The translations under genes were made by a program, and so were the position numbers. Shown piece by piece: positions 1 through 64,000 of a stretch of DNA of 64,000 bases (positions are counted from its first letter, which is position 1; each line of letters begins with the position of its first letter). The stretch is from Mycetocola lacteus (GTDB lineage Bacteria > Actinomycetota > Actinomycetes > Actinomycetales > Microbacteriaceae), in the NCBI RefSeq assembly GCF_003667575.1, contig NZ_RCUY01000009.1, positions 62,001 through 126,000 on the forward strand. The letters are read 5' to 3'. The notes beneath the pieces are model-generated. The model was given only the letters and a program-made list of their open reading frames with translations, made no database searches and was not told the origin of the DNA.

Positions 1-375
1 GTCTCCACCGGCGCGACCCTGCGCAAGGCTGGACTGGACATCTTCGGCCCGGTCATCCTCGAATCCACCGCGGTCCTGATCCGCTCCGAGCAGGAGCAGC
101 CCGGTCTGGCGACCCTGCGTCGCCGCCTCGAGGGTGTCCAGGTTGCCCGTCAGTACGTGCTGATGGACTACGACCTGCCGCTCTCGCTGCTGGATGAGGC
201 CACCGCGATTGCCGGCGGCCGCCAGTCGCCGACCGTGTCGCCGCTGCGCGAGCCCGAGTGGGTCGCCGTGCGCGTCATGGTTCCCAAGCGCCGTACCAAC
301 CAGATCATGGATGCCCTCTATGAGCTGGGTGCCCGCGCGATCCTGGTCAGCGCGATTCACGCCGCACGTCTCTAA
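1..375 (+). CDS. hisG: ATP phosphoribosyltransferase, C-terminal part (5' end outside window)
   Basis: This is the last 124 codons of an open frame that enters from the left edge. HisG joins ATP and PRPP in the first step of histidine synthesis. The visible part reads from [11 protein letters not shown] (the family's phosphate-loop style STG.TLR segment) through LESTAVLI and ends in a small alpha/beta domain, [21 protein letters not shown]. That domain matches the C-terminal regulatory ACT-like domain of long-form HisG, where histidine feeds back. The next gene, hisF, starts 11 bases after the stop, so the two are probably co-transcribed. The catalytic N-terminal half is not visible. Confidence is high because of the tail sequence and the his neighbours. 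Confidence 0.9.
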
Positions 376-386
376 GGGGGAAGACC

Positions 387-1151
387 ATGACACTCGCAAC
401 GCGTGTGATCCCGTGTCTCGACGTGGCAGGTGGCCGCGTGGTCAAGGGTGTGAACTTCCAGAACCTGCGCGATCAGGGCGACCCGGTTGAACTCGCCGCG
501 AACTATGCGGCTCAGGGCGCAGATGAGATCACCTTCCTCGACGTCACCGCGACCGTGGATGGACGTGCCACGACCTATGACGTGGTGACCCGCACCGCCG
601 AGCAGGTTTTTGTGCCGCTGACCGTGGGCGGGGGTGTGCGCTCAGCCGAGGACGTCGCGCGCCTGCTGGGTTGCGGTGCCGACAAGATCGGCGTGAACAG
701 CGCGGCAATCGCGCGTCCCGAGCTGATCGGCGAAATTGCCGACCGTTTCGGCGCGCAGGTGGTGGTGCTCTCCCTCGACATCACCCGTGATGCTGCGGCC
801 CCCTCGGGCTTTGTGGTGACCACCCACGGTGGCCGCACCAAGACCGAGCTGGACGCGCTGGCCTGGGCCACCGACGCCATCAACCGCGGTGCCGGCGAGT
901 TGCTGGTCAACTCGATTGATGCCGACGGTACCCGTGACGGTTTCGATCTGGAGCTGATCCGGGCGATCCGCGCTATCTCGCACGTCCCGGTGATCGCCTC
1001 GGGCGGCGCCGGAGCGCTTGAACACTTCGCCCCCGCCGTACATGCCGGTGCCGATGCGGTGCTCGCCGCGAGCGTGTTCCACACCGGTGCGTTCACCATC
1101 GATCAGGTCAAGCTGGCGCTGGCGGACGAGGGGATCGAGGTGCGGCGATGA
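387..1151 (+). CDS. hisF: Imidazole glycerol phosphate synthase cyclase subunit
   Basis: The 254-residue (beta/alpha)8 barrel has normal HisF length. It opens with [19 protein letters not shown], placing the catalytic Asp at residue 12; the second catalytic Asp is residue 131 in VVLSLDI. The C-terminal phosphate site reads SGGAG. HisF converts PRFAR plus ammonia from HisH into imidazole glycerol phosphate and AICAR. HisH itself is not in the window. A GGGGGAAG ribosome site precedes the ATG. The stop overlaps the hisI start as ATGA, implying translational coupling. Confidence 0.96.
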
Positions 1152-1537
1152 GCGGTACCGTCACCCTGAACACCTCGAGTCCCGAGGCCGTGGCCGCGAG
1201 CGTCACCTATGACGAGAATGGCCTGGCTCCGGCGATCATTCAGGAGGTGGGTACCGAACGCGTGCTCATGCTCGGGTACGTCAATGCGGAGGCGCTGCGG
1301 CGCACCCTGACCGAGGGGAGGGTCACCTTCTGGTCGCGATCGCGCCAGGAGTTCTGGCGTAAGGGTGATACCTCCGGCCACGCCCAGTATGTCCGGGATG
1401 TCAGCGTCGATTGTGATGCCGATACCCTGCTCATCCGCGTGGTTCAGGTGGGAGCTGCCTGTCACACCGGCGCACACTCATGTTTTGATGAGCGCACGGT
1501 TCCGGCGGTTCCGGGAGAGGTTCCCGGCCGCCCCTAG
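1148..1537 (+). CDS. hisI: Phosphoribosyl-AMP cyclohydrolase
   Basis: The 129-residue protein carries the HisI signatures: [14 protein letters not shown] and [18 protein letters not shown] near the N-terminal third, then DCDADTLL and [12 protein letters not shown], which supply the Mg-binding aspartates and Zn-binding cysteines. It opens the adenine ring of PR-AMP. It lacks the HisE pyrophosphohydrolase domain, so HisE must be encoded elsewhere, as is usual in actinobacteria. The ATG lies inside the hisF stop (4-base overlap). A 62-base gap then leads to trpE; no leader peptide or attenuator hairpin is obvious there. Confidence 0.95.
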
Positions 1538-1599
1538 CCACGTGCACGTACGCCCGCTAGCCTCGAACGAGGGCGCGGCGCGAACATTCGGGAGTTTTG

Positions 1600-3138
1600 A
1601 TGAGTAACAGTATGTCCGGCACCACCACCCGTGCGGACTTTGACCGCCTGGTTTCGGCGGGGGAGCACCGGGTGGTTCCGGTTGCCCGCGAGATCTTTGC
1701 CGACGGCGAAACGCCGGTAGGTATCTACCGGAAGCTGGCCGCCGGGAAGCCCGGCAGTTTCCTGCTGGAATCCGCCGAGCAGGGCGGTATCTGGTCGCGC
1801 TACTCGTTTATCGGGGTGTCCTCGTTTGGTGTGCTCACCGAGCGGGACGGTGCGAGTCACTGGATCGACTACGATCTGAGTGCCGAGCGCGCGTTCGGCG
1901 AGTCGATCCCCGCCGGCCCGCTGGATGCCGTGGACGCGTTCTACCGTCGCTGGGCCGGACCCAAGATCGACGGCTTCGCCCCGCTGACCGGTGGTCTGGT
2001 CGGGTTTATCGGCTGGGAGGCCATTCGTCAGATCGAGCACCTGCCCGATGCCCCGCCGCGCGAGATTCCGGTGCCCGACCAGGCGCTGAGTTTCGTGGAG
2101 AGCCTGGCCGTGTGCGATCACCGCTCGGCCACCGTGCGCCTGATCGTCAACGTGCTGCTGGATGATGAGCTGGACGGGGACACCCGCTGGGCCCACGCCC
2201 AGGCGCAGCTCAACGCCCTGCAGACCGGCCTGGCCCAGCCCGCCGAGGCATGGCTCGCCGAGGCCGACTTCTCGCTGGTGGCCGATCCGACCAACCGTAC
2301 CGATCCGCAGGACTATCTGGACGGTGTCCTGGCCTCGCAGGAGTACATCCGTGCCGGTGACATTTTCCAGGTGGTGCTCTCGCAGCGCTTTGACCTGAAA
2401 ACCGAGGCGGAACCGGTGGATGTCTACCGGGTGCTGCGCGCGCTGAACCCCAGCCCGTACATGTACCTCTTTGCGCTGGAGGATGCGGAGGGGCGCCCCT
2501 TCCACGTGGTGGGTTCCTCTCCGGAGGCCCTGGTTAAATCGGAGGATGGTCACCTGATCACCCATCCGATCGCCGGATCCCGCCCACGCGGGCGCACCCC
2601 CGAACAGGACACCGAACTCGCCGACGAGCTGCTCGCCGACGAGAAGGAACGCGCCGAGCACCTGATGCTGGTGGACCTGTCCCGCAACGATCTGGCCAAG
2701 GTGTGCACGCCCGGCACCGTCGAAGTGACCGAGTTCATGCGGATCGAACGCTTCAGCCACATCATGCACCTGGTGTCCTCGGTGGAGGGTACGCTCCGTG
2801 CAGATGCCAGCCCGGTGGACATCTTCCGCGCGACCTTCCCGGCCGGCACCCTCTCCGGTGCGCCCAAGCCGCGGGCGCTGGAGATTATCGACGAGCTGGA
2901 GCCCGCCCAGCGTGGCGTGTACGGGGGAGTCGTGGGCTACTTCGGCCTCTCCGGTGACGCCGACCTGGCCATCGCCATTCGCACCGCCACCATCGTCGAC
3001 GGCACCGCCTACGTGCAGGCCGGCGGCGGACTGGTGGCCGACTCGGTGCCCGAACTCGAAGCGGCCGAAAGCCGCAATAAGGCCGCCGCACCGCTGCGCG
3101 CGGTGGCCATCGCCAACGCACTCACGAGGATTTCATGA
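1600..3138 (+). CDS. trpE: Anthranilate synthase component I
   Basis: This 512-residue protein makes anthranilate from chorismate and ammonia supplied by TrpG. The N-terminal feedback site reads SFLLESAEQGGIWSRYSFIG around residues 50-70. The chorismate-binding half has DIFQVVLSQRF, HLMLVDLSRND and PAGTLSGAPKPRALEI, the usual active-site blocks. I chose ATG 1600 because GGAG ends five bases before it; the TTG one codon upstream would sit almost on the ribosome site. It is followed at once by a trp-region membrane protein (ATGA overlap). TrpG, TrpD and TrpF are not in the window, so the trp genes are split in this genome. Confidence 0.96.
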   Translation: MSNSMSGTTTRADFDRLVSAGEHRVVPVAREIFADGETPVGIYRKLAAGKPGSFLLESAEQGGIWSRYSFIGVSSFGVLTERDGASHWIDYDLSAERAFGESIPAGPLDAVDAFYRRWAGPKIDGFAPLTGGLVGFIGWEAIRQIEHLPDAPPREIPVPDQALSFVESLAVCDHRSATVRLIVNVLLDDELDGDTRWAHAQAQLNALQTGLAQPAEAWLAEADFSLVADPTNRTDPQDYLDGVLASQEYIRAGDIFQVVLSQRFDLKTEAEPVDVYRVLRALNPSPYMYLFALEDAEGRPFHVVGSSPEALVKSEDGHLITHPIAGSRPRGRTPEQDTELADELLADEKERAEHLMLVDLSRNDLAKVCTPGTVEVTEFMRIERFSHIMHLVSSVEGTLRADASPVDIFRATFPAGTLSGAPKPRALEIIDELEPAQRGVYGGVVGYFGLSGDADLAIAIRTATIVDGTAYVQAGGGLVADSVPELEAAESRNKAAAPLRAVAIANALTRIS

Positions 3139-3812
3139 CCCAGCCCACCGAAGCCACCCCGACGGAAGCGGAGAAGATCGCCAAGAAGCGCCGCGGACTC
3201 AAGTCCCGCTCGCTGCTCCTGCTGATTGTTGCCGGGGGACTGGGACTGCTCTCGTGGACCCAGACCTGGGTCAACCTGACCGTCAACATCCCCAGTGGTG
3301 GCAGCAAGGACCTCGCGGTCAACGGGACCATCGCCGCACCGGCGCTGACGGCCCTGGCTCTGTGTCTGATCGCCCTGGCCGCGGCGCTGTCGATTGCCGG
3401 ATACGTCCTGCGCCTGCTCTTTGGTGCCCTCTCGGTCATCCTCGGACTGTGCATCGCCCTCGAGGGCATCCTGGTGCTGCTGAACCCCGGTGCCTCCTCG
3501 GGAGCCGCGGTCACCGAGGCCACCGGCGTGGCCGGACCCGCCTCGATTGCCCAGGTGATCACCGCGTCGAGCGTCACCTTCTGGCCCTATGTGGGTCTGC
3601 TGGGGGCGGCCATCGCGGTCTTCACCGGGTTTGTCATCATCCTCACGGCCAAGCACTGGCCCGGATCTGCCGGACGCAAGTATCAGACCACCCCGCGGGT
3701 GCGGGTCGTGGATGAAAACGCCATGCCCGACGCGATCGATAGCTGGGATGACCTGAGTCGCGGCGAGGACCCCACCGATCCCACACTTCCCAACTCGACC
3801 TCCAAGTCCTAA
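3135..3812 (+). CDS. Trp-region conserved membrane protein (TIGR02234-like)
   Basis: The 225-residue protein overlaps the trpE stop by four bases. After a short basic N-terminus (AKKRRGLKSR) it has about four hydrophobic segments, near residues 26-45, 65-90, 95-118 and 140-170, and a polar acidic tail. A membrane protein of this size between trpE and trpC is typical of actinobacteria and is named the 'Trp region conserved hypothetical membrane protein' family. No enzymatic motif is visible and its role is unknown. Tight coupling to trpE suggests a role in tryptophan or aromatic metabolite handling, but that is only inference. Confidence 0.8.
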   Translation: MTQPTEATPTEAEKIAKKRRGLKSRSLLLLIVAGGLGLLSWTQTWVNLTVNIPSGGSKDLAVNGTIAAPALTALALCLIALAAALSIAGYVLRLLFGALSVILGLCIALEGILVLLNPGASSGAAVTEATGVAGPASIAQVITASSVTFWPYVGLLGAAIAVFTGFVIILTAKHWPGSAGRKYQTTPRVRVVDENAMPDAIDSWDDLSRGEDPTDPTLPNSTSKS

Positions 3813-3925
3813 CCCCACGCGCGTCACCCCGATCCGCGCGTCCCGACCCGAGGCGCACCGCGTGGGTGCGCACGCCCCCGGCGATCCCCGATAGGATGGA
3901 TCCGCCCATTCGTTTAAGGAGTTTC

Positions 3926-4156
3926 ATGAGCACCGACATTTCCGATCCCGGACACGGACACTCGCCCGCAGCCTGGACCGCCGTCATCGTTATGCTGGCC
4001 GCCGTTACCATCGGCACCGTTGCCTTCTGGTTCGCCCAGGTGTGGCTGGTGTGGGCTTCGGTTGCGCTGATCGGCGTGGGTGCGCTGCTCGGTTGGATCC
4101 TCTCGAAGGCCGGTTGGGGCGTCAAGGGCCCCAAGTACGTCGCCAAGAGCCACTAG
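3926..4156 (+). CDS. HGxxPAAW family small membrane protein
   Basis: This 76-residue protein starts MSTDISDPGHGHSPAAW; the HGHSPAAW block is the hallmark of a small actinobacterial family almost always found beside trpC. Two hydrophobic stretches (about residues 18-36 and 39-58) make it a two-helix membrane protein with a short Lys/Gly-rich tail. I chose ATG 3926, six bases after AAGGAG; a longer in-frame opening from 3866 lacks a ribosome site. It sits 3 bases before trpC. Its function is unknown. Confidence 0.85.
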   Translation: MSTDISDPGHGHSPAAWTAVIVMLAAVTIGTVAFWFAQVWLVWASVALIGVGALLGWILSKAGWGVKGPKYVAKSH

Positions 4157-4159
4157 CTC

Positions 4160-4930
4160 ATGCTCGCCGACCTGATGGCGGGTGCCGCGGCCGACGCCGC
4201 CGATCGTGAGCGGCTGAAGCCGCTCGAGGCGGTGCGAGCCGAGGCGCTCGCCCGCCCCGCCGCGATCGATGCCCTCGCCGCGCTGGCGCCGAGTGACCGG
4301 GTGAAGATCATCGCCGAGGTCAAGCGCGCGAGCCCCTCGCGCGGTGACCTCGCCGAGATTCGCGATCCCGCCCAGCTGGCCGTGTCCTATGAGACCGGTG
4401 GCGCCAGCACCATCAGCGTGCTCACCGAGGGACGAAAGTTCAAGGGGTCGCTGGCCGACCTCGAGGAGGTTCGTCGTTCGGTCGCGCTGCCTGTGCTGCG
4501 CAAGGACTTCATCTCGTCGCCGTACCAGGTGTACGAGGCCCGCGCGGCCGGAGCCGACCTGGTGCTGCTGATCGTGGCCGCGCTGGATGATGCCACCCTG
4601 GCCTCACTGTATGCGCTGATCACCGAGCTCGGCATGACCGCGCTGGTGGAGACGCACAGCGAGGAGGAGCTGCACCGCGCCCTCGCGCTCGGCGCCCAGC
4701 TGGTCGGTGTGAACGCCCGCAACCTTTCCACGTTCGAACTCGATCGTGACCTCTTTGGCACCCTCGCCCCGCAGATCCCCGCCGGGGTCATCCGGGTGGC
4801 CGAATCCGCCGTGCTCTCGCCGGCCGATGTGCGCCACTACCGCGCGGCCGGTGCCGATGTGGTCCTGATCGGCGAGGCCCTGGTGACCGGAGATCCGGTC
4901 GCGACCCTTGCTGAATATCTGGCGGTTTAA
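4160..4930 (+). CDS. trpC: Indole-3-glycerol phosphate synthase
   Basis: The 256-residue TIM barrel has the family blocks [12 protein letters not shown] (substrate-phosphate and catalytic Lys), [26 protein letters not shown] and [10 protein letters not shown]. It closes the indole ring from CdRP, the step before tryptophan synthase. It is monofunctional, without a fused TrpF domain. The ATG is only three bases after the HGxxPAAW gene and has no strong ribosome site of its own, so it probably depends on coupling. trpB follows after 5 bases. Confidence 0.96.
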
Positions 4931-4935
4931 TCCCT

Positions 4936-6150
4936 ATGACGGATCTTCGTTCCGAAACCGGACCGTACTTCGGTGCCTTCGGTGGTCGTTATTCCCCCGA
5001 GTCGCTGATCGCGGCTCTCGACGAGCTCACCGAGGCCTGGGACAGCGCCCGGAATGACGAGGCCTTCCTCGGCGAGTTCCGCGCGCTGCTGCGGGACTAC
5101 GTGGGTCGTCCCTCGATCATTACCGAGGTGCCCCGGTTTGCCGAGCACGCCGGTGGTGCCCGGATCATCCTCAAGCGCGAGGATCTGAACCACACCGGTT
5201 CACACAAGATCAACAACGCGCTGGGTCAGGTGCTGCTCACCAAGCGCATCGGCAAGACCCGGGTGATCGCCGAGACCGGTGCCGGACAGCACGGGGTGGC
5301 CACGGCCACCGCCGCCGCGCTGTTTGGGCTCGACTGCGTCATCTACATGGGCGAGGTGGACACCGAGCGTCAGGCGCTCAACGTGGCCCGCATGCGCCTG
5401 CTGGGTGCCGAGGTCATTCCGGTCAAGACCGGTTCGCGCACCCTCAAGGACGCGATCAACGACGCGATGCGTGACTGGGTCACCAACGTCGAGACCACCA
5501 ACTACATCTTCGGAACCGTGGCCGGACCGCACCCGTTCCCCGCGCTGGTTCGTGATCTGCAGAAGATCATCGGCGAGGAGGCCCGTCAGCAGGTCCTCGA
5601 CCTGACCGGCGCGCTGCCCACCGCGGTGACCGCGTGTGTCGGCGGAGGATCCAACGCGATGGGAATCTTCCACGCGTTCCTCGACGATGCCGACGTGGCC
5701 CTGTACGGCTTTGAGGCCGCCGGTGAGGGCGTGGACACCCCGCGTCACGCGGCGACGATCACCAAGGGACGCCCCGGCGTGCTGCACGGTGCGCGCTCGT
5801 ACCTGCTGCAGGACGAGGATGGCCAGACCATCGAGTCGCATTCGATCTCGGCGGGCCTTGACTACCCGGGCGTGGGTCCCGAGCACTCGTGGCTCGCAGA
5901 CCTCGGCCGTGCGCAGTACCGTCCGATCACCGATGCCGAGGCGATGGAGGCCTTCCGTCTGCTGAGTCGCACCGAGGGCATCATCCCGGCGATCGAGTCC
6001 TCGCATGCGCTGGCCGGCACGCTGAAGCTCGGCCGCGAGCTCGGACCGGACGCCACCATCCTGGTGAGCCTGTCGGGCCGCGGTGACAAGGATATGGAAA
6101 CCGCGGGTCGCTACTTCGACCTGATCGACGAGGGAGCCACGCAGCTGTGA
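4936..6150 (+). CDS. trpB: Tryptophan synthase beta chain
   Basis: This 404-residue PLP enzyme condenses indole with serine. The PLP lysine is Lys91 in [19 protein letters not shown] (substrate carboxylate loop) and [10 protein letters not shown] (PLP phosphate loop) are intact, and the C-terminal SGRGDKD is present. It pairs with TrpA, whose GTG start overlaps its stop by four bases. It is standard TrpB1 size, not the longer TrpB2 form. No anomalies were seen. Confidence 0.97.
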
Positions 6151-6935
6151 CCCAGGTACACGACACCCTTGCGGCACTGCGCCGCGACGGTTCCGGGGCC
6201 CTGATCGGATACCTTCCGGTTGGCTTCCCCGACTTCCAGACCAGTGTGGACGCCGCGGTGGCCATCGCCGAAAACGGCGTGGACATCATCGAGCTCGGCG
6301 TGCCCTACTCGGACCCGGTCATGGATGGGGCCGCGATTCAGGCGGCCACCGTTCAGGCCCTGGCCGGTGGGTTCAAGCTCGCCCACGTGTTTGAGGCGGT
6401 TCGTCAGATTCGTGCTCGCGTGGACGTGCCGGTCCTGTTGATGACCTACTGGAACCCGGTCATTCAGTATGGACCCGACCGCTTCGCCGACGACCTGGTC
6501 GCCGCCGGTGGTGCCGGGCTGATTACCCCGGACCTGATCCCCGATGAGGCCGCCGACTGGCTCTCGGCCTCGGACCGGACCGATCTGGAACGCATCTTCC
6601 TGGCCGCGCCGTCCTCGAGTGACGAGCGCCTGAAGACCGTGTCGGAGCTCAGCCGTGGATTCGTCTATACGGTGTCCACGATGGGAATCACCGGTGCCCG
6701 CAGCGAGATGGACGGTGCCGCCCGCGCACTGACCACCCGCCTGCGCGCCGCCGGAGACAACTTCGCCTGTGTGGGACTGGGAATTTCCAGTGCCGCCCAG
6801 GTGCGTGACGTGCTCAGCTATGCCGACGGTGCCATCGTCGGTTCCGCTCTGGTCTCCGCCCTCGCCGAGGGTGGAGTGCCCGCCGTGGCCGCCAAGGCCG
6901 CCGAGCTGGCAACCGGTAAGAGCCAGTCGAAGTAG
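6147..6935 (+). CDS. trpA: Tryptophan synthase alpha chain
   Basis: The 262-residue barrel cleaves indole-3-glycerol phosphate, and the indole passes through a tunnel to TrpB. The catalytic Glu and Asp lie in [15 protein letters not shown] near residue 50-60; TGARSEM and the phosphate site [10 protein letters not shown] are also clear. It starts with GTG inside the trpB stop (GTGA overlap), typical of coupled subunits made in equal amounts. A short gap then leads to lgt, which may share the transcript. Confidence 0.96.
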
Positions 6936-6980
6936 AATTATCCGCGCCGCCAGGCGTATCTGAAGAAAGGCGTGACCCGG

Positions 6981-7949
6981 GTGATTTCCCTGAGCATCCC
7001 CAGTCCCGAGATTAACTCGTTTAATATCGGGCCCGTAACCATCTACTTCTATGCCCTCTGCATTATGGCGGGCATCGTCGCCGCGGCGTTCCTGGTGAAC
7101 CACCGCCTGAATAAGCTGGGTGCCGGTAACGGCGTCGTGCTGGACATGATCCTGCTGACCGTGCCGATCGGCATCATCGGCGCGCGGATCTTCCACGTGC
7201 TGACCCACCCCAACGACTACTTCTACCCGGGAGCGAACCTCTGGGAGGTCGTGGATATCCGTAGCGGTGGAATCGCGATCTTCGGTGCGCTGCTGGGTGG
7301 TGCCGTGGGCGCCTGGCTCGGCTGCAAGTGGACCGGACTGCGCTTCTGGGTCTTCGCCGACGCGCTGGCCCCCGGTCTGCTGCTGGCTCAGGCCTTCGGC
7401 CGTTTCGGCAACTACTTCAACCAGGAGCTGTTCGGTACCCCCACCGACCTGCCCTGGGGCCTGCAGATCGACAGCACCAACGCGGCCTGGCCGCTGGGTC
7501 TGCCCGCCGGTACCCTGTTCCACCCGACCTTCCTCTATGAGGTCATCTGGAACCTGCTCGGTGTGCTGTTCCTGCTGTGGCTCTCGCGCAAGATCAACGT
7601 GGGCTGGGGCAAGGTCTTTGGTGCCTACCTCATTTGGTACGGCGCAGGCCGTACCGTATGGGAGTCGATCCGGATCGACCCGAGCGAGATTTTCTTCGGA
7701 ATTCGGGTAAATGTTTGGGCGGCTCTGCTCGCCATCGTTGTGGGAATTGTCCTGATCATCGTGCAGAACAAGCGCCACACCGGTTTGATCCCCTCGGCAT
7801 ATATGCCGGGTCGTGGCGATAAGGACGCTCAGGCTGGAGTAGGATCTTCACACACCGATGTGGAGTACGTAGATACCACTGACCCCTCGGTTCCGGCAAC
7901 GGCGCCGGTAGCTGAACCGGCCACAAGCCGGGAAGGCGCAACCCCCTAA
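6981..7949 (+). CDS. lgt: Prolipoprotein diacylglyceryl transferase
   Basis: Lgt moves diacylglycerol from phosphatidylglycerol to the lipobox cysteine of prelipoproteins in the cytoplasmic membrane. The polytopic protein (about seven hydrophobic segments) carries GGIAIFGALLGG, the Lgt signature RFGNYFNQELFG and HPTFLYE. I prefer GTG 6981, ten bases after GAAAGG, giving a 322-residue product starting near ISLSIPSPE; a GTG at 6972 is only one base from that ribosome site. The last ~50 residues are a polar, Asp/Thr/Pro-rich tail longer than in the E. coli enzyme, as is common in actinobacteria. Confidence 0.95.
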   Translation: MISLSIPSPEINSFNIGPVTIYFYALCIMAGIVAAAFLVNHRLNKLGAGNGVVLDMILLTVPIGIIGARIFHVLTHPNDYFYPGANLWEVVDIRSGGIAIFGALLGGAVGAWLGCKWTGLRFWVFADALAPGLLLAQAFGRFGNYFNQELFGTPTDLPWGLQIDSTNAAWPLGLPAGTLFHPTFLYEVIWNLLGVLFLLWLSRKINVGWGKVFGAYLIWYGAGRTVWESIRIDPSEIFFGIRVNVWAALLAIVVGIVLIIVQNKRHTGLIPSAYMPGRGDKDAQAGVGSSHTDVEYVDTTDPSVPATAPVAEPATSREGATP

Positions 7950-7989
7950 CCCGCTCGGGTTCAGCCAGAACATACCCAGTTACAACGCA

Positions 7990-8024
7990 TTGGCCCGGGA
8001 CAGGTTAGACCTGCCCCGGGCCAA
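7990..8024 (+). terminator. Strong hairpin between lgt and gltB
   Basis: Arms TTGGCCCGGGACAGGT and its near-perfect complement (one mismatch in 16) flank a 3-base loop (TAG). No T-run follows, so it may be a weak or factor-dependent terminator, or an mRNA-stabilising element. It ends 40 bases before the gltB start. Confidence 0.6.
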
Positions 8025-8064
8025 TGGCGTCCCATCCCCTTAAACACTCCGTAAGGGTGGATTC

Positions 8065-11000
8065 ATGACGCAACACAGTCCCTATCAAAGCTTCTCCGCG
8101 GTTCCGCCGCGGCAGGGGCTTTACAACCCGGTCCAGGAAAAGGACGCCTGTGGCCTGGCCGCGGTCGCTACCCTGCGTGGCACCGCCGGACACGACATCA
8201 TCGAGCTGGCCCTGCAGGCCCTGCGTAACCTCGAGCACCGCGGTGCAATCGGCTCGGACGCCGGCACCGGTGACGGCGCGGGTCTGCTGAGCCAGGTGCC
8301 CGACGCCTTCCTGCGCGAGGTTACCCCGTTTGAACTTCCCGAGGCGGGGGAGTATGCGGTCGGTATGGCCTTCCTGCCCAAGGACTCGGCCGAGCGCGCC
8401 GCTCAGAAGGCCGCGATCGAGCAGATCGCCGCCGAGGAAGAACTCACCGTGCTGGGTTGGCGTGAGGTCCCGACCGACCCCGAGCACCTCGGTACGCTCG
8501 CCCGCGAGGCCATGCCCGCGTTTGAGCAGCTGTTTGTGCGCGTGGAAACCGAGATCGCTCACCACGCTCCCGAGCCGCAGCTGCACGAGCACTCGCCGAT
8601 CGAACCCGGCGCCCCGGAGGAGGTGAACCCGACTCCCGCAACCGTCTTCTCCAACCTGGACGCGGTCTCCACCGCCACCTCCTCGATCCCCACGATCACC
8701 CCCTCGTCGAGCGCCTCGATCCCCACTCCCGCGCGCTCCGAGGACATTCCTCCCGCGGTCCCCACGACCGCCGCGCGTCCCGCCCGCCCGGATCCCCTCC
8801 TGCTGGATCGGCTGGCCTACCGACTGCGCCGTCGCGCCGAGCATGAGCTCGGTGCCTACTTCGCCTCGCTGTCGAGCCGTACCCTGGTCTACAAGGGCAT
8901 GGTTACCACGCTCCAGCTTGAGCCGTTCTACCCCGATCTTTCGGATGCCCGTTTCGCCTCCAAGCTCGCGCTGGTGCACTCGCGGTACTCCACCAACACC
9001 TTCCCGTCGTGGCCGCTCGCGCAGCCACTGCGGATGCTCGCCCACAACGGCGAGATTAACACCGTGGAGGGTAACCGTAACTGGATGCGTGCGCGCCAGT
9101 CACAGCTGGCCAGCGACCTGCTGGGCGACCTCTCGCCGCTGCTGCCCATCTGCACCCCCGGTGCCAGCGACTCGGCCTCGCTGGATGAGGTGTTTGAGCT
9201 GCTGACTCTGTCGGGTCGCTCGATCACCCACGCGATGACGATGCTGGTGCCCGAGGCCTGGGAGAAGAAGACCGGGCTGGATGACAACCTGCGCGCCTTC
9301 TACGAGTTCTCGGCGCTCCAGATGGAGCCCTGGGACGGCCCTGCCGCGCTGACCTTCACCGACGGCACCCAGGTGGGCGCGACCCTCGACCGCAACGGAC
9401 TGCGTCCGGGTCGCTGGCTCGAGACCACCGATGGCCTGGTTGTCCTCGGTTCCGAGATCGGTATTCTGCCGATTGCCCCCGAGCGCGTGGCCCGCAAGGG
9501 ACGCCTGCGTCCGGGACAGATGTTTGTGGTGGACACCGCCGAGGGTCGGATCATCGAGGACACCGAGGTCAAGAAGGGCCTGGCCGAGTCTGAGCCCTGG
9601 GCCAAGTGGCTGGAGACCGAGCAGATCACCCTGGAGGACCTGCCCGAGCGCGAGCACATCGTGCACACCGCCGCCTCGATCACCCGCCGTCAGCGGACCT
9701 TCGGGTACACCGAGGAGGAGGTGCGCATCCTGCTGGCCCCGATGGGGCAGAACGGTGCCGAGCCGCTCGGTGCGATGGGATCCGATACCCCGATCGCCGT
9801 GCTGTCCGACCGCCCGCGCCTGGTGTTTGACTACTTCACCCAGCGCTTCGCGCAGGTGACCAACCCGCCGCTGGACGCGATCCGTGAGGAGCGGGTCACC
9901 TCGCTCTCGATCGGTCTGGGACCCGAGCACAACCTGCTCGAGGACGCCCCCGCGCACGCCCGCCGGGTAATCCTCAAGTTCCCGGTGATCAACAACGATG
10001 AGCTGGCCAAGATCCAGCACATCGAGCCCGAGGACCTCTCCAGTGCGCCCGCCGAGCTCGCGGTGACCATCCGTGGTCTCTACCGCTTCGACCGCGGCGA
10101 GAACGCGCTGCGCGACCGTCTGGACGAGATCCGCGCCGAGGTGGACACCGCGCTGGCCCGCGGCGCCGAATTCCTGGTGCTGAGCGACCGCGAGTCCACC
10201 AAGGACCTGGCCCCGATTCCCTCGCTGCTGCTGCTCTCGACCGTGCACCACCACCTGGTGGAGCGGGAGAACCGCATGCGGGTGGGCCTGATCGTTGAGG
10301 CCGGAGACGTCCGCGAGGTACACCACGTGGCCCTGCTGATCGGCTACGGTGCCACTGCGGTCAACCCGTACCTGGCGATGGAGACCTGCGAGCACCTGAC
10401 CCGCACCGGCGTGATCACCGGCATCACCCCCGAGCAGGCCGTCAAGAACGTGATCTATGCCCTGGGTAAGGGTGTGCTGAAGATCATGTCGAAGATGGGT
10501 ATCTCGACGGTGTCCAGTTACGCCGGTGCCCAGGCCTTCGAGGCCGTGGGTCTGTCCCAGGAGCTCATCGACGGCTACTTCGGTGGCACCGTGAGCACCC
10601 TGGGTGGCGTGGACCTCGGTGTCCTGGCCGCCGAGACCATGTCGCGGCACAAGAGCGCCTACCCGGACAACTCGGCCGAGCGGGTGCACGAGCGCCTGAA
10701 CACCGGTGGCGAGTACCAGTGGCGTCGCGACGGTGCCCCGCACCTGTTCAACCCCGAGACCGTCTTCAAGCTGCAGCACGCGACCCGCTCGCGCCGCTAC
10801 GACATCTTCCGCGAGTACACCGCCCTGGTAGACGAGCAGAACGAGAAGCTGATGACCCTGCGCGGCCTGTTCCGCCTCGAGGGCCACGGCCGCACCCCGG
10901 TGCCGCTGGACGAGGTCGAGTCCGTCGCCGACATCGTGAAGCGCTTCTCGACCGGAGCGATGAGCTACGGCTCGATCTCCAAGGAGGCCCACGAGACCCT

Positions 11001-12864
11001 GGCGATCGCCATGAACCGTCTCGGTGCCAAGTCGAACACCGGTGAGGGTGGCGAGGACACCGAGCGTCTGCTCGACCCCGAGCGTCGCTCGTCGATCAAG
11101 CAGGTGGCATCCGGTCGCTTCGGCGTGACCAGCATGTACCTGACCCACGCCGACGACATCCAGATCAAGCTCGCCCAGGGTGCCAAGCCCGGCGAGGGTG
11201 GTCAGCTGCCGCCGACCAAGGTGTACCCCTGGGTGGCCCGTACCCGTCACGCGACCCCCGGTGTCGGCCTCATCTCGCCGCCCCCGCACCACGACATCTA
11301 CTCGATCGAGGACCTCAAGCAGCTCATCTTCGACCTCAAGCGGGCCAACCCCGCCGCGCGTATCCACACCAAGCTGGTCAGCCAGGCCGGTATCGGTGCG
11401 GTGGCCGCAGGTGTGGCCAAGGCGCTGTCGGATGTGATCCTGGTTTCGGGTCACGACGGTGGTACCGGTGCGTCCCCGATGAACTCGCTCAAGCACGCGG
11501 GAACCCCCTGGGAGCTCGGCCTGGCCGAGACCCAGCAGACCCTGATCCTCAACAACATGCGTGACCGCGTGGTGGTGCAGGTGGATGGTCAGCTGAAGAC
11601 CGGCCGCGACGTCATCATCGGTGCCCTGCTGGGTGCCGAGGAGTTCGGCTTCGCGACCGCGCCGCTGGTGGTTTCGGGCTGCATCATGATGCGTGTCTGC
11701 CACCTGGACACCTGCCCGGTGGGTGTGGCCACCCAGAACCCGGTGCTGCGCGAGCGCTTCACCGGCAAGCCCGAGTTTGTGGTGAACTTCTTCGAGTTCA
11801 TCGCCGAGGAGGTGCGCGAGTACCTCGCCGCCCTGGGCTTCCGCACCCTGGACGAGGCCATCGGCCGGGTGGACCTGATCCACGCCGGAGATGCCGCTGC
11901 CCATTGGAAGGCGCGCGGACTCGACCTGGACCCGCTGCTGTACCGTCCTGAGACCGAGCAGGCCCTGCGTGGCATCCGCACCCAGGACCACGAGCTCGAC
12001 CAGCACTTCGACAACCAGCTGATCCGGCACGCCCGTGCGGCCCTGGAAAACGGCGAGCCGGTGGCGATTGATCTGCCGATCAACAACACCGACCGCGCCG
12101 TGGGCACGATGCTCGGCCACGAGGTGACCAAGCGTCACGGCGAGGCCGGGCTGCCCGAGTCCACCATCGAGGTTGCGCTGCACGGTACAGCCGGTCAGTC
12201 GCTCGGTGCGTTCATGCCCGCCGGAATTGCGCTGCGCCTCGAGGGTGAAGCCAACGACTACGTGGGTAAGGGACTCTCGGGTGGTTTGATCACCCTGCGT
12301 CCGCCGCGCGAGGCCACCTATCGGGCCGAGGAGTCGGTGATCGCCGGTAACGTGATCGGCTACGGCGCCACCTCGGGCCAGATCTTCCTGCGCGGTGTCG
12401 TGGGCGAGCGCTTCCTGGTGCGTAACTCCGGGGCCACCGCGGTGGCCGAGGGCGTGGGCGACCACGCACTGGAGTACATGACCGGCGGCGAGGCCCTGAT
12501 CCTCGGACCCACCGGCCACAACGTGGGTGCGGGAATGTCCGGTGGTGTCGCGTACATTTACCGTCTGAACCCCGAGGCCGTGAACCCCGACGCCCGCGAG
12601 AGCGGCGAGCTGGGTGTGCACCCGCTGGACCGCGCCGATCAGGAGCGCCTGCGCGAGCTGCTCGGCCGTCACTTCGAAGCGACCGGTTCGCCGGTGGCCG
12701 AGGCGATCCTCGCGGACTTCGAGTCCGCCTCAACCGAATTTTCTAAGCTCGTACCGCGCGACTTCGCCGCGGTACAGGCCACCCGTGCCCAGGCCGAGAC
12801 CGAGGGTCTTGACCTGGACGGCGACGTGGTTTGGGAGCGCATCCTGGAGGTGACCCGTGGCTAA
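8065..12864 (+). CDS. gltB: Glutamate synthase large subunit, with an unusual linker insertion
   Basis: GltB takes the amide of glutamine and, with 2-oxoglutarate, makes two glutamates. A 28-residue propeptide precedes Cys29 ([13 protein letters not shown]), the N-terminal nucleophile of the class II amidotransferase domain. The synthase domain has [26 protein letters not shown] and the 3Fe-4S cysteines Cys1206, Cys1212 and Cys1217; the C-terminal beta-helix carries GLSGGLITL near 1400. At 1599 residues it is about 70 longer than usual. The excess is a Pro/Ser/Thr-rich stretch at residues ~168-245 inside the amidotransferase domain. The start has GTAAGGGTGG upstream. gltD overlaps the 3' end by 8 bases. 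Confidence 0.97.
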
Positions 12865-14314
12865 CCCGCGCGGATTTATGGAGACCACGCAGCGCGAGAC
12901 CGCTGCCCGCCGCCCGGTGTCGGTGCGGATCATGGACTGGAAGGAGGTCTACGACAAGCGTGATGGCGCGACCGTGGCCCGCCAGGCCGGACGCTGCATG
13001 GACTGTGGTGTGCCCTTCTGCCACCAGGGCTGCCCGCTGGGAAACATCATCCCCGAGTGGAACGATCTGGTGCGTCGGGGCGAGGGTCACGCGGCCATCG
13101 AACGCCTGCACGCAACCAACAACTTCCCCGAGTTCACCGGCAAGCTGTGCCCGGCCCCCTGTGAGAGCGCCTGCGTGCTGGGGATCAACCAGCCCGCGGT
13201 GACGATCAAGGAGGTCGAAGCCTCGATCATCCAGGACGCCTGGGACAACGACTGGGTTCAGCCCCAGCCGCCCGAGCGCATCACCGGCAAGACCGTGGCC
13301 GTGGTGGGATCGGGCCCCGCGGGCCTGGCCGCCGCCCAGCAGCTGACCCGGGCCGGTCACACCGTGGCCGTGTACGAGCGCGAGGACCGCATCGGCGGGC
13401 TGCTGCGCTACGGCATCCCGGACTTCAAGATGGAAAAGGGCGACATCGACCGCCGCCTGGACCAGATGCGCGCCGAGGGCACCCGGTTCCGTGCCGGCGT
13501 GAACATCGGGGTGGACCTGACCTGGGAGGCGCTGCGCAAGCGCTTCGACGCCGTGGTTGTCGCCACCGGTGCCACCATCCCGCGCGATCTGCCGATTCCG
13601 GGTCGCGAGCTGTCGGGTGTGCACTTCGCGATGGACTACCTGGTGCCGGCCAACCGCGCGGTCGCGGGGGAGACCCCGGAGAACCTGATCGACGCCCGCG
13701 GCAAGCACGTGGTCATCCTCGGTGGTGGCGACACCGGTGCCGACTGCATCGGTACCGCGCACCGCCAGGGTGCTGCATCCGTCACCACGCTGGCCATCGG
13801 CAAGCAGCCCGGGACCGAGCGCTCGGATGCTCAGCCCTGGCCGACCATGCCGACCCTGTTTGAGTTCCAGAGCGCGCATGAGGAGGGTGGTGAGCGGGCC
13901 TACCTGGTCTCCACCGTCGAGTTCCTTTCGGACGAAGATGGGAAAGTGTGCAGCATTCGTGTTGCCGAGACCGAGTTCGTGGATGGGCGGCGTGTCCCCA
14001 AGGCTGGGACCGAGCGTGAAATCCCTGCGGACCTGGTATTCCTTGCCCTGGGCTTCACCGGGACAGAGGGCGACACGGTACGCGACCAGCTCGGGCTTCC
14101 GATCGCCACACAGGGTAACCTGGAACGAGACAATGATTACCGGACCAACCAGCCCGGGGTCTTCGTTGCCGGTGATGCCGGCCGCGGTCAGTCGCTCATC
14201 GTATGGGCGATTGCCGAGGGTCGTGCGGCTGCCGCGGCGGTAGATCGCTACCTGGAAGGCACCAGTTCTCTCCCAGCCCCGGTGCACGCTCACGAGCGGG
14301 CGCTCTCGCTGTAA
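12857..14314 (+). CDS. gltD: Glutamate synthase small subunit
   Basis: The 485-residue subunit feeds NADPH electrons to GltB. The N-terminal iron-sulfur region has Cys47, Cys50, Cys55 and Cys59 ([14 protein letters not shown]) and a second set in [10 protein letters not shown]. The FAD-binding [13 protein letters not shown] follows near residue 155 and the NADP-binding GGGDTGADC near 295. GTG 12857 lies inside the last codons of gltB, ensuring coupled translation. Its 3' end (from about 13.9 kb) uses visibly more A/T-ending codons than the rest of the gene; this may be drift or old recombination. Confidence 0.96.
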
Positions 14315-14361
14315 TCACCCCAGCCGCGGCATCTGCCGCAGAAGTTTGGAGCTCTATACCC

Positions 14362-15804
14362 ATGAGACGCGCAAAAATTGTCGCGACACTTGGTCCGGCC
14401 ACGAACACGTATGAGAACATCCGCGCGATCCTTGAGGCCGGCGTCAACGTCGCTCGGATGAACCTCAGCCACGGTGACTACTCGGTCCACGAGGCCGTGT
14501 ACACCAACGTGCGCAAGGCCGCCGCGGACCTTGGTCACCCCACCGCCGTTCTGGTGGACCTGCAGGGACCCAAGATCCGTCTGGGCAAGTTCGAGGGTGG
14601 TCCCTACGACCTCGCCGAGGGCGACGTGTTCAAGATCACGACCGACGACATCATCGGCAACAAGGACATCTCCTCCACCACGTTCAAGGGCCTGCCCGCG
14701 GACGTGAAGGTTGGCGACCCGCTGCTGATCGATGACGGCAAGGTGGGCCTTGAGGTCACCGCCGTTGACGGCAACGTCGTCACCACCGTCGTGACCGTGC
14801 CCGGTCCGGTCTCGAACAACAAGGGCATCAACCTGCCCGGCGTTGCCGTGAACGTGCCCGCACTGAGCGAAAAGGATGAGGCCGACCTGCGCTGGGGCCT
14901 GAACCTCGGTACCGACTTCATCGCCCTGTCCTTCGTGCGTGACGCCAAGGACATCGTTCGTGTTCACGAGATCATGGACGAGGAGGGTCGCCGCGTTCCG
15001 GTGATCGCCAAGATCGAGAAGCCGCAGGCAGTGGACAACCTCGAGGAGATCATTGAGGCCTTCGACGGCATCATGGTTGCCCGTGGTGACCTCGGTGTGG
15101 AGCTTCCGCTGGAGGCCGTGCCGATCGTGCAGAAGCGCGCCATCGAGCTGTGCCGTCGTGCCGCCAAGCCGGTTATCGTCGCCACCCAGATGCTGGAGTC
15201 GATGATTTCGAGCCCGCGTCCGACCCGCGCCGAGACCTCCGACGTGGCAAACGCCGTCCTTGACGGTGCCGACGCGGTCATGCTCTCGGGCGAGACCAGC
15301 GTGGGTGCCTTCCCGGTGATCACCGTGGCCACCATGGCACGCATCGTGGAGTCCACCGAGGAGCACGGCCTGGAGCGCATCCCGGCCCTGGGCAGCAAGC
15401 CCCGCACTCAGGGTGGCGCCATTACGGCCGCCGCCGCCGAGGTGGGCGAGTTTGTGGACGCCAAGTTCCTCTGCGTCTTCACCGAGACCGGTGACTCGGT
15501 TCGCCGGACCTCGCGTCTGCGCAGCCGGATCCCCGTCCTCGGCTTCACCCCGCTGGAGTCGACCCTGCGTCGCATGCAGCTGAACTGGGGTGTCGAGGGT
15601 CGTCTGATCGAGACCGTGACCCACACCGACGCCATGTTCGGCCAGGTGGACGACGCTCTGCTGGGCGAGGAAATCGCCGAGCAGGGTGACAAGGTTGTTG
15701 TCATCTCCGGTTCGCCCCCCGGAATCTCGGGTTCGACCAACGACCTGCGCATTCACCGCGTGGGCGATGCGGCGAACCAGATCGTTCCGGCGTATCAGAA
15801 GTAG
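14362..15804 (+). CDS. pyk: Pyruvate kinase
   Basis: The 480-residue enzyme makes pyruvate and ATP from phosphoenolpyruvate. RRAKIVATLGPAT and NVARMNLSHGDY open the barrel. The active-site signature IIAKIEKPQAVDNL with Lys near residue 218 and ARGDLGVE are intact, and the TSDVANAVLDGADAVMLSGET block precedes the C-terminal domain. I chose ATG 14362, ten bases after GGAG, since the family starts MRRAKIV. A small GCGGCA/TGCCGC stem sits in the leader at 14326-14339. A strong terminator follows the gene. Confidence 0.96.
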   Translation: MRRAKIVATLGPATNTYENIRAILEAGVNVARMNLSHGDYSVHEAVYTNVRKAAADLGHPTAVLVDLQGPKIRLGKFEGGPYDLAEGDVFKITTDDIIGNKDISSTTFKGLPADVKVGDPLLIDDGKVGLEVTAVDGNVVTTVVTVPGPVSNNKGINLPGVAVNVPALSEKDEADLRWGLNLGTDFIALSFVRDAKDIVRVHEIMDEEGRRVPVIAKIEKPQAVDNLEEIIEAFDGIMVARGDLGVELPLEAVPIVQKRAIELCRRAAKPVIVATQMLESMISSPRPTRAETSDVANAVLDGADAVMLSGETSVGAFPVITVATMARIVESTEEHGLERIPALGSKPRTQGGAITAAAAEVGEFVDAKFLCVFTETGDSVRRTSRLRSRIPVLGFTPLESTLRRMQLNWGVEGRLIETVTHTDAMFGQVDDALLGEEIAEQGDKVVVISGSPPGISGSTNDLRIHRVGDAANQIVPAYQK

Positions 15805-15818
15805 AAACGCCAGCAGTG

Positions 15819-15846
15819 ACGGCCCCGGGGTTTTCCCCGGGGCCGT
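15819..15846 (+). terminator. Terminator after pyk
   Basis: A perfect 12-bp stem (ACGGCCCCGGGG and complement) with a TTTT loop lies 15 bases after the pyk stop. It lacks a downstream T-run, but its position and strength fit a terminator. Confidence 0.75.
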
Positions 15847-15910
15847 CCCGCGTTAACCCGCCCCCGTGTAGGGGATATTTTTGCGGGGCACTTGTGGGTA
15901 GTGTGCGGTC

Positions 15911-17020
15911 ATGACCACCAGTGATGCCGCCCCCGTTCTCATTCCCGCGGGCACCGTGTTTTCGCCCGCGGACATCACCTTCTGGGCCGACCGGGATAGC
16001 CGGAGCCTCGAACAGGCCATTTCCGAGGCGGATGTGCTGGTGAGCTGTCCACACTCGGGCGCGGCCATCCCCGCCGAGATTTCACGCTTTTTGGCCCCCG
16101 AGTTCACCCGGCGTCTCCAGTACGATTTTTCCGATGTGGCGACCTCGGCAATCGTGCGTCGCTGGGCCGAGATCGATCCCCGCATTGTGTACGTGGAAAA
16201 CCCGCACCCGCGGCTGATCCGTGACCCCAACCGCAAAAAGCCCGAGGATCCGGCGGCGCTGCTGGCCGAAGCGATCGGACGGGTGCGGACGGCCGGCGCG
16301 TATCAGCGGGCGGATCTCACCGGGGTGGATGCGATTCGCCCGGTCACCTTCTCCTTCTATCCGCTGCTGCGCGTGCCCAGCACGGATGCGGAGCTCTCCG
16401 AGCTCACCTCGACCTTCGAGGCCGTGGCCGAGCAGGGACTCGGTGTGTATGAGCGTACCCGGGATGAGCTGACCGAGCGTTTCATCGCCGCCGCCTATGC
16501 GCGTGCGGCATCCGGGGGAGACGCGTGGTTTACCCGGCTGAGTTTCCACGACACGATGAACACCACCACCACCCGCGAGGGTGCCGTCAACGTGGAGCGG
16601 GACCCGGCAGACCGGCTGCCGCGTGTGGTGGCGCTGTCCAACCGCGGCGATCACGCGGGTAATCCACGTCCCGAGGGGCCGGTCACCATGAACCCGGTGC
16701 GGCTGCGCATGCTGGCGTCGGCCCACCGCGAGGCCTTCGCGGTCGAGCGGGCCGAGGATGTGGCCCTCAATCAGCCCTATCTGGGCAGCCAGGAAATCAT
16801 CGCGGCGGGGGAGCGCTTCGCCCGCGAAACCGATGCGGCACAGGCCGGCGTGCACTTCGACGCGGTCCAGGCCGAATTCCTGCGCGAGTTCCTCCTCGGT
16901 GACGCGGCGGTCCGGGTACTACATGAGCCGGGGACCGGCTGGATCACCGAGGATCCTGCACACGTCGACGCCGTGGCACACGCCTGCCGTGATGCCTGGG
17001 ACCGCTACCGTCGCTCCTAG
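15911..17020 (+). CDS. N-formylglutamate amidohydrolase family protein
   Basis: The 369-residue protein has the N-formylglutamate deformylase fold markers: LVSCPHSGAAIPAEI near residue 40, YVENPHPRLIRDPNR near 95, and a later LSFHDTMNTTTTREG block with candidate metal ligands. Relatives hydrolyse N-formyl amino acids in histidine breakdown, but no hut genes adjoin, so the substrate is uncertain. It stands alone between two terminators, convergent with the FtsX-type permease. No signal peptide is seen, so it should be cytoplasmic. Confidence 0.75.
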   Translation: MTTSDAAPVLIPAGTVFSPADITFWADRDSRSLEQAISEADVLVSCPHSGAAIPAEISRFLAPEFTRRLQYDFSDVATSAIVRRWAEIDPRIVYVENPHPRLIRDPNRKKPEDPAALLAEAIGRVRTAGAYQRADLTGVDAIRPVTFSFYPLLRVPSTDAELSELTSTFEAVAEQGLGVYERTRDELTERFIAAAYARAASGGDAWFTRLSFHDTMNTTTTREGAVNVERDPADRLPRVVALSNRGDHAGNPRPEGPVTMNPVRLRMLASAHREAFAVERAEDVALNQPYLGSQEIIAAGERFARETDAAQAGVHFDAVQAEFLREFLLGDAAVRVLHEPGTGWITEDPAHVDAVAHACRDAWDRYRRS

Positions 17021-17032
17021 ACACGCGTTCAT

Positions 17033-17078
17033 GGGACGTCCCCGCCGCACATAGATGCGGCGGGGACGTCCCGTTTTG
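17033..17078. terminator. Bidirectional terminator
   Basis: A perfect 17-bp inverted repeat (arms starting GGGACGTCCCCGCCGCA) with a 6-base loop sits between convergent genes and is followed by GTTTT on the plus strand. It serves the amidohydrolase gene and, on the other strand, the permease gene. Confidence 0.88.
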
Positions 17079-17084
17079 GGGCAA

Positions 17085-19958
17085 CTAGACGAGGGTTTGC
17101 CGCCTGGTAAGCGGCAACGAGCCCCGGGTGAGCAGCCAGGCAGCGAGCGCCCCAACCAGGGGAACCACGACCAGCAGGACACCGAATTGCGCCCAGGGCA
17201 CAACGAGCACGGCATTGCGCGTGAGCGTAAAGATCAGCGCGGCCGGAATCGCGCCGGCGATGAGCCCCAGGGCGGTGCCGAGGGTGGCGGTGAGTAGTGT
17301 CTGTGCGGCGGAAGCGGAGCGGCGCAGGCGAGTTGAGGCGCCAACGCTGGCGAGGGTCGCCTGGTCGGACCGGCCGTCGGCAAGGGCGAGACCCGCGGTG
17401 ATCCCGGCCGCGCTCAGCGTGATCAGAGCCGAGGCCACAACGATCCACCACAGCATCTGCTGGATGAGAGAATCCGGCCCAGATTCGATCCAGAGACCCG
17501 ATCCCTCGGCGAGCAGCTCGACCGCGGCCGACATGCGGTCGCGCTCGGCAACGGTCGGTGTCTCCGCGAAGGTAATGAGCTGAGTCACCGGCACCACGGT
17601 CATGCCGAGCTTCCGTGCCGTGTCGGGCGAAATGACACCGTAGTAGGGGATGTCGACATCGGGCTCCGCCACGCTAGCGGGAATCACCTCTCCGGTGGAG
17701 ATGGTCGGCTGGTATCCGCTAAAGCTCCCCGGGATTGCCGTCTCGGCGGCCAGTCTTGCGGCCTCGTCCGTGTAGTGCACAATCGTGGCGGTACCGTTGT
17801 TTCCCAGCATTGCCGGGTTACTCAGCACGATCCCTCCACTGCGTAGGGTTTCCTTAGCCTGAGTACCGGGCTGGCGTCCGAGCAATACGGCAAGATCGCT
17901 CTCGTCACCCACCACAATCGCGGGCAACCGATTCAGCGAGCCGGGACCATGAGCGCCCGAGCCCTGGCAGCGCGCATCGGTCAGATCCAGGGGGGTGCCG
18001 TCGGGTGCTATCCGGCAACGGTTTTCCTCGGGCCAGTACACACTAAACGTTTCACACGCCGCGGGGCCATCTCCCGCCTCGGCCCTTGCCTGGGCCTGAG
18101 CCTTACAGGCGTCCTCAGGTTCGGAGGCGTACAGCGTGTGGGAGACGGGGGGAGTGGACGTCGAGTCGGTGAGGGCCTTGAGCACCCGTTCGGGATCGAC
18201 GCGGGTAACTCCGGTGATCTCATAGGTGGCAGGGTCGTGTCGGTACTGAAAGAGCTCGAGCGCCGCCTGATTCTTATGTGCGCTCCAGTTATAGTCACGC
18301 CGCGCCTGCTCGCCATTGCTTGCCAGGACCACCATCAGCAGGCTCGCGAGCATCGCGGCGGCGAGGACGGCCGCGACGGCCGGGGTGGCACGGCCACGAT
18401 TGCGGCCCGCGTCGCGGGCGGCCAGCCGCAGCGGCAGCGGCAATCCGGCGGCCCGCTTTGAGATCGCCTCGATCAGCGGGCCGGTGAGCAGGATCAGCGA
18501 GGTTGCAAGCGCCAGCGCACCGGTGATGCTGAGCAGCCACCACAGTGAGCCGATGGGTGAATCCTGGGTGAAGGGCGACATCATCAGGGTGAGAGCGACC
18601 ATGCCTCCAAACAGCAGCAGGGCGACAATTCCAAAGACCACGCCCACGGTCAGGGCCCGTTTGGTGGGGCCGGCTACCGATCGGCCGCCCTTCAGCGCGG
18701 AGAGGGTGGCCTGGTTGGCCACCTGCCGGGCGGGAACCGATGCCGCAACCAGACCGGCCAGCACCCCCACAATCACCACGAGGATCGAGACCGGCCAGGC
18801 AATCACCAGCGAGGCGAAACGAGCGCTGCCCGCCGCCTGCGAGACACGGACCACCGCGACCCCGATTGCCGTTCCCAGCGCGGTGCCCACGATGCCGCCG
18901 AGGAGACCGAGCCAGATTCCGCTTGAGATGACGATGTGGCGCAGGCTCACGCTCTCTGCTCCAGAAGCCGAAAGGAGCGCCAACTCCCGCTGCTGGCGAC
19001 GCGCGCCCATCGTGAAGGCCGCACCGGCCAGAAGGCACACCTCAAAGAGTGCGAGAACGCCAGCCAACGTGAGCATCCCGGCGATCGCCAGGATCGAGAC
19101 TAGTCTGTGGTCCTCGCTCAACGTGGTGAGCTCGGCACCAATTTCTTCGGGCGCCGGTGGATTAGCCAGGAGGTCGCGGGAGGTAAGCAGGACCCCCTGC
19201 GCATTGAGCGGAGCGACCTCACTCCAGGTGAGCGGACGATCTCCAACCAGATATACGGTGGTGTCCGCCGGGCTAGATCGCAGCTCCGCGGGAACCTGAT
19301 CCGGCGACACAAAAAGAACCTTCGCCGAGTCATCACGTGTGGCGGTGCGGAGGGTTCCCGTGGCGGTCACCGAGCCCAGCTGAGTGGACAGCGTATCTCC
19401 GATTTTCCACCCACCGCTCTCGAGGAGACCCGGTGAAACCAGAACTTCGTCATAGCGGGCGGGTGCCCGGCCCTCAAGCAGGGTGTACTTGCCCGTGAAA
19501 GCCGGGTTAAGGGCATCCGTGGCGACGGTGGTGACGCTGACCGCGACGTCGTTTCGCGTCATCGAGAACGTGTACTGGTTCCACGCAATGGTGGTGAAGC
19601 CGGCCGGGGCGGCATCGGCGGGTGGAGTGGCATGGAAATCTGGATCGTCGTCGCCCTGGACGCCGGTGCCACCCAGGTCCCCACGAGTGCCCTGATAGCC
19701 GAGTGCGTTGGTGACGTTGAACGGTGTGAGCCTGCCCTGGGTAGTGCCGAGTTCGGTGCGCGCGGTTTCCTCCCCTGAGGGGAAGGCGCTGAGCGCCACG
19801 GTGCCCCCGAGGGAGACCCCGATGATGGGCAGGGCGATGAGTGCCACCACGAGGGCTGAGCGGCCGCGGTGCGCGCCGATGTCTCGCCGGGCGATGCGGA
19901 GGCTCAACCGGGCACGGCGAAGCCACCCACCCCGGGTGGGAGTCAGATCGAGAGGCAT
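17085..19958 (-). CDS. ABC transporter permease, FtsX-like, double-domain
   Basis: This 957-residue membrane protein has an N-terminal signal-anchor helix (ALVVALIALPIIGVS), a long extracytoplasmic region, an FtsX-type four-helix block at about 280-480, a second large external region (about 530-800) and a final helix group. This is the MacB/FtsX arrangement with two FtsX domains. Such permeases pair with a small ATPase for mechanotransmission, lipoprotein or peptide export, or antimicrobial resistance. Its gene follows the ATPase after 46 bases and the PadR regulator before it. The cargo cannot be told from sequence. Confidence 0.88.
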   Translation of the reverse strand: MPLDLTPTRGGWLRRARLSLRIARRDIGAHRGRSALVVALIALPIIGVSLGGTVALSAFPSGEETARTELGTTQGRLTPFNVTNALGYQGTRGDLGGTGVQGDDDPDFHATPPADAAPAGFTTIAWNQYTFSMTRNDVAVSVTTVATDALNPAFTGKYTLLEGRAPARYDEVLVSPGLLESGGWKIGDTLSTQLGSVTATGTLRTATRDDSAKVLFVSPDQVPAELRSSPADTTVYLVGDRPLTWSEVAPLNAQGVLLTSRDLLANPPAPEEIGAELTTLSEDHRLVSILAIAGMLTLAGVLALFEVCLLAGAAFTMGARRQQRELALLSASGAESVSLRHIVISSGIWLGLLGGIVGTALGTAIGVAVVRVSQAAGSARFASLVIAWPVSILVVIVGVLAGLVAASVPARQVANQATLSALKGGRSVAGPTKRALTVGVVFGIVALLLFGGMVALTLMMSPFTQDSPIGSLWWLLSITGALALATSLILLTGPLIEAISKRAAGLPLPLRLAARDAGRNRGRATPAVAAVLAAAMLASLLMVVLASNGEQARRDYNWSAHKNQAALELFQYRHDPATYEITGVTRVDPERVLKALTDSTSTPPVSHTLYASEPEDACKAQAQARAEAGDGPAACETFSVYWPEENRCRIAPDGTPLDLTDARCQGSGAHGPGSLNRLPAIVVGDESDLAVLLGRQPGTQAKETLRSGGIVLSNPAMLGNNGTATIVHYTDEAARLAAETAIPGSFSGYQPTISTGEVIPASVAEPDVDIPYYGVISPDTARKLGMTVVPVTQLITFAETPTVAERDRMSAAVELLAEGSGLWIESGPDSLIQQMLWWIVVASALITLSAAGITAGLALADGRSDQATLASVGASTRLRRSASAAQTLLTATLGTALGLIAGAIPAALIFTLTRNAVLVVPWAQFGVLLVVVPLVGALAAWLLTRGSLPLTRRQTLV

Positions 19959-20004
19959 GTTAGATTGCCCCTCCGGTGTGCGGGTGTGTCGGGGTGCTCA
20001 TGAT

Positions 20005-20730
20005 CTAGGCACTCCGCTCTGCGAGCAGCACACGCGGATCGTGCTGGGCTGCGGCCTGGTCGATGATGCGGCCGTCGCGGAGGAAAACAACCCGGTCGGC
20101 CCAGCCCGCATGACGCGCTTCGTGGGTCACCATGATGACCGCGGCACCGGCCTCGGCACGCGAACGCAGTACCTCGAGCACCTCGTCTCCGGTGGTGGAA
20201 TCCAGGGCCCCGGTGGGTTCGTCGGCGAGGATCAGGCGGCGCTGGCCAACAATCGCCCGGGCGATCGCGACCCGCTGCTGCTGCCCACCGGACATCTGAT
20301 CCAGGAAGCGATCGGCGAGGTTGTCGATCCCCACCTGACGCAGCGCATCGTGGGCCTGCCGGTGGGCCTTGCGCAGGGCGACCCCGTCGAGCTCGCGGGG
20401 GAGGGCGACGTTTTCCAGGGCGGTGAGGGTGGGGATCAGGTTGAAGTCCTGGAACACATAGCCGACCGCGCGGCGGCGCAGCCGGGCGAGTTCATTGGTG
20501 GACAAACCGCCCAGCGGGGTGCCCTCCACAAACACCTCACCACTCGTGGCGCGGTCCAGGCCGCCGGCGAGGGTCAGGAGCGAGGACTTGCCCGAGCCCG
20601 AGGGTCCCATCACCGCCACGAACTCGCCCGAGTGTACGGTCAGGGAGACATCACGCAGTGCGGCTACCGCGGTGGCACCTTCGCCGTAGTGACGAGAAAC
20701 CCCGGAGAGCTGCAGGATCTCGGTGCTCAT
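20005..20730 (-). CDS. ABC transporter ATP-binding protein (MacB/LolD type)
   Basis: The 241-residue ATPase has Walker [12 protein letters not shown] near residue 40, Q-loop [16 protein letters not shown], signature [15 protein letters not shown] and Walker [20 protein letters not shown], followed by the switch His in VTHEAR. The [11 protein letters not shown] insertion is typical of the LolD/MacB/SalX class that partners FtsX-like permeases. Its ATG overlaps the padR stop (ATGA), and the permease gene follows, so the three genes form one operon read leftward. Confidence 0.95.
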
Positions 20731-21368
20731 TTGGCCACCCGCTCGGCCTGGGCATCCTCATGCGTGGCCTCGGAGCCGCTTGCCGGGGATCCGTTGGCTG
20801 GAGTACGAGTGGCCGTGCCGTCGGAGGTCTGTGCCCGCTTGGCCAGCCATCCCTCGCAGTGATCCAGCCAGCGGATCTCCGCCTCGGTTTCAAAGATCAG
20901 CGCGTCCAGGACCAGCAGCCAGGCCGTGCTGTCGGTGCCGCTTTCGGGGGCATCGAGCTCGGCCGCCGCGGTGCGGCGCTGCCGGGTGAAGTCCTGCAGG
21001 GTGGTGATCGAGGCGGCGCGCTGGGTCTGGATGATCGTGGCCACGTCCACCCCGTCCAGGGTGAGTGCCAGGGCCAGCTTGATCGCCAACTCGTTGCGCG
21101 GCGGGTTCTGGTTCACCACCGGGGTGGCAAACCATCCATCGGCCTCGGCGCGACCGGCCTCGCTCAGACGGTAGATGACGTGTCCGGCACCGTCGTCGCC
21201 GTCGTTGACCACCAGGCCGTCTCGCTCCAGACGGTCCAGGGTGGTGTAGACCTGGCCGATGTTGAGCGGCCACGTGGATCCGGTGCGCGACTCGAAGTCG
21301 CCGCGGAGCTGGTAGCCATAGCGTGGGCCCTCGCTCAGCAGCGCGAGTAGGGAGTGACGAATCGACAC
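20727..21368 (-). CDS. PadR family transcriptional regulator
   Basis: The 213-residue protein begins with a winged helix: RHSLLALLSEGPRYGYQLRGDFE and NIGQVYTTLDRLERDGLV are the classic PadR blocks. A C-terminal Vir-type helical dimerisation domain follows. I chose GTG 21368, five bases after GGAGGAT; the longer TTG start would overlap that ribosome site. PadR proteins usually repress adjacent transporter genes and respond to small hydrophobic ligands. The first position in the padR-ATPase-permease operon plus an inverted repeat over its promoter suggests autorepression. Confidence 0.92.
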   Translation of the reverse strand: MSIRHSLLALLSEGPRYGYQLRGDFESRTGSTWPLNIGQVYTTLDRLERDGLVVNDGDDGAGHVIYRLSEAGRAEADGWFATPVVNQNPPRNELAIKLALALTLDGVDVATIIQTQRAASITTLQDFTRQRRTAAAELDAPESGTDSTAWLLVLDALIFETEAEIRWLDHCEGWLAKRAQTSDGTATRTPANGSPASGSEATHEDAQAERVAK

Positions 21369-21419
21369 GGGATCCTCCAACCGGGCGCGAACGCCGCTCT
21401 CTGGTCACGGCCTGCGTCT

Positions 21420-21465
21420 GCATACCGCGTATGGTTAATGTACCTACTCGGTATGCGAGTTGCAA
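21420..21465 (-). promoter_or_regulatory. padR operon promoter with inverted-repeat operator
   Basis: On the minus strand TTGCAA (21465-21460), a 17-base spacer and TACATT (21442-21437) form a sigma-A type promoter. An exact 8-bp inverted repeat, GCATACCG (21420-21427) and CGGTATGC (21449-21456), brackets the -10 box. It is a likely PadR operator; binding is inferred. Confidence 0.6.
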
Positions 21466-21496
21466 GCATCCACGGATGCCGTGTCACAAAGTTTTG

Positions 21497-22858
21497 TTAG
21501 CCCCAGAGCAATCCGAAGCCCGCGCCGGCAATAATCGTGAAGCCGGCCAGCACCAGGGTGGGGACAAAGAACGAGTGGTCAACCAGCTTGGTGCCGAGCT
21601 TGGTCGAGCCGGTGTAGTCGAAGTTGGCCGCGGCGATCTGCGACCCGTTGGTGGGTAGCAGATAGATCCCGGCAAACGCACCGGCCCACATGCCCGAGAG
21701 GAGACCGAGGGGGATACCCGCGGCTAAGCCGATGGGCACCACCGTTCGGGTCGCCGTGGATTGGCTGGTGGTGAGCACACAGACCAGGAAGATGCCCAGG
21801 GCGAAGATCCAGGGCCAGTTGCCCACCCAGCCGCCCACGGTGTCCGCGATGACCTGCTGGTGTGCACCGAGGAAGGTATCGGTCAGCCAAGCCAGACCAA
21901 ACAGGGCGATCGCCGAGACCATTCCGGCCTTGAACACCGTCATCGTGGGGATCTCGGCCACCTTGGGACGGGCGACCAGCAGGATCAGGGTACCCACCAC
22001 AAACATGACGATCTCGATAATCGGGGTCATGGCCAGCGGGACCTGGCCGGGGGCACCATCGATAACACCGGGAACCAGCGGGCGCAGGTCCTTGAACAGG
22101 CCGAAGATGACGATCACCAGGACTCCGCCCAGGAAGATCAGCGCCGCGTTGCGCCCCTTGGCCGTGGGGGCCACGTCGGCGTGGGAGAGCGGGCCGTCCT
22201 GTTTGGGTGCCTCAAACTTTCCGGCAGCGATCCGGGCCTGGATCTCGGGATCATCGGCGATGTCCTTGCCCAGCCGCGAGACCACAAACGAGGCCAGCAC
22301 AATCCCCACCACGGCGGCGGGGAAGGTGACCTTGACGATATCGATCAGCTCGTACCCGTAGGCGGGTGCGTCGGTGAGGGTCACCATTGCGGCCATCGCC
22401 GCCGACACCGGGCTACACGCCAGCGCGACTCCGGTGGCCACCACCGAGAGCGAGAGCGGGCGCGAGGGACGAATGTTGTTTTTATAGGAGAGGTCCTGGA
22501 TCACCGGCAGCAGTGGGTAGAGGATATTCGACGTGCCGGCACCGGCCGAGAACAGGAAGGACACCAGCGGTGCCACCAGGGTGATCTGCTTGGGACTGCG
22601 CGAAATCAGCTTGGCCGCCACCCCAACCATCCAGTCAATGCCACCGGCCGCCTGCATCATCGAGGAAGCCAGCACCACCGAGAGCACGATGAGCAGGGCG
22701 TCCACCGGGGGAGAGCCCACCGGCTCTCGAAAAACGAACACCAGGATCGCGACACCGGTGCCGCCCCAGAGCCCGAGGCCCACACCGCTGGATCGGGTTC
22801 CCATGATGATGGCACCCAGTACCACCAGCAATTCCAAGATGAATGTGACGGCTTCCAT
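21497..22858 (-). CDS. Anaerobic C4-dicarboxylate transporter (DcuA/DcuB family)
   Basis: The 453-residue, highly hydrophobic protein has about ten to twelve membrane segments, with Dcu-like blocks GSPPVDALLIVLSVVLASSMMQAAGG, SFLFSAGAGTSNILYPLLPVI and ALACSPVSAAMAAMV. A cytoplasmic loop near residues 215-245 is polar (ADDPEIQARIAAGKFEAPK). Dcu carriers exchange fumarate, malate or aspartate for succinate. I chose ATG 22858, ten bases after GGGGAGGA; longer frames upstream have non-coding character. No aspartase or fumarase gene adjoins. It is divergent from the LuxR-type regulators. Confidence 0.85.
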   Translation of the reverse strand: MEAVTFILELLVVLGAIIMGTRSSGVGLGLWGGTGVAILVFVFREPVGSPPVDALLIVLSVVLASSMMQAAGGIDWMVGVAAKLISRSPKQITLVAPLVSFLFSAGAGTSNILYPLLPVIQDLSYKNNIRPSRPLSLSVVATGVALACSPVSAAMAAMVTLTDAPAYGYELIDIVKVTFPAAVVGIVLASFVVSRLGKDIADDPEIQARIAAGKFEAPKQDGPLSHADVAPTAKGRNAALIFLGGVLVIVIFGLFKDLRPLVPGVIDGAPGQVPLAMTPIIEIVMFVVGTLILLVARPKVAEIPTMTVFKAGMVSAIALFGLAWLTDTFLGAHQQVIADTVGGWVGNWPWIFALGIFLVCVLTTSQSTATRTVVPIGLAAGIPLGLLSGMWAGAFAGIYLLPTNGSQIAAANFDYTGSTKLGTKLVDHSFFVPTLVLAGFTIIAGAGFGLLWG

Positions 22859-23012
22859 GTTGATGCGTCCTCCCCGGCTCCCGCGCGCACGCGCGGCAGA
22901 ATCTGCGCTCAGCCTAGCGACGCGCGGGGGCAAAATGGGGAAAACAATCAACCCAGAACGGGGACGTGTGTCGCGCCCCCACCGAACGCTAATCTGGGAG
23001 GCAGCCTTCGTT

Positions 23013-23034
23013 TTTTCGAATACCCGATCGAAAA
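23013..23034. promoter_or_regulatory. Inverted repeat between transporter and LuxR gene
   Basis: TTTTCGA and TCGAAAA are separated by 8 bases in an A/T-rich island of the 250-base gap between divergent genes. It ends 75 bases before the regulator's ATG and could be an operator for either gene. No clear -35/-10 pair was recognised around it. Confidence 0.3.
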
Positions 23035-23109
23035 TTACGGACGGAGGCACCCGAAAGCTGCGCTCCTTTACCCATGACACGAGGGGCCTGGCACACCCGA
23101 AGGATCCCG

Positions 23110-25761
23110 ATGCGAACTCTTTCCCCGCCTCGGCTGCAATTCGACTGGACCCCCCAGGCGGCCGACGTCCTGACCTCTTTTAGTGACCCTACCGTACCCC
23201 GTGCCCTGGCCCTGGTTGGCCCGACAGGCTGTGGCAAAACGGCGATTTCCAGCCTGGTGATCGCCGATCTTGGTGAGCCCTATTCGATTCTGCGGATTCG
23301 CGGAGTTTCCTTCGGCAGCGATAGCCCCTATCTCGCGATTGCGCACCTCGTCTCGGGCACCGTGAGCCCAACCGACACTCCGGTGAGTGTGCTGCGTCGC
23401 CTGGATGAGCGGCTGCGTCAGATCTCGGCCGACCGTCCGGTACTGCTGTACATCCAGAACTTTGAACTCCTCGACTCGGCCAGCGCCGCCGTGCTGTCCA
23501 CCCTGCTCGGAGCGGGCACATATGCCGCCCTGATCACCTGCGGCCCGGTGGAGAGCCAGGCGTCGCTGATGGGGGTGATCGCCGGCGGGATGGTCGAGCC
23601 GGTCGAGATCCGTCCGCTGTCCATCCGCACCGTCCACAAGATCCTCGAGGCTGCCCTCCCGGGGACCGTGCCCTACCCGGTTGCCGAACGCCTCACCCGG
23701 GCCGCCGCCGGCAACCCGGTGCGCCTCCGAGTGCTGGTGGAACAGGCCCTGGCGGTGGAGGGTTTGCGATTTCGTGACGGTGTGTGGTCACTGAGTGGTG
23801 ACGGCGCCCTCGGGGAATCCGGCTCACGTACGGATACCGCCTTCCTCGGGGTCTATGAGCTCCTGGAGGAACACGAGCGATTCGCGATCAACGCGCTGGC
23901 GGTTTTTGAGCGGCTGAGTATCGCCGGGCTGATGGATATCGCGGCCCACGCCGACCTGGAGCAGCTCGAACGCGCCGGGCTGATCATTATCGAGGGGGAG
24001 CCGCCCCGCTATCGCCTGGCCTCCAGCACCGTGAACGCGTCCTTCCTCCGCTCGCTCAGCCCCGATTTGGTGCGAGACCTGTGGACGCAGTTCGGGCAGC
24101 GCGTCCGCGCCCTGGAGGGCACCCTTCATCCGGCCGCGATCCTCCGCGCCGCCCGCGGTGGCGTGCGGGTGACCCGGGAAGAACTGTACGCGGCGGCGTT
24201 TACCGCGACCGGCGACCAGCGCCCCGACCTCAGCGACCTCCTGCTGGACCAGCTGGGTCCCGACACCGCGGAAACCTTCCTGGTCCGCGCGGGCAATGCG
24301 CGCCAGCGCGGTAATATCCAGGCCTCGGAGGAGTTCGCCAGCCGCGCCGAACTCTCGGCTTCGGTGACGGCCGAGGCCGCGCAAGCGCGCGCACTGCACA
24401 TCCTCAATACGCTTGAGGATCGCGCGCAGGTAGCCGAGTCCGAACGCCTGTTGGAGGCGTTTACGCAGTGGCAGCGTGAACACGCCTCCACCGATCCGGT
24501 GGCGCTCTCGCTGGTGGTGTATTGCGACATGCTGATCGCCTCCCACCGCGGACGCTGGCAGCGAGTGCGCGAGATTGCCGAGGAGAAGCGGTTTGCCCGG
24601 CTGACCCCGGACATGACCAACGTGTGCTTAATGCTGGTGGCCGAGGCCCTGTGTGTGCAGGGCCTCCAGAATGAGGGGATCGCGCTCGCGCGTCGGGTGT
24701 TCCCGGACACGCTCAACCTGGTCTGGTTCGAGTTGCGTGATACCTCGGTGATGGCCATGTGGCGGGTACTCCAGGTGCGCGGCGAGTGGGATGAGTGCCG
24801 ACACCTGGCGGCCGTGCTGCGCGAGCGTTTCCCGCAGGCCGGGAGTACCTATGCGGCGGTGGGCGAGCTGGTGGACGGATTCCTCGCGCTCCTCCAGGGA
24901 CGTGCCGAACGGGCCGAGCGTCCGATGCGGACCGCCCGCGCGCTCTTTGCCCAGCTGGATCCCGCGGAAGGAGCCGAGCTCGGGCGCGCGATGGAACCAC
25001 TGCTGGCCGATCACTCGGCCGAACCCGCCCCCGATATCGAGTTTGACCTGCAGGGCGTGCCGCGTCCGCTGGTGTTTCTGGGGGAGACGATCATGACCCG
25101 GACAGAAGCGGACGGGCTCGACCTGCCTGCGGCGATCTCGGCCCTCGTCGCCCAGGCCGACGCCCACCATCTGCGAGCCGAGTTTGGCTATCAGGTGTTC
25201 CCCGCCGCCGGGCTGCTCCGGCTCCTGCTGGCTGCCGATCCGGCCGCCCTGGCCGGCGCCGGGGAGAGTGTTCAGCGTGCCCGTGCCGTCATTTCTCGGG
25301 CGCTGAGCCACAGCGAGGGACCGCTCTCGCGAGCGTGCGCGGCGTTCGAAATCGGGTTGGATCGCCGTGATGTCTCGGGAGCCGTGCGTGCGGGAACCCG
25401 ACTGAGCGACATGCTCGGGCTCGGCGCGTTTGTGTATTCCGGTGAGGACGAGGCCGTGGGCGCGGAATCCGCGAGTGACGTCGTCCACAATGAACCCGAG
25501 GGGCTGTCCGAACGGGAGCGGCACGTGTTTGCGGCGCTACGCGATGGCCTGCGCAATCGAGAGATTGCGGCGATCCTCGGCATTTCCCCGCGCACGGCCG
25601 AGGGGCACGTTCAGCGCTTGTACCGCCGACTCGGGGTGCGTTCACGCACCGAGTTGCTCGCCGCCTATCCGCTCGAGGGGCACGGCGTTACCTCGATTGA
25701 TGCCGGGACTTCTGCCCACCCCCTCGCCGCGGTCACCCAGCTGCGAGGGCGTGCGGGATGA
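23110..25761 (+). CDS. Large LuxR-type regulator with N-terminal ATPase-like domain (LAL), copy 1
   Basis: The 883-residue protein fits the LAL/MalT-like class. Walker A is intact at about residues 36-45 (VGPTGCGKTAI). The Walker B region reads LLYIQNFELLD, so the usual acidic pair before the conserved LLD is missing. A long helical, TPR-like middle follows. The C-terminal LuxR helix-turn-helix starts LSERERHVFAALRDGL and has REIAAILGISPRTAEGHVQRLY. I chose ATG 23110 with GAAGGA six bases upstream rather than ATG 23074. The next regulator gene overlaps by four bases. Likely target: the surface-protein operon downstream. Confidence 0.88.
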   Translation: MRTLSPPRLQFDWTPQAADVLTSFSDPTVPRALALVGPTGCGKTAISSLVIADLGEPYSILRIRGVSFGSDSPYLAIAHLVSGTVSPTDTPVSVLRRLDERLRQISADRPVLLYIQNFELLDSASAAVLSTLLGAGTYAALITCGPVESQASLMGVIAGGMVEPVEIRPLSIRTVHKILEAALPGTVPYPVAERLTRAAAGNPVRLRVLVEQALAVEGLRFRDGVWSLSGDGALGESGSRTDTAFLGVYELLEEHERFAINALAVFERLSIAGLMDIAAHADLEQLERAGLIIIEGEPPRYRLASSTVNASFLRSLSPDLVRDLWTQFGQRVRALEGTLHPAAILRAARGGVRVTREELYAAAFTATGDQRPDLSDLLLDQLGPDTAETFLVRAGNARQRGNIQASEEFASRAELSASVTAEAAQARALHILNTLEDRAQVAESERLLEAFTQWQREHASTDPVALSLVVYCDMLIASHRGRWQRVREIAEEKRFARLTPDMTNVCLMLVAEALCVQGLQNEGIALARRVFPDTLNLVWFELRDTSVMAMWRVLQVRGEWDECRHLAAVLRERFPQAGSTYAAVGELVDGFLALLQGRAERAERPMRTARALFAQLDPAEGAELGRAMEPLLADHSAEPAPDIEFDLQGVPRPLVFLGETIMTRTEADGLDLPAAISALVAQADAHHLRAEFGYQVFPAAGLLRLLLAADPAALAGAGESVQRARAVISRALSHSEGPLSRACAAFEIGLDRRDVSGAVRAGTRLSDMLGLGAFVYSGEDEAVGAESASDVVHNEPEGLSERERHVFAALRDGLRNREIAAILGISPRTAEGHVQRLYRRLGVRSRTELLAAYPLEGHGVTSIDAGTSAHPLAAVTQLRGRAG

Positions 25762-28418
25762 AAGACGGGACGGAAGCCGTCGAGGTTCGTGACGCGGTAA
25801 TCATTCGCGACCGTGCGGTGAGCGTGCTGCGCGAGCCCGCGAGCGCCGGGGTGTGCCTGGTTGCCCCCGGTGCCATCGGCCTGCCGGATCTGGCGCGGGA
25901 AACCTGCGCCGCCGCGGGGATCGATAAAACCATGAGGGTGGTGGGAAATCGTAGCCTGTCCGATGTGGCCTACGGTGCGCTGGCGCCCTTTCTCGGACCG
26001 ATTCTGGATACCCCCGATCCCGACGCCCTCACCGCGCTCTCGGGCTTCCGCGGCGAGATCGAGCGACGCCGCCAGGGTGCGCCGTTTGTCATTATCGTGG
26101 AGCAGGTTGAGCTGTTGGACTCGGCCAGCGCCGGCCTGCTCGCGCAGATTTCGATCGAGGCGTGGGTGCACCTGATGATCCTGGCACCGGGTGCCGCCCG
26201 AATCCCGCGCGATCTGCGGGCGCTCTTGCTTGAGGGGCAGCTGGTCGAGTTTTCGATGACCTCGCTCAGTACCGACGGCGTCATCGCGTTTGCGCACAGC
26301 CGACTCGAGGGCATCGTCCCGTGGGCGGTGGCCGACCGCTTTGTCCGGATGGGTGGGGCTGCACCGCAAATTCTTGAGGGCGGGCTGCGCGAGAGCGTAC
26401 GCACCGGCGCACTGGTCGCCACCGAGGGCGTCTGGCGATTTGTGGATGAGCCGCGGCTCGGATCGGCGAGTGTCTGGCAGCTGCGCGGGATGCTTGCCCA
26501 GCTGAGTCCCGAGGAAACCGACGCACTCAGTGCGGTGGCCCTGGCCTTCGCGATTCCGACCAATCTCCTGGGGGAAATCTTCGGGGGCGATGCCGTACGC
26601 GCACTGCGGGCGACCGAGCTGCTGGTGTCCATCGAACGGGACGGACTGGATGAGTCGGGGGAGGAGTTGCTGCGGATCCCCACCAATCTGATTGCCGCGG
26701 TGCTGCGCGAGTCCCTGTCACCCTCGGCTAGTCGCGCGCTCTGGCAGCGAGTATTCTCGCGGTTGCCGTTGCCGCGGCTCCCCGAGTCAACCCTGCGCTA
26801 TGTGGAGTGGACAATCGAGTGTGGTGGCGTGGTGGACACCCAGTCCCTCGGCATTTTGGCGACGTTGGCCAACCGGGTCGGCCGGCCCGAGCTGGCGCTG
26901 CGGGCGGTTGCCCTGGATCGCGAGACCCCTCGCTCTACGGCCATGCAGGTGCAGCGCGCCCGTGCACACTTCTACCTGGGCGAATCCGCAGCGGCGTTGC
27001 AGATCATCGATGAGATTTTCATCGGCCCTGGCTCGCTGAACGATATTCAGCGCATCGCCACCCTGCTGGCACAGATCTACGTCACCACCGGCCAGGGGTT
27101 TGACCAAATTGAGGTCATGCTGGATCGATGGACCACGATGGCAGAGGGCACCAACTATCACGGTGTGCTCGCTCAGCATGCCTGGGCGATGCGTGCCCCC
27201 GCCTTCCTGATGACCAGTGGGGACTATCGCGCCGCCCGTGCCGCGGTGGAGCCACTCCTGCAGCGATCGGGAAATATCAACGCGGAAACCGTGTTGATCG
27301 GAGCCCTCACCGGGGAAATCCTCGCGGTGACCGGAGACTTCGAGCGGTCGCTAGAACAGCTGGAATCCGCACTCGAGCTGGTCATGAACACGGCGGAATT
27401 GGCCAACTACGGGGGCTTCCTGTTTACCCGAATCGCGCTTGTGCAGTGCTCGTACGCCGACTGGGAGCGGCAGGATCGACTCCTGGAACGTCTGGCCGAG
27501 GAGCAAAATGCCTGGATGATTCGACAGGGAGTTGTCGTCGAGCTGTTGCGTGCGGTGCAGAACATGCAGGAGGGTGATTTTGAGGCCGGGGCGCGGCACT
27601 CTCAAGCGGCGGTTGTCCTGGCCCGTGAGAGCGACCCCGAGCGCCTTCGTCCACTGGTCCTCGCCACCGCCGCGTTTTCCGCGGTGGTCTGTCAGGATTT
27701 GGACCTCGCCGCCGCCTACCTGGCCGAGTACGCCACTCTTGAATACGGGGGAACGCCCCTCACCGACACCCTGACCCGAGCATACGCGTCCTATGCACGG
27801 TATCTGGTGGACCCGAGTCTGGGGCTTGATGAGCTGCGAGCGGTTGCACGAGAGGCCGGGGAACAGGGGCACTATCCTGGTCGCGTTCAAATCCTGCTGC
27901 TCCTGATGGATTTGGGGGACCGCGAGTGCCTGGACGAGATGACGGAGATTACCGAGGGCGTCAGCGACAGGATGGGACGAGCCGCCCGTGCGTTGGCCCA
28001 GGCGCTGCGCACAGGACTCGCCTGCGACTTTGTGGGTGCCGCAGAGATCGCGATCGAGTGTTCCCAGCACTACATTGCCGCCCGCGCACTGACCAGCGCG
28101 TTCCTGGCCCTGCGCGTGGTTCCCGAACGTGCCCTGCATCGGCGGGCTCTGGACGCGCTTGCCCTGCTGGCACCGAGTGCCCGGGCTTTGGACCCGATGC
28201 TCAACGCCATGCGGGAGGCCACGGTGCTCTCCGATCGTGAGCGGGAGGTGGCGCGCCTGGTGGCGCGTGGACTCACCAGCCGGGAGATTGCCCGGGCGCT
28301 CTCGCTCTCGGACCGCACGGTCGAGGGCCATGTACAGCGGGTTCTCCTCAAACTGGGGCTGGGCTCGCGCGAGCGCCTGCTTGACGCGAACCTGGGCTTC
28401 ATCGGGGATACGGCATAG
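25758..28418 (+). CDS. Large LuxR-type regulator, copy 2, with degenerate P-loop
   Basis: This 886-residue paralogue has the same size and layout as its neighbour, and the C-terminal HTH is intact (LSDREREVARLVARGL, SREIARALSLSDRTVEGHVQRVL). The P-loop position, however, reads CLVAPGAIGLPDL, without the Gly-Lys-Ser/Thr, so it should not bind ATP in the normal way. The second motif is VIIVEQVELLDSASAGLL, echoing FELLDSASAAVL of copy 1. The start overlaps copy 1 as ATGA, so the two are made together. An active/inactive pair suggests a heteromeric regulator. A perfect terminator follows. Confidence 0.85.
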   Translation: MKDGTEAVEVRDAVIIRDRAVSVLREPASAGVCLVAPGAIGLPDLARETCAAAGIDKTMRVVGNRSLSDVAYGALAPFLGPILDTPDPDALTALSGFRGEIERRRQGAPFVIIVEQVELLDSASAGLLAQISIEAWVHLMILAPGAARIPRDLRALLLEGQLVEFSMTSLSTDGVIAFAHSRLEGIVPWAVADRFVRMGGAAPQILEGGLRESVRTGALVATEGVWRFVDEPRLGSASVWQLRGMLAQLSPEETDALSAVALAFAIPTNLLGEIFGGDAVRALRATELLVSIERDGLDESGEELLRIPTNLIAAVLRESLSPSASRALWQRVFSRLPLPRLPESTLRYVEWTIECGGVVDTQSLGILATLANRVGRPELALRAVALDRETPRSTAMQVQRARAHFYLGESAAALQIIDEIFIGPGSLNDIQRIATLLAQIYVTTGQGFDQIEVMLDRWTTMAEGTNYHGVLAQHAWAMRAPAFLMTSGDYRAARAAVEPLLQRSGNINAETVLIGALTGEILAVTGDFERSLEQLESALELVMNTAELANYGGFLFTRIALVQCSYADWERQDRLLERLAEEQNAWMIRQGVVVELLRAVQNMQEGDFEAGARHSQAAVVLARESDPERLRPLVLATAAFSAVVCQDLDLAAAYLAEYATLEYGGTPLTDTLTRAYASYARYLVDPSLGLDELRAVAREAGEQGHYPGRVQILLLLMDLGDRECLDEMTEITEGVSDRMGRAARALAQALRTGLACDFVGAAEIAIECSQHYIAARALTSAFLALRVVPERALHRRALDALALLAPSARALDPMLNAMREATVLSDREREVARLVARGLTSREIARALSLSDRTVEGHVQRVLLKLGLGSRERLLDANLGFIGDTA

Positions 28419-28442
28419 GCACCAAGCGTCCCCCACATGATT

Positions 28443-28482
28443 GACCGGCGTGCACCCAGATGGGTGCACGCCGGTCGTTTTT
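28443..28482 (+). terminator. Terminator after the LuxR pair
   Basis: A perfect 15-bp stem (GACCGGCGTGCACCC and complement), a 4-base loop and GTTTTT follow the stop of copy 2 by 24 bases. It separates the regulators from the surface operon, which therefore needs its own promoter. Confidence 0.92.
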
Positions 28483-28692
28483 GCGTAAGAAAGGCCCCTC
28501 AAACGAGGGTCTACGCGGGCGGGGCACGTAGTTTTTGCGGTGTTAATGCGTAGGTTCGCGGCCCACCTACGTAGTTTTCTGAGGTCTCCCTGAACAAAAC
28601 ACGTAGCGATACGCATCGCACTACAAACTATCGCTTTTTAGATTGTTCCTAGATGTGCGCCCCCTGCACACATGAGTCAAAAGGAACGTTCG
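28483..28692 (+). promoter_or_regulatory. Control region with repeated CGTAG boxes
   Basis: This A/T-richer, 210-base gap before the VWA gene contains CGTAG at 28527, 28549, 28570 and 28602 (starts 22, 21 and 32 bases apart, near two, two and three helical turns) and CTACG at 28511 and 28567. The longer core ACGTAGTTTT occurs twice (28526-28535, 28569-28578). The spacing suggests binding of a regulator on one DNA face, plausibly the adjacent LuxR pair. A promoter probably lies between 28606 and 28670, but no convincing -35/-10 pair was fixed. Confidence 0.55.
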
Positions 28693-31600
28693 GTGAAGAA
28701 CAGGAATTTCAGGATTGCGACGGCCGCCACGGTGGCGCTCGCGCTGATCGTGGGTGGTGCCTCACTGAGCGCCTACGCGGCCAGCGGCGCGGCAACCCCC
28801 GAGGCTGCCCCCTCCGAAGCCGCACTCGCGGTCACCGCCAATGAGAACATTCGCGCGGTGGATGATGCCCCGGCACAGACACCCGCCCCTCAGATCGGAA
28901 CCGAGGCCCCGGCAGCCCAGCCGACTCGTCCCGCCGAAACGACCGCCCCCGCGGCCGCACCGACGCCCGGGACCGCGAGCACCACCGCGCCCGAGACTCC
29001 GGCCGAAACCGGTAGCAAGGGAACCGTCGAGTCCGCCCGGACACCCCTCGCCGGGGAGTCTCTGGTGGCGGATGCGGGCGTTGTTACCCCGTTGGCGGCA
29101 CCGACGGTGGTGCCGCCCGGCAGCAAGGCCGTGATCAACGTGCAGGTTGGTGGCACCCGCACCGCCGGTGGTGTGGTTGGACCGCAGCCGGGTGTGGGGT
29201 TGCGCCTGGTAACCCACAGTGGCGGACCCTCCAATACGCTGTATGCCCCCTGGGCAACCTGTACCTCCGATGCCGACGGCAACTGTGCAATCCTGGTGCC
29301 GTCCAACTTCACCTTCCCGCGTAACTCAAATGCTCCGTGGGTAGCCCTGCAGAGCACCCCCGCGGGCGTGTTCTCGATTACGATGACGCGGACAGGTACC
29401 CAGAACACCGCCGTGTCCACCCCCTACGCGTTCCAAACCTCTTCGGGTGATTACGCTCAGGGAAAAATTACCAAGTACCCGGCGGTTGGCTCCTCCGACT
29501 CGAGTGTGGCCCTGAACAGCACGGGAATCTTCCAGACCTCCCAGGACAACCCGGCGCTTGCCCCCAAGTGTGGGCTGAACATCGGCCTGCTGGTTGACCT
29601 GTCATCCTCGCTGAGCGGATCTCAGGCTGCCCTGCGCACCGCCACGACCGGATTCGTGGACGCCCTGACCGGCACCCCGACCCGCCTGGGCATCTGGACG
29701 TTCGGGACCACCTCCCCGGCCGCCGGATCTGCCAACACCAACTCGGAGATGGTGAGCCTGGCCACCCCTCAGTCCGCCGCACCGATCCGCACCAAGGCCA
29801 ATGGCCTCACCGTGCCCAGCGATTCGGGCACCAACTGGGATGCGGGACTGCGCGCGATCACCTCCAGTAACGAGGCGCTCGATCTGGTGCTGGTCCTGAC
29901 CGACGGTGCTCCGACCTTCCGACTGAGCACGGGCGGCGCCCTGAACGGCGTGGGCAATAACACCACTGTGGCCGACATCGAGGCCGCAGTATTTAGCGCC
30001 AACGCGCTCAAGGCCAAGGGCACCACCGTCATGGCACTGGGCATCGGGTCGGCCTTCACCGCAGCCAACATCGAAAACCTCAAGTCGATCAGTGGCACCC
30101 GCGAGGGCGTCGACTATCTCAAGGTTGCCGACTATAGCGCCCTGAACGCGCAGCTGAAGGCGTTGGCCGGCGCACAGTGCGACGGAACAATCAACGTCAC
30201 CAAAACCGTCAAGACCGCCGCGAACCCCGCCGGTTCACCGGCCTCGGGATGGACCCTGAACGTGGATGATGCGGCCTCGAAAAACGTGGCCCCCGCCTCC
30301 GCAGTGACCGGCTCGACCGGCGTGGCCTCCTTCAAGGTCAACAACCTCTCGATTGGAACGCCCCGCCCCATCACCATTGCCGAAACCCAGCAGCCCGGAT
30401 ACGTCCTGGAACAGCAGGGTGGCAAGAACGCCGTCTGTACCCGCGCCGACACCAAGGCCGCCGTCACGGTGACCAACGTGGGTGCCACCGGCTTTACCGT
30501 CGACGCGATCGCCAACACCTCGATCAGCTGCCAGCTCGTCAATAAGGAGGTCACCGCGACGGTGACGGTCACCAAGAAGTGGGTGGTCAACGGCCAGAAC
30601 TTCGCCCACGGCAGCCAGCCCTTTGGTGCCGCCTCCTACACCCTGAATGGTGCGGCCGCCCGCACCGACTTCGGAACCAAACAGACCGGATTCACCGCCG
30701 GACAGAGCGTGACCCTGGCCGAGCCCGTCCCCACGCAGATTCCCTCGGGCTGCCGCCTACTGGGAGTTGACGGTCAGGAGACCCGCGTGCTCGTGGTTGG
30801 CGACAACGCCTTCCAGCTCACCAACCGCTTTGAGTGCACCAGCACGCTCCAGCTGAACAAGGTGGTGCGTGGAGGAACCGCTCAGCCCTCCGACTTCACC
30901 CTGAAGGCCACCCCCGGTGGTACCGGTACTAGCGGGGTCAGCGTCGCCGTCACCCCGGGCACCGTGGTGCTCTCCGAGAGCGGCGGACCCAGTGAATACC
31001 GCCCCGTTGTGGCCGCGGGAACCACGCTGGTGCCCGGTGCCGTGGGCTCCTGGGTCTGCGAGCGGGATTCGGGTTCCGGGTTCGGTGGAATCGCCGATGG
31101 ACGCAACGGCTCGATCACCGTTGGGTGGGGCGATAAGCTGCGCTGCACGGTGACCAACGAGGCCGCGACCCTGTCCCTATCCAAGGTGGTGCTCAACGGC
31201 ACCGACACCAACGCCGTCCCGGGAAACTGGACGCTCTCGGCCCTCACCAAGCCCAGCGACGGCCCGATACGGGGCTTCTACGCGACCGGATCCGCACGGC
31301 CCACCGCGATTCCCGTCACGATTGCCCCGGACCGCGAGTACACACTCTCCGAGATCGGACTGGTAAACGGATTTGTGCGCGCCTCACTGATCTGCGATGA
31401 CGGCACCCGGACCTTCACCCCCGAGAACGACACCATTCGGGTTGCGGCAAACACGTCGCTGCACTGCGAGTTCACCAACGCCGCGGTGCCCAAGCTGACC
31501 ATCGTCAAGACCGGGTGGGAACTATCAGAGATCATCCCCGGCACCGGACCGATTGGGTCTCCGGTGATCGACACCACGATCCCGCGCCCCACCGGCAGCC

Positions 31601-31788
31601 AGGTCCAGTGGACCTACCGGGTCAGCAACACCGGTGCACTCCCGATCGAGAACATCTCGGTCCTCGATAACAAGCTTGCGGCGAACGCCGTGAACTGCCC
31701 CGCCGCGAACACCCGCGACGATGGCACCCGATTCCTCGCAGCCGGCGCGTCCATGACGTGCTGGGCGCGTGGATCCCTCACCCCGTAG
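28693..31788 (+). CDS. Secreted VWA-domain surface protein with tandem Ig-like/prealbumin-like repeats
   Basis: The 1031-residue protein starts with a signal peptide (MKNRNFRIATAATVALALIV), then an Ala/Pro/Thr-rich stalk to about residue 110. A von Willebrand A domain spans ~290-498, with the MIDAS motif DLSSS near 301 and TDG in LVLTDGAPTF. Prealbumin-like/DUF5979-type modules follow (~500-930), and one last domain reads QWTYRVSNTGALPIENISV. The chain ends right after this domain (GASMTCWARGSLTP): no LPxTG motif or membrane helix. GTG 28693 with AAAGGAA upstream fits better than ATG 28672. It is the first gene of the SipW locus and a likely adhesin or fibre tip. Confidence 0.82.
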   Translation: MKNRNFRIATAATVALALIVGGASLSAYAASGAATPEAAPSEAALAVTANENIRAVDDAPAQTPAPQIGTEAPAAQPTRPAETTAPAAAPTPGTASTTAPETPAETGSKGTVESARTPLAGESLVADAGVVTPLAAPTVVPPGSKAVINVQVGGTRTAGGVVGPQPGVGLRLVTHSGGPSNTLYAPWATCTSDADGNCAILVPSNFTFPRNSNAPWVALQSTPAGVFSITMTRTGTQNTAVSTPYAFQTSSGDYAQGKITKYPAVGSSDSSVALNSTGIFQTSQDNPALAPKCGLNIGLLVDLSSSLSGSQAALRTATTGFVDALTGTPTRLGIWTFGTTSPAAGSANTNSEMVSLATPQSAAPIRTKANGLTVPSDSGTNWDAGLRAITSSNEALDLVLVLTDGAPTFRLSTGGALNGVGNNTTVADIEAAVFSANALKAKGTTVMALGIGSAFTAANIENLKSISGTREGVDYLKVADYSALNAQLKALAGAQCDGTINVTKTVKTAANPAGSPASGWTLNVDDAASKNVAPASAVTGSTGVASFKVNNLSIGTPRPITIAETQQPGYVLEQQGGKNAVCTRADTKAAVTVTNVGATGFTVDAIANTSISCQLVNKEVTATVTVTKKWVVNGQNFAHGSQPFGAASYTLNGAAARTDFGTKQTGFTAGQSVTLAEPVPTQIPSGCRLLGVDGQETRVLVVGDNAFQLTNRFECTSTLQLNKVVRGGTAQPSDFTLKATPGGTGTSGVSVAVTPGTVVLSESGGPSEYRPVVAAGTTLVPGAVGSWVCERDSGSGFGGIADGRNGSITVGWGDKLRCTVTNEAATLSLSKVVLNGTDTNAVPGNWTLSALTKPSDGPIRGFYATGSARPTAIPVTIAPDREYTLSEIGLVNGFVRASLICDDGTRTFTPENDTIRVAANTSLHCEFTNAAVPKLTIVKTGWELSEIIPGTGPIGSPVIDTTIPRPTGSQVQWTYRVSNTGALPIENISVLDNKLAANAVNCPAANTRDDGTRFLAAGASMTCWARGSLTP

Positions 31789-31847
31789 TCACACAGAACC
31801 ACTGCTACACCTCCACCTTCTGCAACACCTCACATAAAGGAATCATC

Positions 31848-32468
31848 ATGAAGATCTCAACTCGCGGTATCGTCGCCGGCGCTCTGGGCCTCGGGCTCCT
31901 GGCCGGTGGCAGCACGTTCGCTCTCTGGAGCTCCACCACCGACGCCGACGCCGGCAAGATCAACACCGGTAACCTGCACGTTGCCGTGGCCGGTGCCCCG
32001 GTCTGGACCGACGTGTCGGCCGATGTGGCCGGTGCACCGGTTGCCATTCCCGACGCCACCAAGTTCAAGACCGTCCCCGGGGACACTCTGAACCGCACCC
32101 AGAACATCGATGTCACCCTGGCCGGTGACAACATCAACGCCACCCTCAACGTGACCTCCAGTGCGCTGAGCGCCCTGGATGCCGAGGGTGCGGCCAAGGC
32201 CGGAACCGGCGGGCTGAGCGCGACCTACATCGTGCTCGACAAGAACGGTCAGGCCGTCCCGCTGGTAGGCGGGGCCCCCTCGGCCAAGACCACACTGGGA
32301 ACCCCGGTGACCCTCAAGGTACCCAAGAACGCCGGCACCACCCCGGACACCTACACCGTGAAGATCGAGCTGGCTTTTGACAAGACCGCAACCGACCTCA
32401 CCTACGCCAACGCGCAGGCGGTCCTGGGCAACGTCAACTTCTCGCTCGAGCAGAGCACCCGAGGCTAG
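31848..32468 (+). CDS. SipW-dependent exported protein, TasA/CalY-like (fibre subunit candidate 1)
   Basis: The 206-residue protein has the alternate-type signal peptide: short basic start (MKISTRG), hydrophobic core GIVAGALGLGLLAGGS and then TFALWSS, where SipW-type peptidases cut. The rest is a beta-rich, Asn/Thr/Val-rich domain (KINTGNLHVAV, DTLNRTQNIDVTLAGDN) like TasA/camelysin relatives that form extracellular fibres. ATG 31848 has AAAGGA seven bases upstream; a longer frame from 31758 lacks a signal peptide. It lies 59 bases after the VWA gene and upstream of the matching peptidase. Fibre formation is inferred from family resemblance. Confidence 0.8.
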   Translation: MKISTRGIVAGALGLGLLAGGSTFALWSSTTDADAGKINTGNLHVAVAGAPVWTDVSADVAGAPVAIPDATKFKTVPGDTLNRTQNIDVTLAGDNINATLNVTSSALSALDAEGAAKAGTGGLSATYIVLDKNGQAVPLVGGAPSAKTTLGTPVTLKVPKNAGTTPDTYTVKIELAFDKTATDLTYANAQAVLGNVNFSLEQSTRG

Positions 32469-32543
32469 TTCCTCCCTCGGTGGGGTGGGCGCACCCCCTG
32501 CCCACCCCACCGCAGCATTCCCCACAGTTGAAAGGCCTCACCC

Positions 32544-33308
32544 ATGAAACGCACCCTTGCCGCCGTCACTGCGCTGGCTCTCGGAGCGACCCTCGGCACC
32601 GCCGGCGCCGCGACCTGGGCGCTCTGGTCACAGCAGACCTCAGTGCACGACGCCGTGACGATCGGCTACGCGGGATTCGCCGTCGGCAACCCCGGTGCCA
32701 CCCCCGCACAGATGGACCGTGCCTTCGAGCCGCAGACCGCGGTCACCTGGTCGGCCAACAACGCCGAGGGTGGTAATCCGATCACCGCCCTGCAAACCAA
32801 AAACTTCGCCGACGCGGTAATCCGGATAGACGGACAGTCCCAGGGTAATCGTGGCCTCGCATACGACCTGCGAGGTGCCCACATCGTTGGCGGGGACGAC
32901 TCGAGCCTGGTTGATGGCGTGCGCGTTCGGATCGTGCGAGCCGGCACGCCCGCGGGATGCGCACCCGCCCTGAACGCCGACACGGGCACCCTCTATGAGG
33001 GCGCTCTGTCCGCGGCCCGGATTCCCGCCCGCGAACTCGTCTCCTCCGCCTACAGCACGGCCGGATGGGACACCCCGGAACGGGAGTTCCTGTGCCTGCG
33101 ACTGAGTCGCCCGGTTGCCCTGAACACCACCTACACCAACATCGGCTCGGCAACCGGAACGTACACCAACCCGGAGACCGGCGCCCAGGTGAGCGTCTCG
33201 GACGAGGACCGCTGGTCGATCGGACTGGGATATGACACCCGGGCGTTCCAGGCGACCTTCTCCCTGGACTTCGGGTTCGAGACCTTCCGCGGTCGGTTTG
33301 CCGGATAA
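32544..33308 (+). CDS. SipW-dependent exported protein, second candidate subunit
   Basis: This 254-residue protein has the same kind of leader: MKRTLAAVTALALGATLGTA followed by ATWALWSQQ, matching the ALWS cleavage block of the previous gene. The mature part differs: it is larger, with YAGFAVGNPGA, three cysteines (paired cysteines possible: PAGCAPAL, REFLCLRL) and a beta-rich C-terminus (YDTRAFQATFSLDFGFETF). A GAAAGG ribosome site precedes the ATG. It may be a minor or capping subunit, or a separate exported protein processed by the same peptidase, whose gene starts 6 bases after its stop. Confidence 0.75.
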   Translation: MKRTLAAVTALALGATLGTAGAATWALWSQQTSVHDAVTIGYAGFAVGNPGATPAQMDRAFEPQTAVTWSANNAEGGNPITALQTKNFADAVIRIDGQSQGNRGLAYDLRGAHIVGGDDSSLVDGVRVRIVRAGTPAGCAPALNADTGTLYEGALSAARIPARELVSSAYSTAGWDTPEREFLCLRLSRPVALNTTYTNIGSATGTYTNPETGAQVSVSDEDRWSIGLGYDTRAFQATFSLDFGFETFRGRFAG

Positions 33309-33314
33309 CGCATC

Positions 33315-33905
33315 ATGTCCATCCTGATCACACCCACCGAGCCGGAGACGGATCACGTCGATGCCAACCGGAACCACGCCTCGCGCGGCTTCTGGTTCGG
33401 AGTGTGGCGGGGCGCCGGGGCGGTGCTCCTCGCCGTGCTGATCCTGATCAGCGCCGCGGTCACCGTGGTGCCGCTGATCATCGGGGCAGTGCCCCTCACC
33501 GTACTGACCGGGTCGATGCAGCCCACGATTCGCCCCGGTGACGTCGTGGTGTCGACCCCGGTCCAGGCAGCCCAGCTGAGCGTGGGGGACGTGGTCACCT
33601 TCCAGCCCATCTCCGATGACCCCACCCTGATCACCCACCGTATTCGCTCGATGAGCGCGGGAGACTCGGGCGTGCGGCTAATCACCCGCGGGGATGCCAA
33701 CGGCGCGGATGATCCCGAAATCAGTGCCGATCAGGTCCGCGGACGTGTGCTCTACACCGTGCCGTACGTGGGCTGGGTCACCAACCTGGTCGGCGGCAAC
33801 GTTCGCGGCCCCCTCATTACCCTCGCCGGCCTGGGACTGGTCGGCTACGCAGTCTTCACCCTCGTGCGTCGTCCCCGCGGCGCCACCGAAAGGAACACAC
33901 CATGA
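33315..33905 (+). CDS. sipW: Signal peptidase I, SipW/ER type (Ser/His)
   Basis: The 196-residue membrane protease has an N-terminal helix (~33-60) followed by TGSMQPTIRPGDVVV with the catalytic Ser67. The general-base position is a histidine, His108 in LITHRIRSM, instead of the lysine of ordinary bacterial LepB; this is the ER/archaeal type to which SipW belongs. DVVTFQP and ITRGDANGADD complete the fold, and a C-terminal helix (ITLAGLGLVGYAVFTLV) anchors the other end. Set between its likely substrates, it should process the ALWS-type leaders of the two preceding proteins. The stop overlaps the next ATG by four bases. Confidence 0.9.
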   Translation: MSILITPTEPETDHVDANRNHASRGFWFGVWRGAGAVLLAVLILISAAVTVVPLIIGAVPLTVLTGSMQPTIRPGDVVVSTPVQAAQLSVGDVVTFQPISDDPTLITHRIRSMSAGDSGVRLITRGDANGADDPEISADQVRGRVLYTVPYVGWVTNLVGGNVRGPLITLAGLGLVGYAVFTLVRRPRGATERNTP

Positions 33906-34645
33906 AACGGATCACCGTTGCCGCCGTCGCGGGCGCACTCGCCCTCACGGTTGCGGGTCCCGCGCTCGGCGCGCAGGCGGCCGATGAGATTGGGCTCTCC
34001 TGGGATGGAAGTTCGGGATTCGCCGCGGAACTTGACCGCCCGGTGTTTGTGACACCGCGCGTGGTTCCGGGTGACTCCGATGCGCGTTCGTTTGTGGTGC
34101 GCAACCAGGGCGACACCGCCGCGGTACTCACCGCCAAGATCGTCAACGTACGCCTCACCGGAAACCCCGCGGATGAGTACTACCGTGATTTCACCGTCAA
34201 CAGCCTCCCGGTGATCGACCGTTATGGCACGGACACCACGATCCTCACCACCCGCGTTCAGCCCGGCGGCACCGCGACCGTCAACCTCGACTACGACCTG
34301 CCCGAGGCTGCGATCACCGGCAACTATCCGGTGGCCAGCGATCAGGCCGTGTCGGTCGCGTTTGATGTGCGATTGACCCTGGCAGGAGAGAGCCGAATCG
34401 ACGGACCCACCACGAGCCCGACCCCGACACCGACTGCTCCCACACTTTCACCCACTCCGTCCGCTCCGGGCGCGGCCACCCAGCCCCCCGCGGCCGGACC
34501 GCCGGCCGCAGCCGGCCCCGGAACGCTGGTACGCACCGGCGCCGAAGGATGGCCGCTGATTGCCGCAGTCGGCGCGCTGCTCGCCGGTGGCGGTCTGGCG
34601 CTGCGACGCAAAATGAACGGTGCCGGCACCGGCCGCACCCCCTAG
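33902..34645 (+). CDS. Secreted cell-surface protein with LVRTG-type C-terminal sorting-like tail
   Basis: The 247-residue protein has a conventional signal peptide ending near ALGAQA, a beta-sandwich domain (~30-160: RPVFVTPRVVPGDSDARSFV, VRNQGDTAAVLTAKIVNV), then a Thr/Pro/Ala-rich stalk (~165-205). The C-terminus is LVRTG, a hydrophobic stretch (PLIAAVGALLAGGGLAL) and RRK. This is the layout of sortase substrates, with LVRTG in place of LPxTG. No sortase gene is in the window. It overlaps sipW by four bases and is the last gene of the locus; a wall anchor for the fibre would fit but is inference. Confidence 0.78.
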   Translation: MKRITVAAVAGALALTVAGPALGAQAADEIGLSWDGSSGFAAELDRPVFVTPRVVPGDSDARSFVVRNQGDTAAVLTAKIVNVRLTGNPADEYYRDFTVNSLPVIDRYGTDTTILTTRVQPGGTATVNLDYDLPEAAITGNYPVASDQAVSVAFDVRLTLAGESRIDGPTTSPTPTPTAPTLSPTPSAPGAATQPPAAGPPAAAGPGTLVRTGAEGWPLIAAVGALLAGGGLALRRKMNGAGTGRTP

Positions 34646-34649
34646 ACCA

Positions 34650-34700
34650 CCGCAGGCGGTGATCCGTGGTCGTCATGGGTCCCGACTCACCGCCTGCGGG
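34650..34700 (+). other. Inverted repeat after the surface operon
   Basis: CCGCAGGCGGTGA (34650-34662) and its exact complement (34688-34700) form a 13-bp stem with a 25-base loop immediately after the operon's stop codon. It may help termination or protect the mRNA 3' end, together with the next hairpin. Confidence 0.55.
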
Positions 34701-34706
34701 GAACTC

Positions 34707-34745
34707 CGCCCCCTTCGACCCCTGTCGGAGGGGGCGGTTTGTTTA
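34707..34745 (+). terminator. Terminator of the surface operon
   Basis: A 14-bp stem (CCGCCCCCTTCGAC with GTCGGAGGGGGCGG, one G-U pair), a 4-base CCCT loop and TTTGTTT make a textbook intrinsic terminator. Confidence 0.9.
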
Positions 34746-34797
34746 ACTCCGACGCGCGACGGGTCGACCCGTGTTGGAGGGGGCGGTTTGTTTAACC
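34728..34797 (+). repeat. 21-bp direct repeat from a duplicated terminator arm
   Basis: The terminator's right arm and T-tract (GGAGGGGGCGG through TTTAAC, 34728-34748) recurs exactly at 34777-34797, 49 bases on, without its left arm but next to a palindrome ACGGGTCGACCCGT. It is probably a small local duplication. Confidence 0.7.
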
Positions 34798-34914
34798 CGG
34801 GCTTGCCCCCGCGCGCATGCCGGATCCGGAATCGGGTCGGGGATAGGCTGGACACACCGGTCATCCACCCCACACCACAAGTGTTGAGCGCGCGGCCGAG
34901 GCAAGGAGCACACA

Positions 34915-36060
34915 ATGAATCCGTCCAAGACCACCGCGTCCACCACCACATCCAACGCCGCCGAACGCACCCAGATCGACCAGATCACCCACACGCTGGA
35001 ATCCCTGGCGCGCGATCCCGCCAGTGTCGGCGTCGCGGGTCGCATTCCCGGCTCGGCCCTCGCCCTGGCCGGACTCACCCCCGCCGGGGAGCGTATCGAT
35101 TTTCTGCACGGACGCACGGCCCTGGAGGAATTTGGGCCCGAGATCTCCCGTCCGCTCGCCGCCGAGCACCGGTTCGATTTCGCCTCGCTCTCCAAGCTCT
35201 TTGTGTCGGTGTTGGCGCTCAGCGTGGTGGAATCGGGGCTGGTGGATCCAGACGCCCCAATCGGCGAGGTCCTCGGTGATGCGCTACATCGCGATGCCCG
35301 CCGGATCACCCTGATGAACCTCCTGGCACACGATTCGGGCCTCCCGGCTAATACCCGGTTCTGGGAGCAGGATCCGGGTGCCGACGCCCTTTGGGCGCAC
35401 GTCCTGGGAACCGTCCCGGTGCGGGCACCGGGGGAGGCTCACGAGTACTCCTGCATCGGCTACAACATCCTGGGGCGAATCCTGGAAACGGTGAGCGGGG
35501 ACGACCTGCCGACCCTGATGCGCACCCGCGTGCTGGAGCCGCTGGGCACCCGAGACACCGGGTATCACCCGATTGATCCGGGCCTCGCGGTGGCCACCGA
35601 GGAGCAGCCCGGTCGCGGCCTGGTGCAGGGGAGCGTGCACGACGAGCTGTCCTTCTTCCTCGGCAGGCCCAGTGGCAACTCGGGTCTGTTTGGTCCCGCC
35701 GATGATGCCCTCGCGCTCGGACGGATGATCCTGGCCGACGGACTCGGTGATCGTGGCCGTGTCCTTTCACCCGCCTCGGTTGCCCTGCTGGCCGCCCCAC
35801 AGATTTTTGGCACAAATGCGGCGGGTACCTTCGGTCAGGCCGTCGGCTTTCGAGTGCACGATGCCGAATTTATGGGTGCCGTCCCGGGCCTGGGACACAC
35901 CGGATTCACCGGCACCATGCTTGTGGTGGACCCCGTGCACAACAGCGCCGTGGCGCTCCTGACTAACCGCGTGCATCCGGGGCGCGCCCGGGCGAACGTG
36001 TTCGCCGTGCAGCGTCTGGCCAGTGAAACCGTGTGCCTTGCGGGTGTGACAGCGCGATAA
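34915..36060 (+). CDS. Beta-lactamase-fold serine hydrolase (class C/esterase family)
   Basis: The 381-residue protein has the SxxK motif at Ser91-Lys94 (FASLSKLF), followed by MNLLAHDSGLP, the family's 'LL.HTSGLP' block. The usual YSN triad position reads YSC (EYSCIGYNILG), so the Asn is replaced by Cys, and GHTGFTG supplies the HTG box near the end. No signal peptide is visible, so it is more likely a cytoplasmic esterase or peptidase than a secreted beta-lactamase. AAGGAG lies six bases before the ATG. A TetR gene follows in the same direction after 37 bases. Confidence 0.85.
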   Translation: MNPSKTTASTTTSNAAERTQIDQITHTLESLARDPASVGVAGRIPGSALALAGLTPAGERIDFLHGRTALEEFGPEISRPLAAEHRFDFASLSKLFVSVLALSVVESGLVDPDAPIGEVLGDALHRDARRITLMNLLAHDSGLPANTRFWEQDPGADALWAHVLGTVPVRAPGEAHEYSCIGYNILGRILETVSGDDLPTLMRTRVLEPLGTRDTGYHPIDPGLAVATEEQPGRGLVQGSVHDELSFFLGRPSGNSGLFGPADDALALGRMILADGLGDRGRVLSPASVALLAAPQIFGTNAAGTFGQAVGFRVHDAEFMGAVPGLGHTGFTGTMLVVDPVHNSAVALLTNRVHPGRARANVFAVQRLASETVCLAGVTAR

Positions 36061-36097
36061 TCGGAGGGTCAGGTCCGCCGTGCGATATTATGACAGG

Positions 36098-36700
36098 ATG
36101 AGTGACTCCACCCCGAAACCCCTCCGCGCCGACGCCGAACGCAACCGCGCGGTCCTCCTGAATGTCGCCGGGGAACTGTTCGCCGAACACGGCGTCGGGG
36201 GATCACTTGAGGATGTTGCGCGCCGCGCCGAGGTGGGTATCGGGACGCTCTATCGCCGCTTTCCCACGCGTGATGATCTGATCATCGCGCTGTATAGCGA
36301 ACAGCTGGAACACTTTGTGACGATTGCCAGCGACGCCGTGAACTTCGCCGACCGCGACGCCGCCCGCGCCTTCCGTGCGTTTGTGCACTACACAATCGAG
36401 CTGCAGTCGGCCGATCGCGGCTTCTCAGATGTCCTGCTGGATGGCTTCGGCGCGCCGCGAATCTTCGTGGATGAGCATGAGCTTATTCGCGCGGGAATCA
36501 CCGAGCTCTTCGATGCCGCCCGCGACGCCGGGGTCATTCGAGCGGATGTGTCGGAGCGCGACTTCCCAATGATCCTGCGCGCCACCGCACACCTGGCCGG
36601 CGCCCCCGAGCGCGCCGATGAGCTGGCGCGCCTCGCCGGGCTGCTGATTTCCGCACTGACCGGCGATTCCAGCATCCCGCTTCCCGCCGTCGAACGGTAA
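36098..36700 (+). CDS. TetR family transcriptional regulator
   Basis: The 200-residue protein starts with a TetR helix-turn-helix: NVAGELFAEHGVGGSLEDVARRAEVGIGTLYRRFPTRDDLI in the first 65 residues. A helical ligand domain with a C-terminal portion like TetR_C33 relatives follows. I chose ATG 36098; an upstream GTG at 36080 is possible but gives a non-family extension. It may regulate the preceding serine hydrolase gene. No operator palindrome was recognised in the 37-base gap. Confidence 0.88.
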   Translation: MSDSTPKPLRADAERNRAVLLNVAGELFAEHGVGGSLEDVARRAEVGIGTLYRRFPTRDDLIIALYSEQLEHFVTIASDAVNFADRDAARAFRAFVHYTIELQSADRGFSDVLLDGFGAPRIFVDEHELIRAGITELFDAARDAGVIRADVSERDFPMILRATAHLAGAPERADELARLAGLLISALTGDSSIPLPAVER

Positions 36701-36911
36701 CTAAGGGGAGCAGTAGCTCCGTGCGCCGCGACGCGCGCGGTGTGAAAATATGAGATCTCGCTATGGTCGTGTCGCAAAAACGGTGTTAGCCTGACGAAGC
36801 GGCGCACCCGCCGCGTTCCGTTTACACCCCTCCACTCCGTGGGGAGATGTGACGGGGTGGCCTCCGCTTAGCGGACTGCCATCATGGACCTACGGGGAGT
36901 GAAACACGGTT
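36701..36911 (+). promoter_or_regulatory. Leader region of the NlpC/P60 gene
   Basis: This 211-base gap starts A/T-rich (GTGTGAAAATATGAGATC) and has a possible -10 (TTAGCCT near 36786). After it comes a small perfect stem GCGGCG/CGCCGC (36799-36814) and further pairing around CCACTCCGTGGGG. About 110 bases of probable 5' UTR before a cell-wall hydrolase gene could hold regulation, but I could not match it to a known riboswitch. Confidence 0.3.
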
Positions 36912-38351
36912 ATGCGCTTTTCTAAACGCTGCGCGGTCATCTCGTTGACCTTTGCGCTCACCCTGGGCGGTGTGGGTTTTGCGGCCCCCGCCCTCGCCGA
37001 TCCCGGCACACCCACGGCACCGTCCTGGGATGACGTCGCCGCCGCGCGCGACGACGTGACCAAGTCGCAGGCGCAGGCCGCCGCGATCCAGACCACTATT
37101 CAGCAGCTCAGCGACGCCTCGGATGCGGCCGATGTGGCCACCCAGCAGGCCGCCGAGAAGCTGCAGATTGCCCGGCAGAAGGTTACCGAGACGCAGCAGC
37201 GTCTGGACGATCTGCACGCACGACTGGAAGCCGCAAAGTCCGATGACGAAAACGCGCGCAAGGCGCTCGGCTCGATCATCGCGCAGTTTGCCCGCGCCGG
37301 TGGTGGTACCGGTGTGAGCGCCGCCCTGCTCTCCGGAGGCAATAAGACCGACGGAAGTGACCTGCTGTACGAGCTGGGCACGATGGAGAAGCTCTCCAGC
37401 GGCCAGGCCGCCCTGCTTGACCGCGCCAAGCAGACCAGCAACCTGGTCTCCACCCTGGAAGATCAGACCAAGGCTGCGCAGGCAGAAAATGTGACCGCAC
37501 AGAAGGCCGCCGACGCCGCCTTCAAGACCGCGAACGATCGCGCCAATGCCGCTCAGGCCGCGGTGGATAACGCGCAGATTGAATCGGCCACGCTGAACGC
37601 CCAGCTCGCCTTCCTGCAGGACCGCAGTGCGAGCTTGGATAGCGCCTACGCCGCGGCGCAGGCTCAGGCCGCCGCGCTCAAGGCCCAGGCAGAGCAGGCC
37701 GCCCGGGATCGTGCGGCCGCCGAGAAGGCCGCCCGCGATGCCGCAGCCGCGGCCGCGGCGACTCGTCCGCCGACCACCACCCCGCCCGTCACCCGTCCGC
37801 CGGCAACCGGAGGCGGACACACCGGCGGTGGCAACACGGGCGGCGGTAACTCGGGCGGCGGTAACTCGGGTGGTGGTAACACCACTCCGCCGGTCACGAC
37901 GCCTCCGGTCACCACGCCGCCGGTGGGTGGCGGGGGAGGAGCGCCGGTGGGTCCGGCCGCCGCCGCGACCAGCGCCGTCAACTTCGCCTATGCCCAGCTG
38001 GGCAAGTGGTATGTCTTCGCCGGTGAGGGTCCCGACGTGTGGGACTGCTCGGGCCTGACTATGATCGCCTACCGCCAGGCGGGGATCAACATCGGATACC
38101 ACACGGTGGGTGCGCAGTACCGCCAGATGACCGCGGTGGGACGCCTGGTTCCGCGCTCCAGCGGACTGGTCCCCGGCGACCTGCTGTTCTACTCGCCGGG
38201 TGGCAACACCAACTCTCAGGTGATGTATCACATGGCCATCTACGTGGGTAACAACCAGATGATCGAGGCCCCCGAGCCCGGCAAGAAGGTTCAGCTGGTT
38301 CCGGTACGTACGCACAACCTGGTACAGAACGTCGGACGTCCGGCCGGATAG
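36912..38351 (+). CDS. Secreted NlpC/P60 peptidoglycan endopeptidase with coiled coil
   Basis: The 479-residue protein has a signal peptide (RCAVISLTFALTLGGVGFAA, cut near ALA-DPG). Two long heptad-like coiled-coil stretches (~35-125 and ~185-285, Ala/Gln/Lys-rich) follow, then a Pro/Thr/Gly linker with TGGGN/SGGGN repeats (~290-350). The C40 domain covers 354-479, with catalytic Cys379 (DCSGL) and His440 (MYHMAIYVG). It is built like RipA/RipC or PcsB-type hydrolases, where the coiled coil holds the enzyme inactive until FtsEX or another partner engages it. The start has GGGAG nearby. It likely cuts peptide stems during cell separation. Confidence 0.93.
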   Translation: MRFSKRCAVISLTFALTLGGVGFAAPALADPGTPTAPSWDDVAAARDDVTKSQAQAAAIQTTIQQLSDASDAADVATQQAAEKLQIARQKVTETQQRLDDLHARLEAAKSDDENARKALGSIIAQFARAGGGTGVSAALLSGGNKTDGSDLLYELGTMEKLSSGQAALLDRAKQTSNLVSTLEDQTKAAQAENVTAQKAADAAFKTANDRANAAQAAVDNAQIESATLNAQLAFLQDRSASLDSAYAAAQAQAAALKAQAEQAARDRAAAEKAARDAAAAAAATRPPTTTPPVTRPPATGGGHTGGGNTGGGNSGGGNSGGGNTTPPVTTPPVTTPPVGGGGGAPVGPAAAATSAVNFAYAQLGKWYVFAGEGPDVWDCSGLTMIAYRQAGINIGYHTVGAQYRQMTAVGRLVPRSSGLVPGDLLFYSPGGNTNSQVMYHMAIYVGNNQMIEAPEPGKKVQLVPVRTHNLVQNVGRPAG

Positions 38352-38365
38352 GCCCGCGCCACCAT

Positions 38366-38438
38366 ACAATTCGCGACGCCGGATTGGGCATATCGTTTTC
38401 GACACGAAACGGTTCCCGATTCGGCGTCGCCGCATTGT
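38366..38438 (+). terminator. Long inverted repeat between NlpC/P60 gene and alaA
   Basis: GCGACGCCGGATTGGG (38373-38388) pairs with CCCGATTCGGCGTCGC (38415-38430) with two wobble pairs. Outer ACAAT/ATTGT extends the stem, and an inner CGTTTTCG/CGAAACG may fold too. It is a strong structure likely to end the upstream transcript; it stops 8 bases before the alaA -10 box. Confidence 0.6.
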
Positions 38439-38445
38439 ACGGGCG

Positions 38446-38451
38446 TATAGT
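38446..38451 (+). promoter_or_regulatory. -10 box of alaA, probably leaderless
   Basis: TATAGT ends six bases before the GTG start of alaA, so transcription should begin at or beside the start codon. No good -35 match was found at the usual distance; that part of the promoter overlaps the long inverted repeat. Confidence 0.45.
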
Positions 38452-38457
38452 GGCAGT

Positions 38458-39705
38458 GTGTCTGATCCAGAAAAGTCGACGCGCAAGCCGCGTCCCATCC
38501 TGCAATCCGCCAAGCTGGCAAACGTCCTCTACGATATCCGCGGCCCGGTGCACGAGCACGCCGCCCGACTGGAGGCCGACGGACACAAGATCCTGCGGTT
38601 GAACATCGGCAACCCCGCACCGTTCGGGTTCGAGGCGCCGAGCGCGATCGTGCGCGACATGATCGCGACCCTGCCCGCCGCGAGCGGATACTCCGACTCC
38701 CGTGGAATCCTCTCGGCCCGCCGCGCGATCTTCAACCACTACCAGGTGCGCGAGAACTTCCCCGCGTTCGATGTCAACGACATCTACCTGGGTAACGGTG
38801 TGTCCGAGCTGATCACGATGACCCTGCAGGCATTCCTGAACCCGGGCGATGAGCTGCTGATTCCCTCCCCGGACTACCCGCTGTGGACGGCCTCGGCCAC
38901 CCTCGCCGGCGGTAACGTGGTGCACTACAACGCCATCGAGGAGCAGAACTGGGAGCCCGATATCGCCGATATCGAGGCGAAGATCACCGACCGCACCCGC
39001 GGCATCGTGGTCATCAACCCCAATAACCCCACCGGTGCCGTGTACTCCAAGGAGGTGCTGACCAAGCTGGCCGACGTCGCTCGTCGTCACGACCTGGTCA
39101 TCTTCGCCGATGAGATCTACGACCGGATCCTCTACGATGAGGCCGAGCACATCTCCATCGCGACCCTCGCACACGATGTCCTCTGCCTGACCTTCAACGG
39201 TCTGTCCAAGACGTACCGGATCGCCGGCTACCGTTCGGGCTGGGTTATCATCACCGGTCCGCGTGACCGCGCGGCCTCCTTCATCGAGGGTATCTCGCTG
39301 CTCTCCAGCATGCGCCTGTGCGCCAACGTGCCCGCCCAGTTTGCGATTCAGGCGGCGCTCGGTGGCTATCAGAGCATCGATCCGATGCTCAAGCCCGGCG
39401 GTCGACTCTACGAGCAGCGCCGCGTGGCCGTGGACATGCTCAATGCGATTCCCGGCGTATCGGTGGTCGCGCCACAGGGTGCGCTTTACGCGTTCCCGCG
39501 GCTGGACCCCGAGGTGCACGAGATTCACGATGATGAGAAGTTTGTGCAGGACCTCCTGCTCAAGGAGCACATCCTCGTTGTTCAGGGCACCGGTTTCCAC
39601 TACCCGCGGCACGACCACTTCCGCGTGGTGACGCTGCCGGGTGTGGGTGACCTTGAGGTGGCGCTTGAGCGACTGGGGAACTTCCTGTCCTCCTACCACC
39701 AGTAG
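38458..39705 (+). CDS. alaA: Alanine-type aminotransferase (AlaA-like, class I)
   Basis: This 415-residue PLP enzyme closely follows AlaA/YfbQ: KLANVLYDIRGPVHEHAARLE and HKILRLNIGNPAPFGFEAP at the N-terminus, SGYSDSRGILSARRAI, NPNNPTGAVYSKE, FADEIYDRILYD and the PLP lysine Lys251 in NGLSKTYRIAGYRSGW. It interconverts pyruvate/glutamate and alanine/2-oxoglutarate and is a main alanine source. It starts with GTG and has no ribosome site, consistent with a leaderless mRNA. A good terminator follows. Confidence 0.92.
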   Translation: MSDPEKSTRKPRPILQSAKLANVLYDIRGPVHEHAARLEADGHKILRLNIGNPAPFGFEAPSAIVRDMIATLPAASGYSDSRGILSARRAIFNHYQVRENFPAFDVNDIYLGNGVSELITMTLQAFLNPGDELLIPSPDYPLWTASATLAGGNVVHYNAIEEQNWEPDIADIEAKITDRTRGIVVINPNNPTGAVYSKEVLTKLADVARRHDLVIFADEIYDRILYDEAEHISIATLAHDVLCLTFNGLSKTYRIAGYRSGWVIITGPRDRAASFIEGISLLSSMRLCANVPAQFAIQAALGGYQSIDPMLKPGGRLYEQRRVAVDMLNAIPGVSVVAPQGALYAFPRLDPEVHEIHDDEKFVQDLLLKEHILVVQGTGFHYPRHDHFRVVTLPGVGDLEVALERLGNFLSSYHQ

Positions 39706-39715
39706 GTTTGTGCTG

Positions 39716-39751
39716 AAATGCCCGTCTCGATCTGGTCGAGGCGGGCATTTT
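39716..39751 (+). terminator. Terminator after alaA
   Basis: AAATGCCCGTCTCGA and TCGAGGCGGGCATTT pair over 15 bp with one wobble and a 5-base loop, and the stem ends in a T-tract. Placement is 11 bases after the stop. Confidence 0.88.
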
Positions 39752-39807
39752 GCGTGAGGTGGCGACGCGTGAACATCGCAGTGTGGTCCCTGGTAGGGTA
39801 TGGGGAG

Positions 39808-39832
39808 CGCCCGGGCAGATCCGGGCGTTTTT
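39808..39832 (+). terminator. Terminator-like hairpin in the leader of the GNAT-like gene
   Basis: CGCCCGG and CCGGGCG (6-base loop) are followed by TTTTT. It lies after a TAGGGTAT -10-like sequence (39794-39801) and before the next start codon, so it could act as an attenuator; it might instead be a second terminator for alaA. Confidence 0.5.
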
Positions 39833-39868
39833 GCGTGTGCGCTTTTGCACAAAAACGAAGGATTCCCC

Positions 39869-40282
39869 GTGACCGATTCCAGTTTCCCCGCGCGCCGCGC
39901 CGGGATGCTCGCCCTGCCCGAGCCCGACATTCCGATGCTCCCATCCACCGCCACCCTCGACGCGGTTCGCGAGCGTATTCATCGTGACATCGATCCGCAC
40001 ATTCAAATTCTTCTTCGCCCCCACGGGCATCAGGTCATTCTCGACCTTATCCAGGTTCCCTATCCGCTGCGCGGTCAGCGCCTGGCGGATCGTGCCCTCG
40101 GCTTCCTGTGTCGCCGCGCCGATTCCGCCGGCTGGGAGATCGCCCTGGAACCACATCCGGCATTTGGCAGTGACACCGGCAGGCTTGCCGCCTGGTATCG
40201 CGCGCACGGCTTTCGCCCCGAGGCCCCCGGCGAAAACGCCTGGCTGCATCGAGTGCCTCGCGTGGCCACGTCTCCGAGTTGA
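39869..40282 (+). CDS. Small GNAT-like acetyltransferase
   Basis: The 137-residue product has a GNAT-style core: ILDLIQVPYPLRGQRLADRALGFLCRRAD resembles beta4 plus the acetyl-CoA loop (R-G-Q-R-L-A at the Q/RxxGxG/A position). GRLAAWYRAHGFRP resembles the C-terminal 'fYe.hGF' motif. I chose GTG 39869 with GAAGGA six bases upstream. The N-terminal 60 residues are less typical, and the substrate is unknown. It converges on jetC with only 146 bases between them. Confidence 0.6.
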   Translation: MTDSSFPARRAGMLALPEPDIPMLPSTATLDAVRERIHRDIDPHIQILLRPHGHQVILDLIQVPYPLRGQRLADRALGFLCRRADSAGWEIALEPHPAFGSDTGRLAAWYRAHGFRPEAPGENAWLHRVPRVATSPS

Positions 40283-40299
40283 GCGCGGTTCACGTGTGC

Positions 40300-40377
40300 G
40301 CGCGCTGAGCGTGAGTCAGACGGGTGCGCGCTGAGCGTGAGTCAGACGGGTGCGCGCTGAGCGTGAGTCAGACGGGT
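40300..40377. repeat. Three perfect 26-bp tandem repeats
   Basis: The unit begins GCGCGCTGAGCGTGAGTC and ends AGACGGGT; three identical head-to-tail copies are followed by a 7-base partial copy. It fills the gap between the 3' ends of the GNAT-like gene and jetC. No spacers are present, so it is not CRISPR. Confidence 0.95.
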
Positions 40378-40402
40378 GCGCGCTCGGGGGAGTGCGCACC
40401 CG
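40373..40402. terminator. Possible terminator between convergent genes
   Basis: CGGGTGCGC (end of the last repeat) and GCGCACCCG pair over 9 bp with a 12-base loop. No T-run is present on either strand, so termination is uncertain. Confidence 0.35.
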
Positions 40403-40428
40403 CCTGTGTGCCTATCTGTGTGCCCGGG

Positions 40429-43400
40429 TTAGGCCGCGTCGACCTCATCACCCAAACCAGCCCCGGCGATCTCGGCCACAAACGACAGCCCGCTGGCATT
40501 GTTTTTCGTCATCGAGAGCATCCGATCCATATACGGTTCGAGCGCCGTGACCTTATCCAGCGGTGCACCCACGATGAGTTGGAATCCGAGGCCCTGCCAG
40601 GCCGCGACCGCACGTCCGGCGAACTCGGCGTCGGACTTCACAAATCCCTCATCGAGGAACACCGGTGCGAATCGCGGACGGGTTCGGGATTCATCTCCGA
40701 GCTGGAAGCGCAGGGCGGCCCCCACGATGAAGGCGACCAGCTCCTGGGATTCACCACCGCTCTTTCCACCGAGTGAGGAGTACGTGCTGACTTCGACTCC
40801 GTCAACCGTCTGGCGAACGGCGGTGATCTCCACATGGCGACGCACATCCAGCAGGTCGTCACGCCGACCCTCACCGTTTTCACGGAGCAGATCCATGAAC
40901 GCCCGCAGGCGGGTGAACCGTTCCTGCGCGGCCGCGTCATCGAGAATCTCGGTGGATCCGGCGGAGAGCTCACGCAGTTCACGACGGAACCGGGTCACGT
41001 CCTCGCCGTGCAGGCGTCGCAGGGCAATCTTGAGTCGGTCGCGTCCGGCACCAAAGGGCAGGGTCGAGAGAATCTCGTTGACCGGGTCCAGGCGTTCCTC
41101 GATGGCCTCGATCGCACCGTCGAAGGCACCGCCGAGCGGCACGAGATCCTGCCCACTCCACTCGGACAGCCGCCGGGTCCACTCCTGGCGTCGCTCATGC
41201 AGGCCGGTGGTGATGATCGTGTCGAGGATATCGCGGTAGCCCTCGGCCGATTCGATCGTGGTGCCCAGGTTGGGGTCCGGCCAACGGTCCTGATAGATCC
41301 GGAATGCCGATTCGAGTGCCGACTCGGCGGCCAGCGCGGCCTCGCGGGCCTGGGTGGACTGCGCGCGGAGACGATCACCCAGTCGTTTCACGCCGGAATC
41401 GAAGGCGGCTAGGTCGGTTCCGCCCCCCACGGCGGCGAGCTCCTCATCGAGGCGCTCCGCATGTTCGGGCGCCAACTCGGCGGTGTTGACCCGTTCCCAC
41501 GCCTCGGCCAGTTCATCCTCGCGGTCCACGAGTCGCTCATGTTCGGTGGCCAGCTGCGAGCCGGCATCCTCGGCAAGGAATCGTTCCCGCTGGGCGGCAT
41601 CGCGCTCCACCCGCAGGCGGGTTTCCTCATCGCCCAGGCTGCGCAGCACATCGCTGTCGGCGAGAACCCGTTCGCGTTCGGCGGCGAGTTCGCTCAGTGC
41701 GAGCTCGACCGCGACCACGTCGATCGTCGACCAGCGGGCATCGCGCACCAAACGGTGTGCATCACGGTGCGCACGCAGGACCGCCAGGCCGGCACGTTCG
41801 GCGGTGATCTCACCGACCAGTTCGGCCAGGCGCGCGTCCAGGTCGGCAACCTCGGCTTCGATCTGGGTGAGCCGCGCGGTGTTCGAGAACCCGATGATCG
41901 GACGCACATTGTTATCTCCGTGTGCACCGCGACTGCCGTCGCGAGTCTGCCCGCTCGGGGCCACCCGGCGGCCGGAGCCGCGCAGTTCGGCTGCGGATTC
42001 CACACACAGCGCGTCGGTGTGCGGGGCGCGCACCCGGTCCTGCACCCAGTGGGCGTAGGGGGAGTCCTGGAACACCAGCTTGCCGGAAATCATCTCGGGG
42101 TCAGCCTCGGCCGGCGTAAACGTCCCCGCGGGGACACCCTCAAACACGATCCGAGTAGAGAGCTCAACCTCATCGATACTGCGCGAGAAGGCATCGAGGT
42201 GTTCCTCATCCACCACCAGGATACGGGACACCGGACCCAGCGTCACCTCGGCGGCCGTGCGCCAGCGTTCCTCGCCGGCTGCCAGGTCGATGAGTTCTGC
42301 CACAAACGGCAGGTCTGCCGGGTTCAGCCCGCTGGCCTCCGCCAGCGCCAGACGTGCCTGGTGCAGATGGGGCGGGACCAAACCGGTCCGCCCGCTGAGC
42401 GACACCGCCTCATCGCGCAGGGCACGGCGATCCGCTTCCAACGGATACTGGTCTCGGCCGCGCGCGTTAATGCGGTCCTCGTGTTCCTGCTCGCGATCGG
42501 TATACGCGGCGAGGAATGTATCGGCGGCGTCCTGTGCGGCGGTAAACTCGGCGGCCGATTCGGGGGCCGCCCCCAGGACCGAGACGCGCTCAACAAAGGC
42601 GTCACGCTCGAGCGCCACCTGCTCGCGACGGTGTTCGAGGGCCGTGCGCTGCTGTCCCAGATCCTCGAGGACATCACCCCCGTTTTCGCGCTGTTGACGC
42701 TGGATCGTGGCAAGCCGGGAGGCCAGCCCATCCTCGTGTTCGCGAGCCGTGGCAATGCGTTCTCTTGCGCCGCGTCGGTCGGCGGCGTTGGTGGTTGTGG
42801 CGGTCTCCAGCAGGGCACGCTCGGTGCGGACCCGCCACAGGTTGAAGGCCGTGGCCCCCTCCTGGTTGACCCCAAACGTATCGATGGTGGCCTCTTCGGC
42901 CCGGGCCCGGGCGTGCTCGGCCATGAGCGCGGGGACGGCGCCGAGAACCGTGGATTTCTGGTCCTCGGTCACCATCGCCTCATAGGACTTCTCCAGGTCG
43001 GCGAAGTGCGCGAGCGCCGTATCGGCTGCCTCGAAGGTGGCCGGACGCTCCAGCACCATCGACTTATAGAGGCCATCCACCGTGCGCACCTGCTGTCCTG
43101 CCTGGATGCGAGCGAGCAGACGCAGCGCCTTCGAGCCATCACCCCCGGCACCAATGCCCAAACGGGTGTGCAGCTTCTGGGCGAACTCCAGGTATGTTCC
43201 GCACACCTGGATACCGGGCACGACTCCGCGAAGCGCGCGACGATCAAAACGGCTCTCGGCGATAGCGGCCAGCTCTCGCAGGTCAAACTCGCTGTCCAGG
43301 ACGGCCATCTTCATCGAGACATTCGCCGAAGCAGCGGCTCCACGCGGGACAAAGTAGGTGCGCAGCACGGTGAAGCGGCGCTGATTATCGTCCACGAAGG

Positions 43401-43791
43401 TCATCGAAATGGCACCCCAGGTGGAGGAGTTTTCCCCGCGCAACACCCGGTCAAGCATGACGCCGGTTTCCGGGTCGCGTCGCGAATCCGTCTTTCCGAG
43501 CAGATAGGACAGCAGGTTGCGCTGATCCGCCCCGCGTGCACGTCCGGTAGTGGCATCGTTGGAGGCACCGTTGAACGCGGTGTCCGAGGGCATCATCAGG
43601 GCCAGATACGCGTCCATGAGCGTGCTTTTACCCGAGCCGGATGCACCCGAGAGCAGCGTGGCGGTGGGGGAGAGGGGAATCGCGTGGTGGCCCTGGAAGC
43701 CACCCCAGTTGACCACCTGGAACAGTTCGGCGCGCCACTGGGTGGTGCCCTCGGTGGCGCCGTCAATGTGGAAGAGAGGGGCGTCGCTCAC
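40429..43791 (-). CDS. jetC: JetC-like SMC/MukB-type ATPase of a Wadjet system
   Basis: The 1120-residue protein has Walker [10 protein letters not shown] with Lys55 near the N-terminus ([19 protein letters not shown] before it). Long coiled-coil arms span ~280-980 with a globular hinge near 460-600, and the head's second half has [14 protein letters not shown] and Walker [15 protein letters not shown] at ~1000-1060. This is the SbcC/MukB-like family of JetC/MksB. With JetA and JetB it forms a DNA-loop-extruding complex; in Wadjet systems JetD then cuts circular plasmids. It overlaps jetB by four bases. No jetD gene follows, so nuclease output is missing from this locus. Confidence 0.9.
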
Positions 43792-44600
43792 TTGGTGTTC
43801 TCCTCATCGGTATTGGTCTCGGCGGCAGGTTCGGTGGCGGGTTCGGACGTTGGTTCGTCATCCACCTCGTCTTCCGCCTCGGCCTCTAGCTCCGCAGGGT
43901 CTGTCTCGTCTAGATCATTGGTGTCCGCACCCGCGATATCGACGTTGTCGGCGTCCTGCACCTGTCCCGAGCGTGTCCGGAACCACTCGAGCAGCTCACT
44001 CAACCGTTCCAGTGGCAGCAGCACCTCGATCACGGGCGCAATCCGGAATCGGTCGGGATCGTCGGTGCGCAGCAGGATTTGTGAGCGAGTCATCGACTCG
44101 ATGGCCTTGTCGGCCTTGCGCGCATCGCCCGACTGGTCGGTGGAGTATGCGGGGCGGAACTGGGCGATCCGCCCGAGCATCTCCTCGCGCCCCACGTGCA
44201 CGCTCTCGCGTCCATTACCTCGCTCGCTGCGGAATCGTCCGCGCAGGAAGACCAGCAGAATGGTCTCCTCGCGAGTGTAGGCGGTATCACGCAGCAGGGT
44301 GGGGAAGCGTCCCCCCTCCTCGGGGTGAGCCTGACGCTTAAACGCCACCTCGTATGCCCGATCGATGTGCAGATCCAGGAAGAGGTCGTTGAGGCGGGAG
44401 CGCAGCACCGCTTCGGAGGCGAGCAGGGTCTTCCACTCGCGCGGGTGGTCGGCGGCGCTCAGGTAGCGGCCGCGCAGCAGCGTGACCAGCGCGCGTCGCT
44501 GGGCGAGGTCGAGTCGGCCCTCGTCGCCCTCAAACAGTGAGACGGTGCCCTCGGGGTCTACCTCGGGCACGCCGTCCTCAATCATCGTGTCTCGGGTCAT
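43788..44600 (-). CDS. jetB: JetB-like DUF4194 protein (MukE-like subunit)
   Basis: The 270-residue protein has the DUF4194 core at ~20-205: [50 protein letters not shown] and [14 protein letters not shown]. It is a paired winged-helix (kite-type) protein that bridges JetA and JetC. The last ~55 residues are strikingly acidic (runs of Asp/Glu/Thr/Pro), which may be a disordered tail mimicking DNA or controlling assembly. Both ends overlap its neighbours by four bases, so the three proteins are translated in a coupled way. Confidence 0.88.
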
Positions 44601-46147
44601 GCGGGGGTGTCCTCCTGAGCGGTCTGGGCGGGGGAGTCGTCGGTCTCGGCGCCGTCGATAATCTGTTCGATATGGGCAAGGGCGCGTTGCGCCTCGCGGT
44701 CCAGACGCACCCGCGGGACCCGGAAGGTGCGCGCGGTGTGGTCGGGACGGATGGTAGAGAATTCGTCGTAGGCATCGGCTTCGACGCCAATTTCGGCCTG
44801 CGTGAGCAGGTGTAAGAGGCCAAAAATCTCGACCGGACGGCGGAGATCCGGGCTCAGCGTATTAAACAGCTCGCCGAGTGGGGCGTCCTCGACATCCCGG
44901 GCTGCCGCACCAATCGCCGCGCGCACCTCGTCGAGGTACGGTCCTCCCTGGACGCGAATGGTGTCGATTTCCGGGGCGGCGGGAGCGTCGGCCGCGTGAT
45001 CCTCCAGCGGGGGTGGCGGCGCCGCCGAGAGGGGATCCCACAGGCGTTCGCGCAGGTGTGGCGTCTCGGGAACCTCGGGCAGCAGTTCCACCGGGACGGT
45101 GGAGCGGGGGCCGGCGGTGTGCATCCAGGTTTCCAGTTCGCGCCCGAGCGCACGCAGCACCGCATCGAGTTCGCGATCGCGCACGTGATCGTGGTTTTCG
45201 ATGTGCTCACGCAGCGTTGCGGTGAGGCGACGGCGCTGGGAAAGCACATCATCGATGCCCGAGCGCAGGATCGAAACCGTGCCGCGGAAGTCGCGCCGAG
45301 CCCCCGACCCCAGCCCGGCGGCGAACGGGTGGTCAAGAATGGTCTGGATATCCTGACGCAGCGCGGTGAGGAGTTCCTCGTTGCGCAGCAGCGCGAACGC
45401 TCCCTCAAAGGCTCGGCCCTCGGCCGTGGCACCCATGAGTTCGTCGGTCTTGGCCAGATACTCATCCAGCACCTCGCCGATGGGACGCTCCTCGGCACGG
45501 AAGTCGCTGATGATCTGGCGGTGCATGGCCGCGACCGACTCTTCGACCCGCTTGAAGTCGCTGGGAAGCTGACCGATGAGGTCGATCAGGTTCTGATAGC
45601 CCTCATACATGCGCTCGTTACCGGCGGCGGGGACCTCGCCACCGCCGCGGAGGCGATCGCGTTCGGCGGTGAGCTCGGCAATGCGATCGTCCAGCCGCTG
45701 AATACGGGTGTGTGGATCGGGGTCTGCCTCGGTGGCCCAGTGGTGCATGGTGTCAAGAATGGTGGTCAGTCGTGATTCGCTGATCAGCGCTCGGTCCTTG
45801 GCCAGGGAATCGACCAGTGCGAGCGCCTCGAGGGCGTGGGAGGTGAGTGAGTAGCGCTCCTCACCGTCGTTGTCGCTCGAGCGGTAGAGCCAGCGATCGT
45901 TCATCCACTGTACGCAGAGCGAGCGACCGGCACCCGGGGGAACCTCCTCGCCGAGCGCGGCGAGCTCCTGCAGATAGGTGTCTACCTGGACGTGGAGCCG
46001 CTCGGCATGAATGCTCTGGCGCTCCCGGCTAAAGGAGGTCCGGAAGATGGTGAGCACCAGGGGTGCCCATTTTCGATCGAGCAGGCGCAGGGTGGGTTTG
46101 TCAAAGGACTCCCTCACCCGTGTCAGCTCTCGCAGTACGTCACTCAC
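44597..46147 (-). CDS. jetA: JetA-like DUF3375 protein (MukF/kleisin-like subunit)
   Basis: This 516-residue protein matches the DUF3375 layout: [25 protein letters not shown] at the N-terminus (winged helix), [20 protein letters not shown], a central helical region with [21 protein letters not shown] (coiled coil), and a C-terminal wing domain ([21 protein letters not shown]). It is the kleisin of the Jet complex. I chose GTG 46147, nine bases after GGGAGG; ATG 46156 overlaps that ribosome site. It is first in the operon, divergent from cmtR. Confidence 0.87.
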
Positions 46148-46300
46148 CGCGTTCATCCTCCCGTTGTCGCGTGGCCCACCGCCGGCGGGCCAACCTCTAT
46201 TCTCTCGTACGTTACCGATCCGACACGATCCCGCCACTCCTGGCCTGAGGATTGGGGGACAACTTCGTCGCCTCGGAAACCTGTGGAGGAGGGATTACCC

Positions 46301-46344
46301 TTGGCATATGTCAGTGTTCGCTGTATAGTCAGTGCATGCTGACA
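46301..46344 (+). promoter_or_regulatory. cmtR promoter and operator, leaderless start
   Basis: TTGGCA (46301-46306), a 17-base spacer and TATAGT (46324-46329) form a near-consensus promoter. The cmtR ATG lies seven bases after the -10, so the mRNA should be leaderless. TGTCAG (46309-46314) and CTGACA (46339-46344) form an inverted repeat bracketing the -10 and start codon, a likely CmtR site. Confidence 0.7.
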
Positions 46345-46749
46345 TTAGCCTCCCGTCTCGACGTCATGAATCGGCTCGGCCGCGCCATGGCCGACGCCAC
46401 CCGCTCCCGCATCCTGCTTGAACTCATGACCGGGCCCGGATATACGGGCAAACTCGCGACGGATCTGGACCTGACGCGCACCAATGTCTCCAACCATCTC
46501 GCCTGTTTGCGTGGATGCGGCATCGTGGTGGCGGTCCCCGAGGGTCGATCGACGCGGTATGAAATCTCCGACCCGCACATCACCCGGGCGATCGAATCGC
46601 TGCTCGGAGTGGTGCTCGCCGTGGATGATGGGGCGCCCTGCGTGAACACCTCCTGCACCGAACCCGGTTGCTGCCCGGATGCCGCAGTCGATGGCGACAC
46701 TAGTGGTCAAGCCGACAACGCCATCGACCGCGCGAGGGAGCGGAGCTAG
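46336..46749 (+). CDS. cmtR: ArsR-family Cd/Pb-sensing repressor CmtR
   Basis: The 137-residue protein is an ArsR winged helix with the CmtR metal site: Cys57 and Cys61 in the recognition helix (NVSNHLACLRGCG) and Cys102 (GAPC) at exactly the M. tuberculosis CmtR positions. LTRTNVSNHL is the DNA-reading helix. A Cys-rich tail (C106, C111, C112) goes beyond the standard site and could add metal affinity. Metal binding should release the operator and switch on the ATPase gene, which starts on the last base of the cmtR stop. ATG 46336 has no ribosome site, as expected for a leaderless gene. Confidence 0.93.
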   Translation: MLTLASRLDVMNRLGRAMADATRSRILLELMTGPGYTGKLATDLDLTRTNVSNHLACLRGCGIVVAVPEGRSTRYEISDPHITRAIESLLGVVLAVDDGAPCVNTSCTEPGCCPDAAVDGDTSGQADNAIDRARERS

Positions 46750-48713
46750 TGGCCGACGCATGCTGTGGACCCGCCGAGGCACCGATCGCCGCCGGACCCG
46801 AGCGGGAGGGTGCCGATCACACCGCCCCCGTAGTGCGCGAGGCGCTGACTCCCTGGTGGCGGGATGCCGGTGTCCTGATCCCCGCGGCCTCGGGGGTATT
46901 TCTCATGGTGGGTGCCGGCGTCTCGGCGCTCGGATTCCCGGTGGCCGCACTGGTGATCCAGGCGGTGTCGCTTGCGCTGGGGGCGTGGACCTTCATCCCT
47001 GGCGCGCTGCGCAAGCTGTGGCGCGGGCACCTCACCGTGGGACTGCTCATGACCATCGCCGCAGTGGGCGCGGTACTTCTTGGTCACGTGGCCGAGGCCG
47101 CGGCCCTGGCCTTCCTCTTTTCCCTGGCCGAGGCGCTCGAAGACCGGGCGATGGATCGTGCGCGCCACGGTCTGGGTGCCCTCCTCGATTTGATTCCCAC
47201 CGAGGTGCGGGTGCTGCGTGACGGCCACGAGCGTGTCGTTGCCGGCGCGGATGTGCGGATCGGTGACGTGTTGCTGGTTGCCGCGGGGGAGCGGGTTGCC
47301 ACCGACGGCATCGTGACCGCGGGACGCGGCGGGGTAGACCTCTCGGCCATTACCGGTGAATCGATCCCGGTCTCGGTGGCGCCGGGTGACCCGATTGCGG
47401 CCGGGGCGATCAACGGCTCGGCGAGCCTGCGCATTACCGCCACGGCCGATGGCCGAAACAACTCCCTGACCGATATCGTCGCGCTGGTGAGTGCGGCTCA
47501 GGATCGCAAGGGGGAGTGGGCGCGCCGTGCCGATCGAATCGCGCGGCCGCTGGTCCCCGCCGTTCTGATCCTCTCGGCCCTCGTGGTGATTTTTGGCTTC
47601 CTGGTGGGAGATCCGGGATTCTGGACCGAACGCGCCCTGGTTGTCCTGGTAGCGGCGTCGCCCTGTGCGCTGGCGATCGCGGTTCCGGTCACCGTGATTT
47701 CGGCGATCGGTTCGGCCAGTCGATTTGGTGTCATCGTCAAATCCGGCGCGGCATTTGAACGCCTCGGGGCCGTGCGACGGGTGGTGTTTGATAAGACCGG
47801 CACGCTCACACGCAACGTCCCCGAGGTGGTCGCAGTCGAGAGCGCGGATGCTGGATCATCCGATGCCGCGTTGATCGCGGCCGCGGCGCTGGAGATGCGG
47901 AGCACGCACCCGCTCGCACGGGCAATTGTGGCCGCCGTGCCCACCGGACAGCTCCCGGTGGCACAGGACGTGACCGAGGAGGCTGGGCGGGGACTTGCGG
48001 GGCTGGTGGATGGCGTGCGTGTGCGCGTCGGCAGCGCTCGGTGGCTGCTCGATGCGGAGGGCGACGGTGGGCTGGTGAGCGCTGCCGAACGCCTGGCTTC
48101 GGTAGGAATGACCGTCGTTGTGATCGAGCTGGACGGGCGAGCGTCGACGGTGATCGGTATTCGTGACGAACTTCGACCCGAGGCGGGGGAGACGGTGGCG
48201 ACTCTGCGTGCCCAGGGGATCGAGGTGGCGCTGCTGACGGGCGATTCAGCCCGCACGGCCGAGGCGCTCGCGCACACCGCGGGCATTGCCGAGGTGCATC
48301 ATGAGCAGCTGCCCACCGACAAGGCGCGGGTGATCGAGCAATATCGGCGTACGGCAACCACTGCGATGATCGGGGACGGCATCAACGACGCCCCGGCGCT
48401 GGCCACCGCGGATGTGGGGATCGCGATGGGGCAGACGGGGTCGGCCGCCGCGCTGGAATCCGCCGATATCGCCTTCGTGGGCACGGACCTGCGGCAGCTC
48501 CCGCGGGCGATCGCCCATGCGCGCCGCGGACTCCGGATCATGACCGGGAACATTGTGCTTGCGCTGGCGATCATCGTGGTGCTGGTTCCGCTGGCGCTGT
48601 GGGGCGTCCTGGGACTGGCCGGGGTGGTGCTGGTGCATGAAGTCGCCGAGGTGATCGTGATCCTCAATGGCGTTCGTGCCGCCCGGATTCCCCGGCGGAT
48701 GGTGGGAAGCTAG
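46749..48713 (+). CDS. Heavy-metal P-type ATPase (P1B, SPC motif)
   Basis: The 654-residue pump has the phosphorylated Asp348 in VFDKTGTL, TGESIPV, GDGINDAPAL and the metal-pathway motif AASPCALAIAVPV, where SPC replaces the CPC of Cu/Zn/Cd pumps. SPC is typical of the P1B-4 branch (Co/Fe/Zn-type). The last helix has VVLVHEVAEVIVILNG, placing His-Glu in the expected ligand position. There is no HMA domain; only a short N-terminal ACCGP dicysteine. GTG 46749 overlaps the cmtR stop by one base. With CmtR upstream it likely exports Cd/Pb/Zn/Co; the true metal is unsettled because the SPC motif and CmtR point to different ions. Confidence 0.9.
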   Translation: MADACCGPAEAPIAAGPEREGADHTAPVVREALTPWWRDAGVLIPAASGVFLMVGAGVSALGFPVAALVIQAVSLALGAWTFIPGALRKLWRGHLTVGLLMTIAAVGAVLLGHVAEAAALAFLFSLAEALEDRAMDRARHGLGALLDLIPTEVRVLRDGHERVVAGADVRIGDVLLVAAGERVATDGIVTAGRGGVDLSAITGESIPVSVAPGDPIAAGAINGSASLRITATADGRNNSLTDIVALVSAAQDRKGEWARRADRIARPLVPAVLILSALVVIFGFLVGDPGFWTERALVVLVAASPCALAIAVPVTVISAIGSASRFGVIVKSGAAFERLGAVRRVVFDKTGTLTRNVPEVVAVESADAGSSDAALIAAAALEMRSTHPLARAIVAAVPTGQLPVAQDVTEEAGRGLAGLVDGVRVRVGSARWLLDAEGDGGLVSAAERLASVGMTVVVIELDGRASTVIGIRDELRPEAGETVATLRAQGIEVALLTGDSARTAEALAHTAGIAEVHHEQLPTDKARVIEQYRRTATTAMIGDGINDAPALATADVGIAMGQTGSAAALESADIAFVGTDLRQLPRAIAHARRGLRIMTGNIVLALAIIVVLVPLALWGVLGLAGVVLVHEVAEVIVILNGVRAARIPRRMVGS

Positions 48714-48744
48714 TCGCCACAGGAGAGGGCCACAAACCGGTTAC

Positions 48745-48763
48745 TTGACATAATGTACATTAT
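48745..48763 (+). promoter_or_regulatory. Palindromic operator over a TTGACA box
   Basis: A perfect 14-bp palindrome ATAATGTACATTAT (48750-48763) begins on the last base of TTGACA (48745-48750), 115 bases before the HdeD-like gene. A second 12-bp palindrome ACCGGTACCGGT lies at 48846-48857. The first is a strong repressor-site candidate; the regulator is not identified and no clear -10 was fixed. Confidence 0.5.
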
Positions 48764-48877
48764 CGGCGCAATGAATGAATTGCGATTCGGGCACAAACCT
48801 GTGGTCCCATAGCTGAATAACGAGCGTCTGCGTCAGAATGGACGTACCGGTACCGGTGTGATCGAAGGGGAAAGATC

Positions 48878-49438
48878 ATGAGTGATCGACTAGTGATTGA
48901 CAGTAGACAGCTGCGCGACTCGGCGGTCAACGGAATTCGTGTGGGGCTCGGCGTTACCGGCATTGTTGCCGTTCTGGTGGGAATCCTGATTCTGGCGCAG
49001 CCCGGATCCGCGCTGATTGCCGTGGGCTGGCTCTTTGGGCTGTATTTCATTGTGGCTGGCGTGATGCGCCTAATTGCCGCGGCGCTGGCCACCGACTCGG
49101 ATACCGTGTATCGCATCTCCAGCGGGATCCTCGGCTTGCTTCTGGTGGCCGGCGGCATCTATACGCTGGAAAATCCGGTCTTTGGCGCGACCATTCTGGC
49201 GACGGTGATCGGCATCACCTGGATTATCGAGGGCATCGCCGCACTGACCGGGCGCAGCAACGACCGCGCCAAATGGTTTGGCATTCTTTATGGGATTCTG
49301 AGCATTGTGGCCGGTGTGATGGTGCTGTTTATCCCACTCAGCACCGCCGCTATTCTGCTGGTTATTGCCGCGGCATTCCTGGTTGTCGGCGGCATCCTGC
49401 AGATTATTCAGGCGTTTATGTTTGGGCGCCACGGGTAA
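48878..49438 (+). CDS. HdeD family (DUF308) membrane protein
   Basis: The 186-residue protein has six hydrophobic segments in two repeats: GLGVTGIVAVLVGILILAQP, LIAVGWLFGLYFIVAGVMRL, SSGILGLLLVAGGIYTLENP, TILATVIGITWIIEGIAALT, WFGILYGILSIVAGVMVLF and AILLVIAAAFLVVGGILQII. This matches HdeD/DUF308. In E. coli HdeD is tied to acid resistance; its molecular role is unknown. GAAGGGGAAAG precedes the ATG. It is transcribed alone, with a strong terminator and palindromic control region. Confidence 0.88.
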   Translation: MSDRLVIDSRQLRDSAVNGIRVGLGVTGIVAVLVGILILAQPGSALIAVGWLFGLYFIVAGVMRLIAAALATDSDTVYRISSGILGLLLVAGGIYTLENPVFGATILATVIGITWIIEGIAALTGRSNDRAKWFGILYGILSIVAGVMVLFIPLSTAAILLVIAAAFLVVGGILQIIQAFMFGRHG

Positions 49439-49468
49439 TCCCACCCGTGGCCACTCCCCCAAAACCAC

Positions 49469-49503
49469 AAAAATCCCGCATTCACTACGAATGCGGGATT
49501 TTT
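49469..49503. terminator. Bidirectional terminator
   Basis: A perfect 15-bp stem (AAAAATCCCGCATTC and complement) with a 5-base loop has A- and T-tracts at its ends, so it works on both strands for the convergent HdeD-like and SDR genes. Confidence 0.95.
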
Positions 49504-49511
49504 GTTACGTT

Positions 49512-50279
49512 TTATTCGCCGGAACCGAAGCTGCCGGTGTCCCCGACCAGGCGGGTGTTGTCGGCGGGCACGGTCTCGACTGCGGCCAGGGCCACCTCGG
49601 CGGCGAACTCGGCCACGTTGTAGAGCTTGCCGGCCTGCTCGCGGCGCTCGGCGATGGCACCGGGGTTCAGTCGGTCCAGCAGGGTTGCGGTGATGGTGCC
49701 CTCGATCATGTCGCCGGAAACCACCACGAAACCGATTCCGGCCTCGGCGAGGGCTGGGATCTGCTCGCGCAGGGCGTCTTCACCGGCGCGCTTGGACAGC
49801 GCGACGGGCTCATACTCGGGCATGGTCGGGGTCTGGCGGATGAAGTGCGCCTGGTGGCTGGTCACGAACACCACGCGCGAACCCTCGCCCAGGAGCGACT
49901 TGGCGCTCTCCAGGACGTTGAGCTGTGCGTCACGGTTGAGCAGCAGGGCGTAGTTTTCGGCCATGCCGGACTCCATGCCGCCCGAGGCGTTCAGGACCAG
50001 GATGTCCAGCGAGCCGTACTCGGCGCGAATCGTGTCCATCATGTCCGCCACCGAGGCGGGATCGGTCAGGTCGGCACCCACGGTGATCGCGGTACCGCCG
50101 GCGGCGCGAATCTGCTCGGCCAGCTTGATCGCCCGTGCCTCCTTATTGCGGAAGTTGATCACGACGCGGGCGCCGGCCTCGGCAAAGTAGCGAACGGTGT
50201 CCGCGCCGACCCCGCGAGAGGAACCGGTGACGAGGACGTTTTTGCCGGCGAGGCTGCCCGGGGCGAGGATTTCAGACAC
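49512..50279 (-). CDS. Short-chain dehydrogenase/reductase with altered active site
   Basis: The 255-residue Rossmann protein has the cofactor loop TGSSRGVGAD near residue 17 and LNASGG for the NNAG motif. The catalytic Ser is in VFVTSHQAH. The YxxxK position reads VALSK (EYEPVALSKRAGE), so the catalytic Tyr is Val, with a Tyr three residues earlier that might substitute. GTG 50279 with AAGGAG nine bases upstream is the start; a longer frame to 50459 is unlikely. A lone gene; substrate unknown. Confidence 0.85.
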   Translation of the reverse strand: MSEILAPGSLAGKNVLVTGSSRGVGADTVRYFAEAGARVVINFRNKEARAIKLAEQIRAAGGTAITVGADLTDPASVADMMDTIRAEYGSLDILVLNASGGMESGMAENYALLLNRDAQLNVLESAKSLLGEGSRVVFVTSHQAHFIRQTPTMPEYEPVALSKRAGEDALREQIPALAEAGIGFVVVSGDMIEGTITATLLDRLNPGAIAERREQAGKLYNVAEFAAEVALAAVETVPADNTRLVGDTGSFGSGE

Positions 50280-50482
50280 TGTGTGATGCTCCTTGAAGGG
50301 TGCGGAAAGGACGAGGTGGGCAAAGTGGCCCAGCGACGATTCTAGCAAGACCGCCCCATCCCACCCGCGGCATAGAGACACAAAGTGCGAACGATCCGCC
50401 CTTTTTCTCCGGAATTGACCCGTCGAACTGGTAGGTTTGCTGCAAGAGTTTTCGCCCACATCCTGAAAGGAATTGGACGACC

Positions 50483-50953
50483 ATGGAGATGATTACCCCG
50501 TATATCTGGATCGCGTGGCTTGCGCTGATCCTGATCTTCATCATCATCGAGATGCTGACCCTGGAATTCACCTTCCTCATGTTGGCCATCGGTAGCTTTG
50601 TTGGGCTGCTGAGTGGCATTCTGCGGGTGGAATGGTGGGGCCAGATCATCATTGCCGGCATTGCCGGCATGCTGCTGATTCTGCTGGTGCGCCCTCCCCT
50701 CCTGCGTGCCCTCCAGCGCGGCGGTGACCCAACCAAGAGCAATATGGATGCCGTGGTTGGTCAGGGTGGCGTGGTTTTGGAAACCGTGAGCGCGGGGACG
50801 GGGCTGGTCAAGCTTTCCAACGGGGAAACCTGGACCGCACGCACCGTAGCCGATGGTCCCGGTACCGCGCTGGAACCCGGCACGGTGATTTCCGTAGCTC
50901 TGATCGAGGGTGCCACCGCTCTGGTGCGCCCCGACGCGACTCCCCCCGTCTAG
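50483..50953 (+). CDS. NfeD family membrane protein
   Basis: This 156-residue short-form NfeD has two or three N-terminal helices (IAWLALILIFIIIEML, LTLEFTFLMLAIGSFVGLL, IIIAGIAGMLLILLV) and a C-terminal OB-fold domain (~80-150: GQGGVVLETVSAGTGLVKLSN, PGTVISVALIEGATALV). NfeD proteins pair with SPFH proteins in membrane microdomains, and such a gene follows 43 bases later. It lacks the ClpP-like protease domain of long NfeD. GAAAGGAA precedes the ATG. Confidence 0.92.
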   Translation: MEMITPYIWIAWLALILIFIIIEMLTLEFTFLMLAIGSFVGLLSGILRVEWWGQIIIAGIAGMLLILLVRPPLLRALQRGGDPTKSNMDAVVGQGGVVLETVSAGTGLVKLSNGETWTARTVADGPGTALEPGTVISVALIEGATALVRPDATPPV

Positions 50954-50996
50954 GTCTCGTCACAACGGCGAACCAACACAGAACAAGAGGAACATC

Positions 50997-52010
50997 GTGA
51001 ACGACGACGTATCAATTGGTGCCGTAATCGGCATCATCGCCCTGGTTGCGCTGGTGATCTTTGTCCTGGTGGTGATCGCTCGCGCGGTCCGCATCATCCC
51101 CCAGGCAAGTTCGGGCGTGGTGGAGCGGCTGGGCCGCTACCACAAGACCCTGCAGCCGGGACTGAACATCCTGGTCCCCTTTATCGACCGCCTGCGTCCG
51201 CTGATTGACATGCGCGAGCAGGTTGTCTCCTTCCCGCCGCAGCCGGTGATCACCGAGGATAACCTGGTTGTGTCAATCGACACCGTGGTCTATTTCCAGG
51301 TCACCGACGCCCGTGCCGCCACCTATGAAATCGCCAACTACCTGGGCGCGGTGGAGCAGCTCACCACCACGACCCTGCGTAACGTGGTGGGTGGTCTGAA
51401 CCTCGAGGAGGCGCTGACTAGCCGCGACAACATCAACGGCCAGCTGCGTATCGTTCTGGATGAGGCCACCGGCAAGTGGGGCATCCGCGTGGGACGCGTG
51501 GAGCTCAAGGCCATCGATCCGCCCCTGTCGATCCAGGACTCGATGGAGAAGCAGATGCGCGCCGAGCGTGACAAGCGTGCGGCGATTCTGACCGCCGAGG
51601 GTACCAAGCAGTCGGCGATCCTCGAGGCCGAGGGTCTGCGTCAGTCGGAGATTCTGCGTGCCGAGGGTGACGCCCAGGCCGCTGTGCTGCGTGCAAACGG
51701 TGAGGCCGAGGCGATCAAGACCGTGTTCGCCTCGATCCATGCCGGAAATCCCGACAACAAGCTGCTGGCCTACCAGTACCTCCAGACGCTGCCCAAGCTC
51801 GCGGATGGTTCGGCCAATAAGCTGTGGATCGTGCCGTCCGAACTCACCGAGGCCCTCAAGGGTATCGGCGGCGCCTTTACCCCCAAGGGTGATGCCACCC
51901 CCACCCCCAGCGCACCCGGTGCCGCGACTCCGGTCGCGGGCGTGGATGTCGAGGGTATCGCCGCGGCCCTGGGATACACCAAGCAGAACCCCGCGTCGAG
52001 TGGTGAGTAG
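50997..52010 (+). CDS. qmcA: SPFH/stomatin-like membrane protein (QmcA type)
   Basis: The 337-residue protein has one N-terminal membrane helix (VIGIIALVALVIFVLVVI) and the SPFH domain (ASSGVVERLGRYHKTLQPG through GIRVGRVELKAIDPP). A coiled-coil flotillin-like stretch with repeated AEG/EILRAEG units (~190-240) and an Ala/Pro/Thr-rich tail follow. It oligomerises in the inner membrane and recruits proteases or lipids; NfeD upstream is its usual partner. I chose GTG 50997 with AAGAGGAA upstream, matching family starts. The GDPD gene overlaps its stop by 8 bases. Confidence 0.92.
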   Translation: MNDDVSIGAVIGIIALVALVIFVLVVIARAVRIIPQASSGVVERLGRYHKTLQPGLNILVPFIDRLRPLIDMREQVVSFPPQPVITEDNLVVSIDTVVYFQVTDARAATYEIANYLGAVEQLTTTTLRNVVGGLNLEEALTSRDNINGQLRIVLDEATGKWGIRVGRVELKAIDPPLSIQDSMEKQMRAERDKRAAILTAEGTKQSAILEAEGLRQSEILRAEGDAQAAVLRANGEAEAIKTVFASIHAGNPDNKLLAYQYLQTLPKLADGSANKLWIVPSELTEALKGIGGAFTPKGDATPTPSAPGAATPVAGVDVEGIAAALGYTKQNPASSGE

Positions 52011-52803
52011 CAACTCCCCCGCGTTTTTTGAAACGGCCAGTCCGCGCGTGTTTGCACACCGCGGCCTGGCCGTTTCGGCGCGTGTGAATGAAAATACGCT
52101 GGCCGCGTTCTCGGCGGCGGTGGCCGCCGGTGCGACGCATCTGGAAACGGATATTCGGGTGAGTGCGGACGGGATCGCGATCCTGCACCACGATCCAACC
52201 TTCGAGCAGGCGGGTCGGCAGATTCCGGTTGCCTCACTCCCCCTGGATCGCCTGCGCGACCCGGCGATCGGCCCCGGAGAATCACTCACGACGCTCGCCG
52301 AACTTCTGGCGGCATTCCCGAGCATCCCGATCAATGTTGACCTGAAGTCGGCGGACGCGGTGGACCCGGCGGTGGAGGTCATCCTTCGGGCAGACGCCCG
52401 GTCCCGGATCCTGCTGACCTCGTTTTCCGAGCGTACTCGGCGGAGGGCGATGAGGAGGCTCGGTCCGGTGGCAAGCTCCCCCGGACGCTGGGCCGGGATT
52501 GTGCTGATCCTTGCCCATTGGATACGACTCCGCCCGATTTTTCGCCGACTGGCCACCCGCACCGAGGCCGTGCAGTTTCCCGAGAAATACGGTCCGTTCC
52601 CCGCGATGACCCCGGCCCTGATCGCCCGATTACGCGACGTCGGGGTCGAATCCCACGTGTGGACAATCAACAATCCGGCCGATATTCGACGGCTTATTCT
52701 GGCCGGTGTGGATGGTGTCATCACCGATCGCTGTGATCTTGCCGTGAGTGTGATCGAGGATTTGCGCGCCGAGGGATTCTGTCCCTCGAACGAGGTACAT
52801 TAA
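52003..52803 (+). CDS. Glycerophosphodiester phosphodiesterase
   Basis: The 266-residue TIM barrel shows GDPD motifs: VFAHRGL (catalytic His-Arg), ENTLAAFSAA, HLETDIRVSADG (metal Glu/Asp) and LHHDPTF (second His), plus VWTINNPADIRRL and GVDGVITDRCD at the C-terminal end. It hydrolyses lipid-derived glycerophosphodiesters to glycerol 3-phosphate and an alcohol. No signal peptide is present, so it is cytoplasmic. GTG 52003 overlaps the qmcA stop (GTGAGTAG). Confidence 0.92.
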   Translation: MSSNSPAFFETASPRVFAHRGLAVSARVNENTLAAFSAAVAAGATHLETDIRVSADGIAILHHDPTFEQAGRQIPVASLPLDRLRDPAIGPGESLTTLAELLAAFPSIPINVDLKSADAVDPAVEVILRADARSRILLTSFSERTRRRAMRRLGPVASSPGRWAGIVLILAHWIRLRPIFRRLATRTEAVQFPEKYGPFPAMTPALIARLRDVGVESHVWTINNPADIRRLILAGVDGVITDRCDLAVSVIEDLRAEGFCPSNEVH

Positions 52804-52876
52804 TGTGAGCGCTTACACCGGGTGATGAGATTTTCCATCGGCCGGGAATTTGTGGCCCGTGACCGGTTGTTTTATC

Positions 52877-52901
52877 TGACCCGTGCACTGGGTCATTCTT
52901 T
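52877..52901 (+). terminator. Terminator after the nfeD-qmcA-GDPD operon
   Basis: TGACCC and GGGTCA (7-base loop) are followed by TTCTTTTT. The stem is short but the T-tract is good. The rest of the 219-base gap up to rbpA is moderately A/T-rich and holds a TATAAAT at 52990, without a definite promoter. Confidence 0.65.
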
Positions 52902-53022
52902 TTGTGTCCAAGCCCTGTTGCGCGGTAGCCGGGGCCGGTATGGTGTGGGGAACCGATCCACGCTCATAGTTTTTTCAGGCTAGACCGGTATAAATGGCAA
53001 GCACGCGAGAGGAGACCACACA

Positions 53023-53388
53023 ATGGCGGATCGCAGTTTGCGCGGAATGCGCCTCGGGGCACAGAGCCTACAGAGCGAAGAGGGTGTTGTGTTCTCAGAC
53101 CGGGAACGTTACATCTACCTATGTCCTAAGTGCGGCCATGAGACCGCACTGGTCTTTGCGGCCGACGCCGAAGCACCCGACACCTGGGAGTGCCGTAACT
53201 GCGGCGAGGCCGCGGTGCTGATGGTGGGGACCGAACCGATCGAGCTCGAGCCGAGCGAGGAAAAGCAGGCGCGTACCCACTGGGACATGCTGCTGGAGCG
53301 TCGCACGCGCGAAGAGCTTCAGGTCCTGCTGGACGAACGACTCGACTACCTCCGCGCCCGGCGCGGACAGAAAAAGGTGGGCGCCTAG
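53023..53388 (+). CDS. rbpA: RNA polymerase-binding protein RbpA
   Basis: The 121-residue protein is RbpA, found only in actinobacteria. It binds the RNA polymerase and the primary sigma factor and stabilises open promoter complexes. It has the start MADRSLRGMRLGAQSLQSEEG, a core with two CxxC pairs (Cys34/Cys37 and Cys57/Cys60, a possible zinc site as in Streptomyces), and the sigma-interacting helix THWDMLLERRTREELQVLLDE. GAGAGGAG lies eight bases before the ATG. It is a single gene with its own terminator. Its presence supports the actinobacterial assignment. Confidence 0.97.
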   Translation: MADRSLRGMRLGAQSLQSEEGVVFSDRERYIYLCPKCGHETALVFAADAEAPDTWECRNCGEAAVLMVGTEPIELEPSEEKQARTHWDMLLERRTREELQVLLDERLDYLRARRGQKKVGA

Positions 53389-53409
53389 CCCACAGGTTCA
53401 CCGGATTTG

Positions 53410-53435
53410 TGGGGATGCCCGTAGGGGCATCCCCA
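53410..53435. terminator. Terminator between rbpA and mazF-like gene
   Basis: TGGGGATGCCC and GGGCATCCCCA form a perfect 11-bp stem with a GTAG loop, followed by TCCTTCGTTT on the plus strand. It serves rbpA and probably also the convergent gene. Confidence 0.85.
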
Positions 53436-53468
53436 TCCTTCGTTTAACCTCCGGTGTGCAACGCCCAG

Positions 53469-54032
53469 TTAGCGCCAGCCGTAACGCTTACTCAGGGCGG
53501 CGGTCACCTGTTCAAAGGTCTTACGGTCCAGGCCCGATGCTTCCCGCCGCATGCCACCGGGACGGAGTCGGAAGACCCGATCGAGGTTTGCCCAGCTCGG
53601 ACGCCCCTGGGAATCCCAGGGACCGGCACCGATGGGGACAAAGTCGCTCTGACCCGCATGGGGTTTGGAGGTGAGGGCAATGGCCAACACGTCGGATCCC
53701 TGGAGTCGGGCGACCACTAGAACCGGACGATCCTTGCCGCGTCCATCGTTCTCCTCAAACGGGACCCAGGTCCAGACAATCTCTCCCGGATCGGCGTCAC
53801 CGTCGCGGCTCGGTGCATAGGTCATGGTGACGGATCCCACCCGGCGCGGGTCCACCCCGCGGGTGGCCGCGGGTCCGCTCTGTCCGGGACTGGGCGTCTC
53901 CCCCGGTCTCGAGCCCCCGGAGGGCTTTCCCGGGGCACCGGGGCGGCCGGCACCGCCGGGACGGCTGGTGGGACGACTTGGGCCGGTCAGGGCCGACAGC
54001 AGGTCACGCAGGATCCTCAGGAACGTGTTCAC
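53469..54032 (-). CDS. PemK/MazF family protein, no partner antitoxin
   Basis: The C-terminal ~115 residues are a MazF-like fold: DPGEIVWTWVPFEENDGRGKDRPVLVV, then ALTSKPHAG and LDRVFRLRPGGMRREASGL, and KTFEQVTAAL. MazF proteins are sequence-specific mRNA ribonucleases. The first ~70 residues are unusual: a short amphipathic helix (FLRILRDLLSAL) and then a Pro/Gly/Ser-rich linker. No small antitoxin gene lies on either side (rbpA is convergent; the upstream gap holds RNA structures). It may therefore be a solitary housekeeping member of the family common in actinobacteria. Confidence 0.82.
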   Translation of the reverse strand: MNTFLRILRDLLSALTGPSRPTSRPGGAGRPGAPGKPSGGSRPGETPSPGQSGPAATRGVDPRRVGSVTMTYAPSRDGDADPGEIVWTWVPFEENDGRGKDRPVLVVARLQGSDVLAIALTSKPHAGQSDFVPIGAGPWDSQGRPSWANLDRVFRLRPGGMRREASGLDRKTFEQVTAALSKRYGWR

Positions 54033-54097
54033 GCTCCTACGCTAGTGCACGCCGTCGCCGAGCTGCCAGGCTTCAAGCTGGGTGTCGCATACGGACA

Positions 54098-54135
54098 AAA
54101 CGAACCGGATGTGCGGGTGCACATCCGGTTCGTTT
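54098..54135. terminator. Perfect 17-bp hairpin upstream of the 6C-like RNA
   Basis: AAACGAACCGGATGTGC and its complement surround a GGGT loop. Read on the minus strand it ends in CGTTTTG, so it could terminate amtB transcription; on the plus strand it may be part of the RNA leader. Confidence 0.7.
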
Positions 54136-54145
54136 GGGAAAAGAG

Positions 54146-54244
54146 TTGTGCCAGGCCCTCCCCTTGAAGACCTGGCACAAACCGGGGATCCGATATTCGG
54201 ATGGGAGTTTCGCGTCGGGCCCTCCCCTTGAAGACCCGACGCGA
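54146..54244 (+). ncRNA. 6C-like small RNA (two hairpins with identical C-rich loops)
   Basis: Two 10-bp hairpins (54146-54180 and 54210-54244) share the same 15-base loop, CCCTCCCCTTGAAGA, but have different stems (TTGTGCCAGG versus TCGCGTCGGG), each perfectly complementary. A small ATCCGA/TCGGAT stem sits between them. Identical C-rich loops on covarying stems are the hallmark of the actinobacterial 6C RNA (B11 in mycobacteria), whose C-rich loops pair with G-rich ribosome sites of target mRNAs. Plus-strand orientation is set by the C-rich loops. The identity rests on my recall of the family pattern; the promoter and exact ends are not determined. Confidence 0.68.
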
Positions 54245-54255
54245 GCTTGGGAAAC

Positions 54256-55515
54256 CTAGAGGCTGTGCTCGGAGGTTGCGGTGGATACCGGGGTAAGGGC
54301 GTAGCCGTCCTCGCCGTGTACCACGCTGTCGACGCCGGCGATCTCGTCCTCGTTGGTGACGCGGAAGCCCATGGTCTTCTGGATGACCCAGCCGATGACG
54401 TAGGCGGCCACGAAGGAGTAGATCAGGACCGCGAAGACCGCGATGGTCTGGACCACCAGCTGGCGGAAGTCGCCGCCCACAAACAGGCCGGTGCCGGTGG
54501 CGAAGAAGCCGAGGTACAGGGTTCCGATCAGACCACCCACGAGGTGGATACCCACCACGTCGAGCGAGTCGTCAAAGCCGAGGACAAACTTGAGCTCGAT
54601 GGCCACGGCGCAGACCGCACCGGTCAGGACTCCGAGGACCAGGGCCCAACCCGGGGTCAGGTTGGCGCAGGCAGGGGTGATGGCAACCAGGCCGGCGACG
54701 GCGCCGGAGGCGGCACCCACTGAGGTGGGCTTTCCGTGACGGATCTTCTCGATGATCAGCCAGCCGATGATGGCCGCGGCGGTGGCGCCCAGCGTGTTGA
54801 TCGTGATCAGGCCGACGTTCTTCAGGCCGTTGAGCCACTCGGCACCGGCGTTGAATCCGAACCAGCCGAACCACAGCAGCGAGGCACCGATCAGGGTCAG
54901 CGGCACGTTGTGGGGCTTCTGGATGCCGGGCTTGAAGCCGACTCGCTTGCCCAGGATCAGGGCGAGGGCCAGGGCTGCGGCACCGGCGTTGATGTGCACG
55001 TCGGTACCACCGGCGTAGTCGATGACCTCGATGCCGGCGTCCTTACCAAACAGCGCGGTGCCGAGGTTCTGGATCCAGCCGCCGCCCCAGATCCAGGCGG
55101 TGACCGGGAAGTAGACCACGGTTGCCCAGATTCCGGCAAACACCATCCAGGCACCGAAGCGTGCCCGGTCCGCGATCGCTCCCGAGATCAGGGCCACGGT
55201 GATGATGGCAAACGTGGCGCCGAAGGCCACCCCGATCAGGTTTTCGTTGGCGTGCGGTGCCGAGGCGAGTCCGCTCAGCCCAAAGTCGTTGAGCGGGTTA
55301 CCGGCGAACTGGCTCGGGTTGTCGACATGGGTCATGTTGTAGCCGTAGAGGATCCAGAGTCCGCCGATCAGGCCCATCGAGCCGAAGCTCAGCATGAGCA
55401 TGCTGACGACGCTGCTGATCTTGACAAGGCCGCCGTAGAAGAAGGCGACGCCGGGGGTCATCAGCAGCACCAGTGCGGTGGCGACGAGTCCCCAGGCGAG
55501 AGATCCGGTATCCAT
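54256..55515 (-). CDS. amtB: Ammonium transporter
   Basis: The 419-residue protein has about eleven membrane helices and the Amt signatures: MTPGVAFFYGGLV, DYAGGTDVHINAGAAALAL with the first pore histidine, LLWFGWFGFNAGAEW and VVGIHLVGGLIGTLYLG with the second. It conducts ammonium under nitrogen limitation. No glnK lies downstream; instead the 6C-like RNA follows the gene. The start is a plain ATG with TAGGAAAAGC upstream. A GlnR-like operator lies upstream, and gltBD elsewhere in the window shows the nitrogen assimilation link. Confidence 0.95.
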   Translation of the reverse strand: MDTGSLAWGLVATALVLLMTPGVAFFYGGLVKISSVVSMLMLSFGSMGLIGGLWILYGYNMTHVDNPSQFAGNPLNDFGLSGLASAPHANENLIGVAFGATFAIITVALISGAIADRARFGAWMVFAGIWATVVYFPVTAWIWGGGWIQNLGTALFGKDAGIEVIDYAGGTDVHINAGAAALALALILGKRVGFKPGIQKPHNVPLTLIGASLLWFGWFGFNAGAEWLNGLKNVGLITINTLGATAAAIIGWLIIEKIRHGKPTSVGAASGAVAGLVAITPACANLTPGWALVLGVLTGAVCAVAIELKFVLGFDDSLDVVGIHLVGGLIGTLYLGFFATGTGLFVGGDFRQLVVQTIAVFAVLIYSFVAAYVIGWVIQKTMGFRVTNEDEIAGVDSVVHGEDGYALTPVSTATSEHSL

Positions 55516-55583
55516 AAGCTTTTCCTAACCGTCTGGGCCTCCATCGGGAGTAGAGGCCGTTGCGATTAGTTTGGCGAGAAGTT

Positions 55584-55622
55584 ATTTCCAAAACCGGCAG
55601 GATCTGATTTCCAAAATGTTAC
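55584..55622 (-). promoter_or_regulatory. GlnR-like operator upstream of amtB
   Basis: On the minus strand GTAAC-n6-GAAAT, 11-base spaced as in the GlnR a/b-site consensus (GTnAC-n6-GAAAC), starts at 55622. A weaker second pair follows in phase (CTGCC, then GGAAA). The 10-mer TTTTGGAAAT occurs twice, 23 bases apart. It lies 70-107 bases before the amtB ATG. Confidence 0.5.
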
Positions 55623-55623
55623 A

Positions 55624-55672
55624 GGGCGGCGGCATCGGTAAACAGAATGTTTCGTACCCGATGCCGCCGCCC
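55624..55672 (-). terminator. Hairpin after the MDR oxidoreductase gene
   Basis: GGGCGGCGGCATCGG and its exact complement (15 bp, 19-base loop) lie 15 bases past the oxidoreductase stop. No T-run follows, but placement between the operon end and the amtB control region fits a terminator. Confidence 0.6.
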
Positions 55673-55687
55673 CATGGGAAGCGCGAA

Positions 55688-56719
55688 TTACGCGTCTACG
55701 CGGACCACCATCTTGCCCACGTTCTTGCCGGCGAGCAGGTCGATGAAGGCCTGCGGGGTGTTCTCGATGCCCTCGACGACGGTCTCGTCGTAGGCGATCT
55801 TGCCGGCGGCGAACCACTCCCCCATAGCCTTGGCAAACTCGGGGGCCACGGCCACATGCTCGCCGATGGTGAAGCCGCGCAGGCGCAGGCTCTGGGTAAT
55901 CAGGCGGCTCATGTTACGCGGCCCCACCTTGGGCGTGGTGACGTTGTACTCGGAGCTGGCGCCACACAGTGCGATCCGTCCACCGCGGTGCAGGGCACCG
56001 ATTGCGGCCTCGAGGTGCTCACCACCGACGTTGTCGAAGTACACGTCGATCCCGTCCGGGGCGACCTCGGCCAGCTGCTCGGCAACCGGCGCCGCGTCGT
56101 TGTAGTTAAAGGCGGCGTCGTAGCCGTAGCGCTCGGTGAGCATCGCAACCTTCGCATCGGTTCCGGCCGAGCCCACCACGCGTGAGGCGCCCATCAGGCG
56201 AGCGATCTGACCCGCGGCGGTACCCACGGCCCCGGCTGCACCGGAGATGAAGACCACATCGCCGGGCTTGATCTCGGCAATATCACGCAGCCCCACAAAG
56301 GCGGTCAGCCCGGTCATACCCAGGATGCCCAGGGAGGTGGACAGCGGAACGCCGGGAATCTCGGCGGCCCGACGGAAAGTGGTCGCGGGTCCCTGGGCGA
56401 CCGAACGCCAGCCCTGGTCGTGACTGACCGCGGTGCCCACGGGCAACTCGGGGGCGTTTGAAGCGACCACGTGGCCGACGGCACCGCCGGTCAGGGCCGC
56501 ATCCAGCTCAAACGGCGCGACGTAGGACTCACCCAGGTTCATCCGTCCACGCATATAGGGATCAACCGAGACAAACCGGTTGAGCACCCGAACCTCGCCC
56601 TCGGCCAGCTCGGGCAGGGTGCGCTCCACGCGTCGGAAGGTGTCCGGGGTGGGCCACCCCTCGGGGCGCTCGGCGAGGTGGAATTCGACGGTGGTTTCGG
56701 GAATCGGTGTGGTGTTCAT
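55688..56719 (-). CDS. NADP-dependent MDR-type oxidoreductase (2-alkenal/curcumin reductase-like)
   Basis: The 343-residue zinc-free medium-chain reductase has VLNRFVSVDPYMRGRM, the family's N-terminal hallmark, and LGMTGLTAFVGL. The nucleotide loop is SGAAGAVGTAAGQIARLMGA, then VDVYFDNVGGEHLEAA and PYMRGRMN-type substrate residues. It resembles CurA and leukotriene B4 dehydrogenase relatives, which reduce alpha,beta-unsaturated carbonyls and detoxify them. I chose ATG 56719, seven bases after AAGGC. It follows a DUF1304 gene by ten bases and is opposed by a TetR gene, so it is probably an inducible detoxification operon. Confidence 0.92.
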   Translation of the reverse strand: MNTTPIPETTVEFHLAERPEGWPTPDTFRRVERTLPELAEGEVRVLNRFVSVDPYMRGRMNLGESYVAPFELDAALTGGAVGHVVASNAPELPVGTAVSHDQGWRSVAQGPATTFRRAAEIPGVPLSTSLGILGMTGLTAFVGLRDIAEIKPGDVVFISGAAGAVGTAAGQIARLMGASRVVGSAGTDAKVAMLTERYGYDAAFNYNDAAPVAEQLAEVAPDGIDVYFDNVGGEHLEAAIGALHRGGRIALCGASSEYNVTTPKVGPRNMSRLITQSLRLRGFTIGEHVAVAPEFAKAMGEWFAAGKIAYDETVVEGIENTPQAFIDLLAGKNVGKMVVRVDA

Positions 56720-56729
56720 AAATACAGCC

Positions 56730-57122
56730 TTAGCGTGTTGCGAGTGCGACAAAGAGGAAGATCAGGCCCAGCAGCGGCAGGGTTCCCTGCGTGATCGCCG
56801 CGCGAGCCTTGGTGTGGTCGGAGAGCAGGAGGACCAGTGCGGCGGCAAACATCGGAGCGATGCCGGCAATGATCAGGGTCAGTCCGATCGTCTCAGTCCC
56901 GGCGATAACCAGGATCAGACCGATAAGCGATGTGATCGCCAGAAACAGGTTGTAGAAGCCCTGGTTGAACGCGAGGGGCTTGGTGATTTCGGCCACCTCG
57001 GCACTCTCGATCCCGAAGGTCTTGCGGGTGCTCGGGGCGGTCCAGCGCACCGACTCCATCACGAAGATGTAGCAGTGCAGCACGGCGGCCAGGGTCGCGA
57101 ATACGAGTCCGGCAACAAGCAT
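56730..57122 (-). CDS. DUF1304 family membrane protein
   Basis: The 130-residue protein has four helices: LVAGLVFATLAAVLHCYIFVM, LAFNQGFYNLFLAITSLIG, LILVIAGTETIGLTLIIAGIAPMFAAALVLL and LPLLGLIFLFVALA. The EIT KPLAFNQGFYNLFL block is the DUF1304 signature. Its role is unknown; such genes often sit with detoxification enzymes. I chose ATG 57122, eight bases after GAGGAA, over the GTG at 57137 that overlaps it. First gene of the oxidoreductase operon. Confidence 0.88.
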   Translation of the reverse strand: MLVAGLVFATLAAVLHCYIFVMESVRWTAPSTRKTFGIESAEVAEITKPLAFNQGFYNLFLAITSLIGLILVIAGTETIGLTLIIAGIAPMFAAALVLLLSDHTKARAAITQGTLPLLGLIFLFVALATR

Positions 57123-57175
57123 TTGGGGGTTCCTCACGTTAGATAACAGGGGGTCTGGAAACTAGCGTACAATAG

Positions 57176-57199
57176 ATTCTGAACCGATCGTTGCAGAAT
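57176..57199. promoter_or_regulatory. TetR operator between divergent genes
   Basis: ATTCTG and CAGAAT flank a central CGATCG (57185-57190), all sharing one dyad centre, giving a 24-bp imperfect palindrome. TACAAT at 57168-57173 may be the -10 of the TetR gene. One regulator here could control both directions. Confidence 0.65.
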
Positions 57200-57209
57200 G
57201 TGAGAAAAC

Positions 57210-57794
57210 ATGGCCCGCTCCCGAGAATTTGATACCGCCACCGTGGTGCGTGCGGCCCGCGACCTGTTCTGGGCGGTCGGCTATGACGTCGCCTCGATCA
57301 GCGATTTAGAATCGGCGACCGGCCTGTCTCGGTCGAGTCTGTATCAGGCATTCGGCAATAAGCGTGGCCTGTTTGACGCGGCACTGCAGGACTATCTCGA
57401 TGAGATCGTCGAACCACGGCTCGTGCATCTCACCGACGGAAGTCCTGACGGGGTCCGCCGCTATCTGAGCGACATGGCCGCGTCGCTGGCGGCGCTGGAA
57501 CCCGGGGACCCGCGGTTCGGGTGCATGATTGTGCGCGCCGGGGCAGGAATCGGCTCGCGAGACACCGATGCGGCCGCCGTGGTCGCGGGCTATCGTCGCC
57601 GCGTCGAGGGCTCAATCCTCGCCGCTCTCCGCGTGGACGCGCCCTCCTCCACAGACCAGGCGCGGCTGACTCATCGAGCGACGGTGATCACCGGACTGAT
57701 CGTGAGCACACTCCTGTTGGCTCCGGTGGACCTGGACGGCGCGCTGGCACTGCTGGAGGCGGCGATCATCGAGGCGGCACCGCCGGTCGAATAG
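57210..57794 (+). CDS. TetR family transcriptional regulator
   Basis: The 194-residue protein has an N-terminal HTH: VVRAARDLFWAVGYDVASISDLESATGLSRSSLYQAFGNKRGLFDAAL. The GLSRSSLYQAFGNK block matches the AcrR/YxaF-type subgroup that often controls a neighbouring oxidoreductase. The C-terminal half is a helical ligand domain. It is divergent from the DUF1304-oxidoreductase operon, with a palindrome in the gap, which supports a repressor of that operon and itself. A clear ribosome site is lacking (only GAATGTGAG). Confidence 0.92.
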   Translation: MARSREFDTATVVRAARDLFWAVGYDVASISDLESATGLSRSSLYQAFGNKRGLFDAALQDYLDEIVEPRLVHLTDGSPDGVRRYLSDMAASLAALEPGDPRFGCMIVRAGAGIGSRDTDAAAVVAGYRRRVEGSILAALRVDAPSSTDQARLTHRATVITGLIVSTLLLAPVDLDGALALLEAAIIEAAPPVE

Positions 57795-57823
57795 CACCGG
57801 GGGCCTCGGTGGGGCCCGATGGA

Positions 57824-58873
57824 CTACTCGGCCGGCGTGGCCGCGTGGGTCAGTGCGATCATGCGGGAGATCGCTCGCTGGTACTTCTTGCGGTAGCCAC
57901 CCTCAAGCATCCCATCACCAAAGATCTGATCCAGCGCGATGCCGGAGGCCACAATCGGCACCTGGGCGTCGTATACCCGGTCGATGAAGGCCACGATCTG
58001 GAGGGCGCGAGTCTGATCGGTGAGCTCGTGGACATCGCGAATGCCCAGCCGGGACAGACCGGTAATCAGTCCCGCATAGCGCGAGGGATGGACCGTCTGC
58101 AGGTGGTTCAGCAGCGCATCAAACGTGTCATCCGATACCTCGGCGTCCACCGGCAGGCCGGCGGTCAGCGCGGTGTCGAAGTTCGCCGGGTCGGTCACGA
58201 TGCAGGATCCGCTCACCGCGCGGCGACGGTAGTCGGTTCCGTCGATACGCAGGGTGCGGAAGTGCGCGGACATCGCCTGGATCTCACGCAGGAAGTCGGC
58301 CGCGGCGAAGCGGCCCTCCCCCAGTGCGCCGGGCGGGGTGTTTGAGGTGGCCGCGATCCGGGTCCCCGAGGCCACAAGCTCTCCCAGCAGGCGGGTCATT
58401 AGCATCGTGTCACCCGGATCATCGAGCTCAAACTCGTCGATGCAGATCAGCGTGGCACCGGTGAGTGCCTGTACCGCCTGCTGATATCCGAGGGCCCCCA
58501 CCAGCGAGGTGTACTCGATGAAGGTGCCAAAATACTTGCGCGGACCCGGCGCCCGGTGCCAGAGCGAGGCGAGCAGGTGGGTTTTTCCCACACCGAATCC
58601 ACCGTCGAGGTAGATGCCCGGCTGCACGGTCGGTGCCTTCTTTTTACGTCCGAAGAATCCTCCCGAGCGCTGCACACCCCAGGCGTCGGCAAACTCGGTC
58701 AGGATCGTGACGGCCTCGGCCTGACTGGGATAGTCGGCATCGGGACGATAGTTCTCAAACGACGCCTGCGCGAACTGCGGGGGCGGGGTGAGCCCGGCGA
58801 TAATGGCCTGCGCGTCGCTGCGCGGGGTGCGTTCGGTCAGGCTGATGCGACGCTGCGTGGGGGCTGCGGTCAT
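57824..58873 (-). CDS. zapE: Cell division protein ZapE (AFG1-type ATPase)
   Basis: The 349-residue P-loop ATPase has Walker A DGGFGVGKTHLL near residue 85, then ATLICIDEFELDDPGDTMLM (Walker B), RIAATSNTPPGALGEGRF (sensor) and a C-terminal helical region (DRVYDAQVPIVASG). In E. coli ZapE destabilises FtsZ rings under stress; in other organisms AFG1 relatives aid membrane protein quality control. I chose ATG 58873; the open frame continues upstream over the sseA leader but shows no family resemblance there. It converges with the TetR gene. Confidence 0.92.
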   Translation of the reverse strand: MTAAPTQRRISLTERTPRSDAQAIIAGLTPPPQFAQASFENYRPDADYPSQAEAVTILTEFADAWGVQRSGGFFGRKKKAPTVQPGIYLDGGFGVGKTHLLASLWHRAPGPRKYFGTFIEYTSLVGALGYQQAVQALTGATLICIDEFELDDPGDTMLMTRLLGELVASGTRIAATSNTPPGALGEGRFAAADFLREIQAMSAHFRTLRIDGTDYRRRAVSGSCIVTDPANFDTALTAGLPVDAEVSDDTFDALLNHLQTVHPSRYAGLITGLSRLGIRDVHELTDQTRALQIVAFIDRVYDAQVPIVASGIALDQIFGDGMLEGGYRKKYQRAISRMIALTHAATPAE

Positions 58874-59068
58874 GTGGGGGCTACCTCGTGTGTCGGATTC
58901 TTTCGCCACCCTGATGACAAGCCGCAAAAAGGTGCGTACATTCAAAGGTGGGGCGTCGGCTCCTAGCCTAGTCCCACGAGGCTCGTGCCCGTGGGGTGTC
59001 GGCTGTGAACCCGCCCCATCAGCCACCATCCGGACCGGCGATTGCCGGTGCAACCCGAGGGGAACCCC

Positions 59069-59992
59069 GTGACATTCGCCTTTGATACCTCCGATCCCAA
59101 GTTTGCCGACTACGCTCACCCGGGCAAACTCGTCTCGACCTCCTGGCTGGCCGATCGCCTCGGCGAACCGGGCCTCGTGGTGGTGGAATCCGATGAGGAC
59201 GTGCTGCTCTACGCGGTTGGTCACATTCCCGGCGCCGTCAAGGTGGATTGGCACACCGAGCTCAACGATCCGGTCGTGCGCGACTACATTGATGGCGAGG
59301 GCTTTGCCGAACTCCTGTCGGCCAAGGGCATCTCGCGTGATGACACCGTGGTGATCTACGGCGATAAGAGTAACTGGTGGGCCGCCTACGCTCTGTGGGT
59401 GTTCACGCTGTTTGGTCACCCCGATGTGCGTCTGCTGGATGGCGGACGGGACAAGTGGATCGCCGAGGGCCGCGAGATCACCACCGACACCCCGGAGCGT
59501 ATTGCCACCCGCTATCCGGTCATCGAACGTGATGATCGCACCGAGCGCGCATTCCGAGACGACGTGATCGACCACCTGGGCAACCCACTGATCGACATCC
59601 GCTCCCCACAGGAGTACACCGGCGAACGCGTCACCCACCCCGACTACCCGGAGGAGGGTGTGCTGCGTGGCGGCCACATCCCCACCGCGCACAACGTCCC
59701 CTGGGCTCGGGCGGTGGCGGCCGATGGGGGCTACCTCACCCGTGAGGAGCTCGAGGCGATCTACCGGGGTGAGCTCGGCCTGGCGCCCACCGAATCGGTC
59801 ATCACCTACTGCCGCATTGGGGAGCGCTCCAGCCACACCTGGTTCGCGCTGCGCTACCTGCTGGGATTCCAGGCGGTCCGCAACTACGACGGTTCCTGGA
59901 CCGAATGGGGCAACGCCGTCCGGGTTCCGATCGTTCAGGGCACCGAGCGTGGCACCCGCCCGGAGCGTGGAAACCGCGCATCCGCCCACTAG
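59069..59992 (+). CDS. sseA: Thiosulfate/3-mercaptopyruvate sulfurtransferase (SseA type)
   Basis: The 307-residue protein has two rhodanese domains. The first (~20-150) is inactive-type, with [15 protein letters not shown] and [18 protein letters not shown]. The second has [14 protein letters not shown] and the active-site loop Cys248 in [20 protein letters not shown] is the actinobacterial SseA/CysA form. GTG 59069 follows GAGGGG by six bases. The next gene is a SufE protein, as with sseA-Rv3284 in M. tuberculosis, suggesting sulfur transfer between them, although a terminator separates the two here. Confidence 0.93.
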
Positions 59993-60007
59993 GAACCGGA
60001 TGTGTGT

Positions 60008-60035
60008 AGGGCCGCGGGGAATTTCCCGCGGCCCT
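60008..60035 (+). terminator. Terminator after sseA
   Basis: AGGGCCGCGGG and CCCGCGGCCCT (perfect 11 bp, 6-base loop) are followed by TCACTCT. It suggests sseA and sufE are separate transcripts. Confidence 0.75.
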
Positions 60036-60077
60036 TCACTCTGGGCGAAATCCACGGCCAGCCGCACCAGAGGCTGG

Positions 60078-60083
60078 CATAAT
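60078..60083 (+). promoter_or_regulatory. -10 box of sufE, nearly leaderless
   Basis: CATAAT ends eight bases before the sufE ATG, so the transcript probably starts at or within a few bases of the start codon. No ribosome site is present. The -35 could not be fixed. Confidence 0.4.
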
Positions 60084-60091
60084 GGGGTCCC

Positions 60092-60535
60092 ATGACCGAT
60101 AACGCGCTGCCCGCCGCGCTCGCCGAGATCAGCGAGGACTTCCTCGACCTTGACGAAAACTCGCGGCTTGAACTGCTGCTCGACTTTTCCCGCGAACTTC
60201 CCGAGCTGCCCGCCCGCTACAGCGACCACCCCGAGGAGCTGGAGCGCGTGGCCGAATGCCAATCCCCCGTGTTTATTCGGGTGGAACTGGATGATTACGG
60301 GCTGGTGCAGCTCTTTGCGACCGCACCCCAGGAGGCGCCGACCACGCGCGGCTTTGCCAGCATCCTGGTCCAGGGACTCTCGGGATTGAGCGTCGAGGAG
60401 GCACTGGCCGTTCCCTCGGACTACTCGCAGCGGCTGGGACTGGCCCGCGCCGTCTCCCCGCTTCGACTGGCCGGGATGACCGGAATGATTCGTCGTGCCC
60501 AGCGTCAGATTCGACTGCTGGCCGGGCATGAGTAG
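60092..60535 (+). CDS. sufE: SufE family cysteine-desulfurase partner
   Basis: The 147-residue protein has the SufE fold: EDFLDLDENSRLELLLDFSRELPELP, the persulfide-carrying Cys56 in RVAECQSPVFI, then LVQGLSGLSVEEALAVPSD. SufE relays sulfur from a cysteine desulfurase. It shares the 5' neighbourhood with sseA, so it may take sulfur from SseA or serve Fe-S cluster assembly. The next gene's ATG overlaps its stop by 8 bases. Confidence 0.93.
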   Translation: MTDNALPAALAEISEDFLDLDENSRLELLLDFSRELPELPARYSDHPEELERVAECQSPVFIRVELDDYGLVQLFATAPQEAPTTRGFASILVQGLSGLSVEEALAVPSDYSQRLGLARAVSPLRLAGMTGMIRRAQRQIRLLAGHE

Positions 60536-61247
60536 TCTGACCGAGCTCCTCCCCGCCAGCGGAGAGAGCATCGATCCCGCGCTGCCCGAGGCACGCGAGT
60601 GGATCGCCGAACGCTATGCGCTCGCCGGAGAGTCCTGGACCGCGGTGAACATGATCACCACCATGAACGGCTCAGCCGCCGGCGAGGACGGCACCAGCGA
60701 CACGATCTCCAACCGGGTGGATCGCACAATTCTCAGCGTTATCCGCGACCAGGCCGACGCGGTCCTGGTGGGCGCGCAGAGTCTGCGTGCCGAGGGCTAT
60801 ACGATTCCACGTCGGGCGGCCCTCGCCGTGCTGACCCGCAGCGGCGATCTGGGCGATGTGCCCGATAATGAGGGTGCCCGGGATCGGCTGATCGTGCTGT
60901 GCCCGCGCGCCTCGGTCCCCAAGGTCACCGCCCGGATGGATGGTCGGGTACGCGCGGTGATCGGCATCGAGGCCGCCGATCCGTCCCCCGCTCAGATCCT
61001 GGCAACCCTGGCCGACCACGGACTGAAGCGGGTGATCTGCGAGGGTGGTCCAACCGTGACCGGCAGCTTCCTGGCCGCCGGGGCGATCGATGAGATCTTC
61101 CTGACCGCGGCACCCAGCGTGGTCCTGCCGCCGCAGCCGGTGTTTGGCCAAACCGAGCACCTGGTGACCCGCTACACCCTACACGGCCTGATGCTGGACG
61201 ATGAGGGCACCCTCTACCAGCGCTTCCGTCCACGCACCGCGGAGTAG
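60528..61247 (+). CDS. RibD C-terminal-like pyrimidine reductase
   Basis: The 239-residue DHFR-like protein has NMITTMNGSAAGEDGTSDTISNRVDR (RibD-C substrate block), ADAVLVGAQSLRAEGY and KRVICEGGPTVTGSF (NADPH loop). It is a stand-alone version of the 5-amino-6-ribosylaminouracil reductase domain of riboflavin synthesis. Other rib genes are not nearby, so it may work on a different pyrimidine or nucleotide. ATG 60528 overlaps the sufE stop (ATGAGTAG), giving coupled translation. The frame from 60495 is an extension inside sufE. Confidence 0.85.
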   Translation: MSSLTELLPASGESIDPALPEAREWIAERYALAGESWTAVNMITTMNGSAAGEDGTSDTISNRVDRTILSVIRDQADAVLVGAQSLRAEGYTIPRRAALAVLTRSGDLGDVPDNEGARDRLIVLCPRASVPKVTARMDGRVRAVIGIEAADPSPAQILATLADHGLKRVICEGGPTVTGSFLAAGAIDEIFLTAAPSVVLPPQPVFGQTEHLVTRYTLHGLMLDDEGTLYQRFRPRTAE

Positions 61248-61262
61248 CACGGCCACACAGGC

Positions 61263-61322
61263 TGTTGGCCGAGCAGCGGTTGGCCGGGCGACGGTTGGCA
61301 GGGCGACGGTTGGCCGAGTGAG
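61263..61322. repeat. Four imperfect 15-bp tandem repeats
   Basis: Units read TGTTGGCCGAGCAGC, GGTTGGCCGGGCGAC, GGTTGGCAGGGCGAC and GGTTGGCCGAGTGAG, head to tail, right after the reductase stop. They lie before the terminator; no coding role is likely. Confidence 0.85.
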
Positions 61323-61345
61323 CCCAGGCCGAGTGTTCGGCCGAA

Positions 61346-61383
61346 CGAAACGACCCGGTGGGAAATCCCACCGGGTCGTTTCG
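61346..61383. terminator. Bidirectional terminator
   Basis: A perfect 18-bp inverted repeat (CGAAACGACCCGGTGGGA and complement) with a 2-base AA gap at the tip separates the reductase gene from the convergent hydrolase, whose stop lies 2 bases away. Confidence 0.92.
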
Positions 61384-61385
61384 GA

Positions 61386-62576
61386 TCAGGCCTGTGTGGA
61401 CGGATCGTGCTGAGCCTCGAGCCACTCATGCACCAGGCGCTCCCAGCGATCCCGGTCGAAGTTCCATAGCTTGGTGTGCCGGGCCACGCTGAATTCCTCC
61501 AGCGTGACAATGTCCGGGCGCTCGATTGCCAGGGCCTGTGAGGCCTCGGCGGGCACCACGTCGTCATCCACACTGTGCAGGATCAGGGTGGGGATGCGCA
61601 ACTCGTCGGCACGGGCGACCAGATTCATCCGGTCAATGCGGACAGGCTCACCCAGCCCGGTGATTCGCGACGCCCATCCGGCACCGAGCAGGTGCACGGC
61701 GATATCCCGAACCGGCCGGGGCAGTCGACGCTCACGCGCCTGGAAGGCCAGAACCTCGGCCCAGTCGATCACCGGGGAATCCAGCAGCAGCGCGGAGATC
61801 TCGGCACCGTGCTCGCCATTCAGCACGGTCTGTAACGAGACCGCGCCACCCATCGACCATCCCATCAGCACGATGCGCGCGGCCGATCGGGCGCGAACCC
61901 AGCCCAGGGCCGCATCCACATCGTGCCATTCGGTCAGGCCCAGCCCGTAACGGCCATCGGCGCTGGCGGGGGCATCGCCGTCATTGCGGTAGGACAGCAG
62001 GAGCACGTTGTACCCGGCGGCCTGGGCGGTGGGAACCACGCGCAGGCCCTCGCCGCGACGGGTGCCCCGGCCGTGCACCACCACCAGCCAGGGTGCGTTC
62101 TCCTCCTCCACCGGGAACAGCCAGGCGGGCGCCACGCCGTTCTCCACCGGAATGTGGACGTTTTCCCAATGCTCGGCCACGGTGGTGGGGTCGGCCTCGA
62201 CCCAGGCGGTGAAGCGTCCGCCACCGTGCCCCACCAGGCCACGCAGGTTCTGCGCGGGCAGTTCACGGGTGACCGTATGCTCCCCCACCGCCAGCACCTC
62301 ACCGATGCGTACCAGGCGCTCGGGACGGCCGTACCAGATGCCGTACTGTCCGGGCAGGACCGTGAAGTCGGTGCGGGAGAGCACGATGGTGCCCTCTATC
62401 TCGTTGATTCCCAGGACCTGGGTGTCGGGCGCATCAGGTCCCGGAGGCGTCACCACCTCGCGGGCCAGGATCGCCGAAACCGTGGCGATTCCGGCCGCCA
62501 CGACGGCGGTGGTGGCGGCGAGAGCCGCCGCAGGCAGGATTAACGCGCGAGCTCCGGCGCGGCGTGAAGAATTCAT
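61386..62576 (-). CDS. Membrane-anchored alpha/beta hydrolase
   Basis: The 396-residue protein has a single N-terminal membrane helix (ALILPAAALAATTAVVAAG) that may also serve as a signal anchor. An N-terminal extension leads into an alpha/beta-hydrolase domain (~160-390) with WLVVVHGRGTRRGEGLR, nucleophile elbow GWSMGG, catalytic Asp in HSVDDDVVP and His in ARHTKLWNFD. It is esterase or lipase-like in layout; no closer substrate is evident. I chose ATG 62576 over TTG 62582. Alone, divergent from the DUF3000 gene. Confidence 0.88.
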   Translation of the reverse strand: MNSSRRAGARALILPAAALAATTAVVAAGIATVSAILAREVVTPPGPDAPDTQVLGINEIEGTIVLSRTDFTVLPGQYGIWYGRPERLVRIGEVLAVGEHTVTRELPAQNLRGLVGHGGGRFTAWVEADPTTVAEHWENVHIPVENGVAPAWLFPVEEENAPWLVVVHGRGTRRGEGLRVVPTAQAAGYNVLLLSYRNDGDAPASADGRYGLGLTEWHDVDAALGWVRARSAARIVLMGWSMGGAVSLQTVLNGEHGAEISALLLDSPVIDWAEVLAFQARERRLPRPVRDIAVHLLGAGWASRITGLGEPVRIDRMNLVARADELRIPTLILHSVDDDVVPAEASQALAIERPDIVTLEEFSVARHTKLWNFDRDRWERLVHEWLEAQHDPSTQA

Positions 62577-62601
62577 AGCCAACTAACTCTAGTCTGCAAT
62601 C

Positions 62602-63219
62602 GTGACTGATTCGGTAACGGACGGACTCGCACCGGCTGACTTTCTCCGGGCACGCGACGCCATCCGAAGTGTGATCCTACGCCCCGAACTGCGGGTCCAC
62701 GAGATTACCGCACCGGAGCGTCTTGCGCCGTACGCTCTGGCCTTGGCTGCCGACGTGATTCCTCCCGAACTCGGGCGTGCACACGCTCCGCACACGGCGG
62801 ACTCGGAGCATGGCGCCGGCCGGTTTGTCCTCCTCTACGACCCCGCGGCCCCCGAGGCCTGGGGCGGCGTCTTTCGGGTGATCTGTTTCGCCCAGGCACC
62901 GCTCGAGCCCGAACTGGGTGTCGACCCATTTATGGCCGGTGTCGCCTGGTCCTGGTTGATGGATGCGCTGGAGTCTCGCGACGCCCAATTTGGCGCGGCG
63001 AGCGGCACCGCCACTAAGGTAATATCAACGGGTTTTGGCGAGCTCGCCCGTGCCGGAGACGGCACACAGCTTGAGCTGCGCGCGTCCTGGTCGCCCAGTA
63101 ATGCCGAAATCGGCGCCCATGTCGAAGGCTGGGGCGACCTGCTGTGTCTCCTCGCGGGCCTTCCCCCGACTGAAGAAGGAGTGACCATGATCGGTCGCCG
63201 CAGAGGCCCCCGTGCCTGA
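62602..63219 (+). CDS. DUF3000 family protein
   Basis: The 205-residue protein matches the DUF3000 family, which in actinobacteria nearly always precedes the RNase D gene. Hallmarks are LRPELRVHEITAPERLAPYALAL, GRFVLLYDPAAPEAWGGVFRVICF and WLMDALESRDAQF near 125. No catalytic motif is evident; its role is unknown. It starts with GTG 62602 in the 25-base gap to the divergent hydrolase, with no clear ribosome site. Its stop overlaps the rnd start by 8 bases (GTGCCTGA). Confidence 0.85.
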   Translation: MTDSVTDGLAPADFLRARDAIRSVILRPELRVHEITAPERLAPYALALAADVIPPELGRAHAPHTADSEHGAGRFVLLYDPAAPEAWGGVFRVICFAQAPLEPELGVDPFMAGVAWSWLMDALESRDAQFGAASGTATKVISTGFGELARAGDGTQLELRASWSPSNAEIGAHVEGWGDLLCLLAGLPPTEEGVTMIGRRRGPRA

Positions 63220-64000
63220 GCGCCGCAGACGAGCATCGGCTCCCGCAGGAAACACCGCACCGTCCGCCACTTCGAGCGAGCCCGTCTCCGCCGACACCGT
63301 CGAGGTCGAACAGGCGTCCTCCGGATCTGCGTCGCGCACCCGGTCCCGACGTGCGTCGGCCCCGGCCGGCGCTGCCGCGCAGGCACCCGTGGTGTCGGTG
63401 AGTGCCACGGCCGCGGCCGCCCAGGCGCTGGCTCAGAGCGACGGTGCCCCCGCGGGTACCGTGCGCAAGGTCATCGACACCCCGCGCGCCTACGCTGCGT
63501 CCCTCGAACTGCTGGCGGCCGGTCACGGCCCAGTGGCCGTAGACGCCGAGCGTGCTTCGGGCTACCGCTACTCCCAGCGGGCCTACCTGATCCAGGTCTT
63601 CCGCCGGGGATCGGGGATGTTCCTCTACGACCCGATCGCGCTGGGCTCAATGCATGAGCTCCAGGCCGTGATCGGGGACGCCGAATGGGTGCTGCACGCC
63701 GCAAGCCAGGACCTCCCCTGCCTGCGCGAGGTGGGCCTGGATCCACGTGAGATTTTTGACACCGAGCTGGCCGCCCGACTGCTCGGCATGCCGCGGGTAG
63801 GTCTGGGCGCCGTGGTGGAGTCCCTGCTGGGTATTCACCTGGCCAAGGAACACTCGGCCGCCGACTGGTCCACCCGTCCGCTCCCCCAGTCCTGGCTGGA
63901 ATATGCGGCCCTGGATGTGGAGCTCCTGGTGGATCTGCGTGACGAGGTTGAAAAGCTGTTGATCGAGGCCGATAAGACCGAGATAGCCCGGCAGGAATTT
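63212..64000 (+). CDS. rnd: Ribonuclease D, N-terminal part (cut by the window edge)
   Basis: The first 263 codons of a longer gene are visible. An Ala/Ser/Arg-rich, probably disordered N-terminal stretch of about 75 residues precedes the 3'-5' exonuclease domain. The DEDD motifs are in place: VAVDAERASGYRY (DxE), WVLHAASQDLPCL (Asp of ExoII) and WLEYAALDVELLVDL (ExoIII Tyr and Asp). RNase D trims tRNA and other RNA 3' ends. The HRDC domains should follow outside the window. GTG 63212 lies inside the last codons of the DUF3000 gene. Such a long disordered N-terminus is not in E. coli RNase D. Confidence 0.92.
   Translation, partial: MPERRRRASAPAGNTAPSATSSEPVSADTVEVEQASSGSASRTRSRRASAPAGAAAQAPVVSVSATAAAAQALAQSDGAPAGTVRKVIDTPRAYAASLELLAAGHGPVAVDAERASGYRYSQRAYLIQVFRRGSGMFLYDPIALGSMHELQAVIGDAEWVLHAASQDLPCLREVGLDPREIFDTELAARLLGMPRVGLGAVVESLLGIHLAKEHSAADWSTRPLPQSWLEYAALDVELLVDLRDEVEKLLIEADKTEIARQEF

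Follow-up and report, generated by a model that had tools for sequence, protein, structure and literature searches.

In a window of 64,000 nucleotides from Mycetocola lacteus, a compact operon was found to encode a VWA adhesin which stops inside its last DUF7507 domain, and this cut-off adhesin is conserved next to sub1, the gene of a predicted substrate of a SipW-type signal peptidase. This observation is new here and was absent from an earlier note on the same DNA. As far as can be judged from the sequence, with nearly even chances, the operon may build a tethered surface fibre in which sub1 would form a donor-strand chain, the adhesin a cap and the protein termed anch a tether. How TasA-like fibres carry adhesins or are fixed to the wall is apparently not settled in the literature searched. 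The cassette suggests a testable answer to both questions, as it places a cut-off adhesin domain beside the subunit that might donate the strand, and also includes a family of anchor candidates.

The operon is composed of five open, co-directional genes on the forward strand (28672-34645) and is bounded by two strong terminator-like hairpins, which bears out the compact arrangement described earlier. The first hairpin is located 3' of an upstream LuxR gene (28442-28477, 16-pair stem with a T-run), the second 3' of the operon (34706-34737, 14-pair stem with a T-run), and they have the longest stems among nine terminator-like sites, compared to 3.8 expected in shuffles. The genes follow in the order VWA adhesin (28672-31788), sub1, the candidate main fibre subunit (31848-32468), sub2 (32544-33308), sipW (33315-33905), and anch (33902-34645), with intergenic gaps of 59, 75, 6, and -4 bases. 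This five-gene order is identical in three other examined genomes of the genus Mycetocola, so that the arrangement goes beyond chance. The control region (28478-28671) contains several CGTAG words and the element CGTAGCGATACGCATCGC at 28602-28619, and the stretch CGTAGC-ATACGCAT-G in it is kept in all four aligned genomes of the genus. No sigma-70-like promoter was matched in the control region, and an Rfam search of 28000-35000 yielded no match. Directly upstream lies the gene of a large LuxR-type regulator (25758-28418, forward strand, GerE 54.4 bits), a candidate controller of the operon; such a gene is found beside the operon also in three other Mycetocola-genus genomes. PADLOC matches of the two LuxR genes were confined to the HTH end. 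No sortase gene is contained in the operon and the single sortase match of the genome is located on another contig, which argues against the self-contained system that had been proposed.

The assignment as an export operon of the SipW type which brings its own substrates is supported. The peptidase reached 85.8 bits against TIGR02228 (cut-off 51.85) and thus belongs to signal peptidases I of the ER/archaeal (Ser/His) type; it contains the motifs TGSMQP (Ser) and THRI (His), and of 42 related reading frames 41 have S-M-x-P and 40 an H-R further downstream. With the Bacillus SipW equivalog NF046067 it yielded 75.5 bits, below the cut-off of 190. Sub1 starts with the SipW-type leader STFA-LWSS (31848-31922) and scored 81.9 bits against TIGR04089 (exp_by_SipW_III, cut-off 60) over model positions 1-179 of 179, and the pair of leader and peptidase is therefore of an already described kind. 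Its score against TIGR04088 was 23.6 bits (cut-off 19). The matching leader which the earlier note had seen on a second protein is present on sub2 as TWA-LWSQ, recognised by eye; against TIGR04088 sub2 remained below the cut-off with 15.8 bits. SipW is encoded beside sub1 in 41 of 44 loci of one set and 39 of 40 of another, that is in 80 of 84, and sub1-type loci are not rare in Microbacteriaceae, with relatives of sub1 occurring in 72 of 249 genomes. Among open-licence papers, a literature search found none on such an operon type in actinobacteria. Scans of viral contigs with two sub1 relatives found none, and TasA had no match in the plasmid collection.

The VWA adhesin comprises a Sec leader of the ordinary type, not of the ALWS type, a Pro/Ala-rich stretch, the VWA domain (29578-30147; 23.1 bits, slightly below the cut-off of 23.8), a beta-rich stalk and the cut-off DUF7507 (Ig-like) domain (31588-31776), which is followed by the stop three residues later. 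Alternatively, translation may begin at a GTG (28693) that is preceded by AAGGA. In seven of eight scanned adhesins, those which match PF24346 at all and one of which (L052) scored below the Pfam cut-off, the match ends at position 73-78 of 105, and in the early-stop adhesins the stop occurs no more than nine residues past the match end. FimH, the terminal adhesin of chaperone-usher pili, has a C-terminal Ig-like domain that is incomplete. The VWA adhesin resembles it in having such an incomplete domain at the end of the protein, but lacks about two strands and not one. It is tentatively proposed, on sequence grounds, that in an actinobacterial surface fibre an adhesin of the sortase-pilus style which bears no sorting signal might have its half Ig-like end complemented by a strand from the N-terminus of a subunit exported through SipW, which would amount to a tip adhesin attached by donor strand in a Gram-positive organism, together with a sortase-anchored wall partner.

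Among 66 loci with similar DUF7507 domains 14 stop early and 52 continue, and sub1 lies directly downstream in 13 of the 14 early-stop loci as compared to none of the 52 continuing ones, a link which is partly by construction, since seven of the 13 sub1-linked adhesins had been chosen at sub1 loci as members of the search profile. Outside the profile, sub1 adjoins six of seven early stops, and four of these cases (G254, G430, G480, and G947) are no close copies of profile members. Among the first 30 loci seven of 11 positive cases were such profile builders, and the Fisher value was set aside for this reason. The cassette of cut-off adhesin and sub1 was found in 13 genomes from eight genera, which share descent of one cassette. 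Alternatively, though somewhat improbably, the cut-off domain could be a self-sufficient short variant in which a longer stretch before the second strand makes up for the last strands that are missing, with no donor strands involved. Consistent with this, the segment before the W-x-Y-x-V strand is longer in cut-off than in complete domains, as compared with 13 complete-domain loci after six of 19 on the other strand had been left out, and genome G656 encodes a 449-residue protein with an early stop at the same point, where a stretch of 18 kb contains no match to sub1, SipW, or anch. What speaks against a short variant is the position of sub1 directly after 13 of the 14 early stops and never after complete domains, a pattern due in part to common ancestry and to the way the profile members were chosen.

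If the adhesin does take up a strand, the tail of sub1 is a candidate to provide it. The leader is followed by a tail of 15 residues (31923-31967) and by a body predicted as a jelly-roll. The predicted model (m133e6eed9717) has a pLDDT of 72.8, with residues 1-15 below 50, corresponding to a disordered tail. Foldseek searches with this model listed the TasA fibre 8aur at rank 13 (E 8.8e-3, prob 0.97), and other jelly-rolls fit it as well as or better than TasA. In VIA-align 2 carbohydrate-binding modules came out on top with a Z of 8.2; TasA was not among the 50 rows obtained, which according to the tool's note is no counter-evidence. When compared to the sub1 profile, TasA aligned from its mature N-terminus to near the end with a score of 24.8 (P 0.0021), where the best of 60 column shuffles reached 13.3 and the reversed profile 10.8. 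A DUF7507 profile run as control gave a comparable score of 24.2 (P 0.0016) and, although intended as a negative control, also matched anch (8.3e-6), so that such resemblances may be shared by beta sandwiches in general. In the tail, residue 2 is a tryptophan and residue 13 an isoleucine, valine, or leucine in all 43 sequences. The tail aligns weakly on the TasA donor strand with these two residues falling on F29 and F39, which together with I32 are the three contacts of the donor strand named in the part of the TasA report available to us (PMC9674648); the counterpart of I32 in sub1 is residue 5, in most cases a serine or threonine.

The earlier designation of both substrates as TasA/CalY-like is thus retained for sub1 in a weak form, based on leader, jelly-roll model, and a TasA alignment above all shuffles, and dropped for sub2 beyond its leader. 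The suggested check against the camelysin/TasA family PF12389 turned out negative: sub1 reached 15.8 bits, below the cut-off of 22.5, with a match spanning only the leader and the first strand, sub2 had no match at E 1, and a search of the own genome at E 1e-3 gave none. In the class to which G099 belongs, PF12389 matches in genomes (13 of 149) were considered too distant from TasA for building a TasA profile. Neither the sub1 profile nor a Bacillota relative retrieved anything credible from the PDB. Sub2 resembles sub1 with a P of 0.023 (score 19.9; best of 40 shuffles 15.3, P 0.15), and with the first 15 residues removed the P value rose to 0.22, indicating that only the tail is shared. A TasA fold was rejected for sub2, whose model had a pLDDT of 44.

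An unlikely explanation is that no fibre is formed. The SipW substrates would then be binding modules of the jelly-roll type, monomeric or loosely surface-bound, and the VWA protein and anch would be adhesins in their own right. The carbohydrate-binding modules on top of the VIA-align 2 rows would fit this, as would the ricin-type lectin proteins encoded at two other SipW loci (L060, 746 amino acids; L100, 340 amino acids). However, models without a clear match typically have a top Z of 7 to 8, and this reading would account neither for the kept tail residues nor for the association of the cut-off domain with sub1. A pilus in which a sortase polymerises sub1 or the VWA protein is highly improbable: relatives contain SpaA-type domains, and tip adhesins of sortase pili have a VWA domain carried by a prealbumin-like stalk, but the only sortase match is on another contig, no pilin sortase adjoins the operon, and neither sub1 nor sub2 has an LPXTG-like sorting signal at its end.

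The wall-anchor candidate anch, which stood up to examination, consists of a Sec leader, a beta-rich domain, a Pro-rich linker, the motif LVRTG (34526-34540), a transmembrane segment, and RRK. Its score of 15.9 bits against the sorting signal model TIGR01167 is exactly the cut-off of 15.9, placing it among LPXTG-anchored proteins. Relatives of anch occur beside sub1 at 33 of the 44 loci of one set and 25 of the 40 of the other (58 of 84), a crude L-x-x-T/S-G pattern is present near the end of 31 of 35 and 16 of 26 relatives, and the family is unnamed in the libraries tried. Compared to sub1, anch yielded a P of 2.4e-7, and 2.7e-6 with the roles swapped, while 40 shuffles scored 11.2 or less; with independent sequences taken from the second locus group the value was 4.7e-4 (best of 200 shuffles 0.031), and the new anch set against the old sub1 set gave 1.1e-5. 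As the DUF7507 control matched anch too, a TasA fold without donor strand is no more than one possibility for this protein.

For the tethered fibre the following sequence of events can be envisaged. SipW would free sub1 with its 15-residue N-terminal tail as donor strand, as in Bacillus TasA, and the units would chain by each passing its tail strand to a neighbour. The adhesin would cap the fibre in a FimH-like manner, its incomplete last domain taking up the N-terminal strand of sub1 or sub2, and sub2 may serve as a minor subunit or initiator. Sorted by the one sortase of the genome, anch would hold the fibre to the wall; if it were a strand acceptor as well, it would compete with the adhesin for the same fibre end.

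By score sub1 is a member of the alternate-type signal peptide proteins of NCBIfam (TIGR04088/TIGR04089), the models of which span leader or substrate and not anchor or adhesin. Bacillus TasA fibres assemble by donor-strand exchange, according to the parts available to us of PMC9674648 and PMC10151520. As far as the sources available in part describe it, tapA-sipW-tasA of B. subtilis has in common with the Mycetocola operon a dedicated SipW-type peptidase and a small beta-sandwich subunit, here predicted, in which a tail directly follows the site cleaved by SipW. In contrast to it, sub1 is below the camelysin cut-off, and the operon additionally encodes a VWA adhesin and an anchor candidate of the sortase type. 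In Clostridium perfringens, the available part of one report describes sipW-bsaABCRSD as directing an extracellular polymer that depends on SipW, along with secreted accessory proteins and regulators encoded next to them, the BsaA polymers being mostly extracellular and the adjacent sortase dispensable (PMC7395162). A SipW-type peptidase, predicted secreted accessory proteins, and neighbouring candidate regulators are shared, whereas a candidate for a wall-anchored partner is found in the Mycetocola operon and none is seen for bsa in that part of the report (PMC7395162). The TasA/CalY/CapP system of Bacillus cereus is similar in having two SipW-processed subunits, judged here by the leader, and a surface partner; it is described as sortase-independent in the available part of the source, and its CapP is SipW-processed, whereas anch carries an ordinary leader (PMC13082335).

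The stretch (contig C14, 62001–126000, in a genome of 3.8 Mb) comes from Mycetocola, placed by taxonomy look-up in the Microbacteriaceae, Micrococcales. Its five co-directional genes at 28672–34645, bounded by two long terminator-like hairpins, encode a VWA adhesin of 1038 residues with an ordinary leader; sub1, a full-length TIGR04089 member of 206 amino acids; sub2 (254 amino acids), with a SipW-type leader recognised by eye which scores below the cut-off of the leader model; a signal peptidase of 196 amino acids; and anch, an LVRTG protein of 247 amino acids regarded as a wall-anchor candidate. The SipW-type Ser/His peptidase with substrates proposed in the earlier note is borne out by scores above the cut-offs of TIGR02228 for the peptidase and TIGR04089 for sub1, and the leaders would presumably be cleaved by this enzyme. 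Its score is far below the cut-off of the Bacillus SipW equivalog, and its nearest named relatives are found in Mycetocola saprophilus (91%) and M. tolaasinivorans (68%). The VWA-domain match of the adhesin lies marginally below the Pfam cut-off, and DLSSS followed by T and D, which we take to be its metal-site motif, is intact by eye. A GTG at 28693 with a ribosome-binding-like AAGGA may be the true start of this gene.

Upstream, two large LuxR-type genes (23074–25761 and 25758–28418) stand in tandem with a 4-base overlap. The second, adjacent to the operon, is also present in all three other Mycetocola-genus genomes examined, and the first in two of the three stretches, the third ending before it reaches the position. 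In the control region CGTAGC-ATACGCAT-G is kept in 4/4 Mycetocola-genus genomes. Repeated CGTAG words and the inverted repeat GCGAT-ACGC-ATCGC at 28500–28619, kept in part in the four genomes, are possible regulator sites. On the 3' side (34915–36700) a gene for a beta-lactamase-fold protein (PF00144, 171 bits) is followed by a TetR gene, an order shared by the other Mycetocola-genus genomes examined.

The VWA protein closes with a DUF7507 domain (PF24346), the last one recognisable in it, which we take to be Ig-like; the match reaches only position 75 of the 105 in the profile, three residues ahead of the stop. Seven of eight SipW-locus adhesins scanned match PF24346 and end at 73–78 (L052 there below the Pfam cut-off), on bodies which differ greatly, from 646 to 1142 residues and once without a VWA match. 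The eighth, from locus L100, ends in an LPITG tail and lacks a DUF7507 domain, as if tail and cut-off domain were alternative ways of attachment, one replacing the other. Over 98 genomes all DUF7507 matches end at 95 to 105 among those listed, which are the strongest and hence biased to complete domains. The alignment shows that a YTVTQADxDAGSVTNTATATG-like stretch and the following strand, present in the 13 complete domains aligned, are missing from the cut-off domain, about two strands.

A profile of the seven cut-off ends was searched against overlapping draws of 249 and 398 genomes from the Microbacteriaceae and of 394 from the class, and 30 loci from the first search and 36 further loci from the other two were examined, one per genome. 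An early stop, inside the match or at most 9 residues after it, was found in 14 of the 66, and in 13 of these, seven being the profile's own members picked from sub1 loci, sub1 follows immediately downstream (at E 2.6e-19 or better). The remaining 52 continue past the match, 50 of them for at least 67 residues to the stop or stretch end; L295 and L296, with a short flank yet a visibly completed domain, are counted here. None of the 52 has sub1 in its downstream stretch; in three of them (L282, L283, L298) the anch profile gives a weak match within that stretch. The 13 linked genomes span eight genera (Mycetocola with four, two others with two each, and five singles), and sub1, SipW and anch occur in every one; in G254 a sub2 match is absent and anch lacks an LPXTG-like tail. 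Two of them, G001 and G312, nearly duplicate profile members, the latter with a neighbouring LPLTG-anchored protein bearing a weaker, internal match; G254 and G430, which belong to the second sub1-locus group described below, are independent as to truncation and not as to sub1. Just two, G480 and G947, came to light first through the domain itself, and both are full cassettes with sub1, sub2, SipW and anch. G656 is a counter-example: a protein of 449 residues (L314 9800–11149) has the same end point in a DUF7507-like domain, with no match to sub1, sub2, SipW or anch in the 18 kb around its gene.

TIGR04089 matches occur in 32 of 99 related genomes (E 1e-3) and sub1 relatives in 72 of 249 Microbacteriaceae genomes (E 1e-8). 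The first group of loci comprised all TIGR04089 places in the related genomes except G006:C1:825361; reading frames were classified by profiles seeded with the window proteins and grown on those same loci, and SipW occurs in at least 41 of the 44, anch in at least 33 and, on the strand of sub1, a VWA relative in at least 9, some stretches stopping at contig ends. The second group, 40 loci in 39 additional genomes with sub1 relatives, mostly from the upper part of the list, took no part in growing the profiles and yielded, again as lower bounds, SipW in 39, anch in 25 and a VWA relative in 3. The system combines an export module of the SipW/alternate-leader kind and an anchor candidate, joined in a minority of loci by the cut-off adhesin, and the export part is ordinary. 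A second SipW locus of the same genome (contig C7, L049, 495000–510000, at 4194–9223) contains sipW, three sub1-type genes, a 305-amino-acid secreted protein and an LSETG-tailed anch; similar loci occur in G001, G002 and G003. Two SipW loci of other genera (L060 9819–12059 and L100 5821–6843) encode secreted ricin-type lectin-domain proteins, one of which additionally contains DUF11 and fn3. By eye, the N-termini of the two resemble the alternate leader; they are possibly the adhesins of these systems, as if adhesins were donors there instead.

The description of sub1 as TasA/CalY-like in the earlier note holds in part: leader, jelly-roll model and a TasA alignment above shuffles favour it, and a score below the camelysin cut-off in the Pfam scan and an equal DUF7507 control count against it. 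The model, built from only eight sequences, has a pLDDT of 72.8, with residues 1–15 below 50; the TasA fibre ranks 13 in Foldseek, and other jelly-rolls fit equally well or better. TasA matched the sub1 profile with the mature N-termini paired at a score of 24.8 (60 shuffles at most 13.3, reversed 10.8), and a profile of 42 other relatives at 24.1. All of the 43 tails have W at residue 2 and I, V or L at residue 13, aligned with TasA F29 and F39; the third TasA contact named in PMC9674648, I32, is aligned with residue 5, usually S or T. It is plausible that sub1 works in a TasA-like way; as a TasA-family member it is a candidate. That the operon builds a tethered surface fibre with a sub1 donor strand is held at slightly below an even chance, lowered from evenly balanced because the DUF7507 control profile matches sub1 (24.2, P 0.0016) no less well than TasA.

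As the alignment of the anch domain with sub1 starts at mature residue 15 and leaves out the tail (P 2.4e-7), anch looked like an anchored subunit which would only accept a strand; this reading lost support through a replicate (4.7e-4) and the DUF7507 control (8.3e-6), and anch is best described as a candidate anchor whose beta-rich domain may be of TasA-type or other fold. Among ten anch proteins no core domain had a Pfam match over cut-off, one carrying a separate DUF11, and four compared with NCBIfam gave anchor motifs or sub-cut-off noise only. Among relatives of anch, the crude pattern L-x-x-T/S-G lies near the C-terminal end in 31 of 35 and 16 of 26; most of the others, inspected by eye, finish in a transmembrane segment alone or show a variant, for example IAATG. 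Anchoring would fall to a sortase, of which the genome has a single match, on contig C9 beside a trpG-like and a Ser/Thr kinase gene (by eye); presumably it is class E, preferring LAxTG. In G947 one open frame (L315 9618–10805) hits both SipW and anch profiles, possibly a natural fusion of peptidase and anchor candidate. At C14:174281–174511 (L077, L110) an anch-tail match with one internal TAG inside a long open frame is either a broken surface protein or merely the gene's own end.

Since the adhesin stops inside its last Ig-like domain directly before the gene of a subunit with a predicted free N-terminal strand, we propose, as the simplest account, that this strand would complete the cut-off domain. 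Genes, leaders, peptidase type, anchor motif and the cut-off with its link to sub1 are read from the sequences themselves; cleavage by this peptidase, assembly into fibres, donation of a strand and sortase anchoring are inferred. Against it are the roughly two strands missing, the competition of adhesin and anch for one fibre end if both were acceptors, and G656. A VWA adhesin attached by a donor strand from a SipW-exported subunit, with a sortase-anchored partner at the wall, is judged doubtful, an estimate left unchanged because the two domain-found cassettes speak for it and the selection effect and G656 against it. No description of the cut-off adhesin was found in the literature searched, and it is open to direct test. 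FimH-type adhesins sit on chaperone-usher pili by strand completion. The same strand principle as proposed here is described for TasA and TapA in PMC9674648 and PMC10151520.
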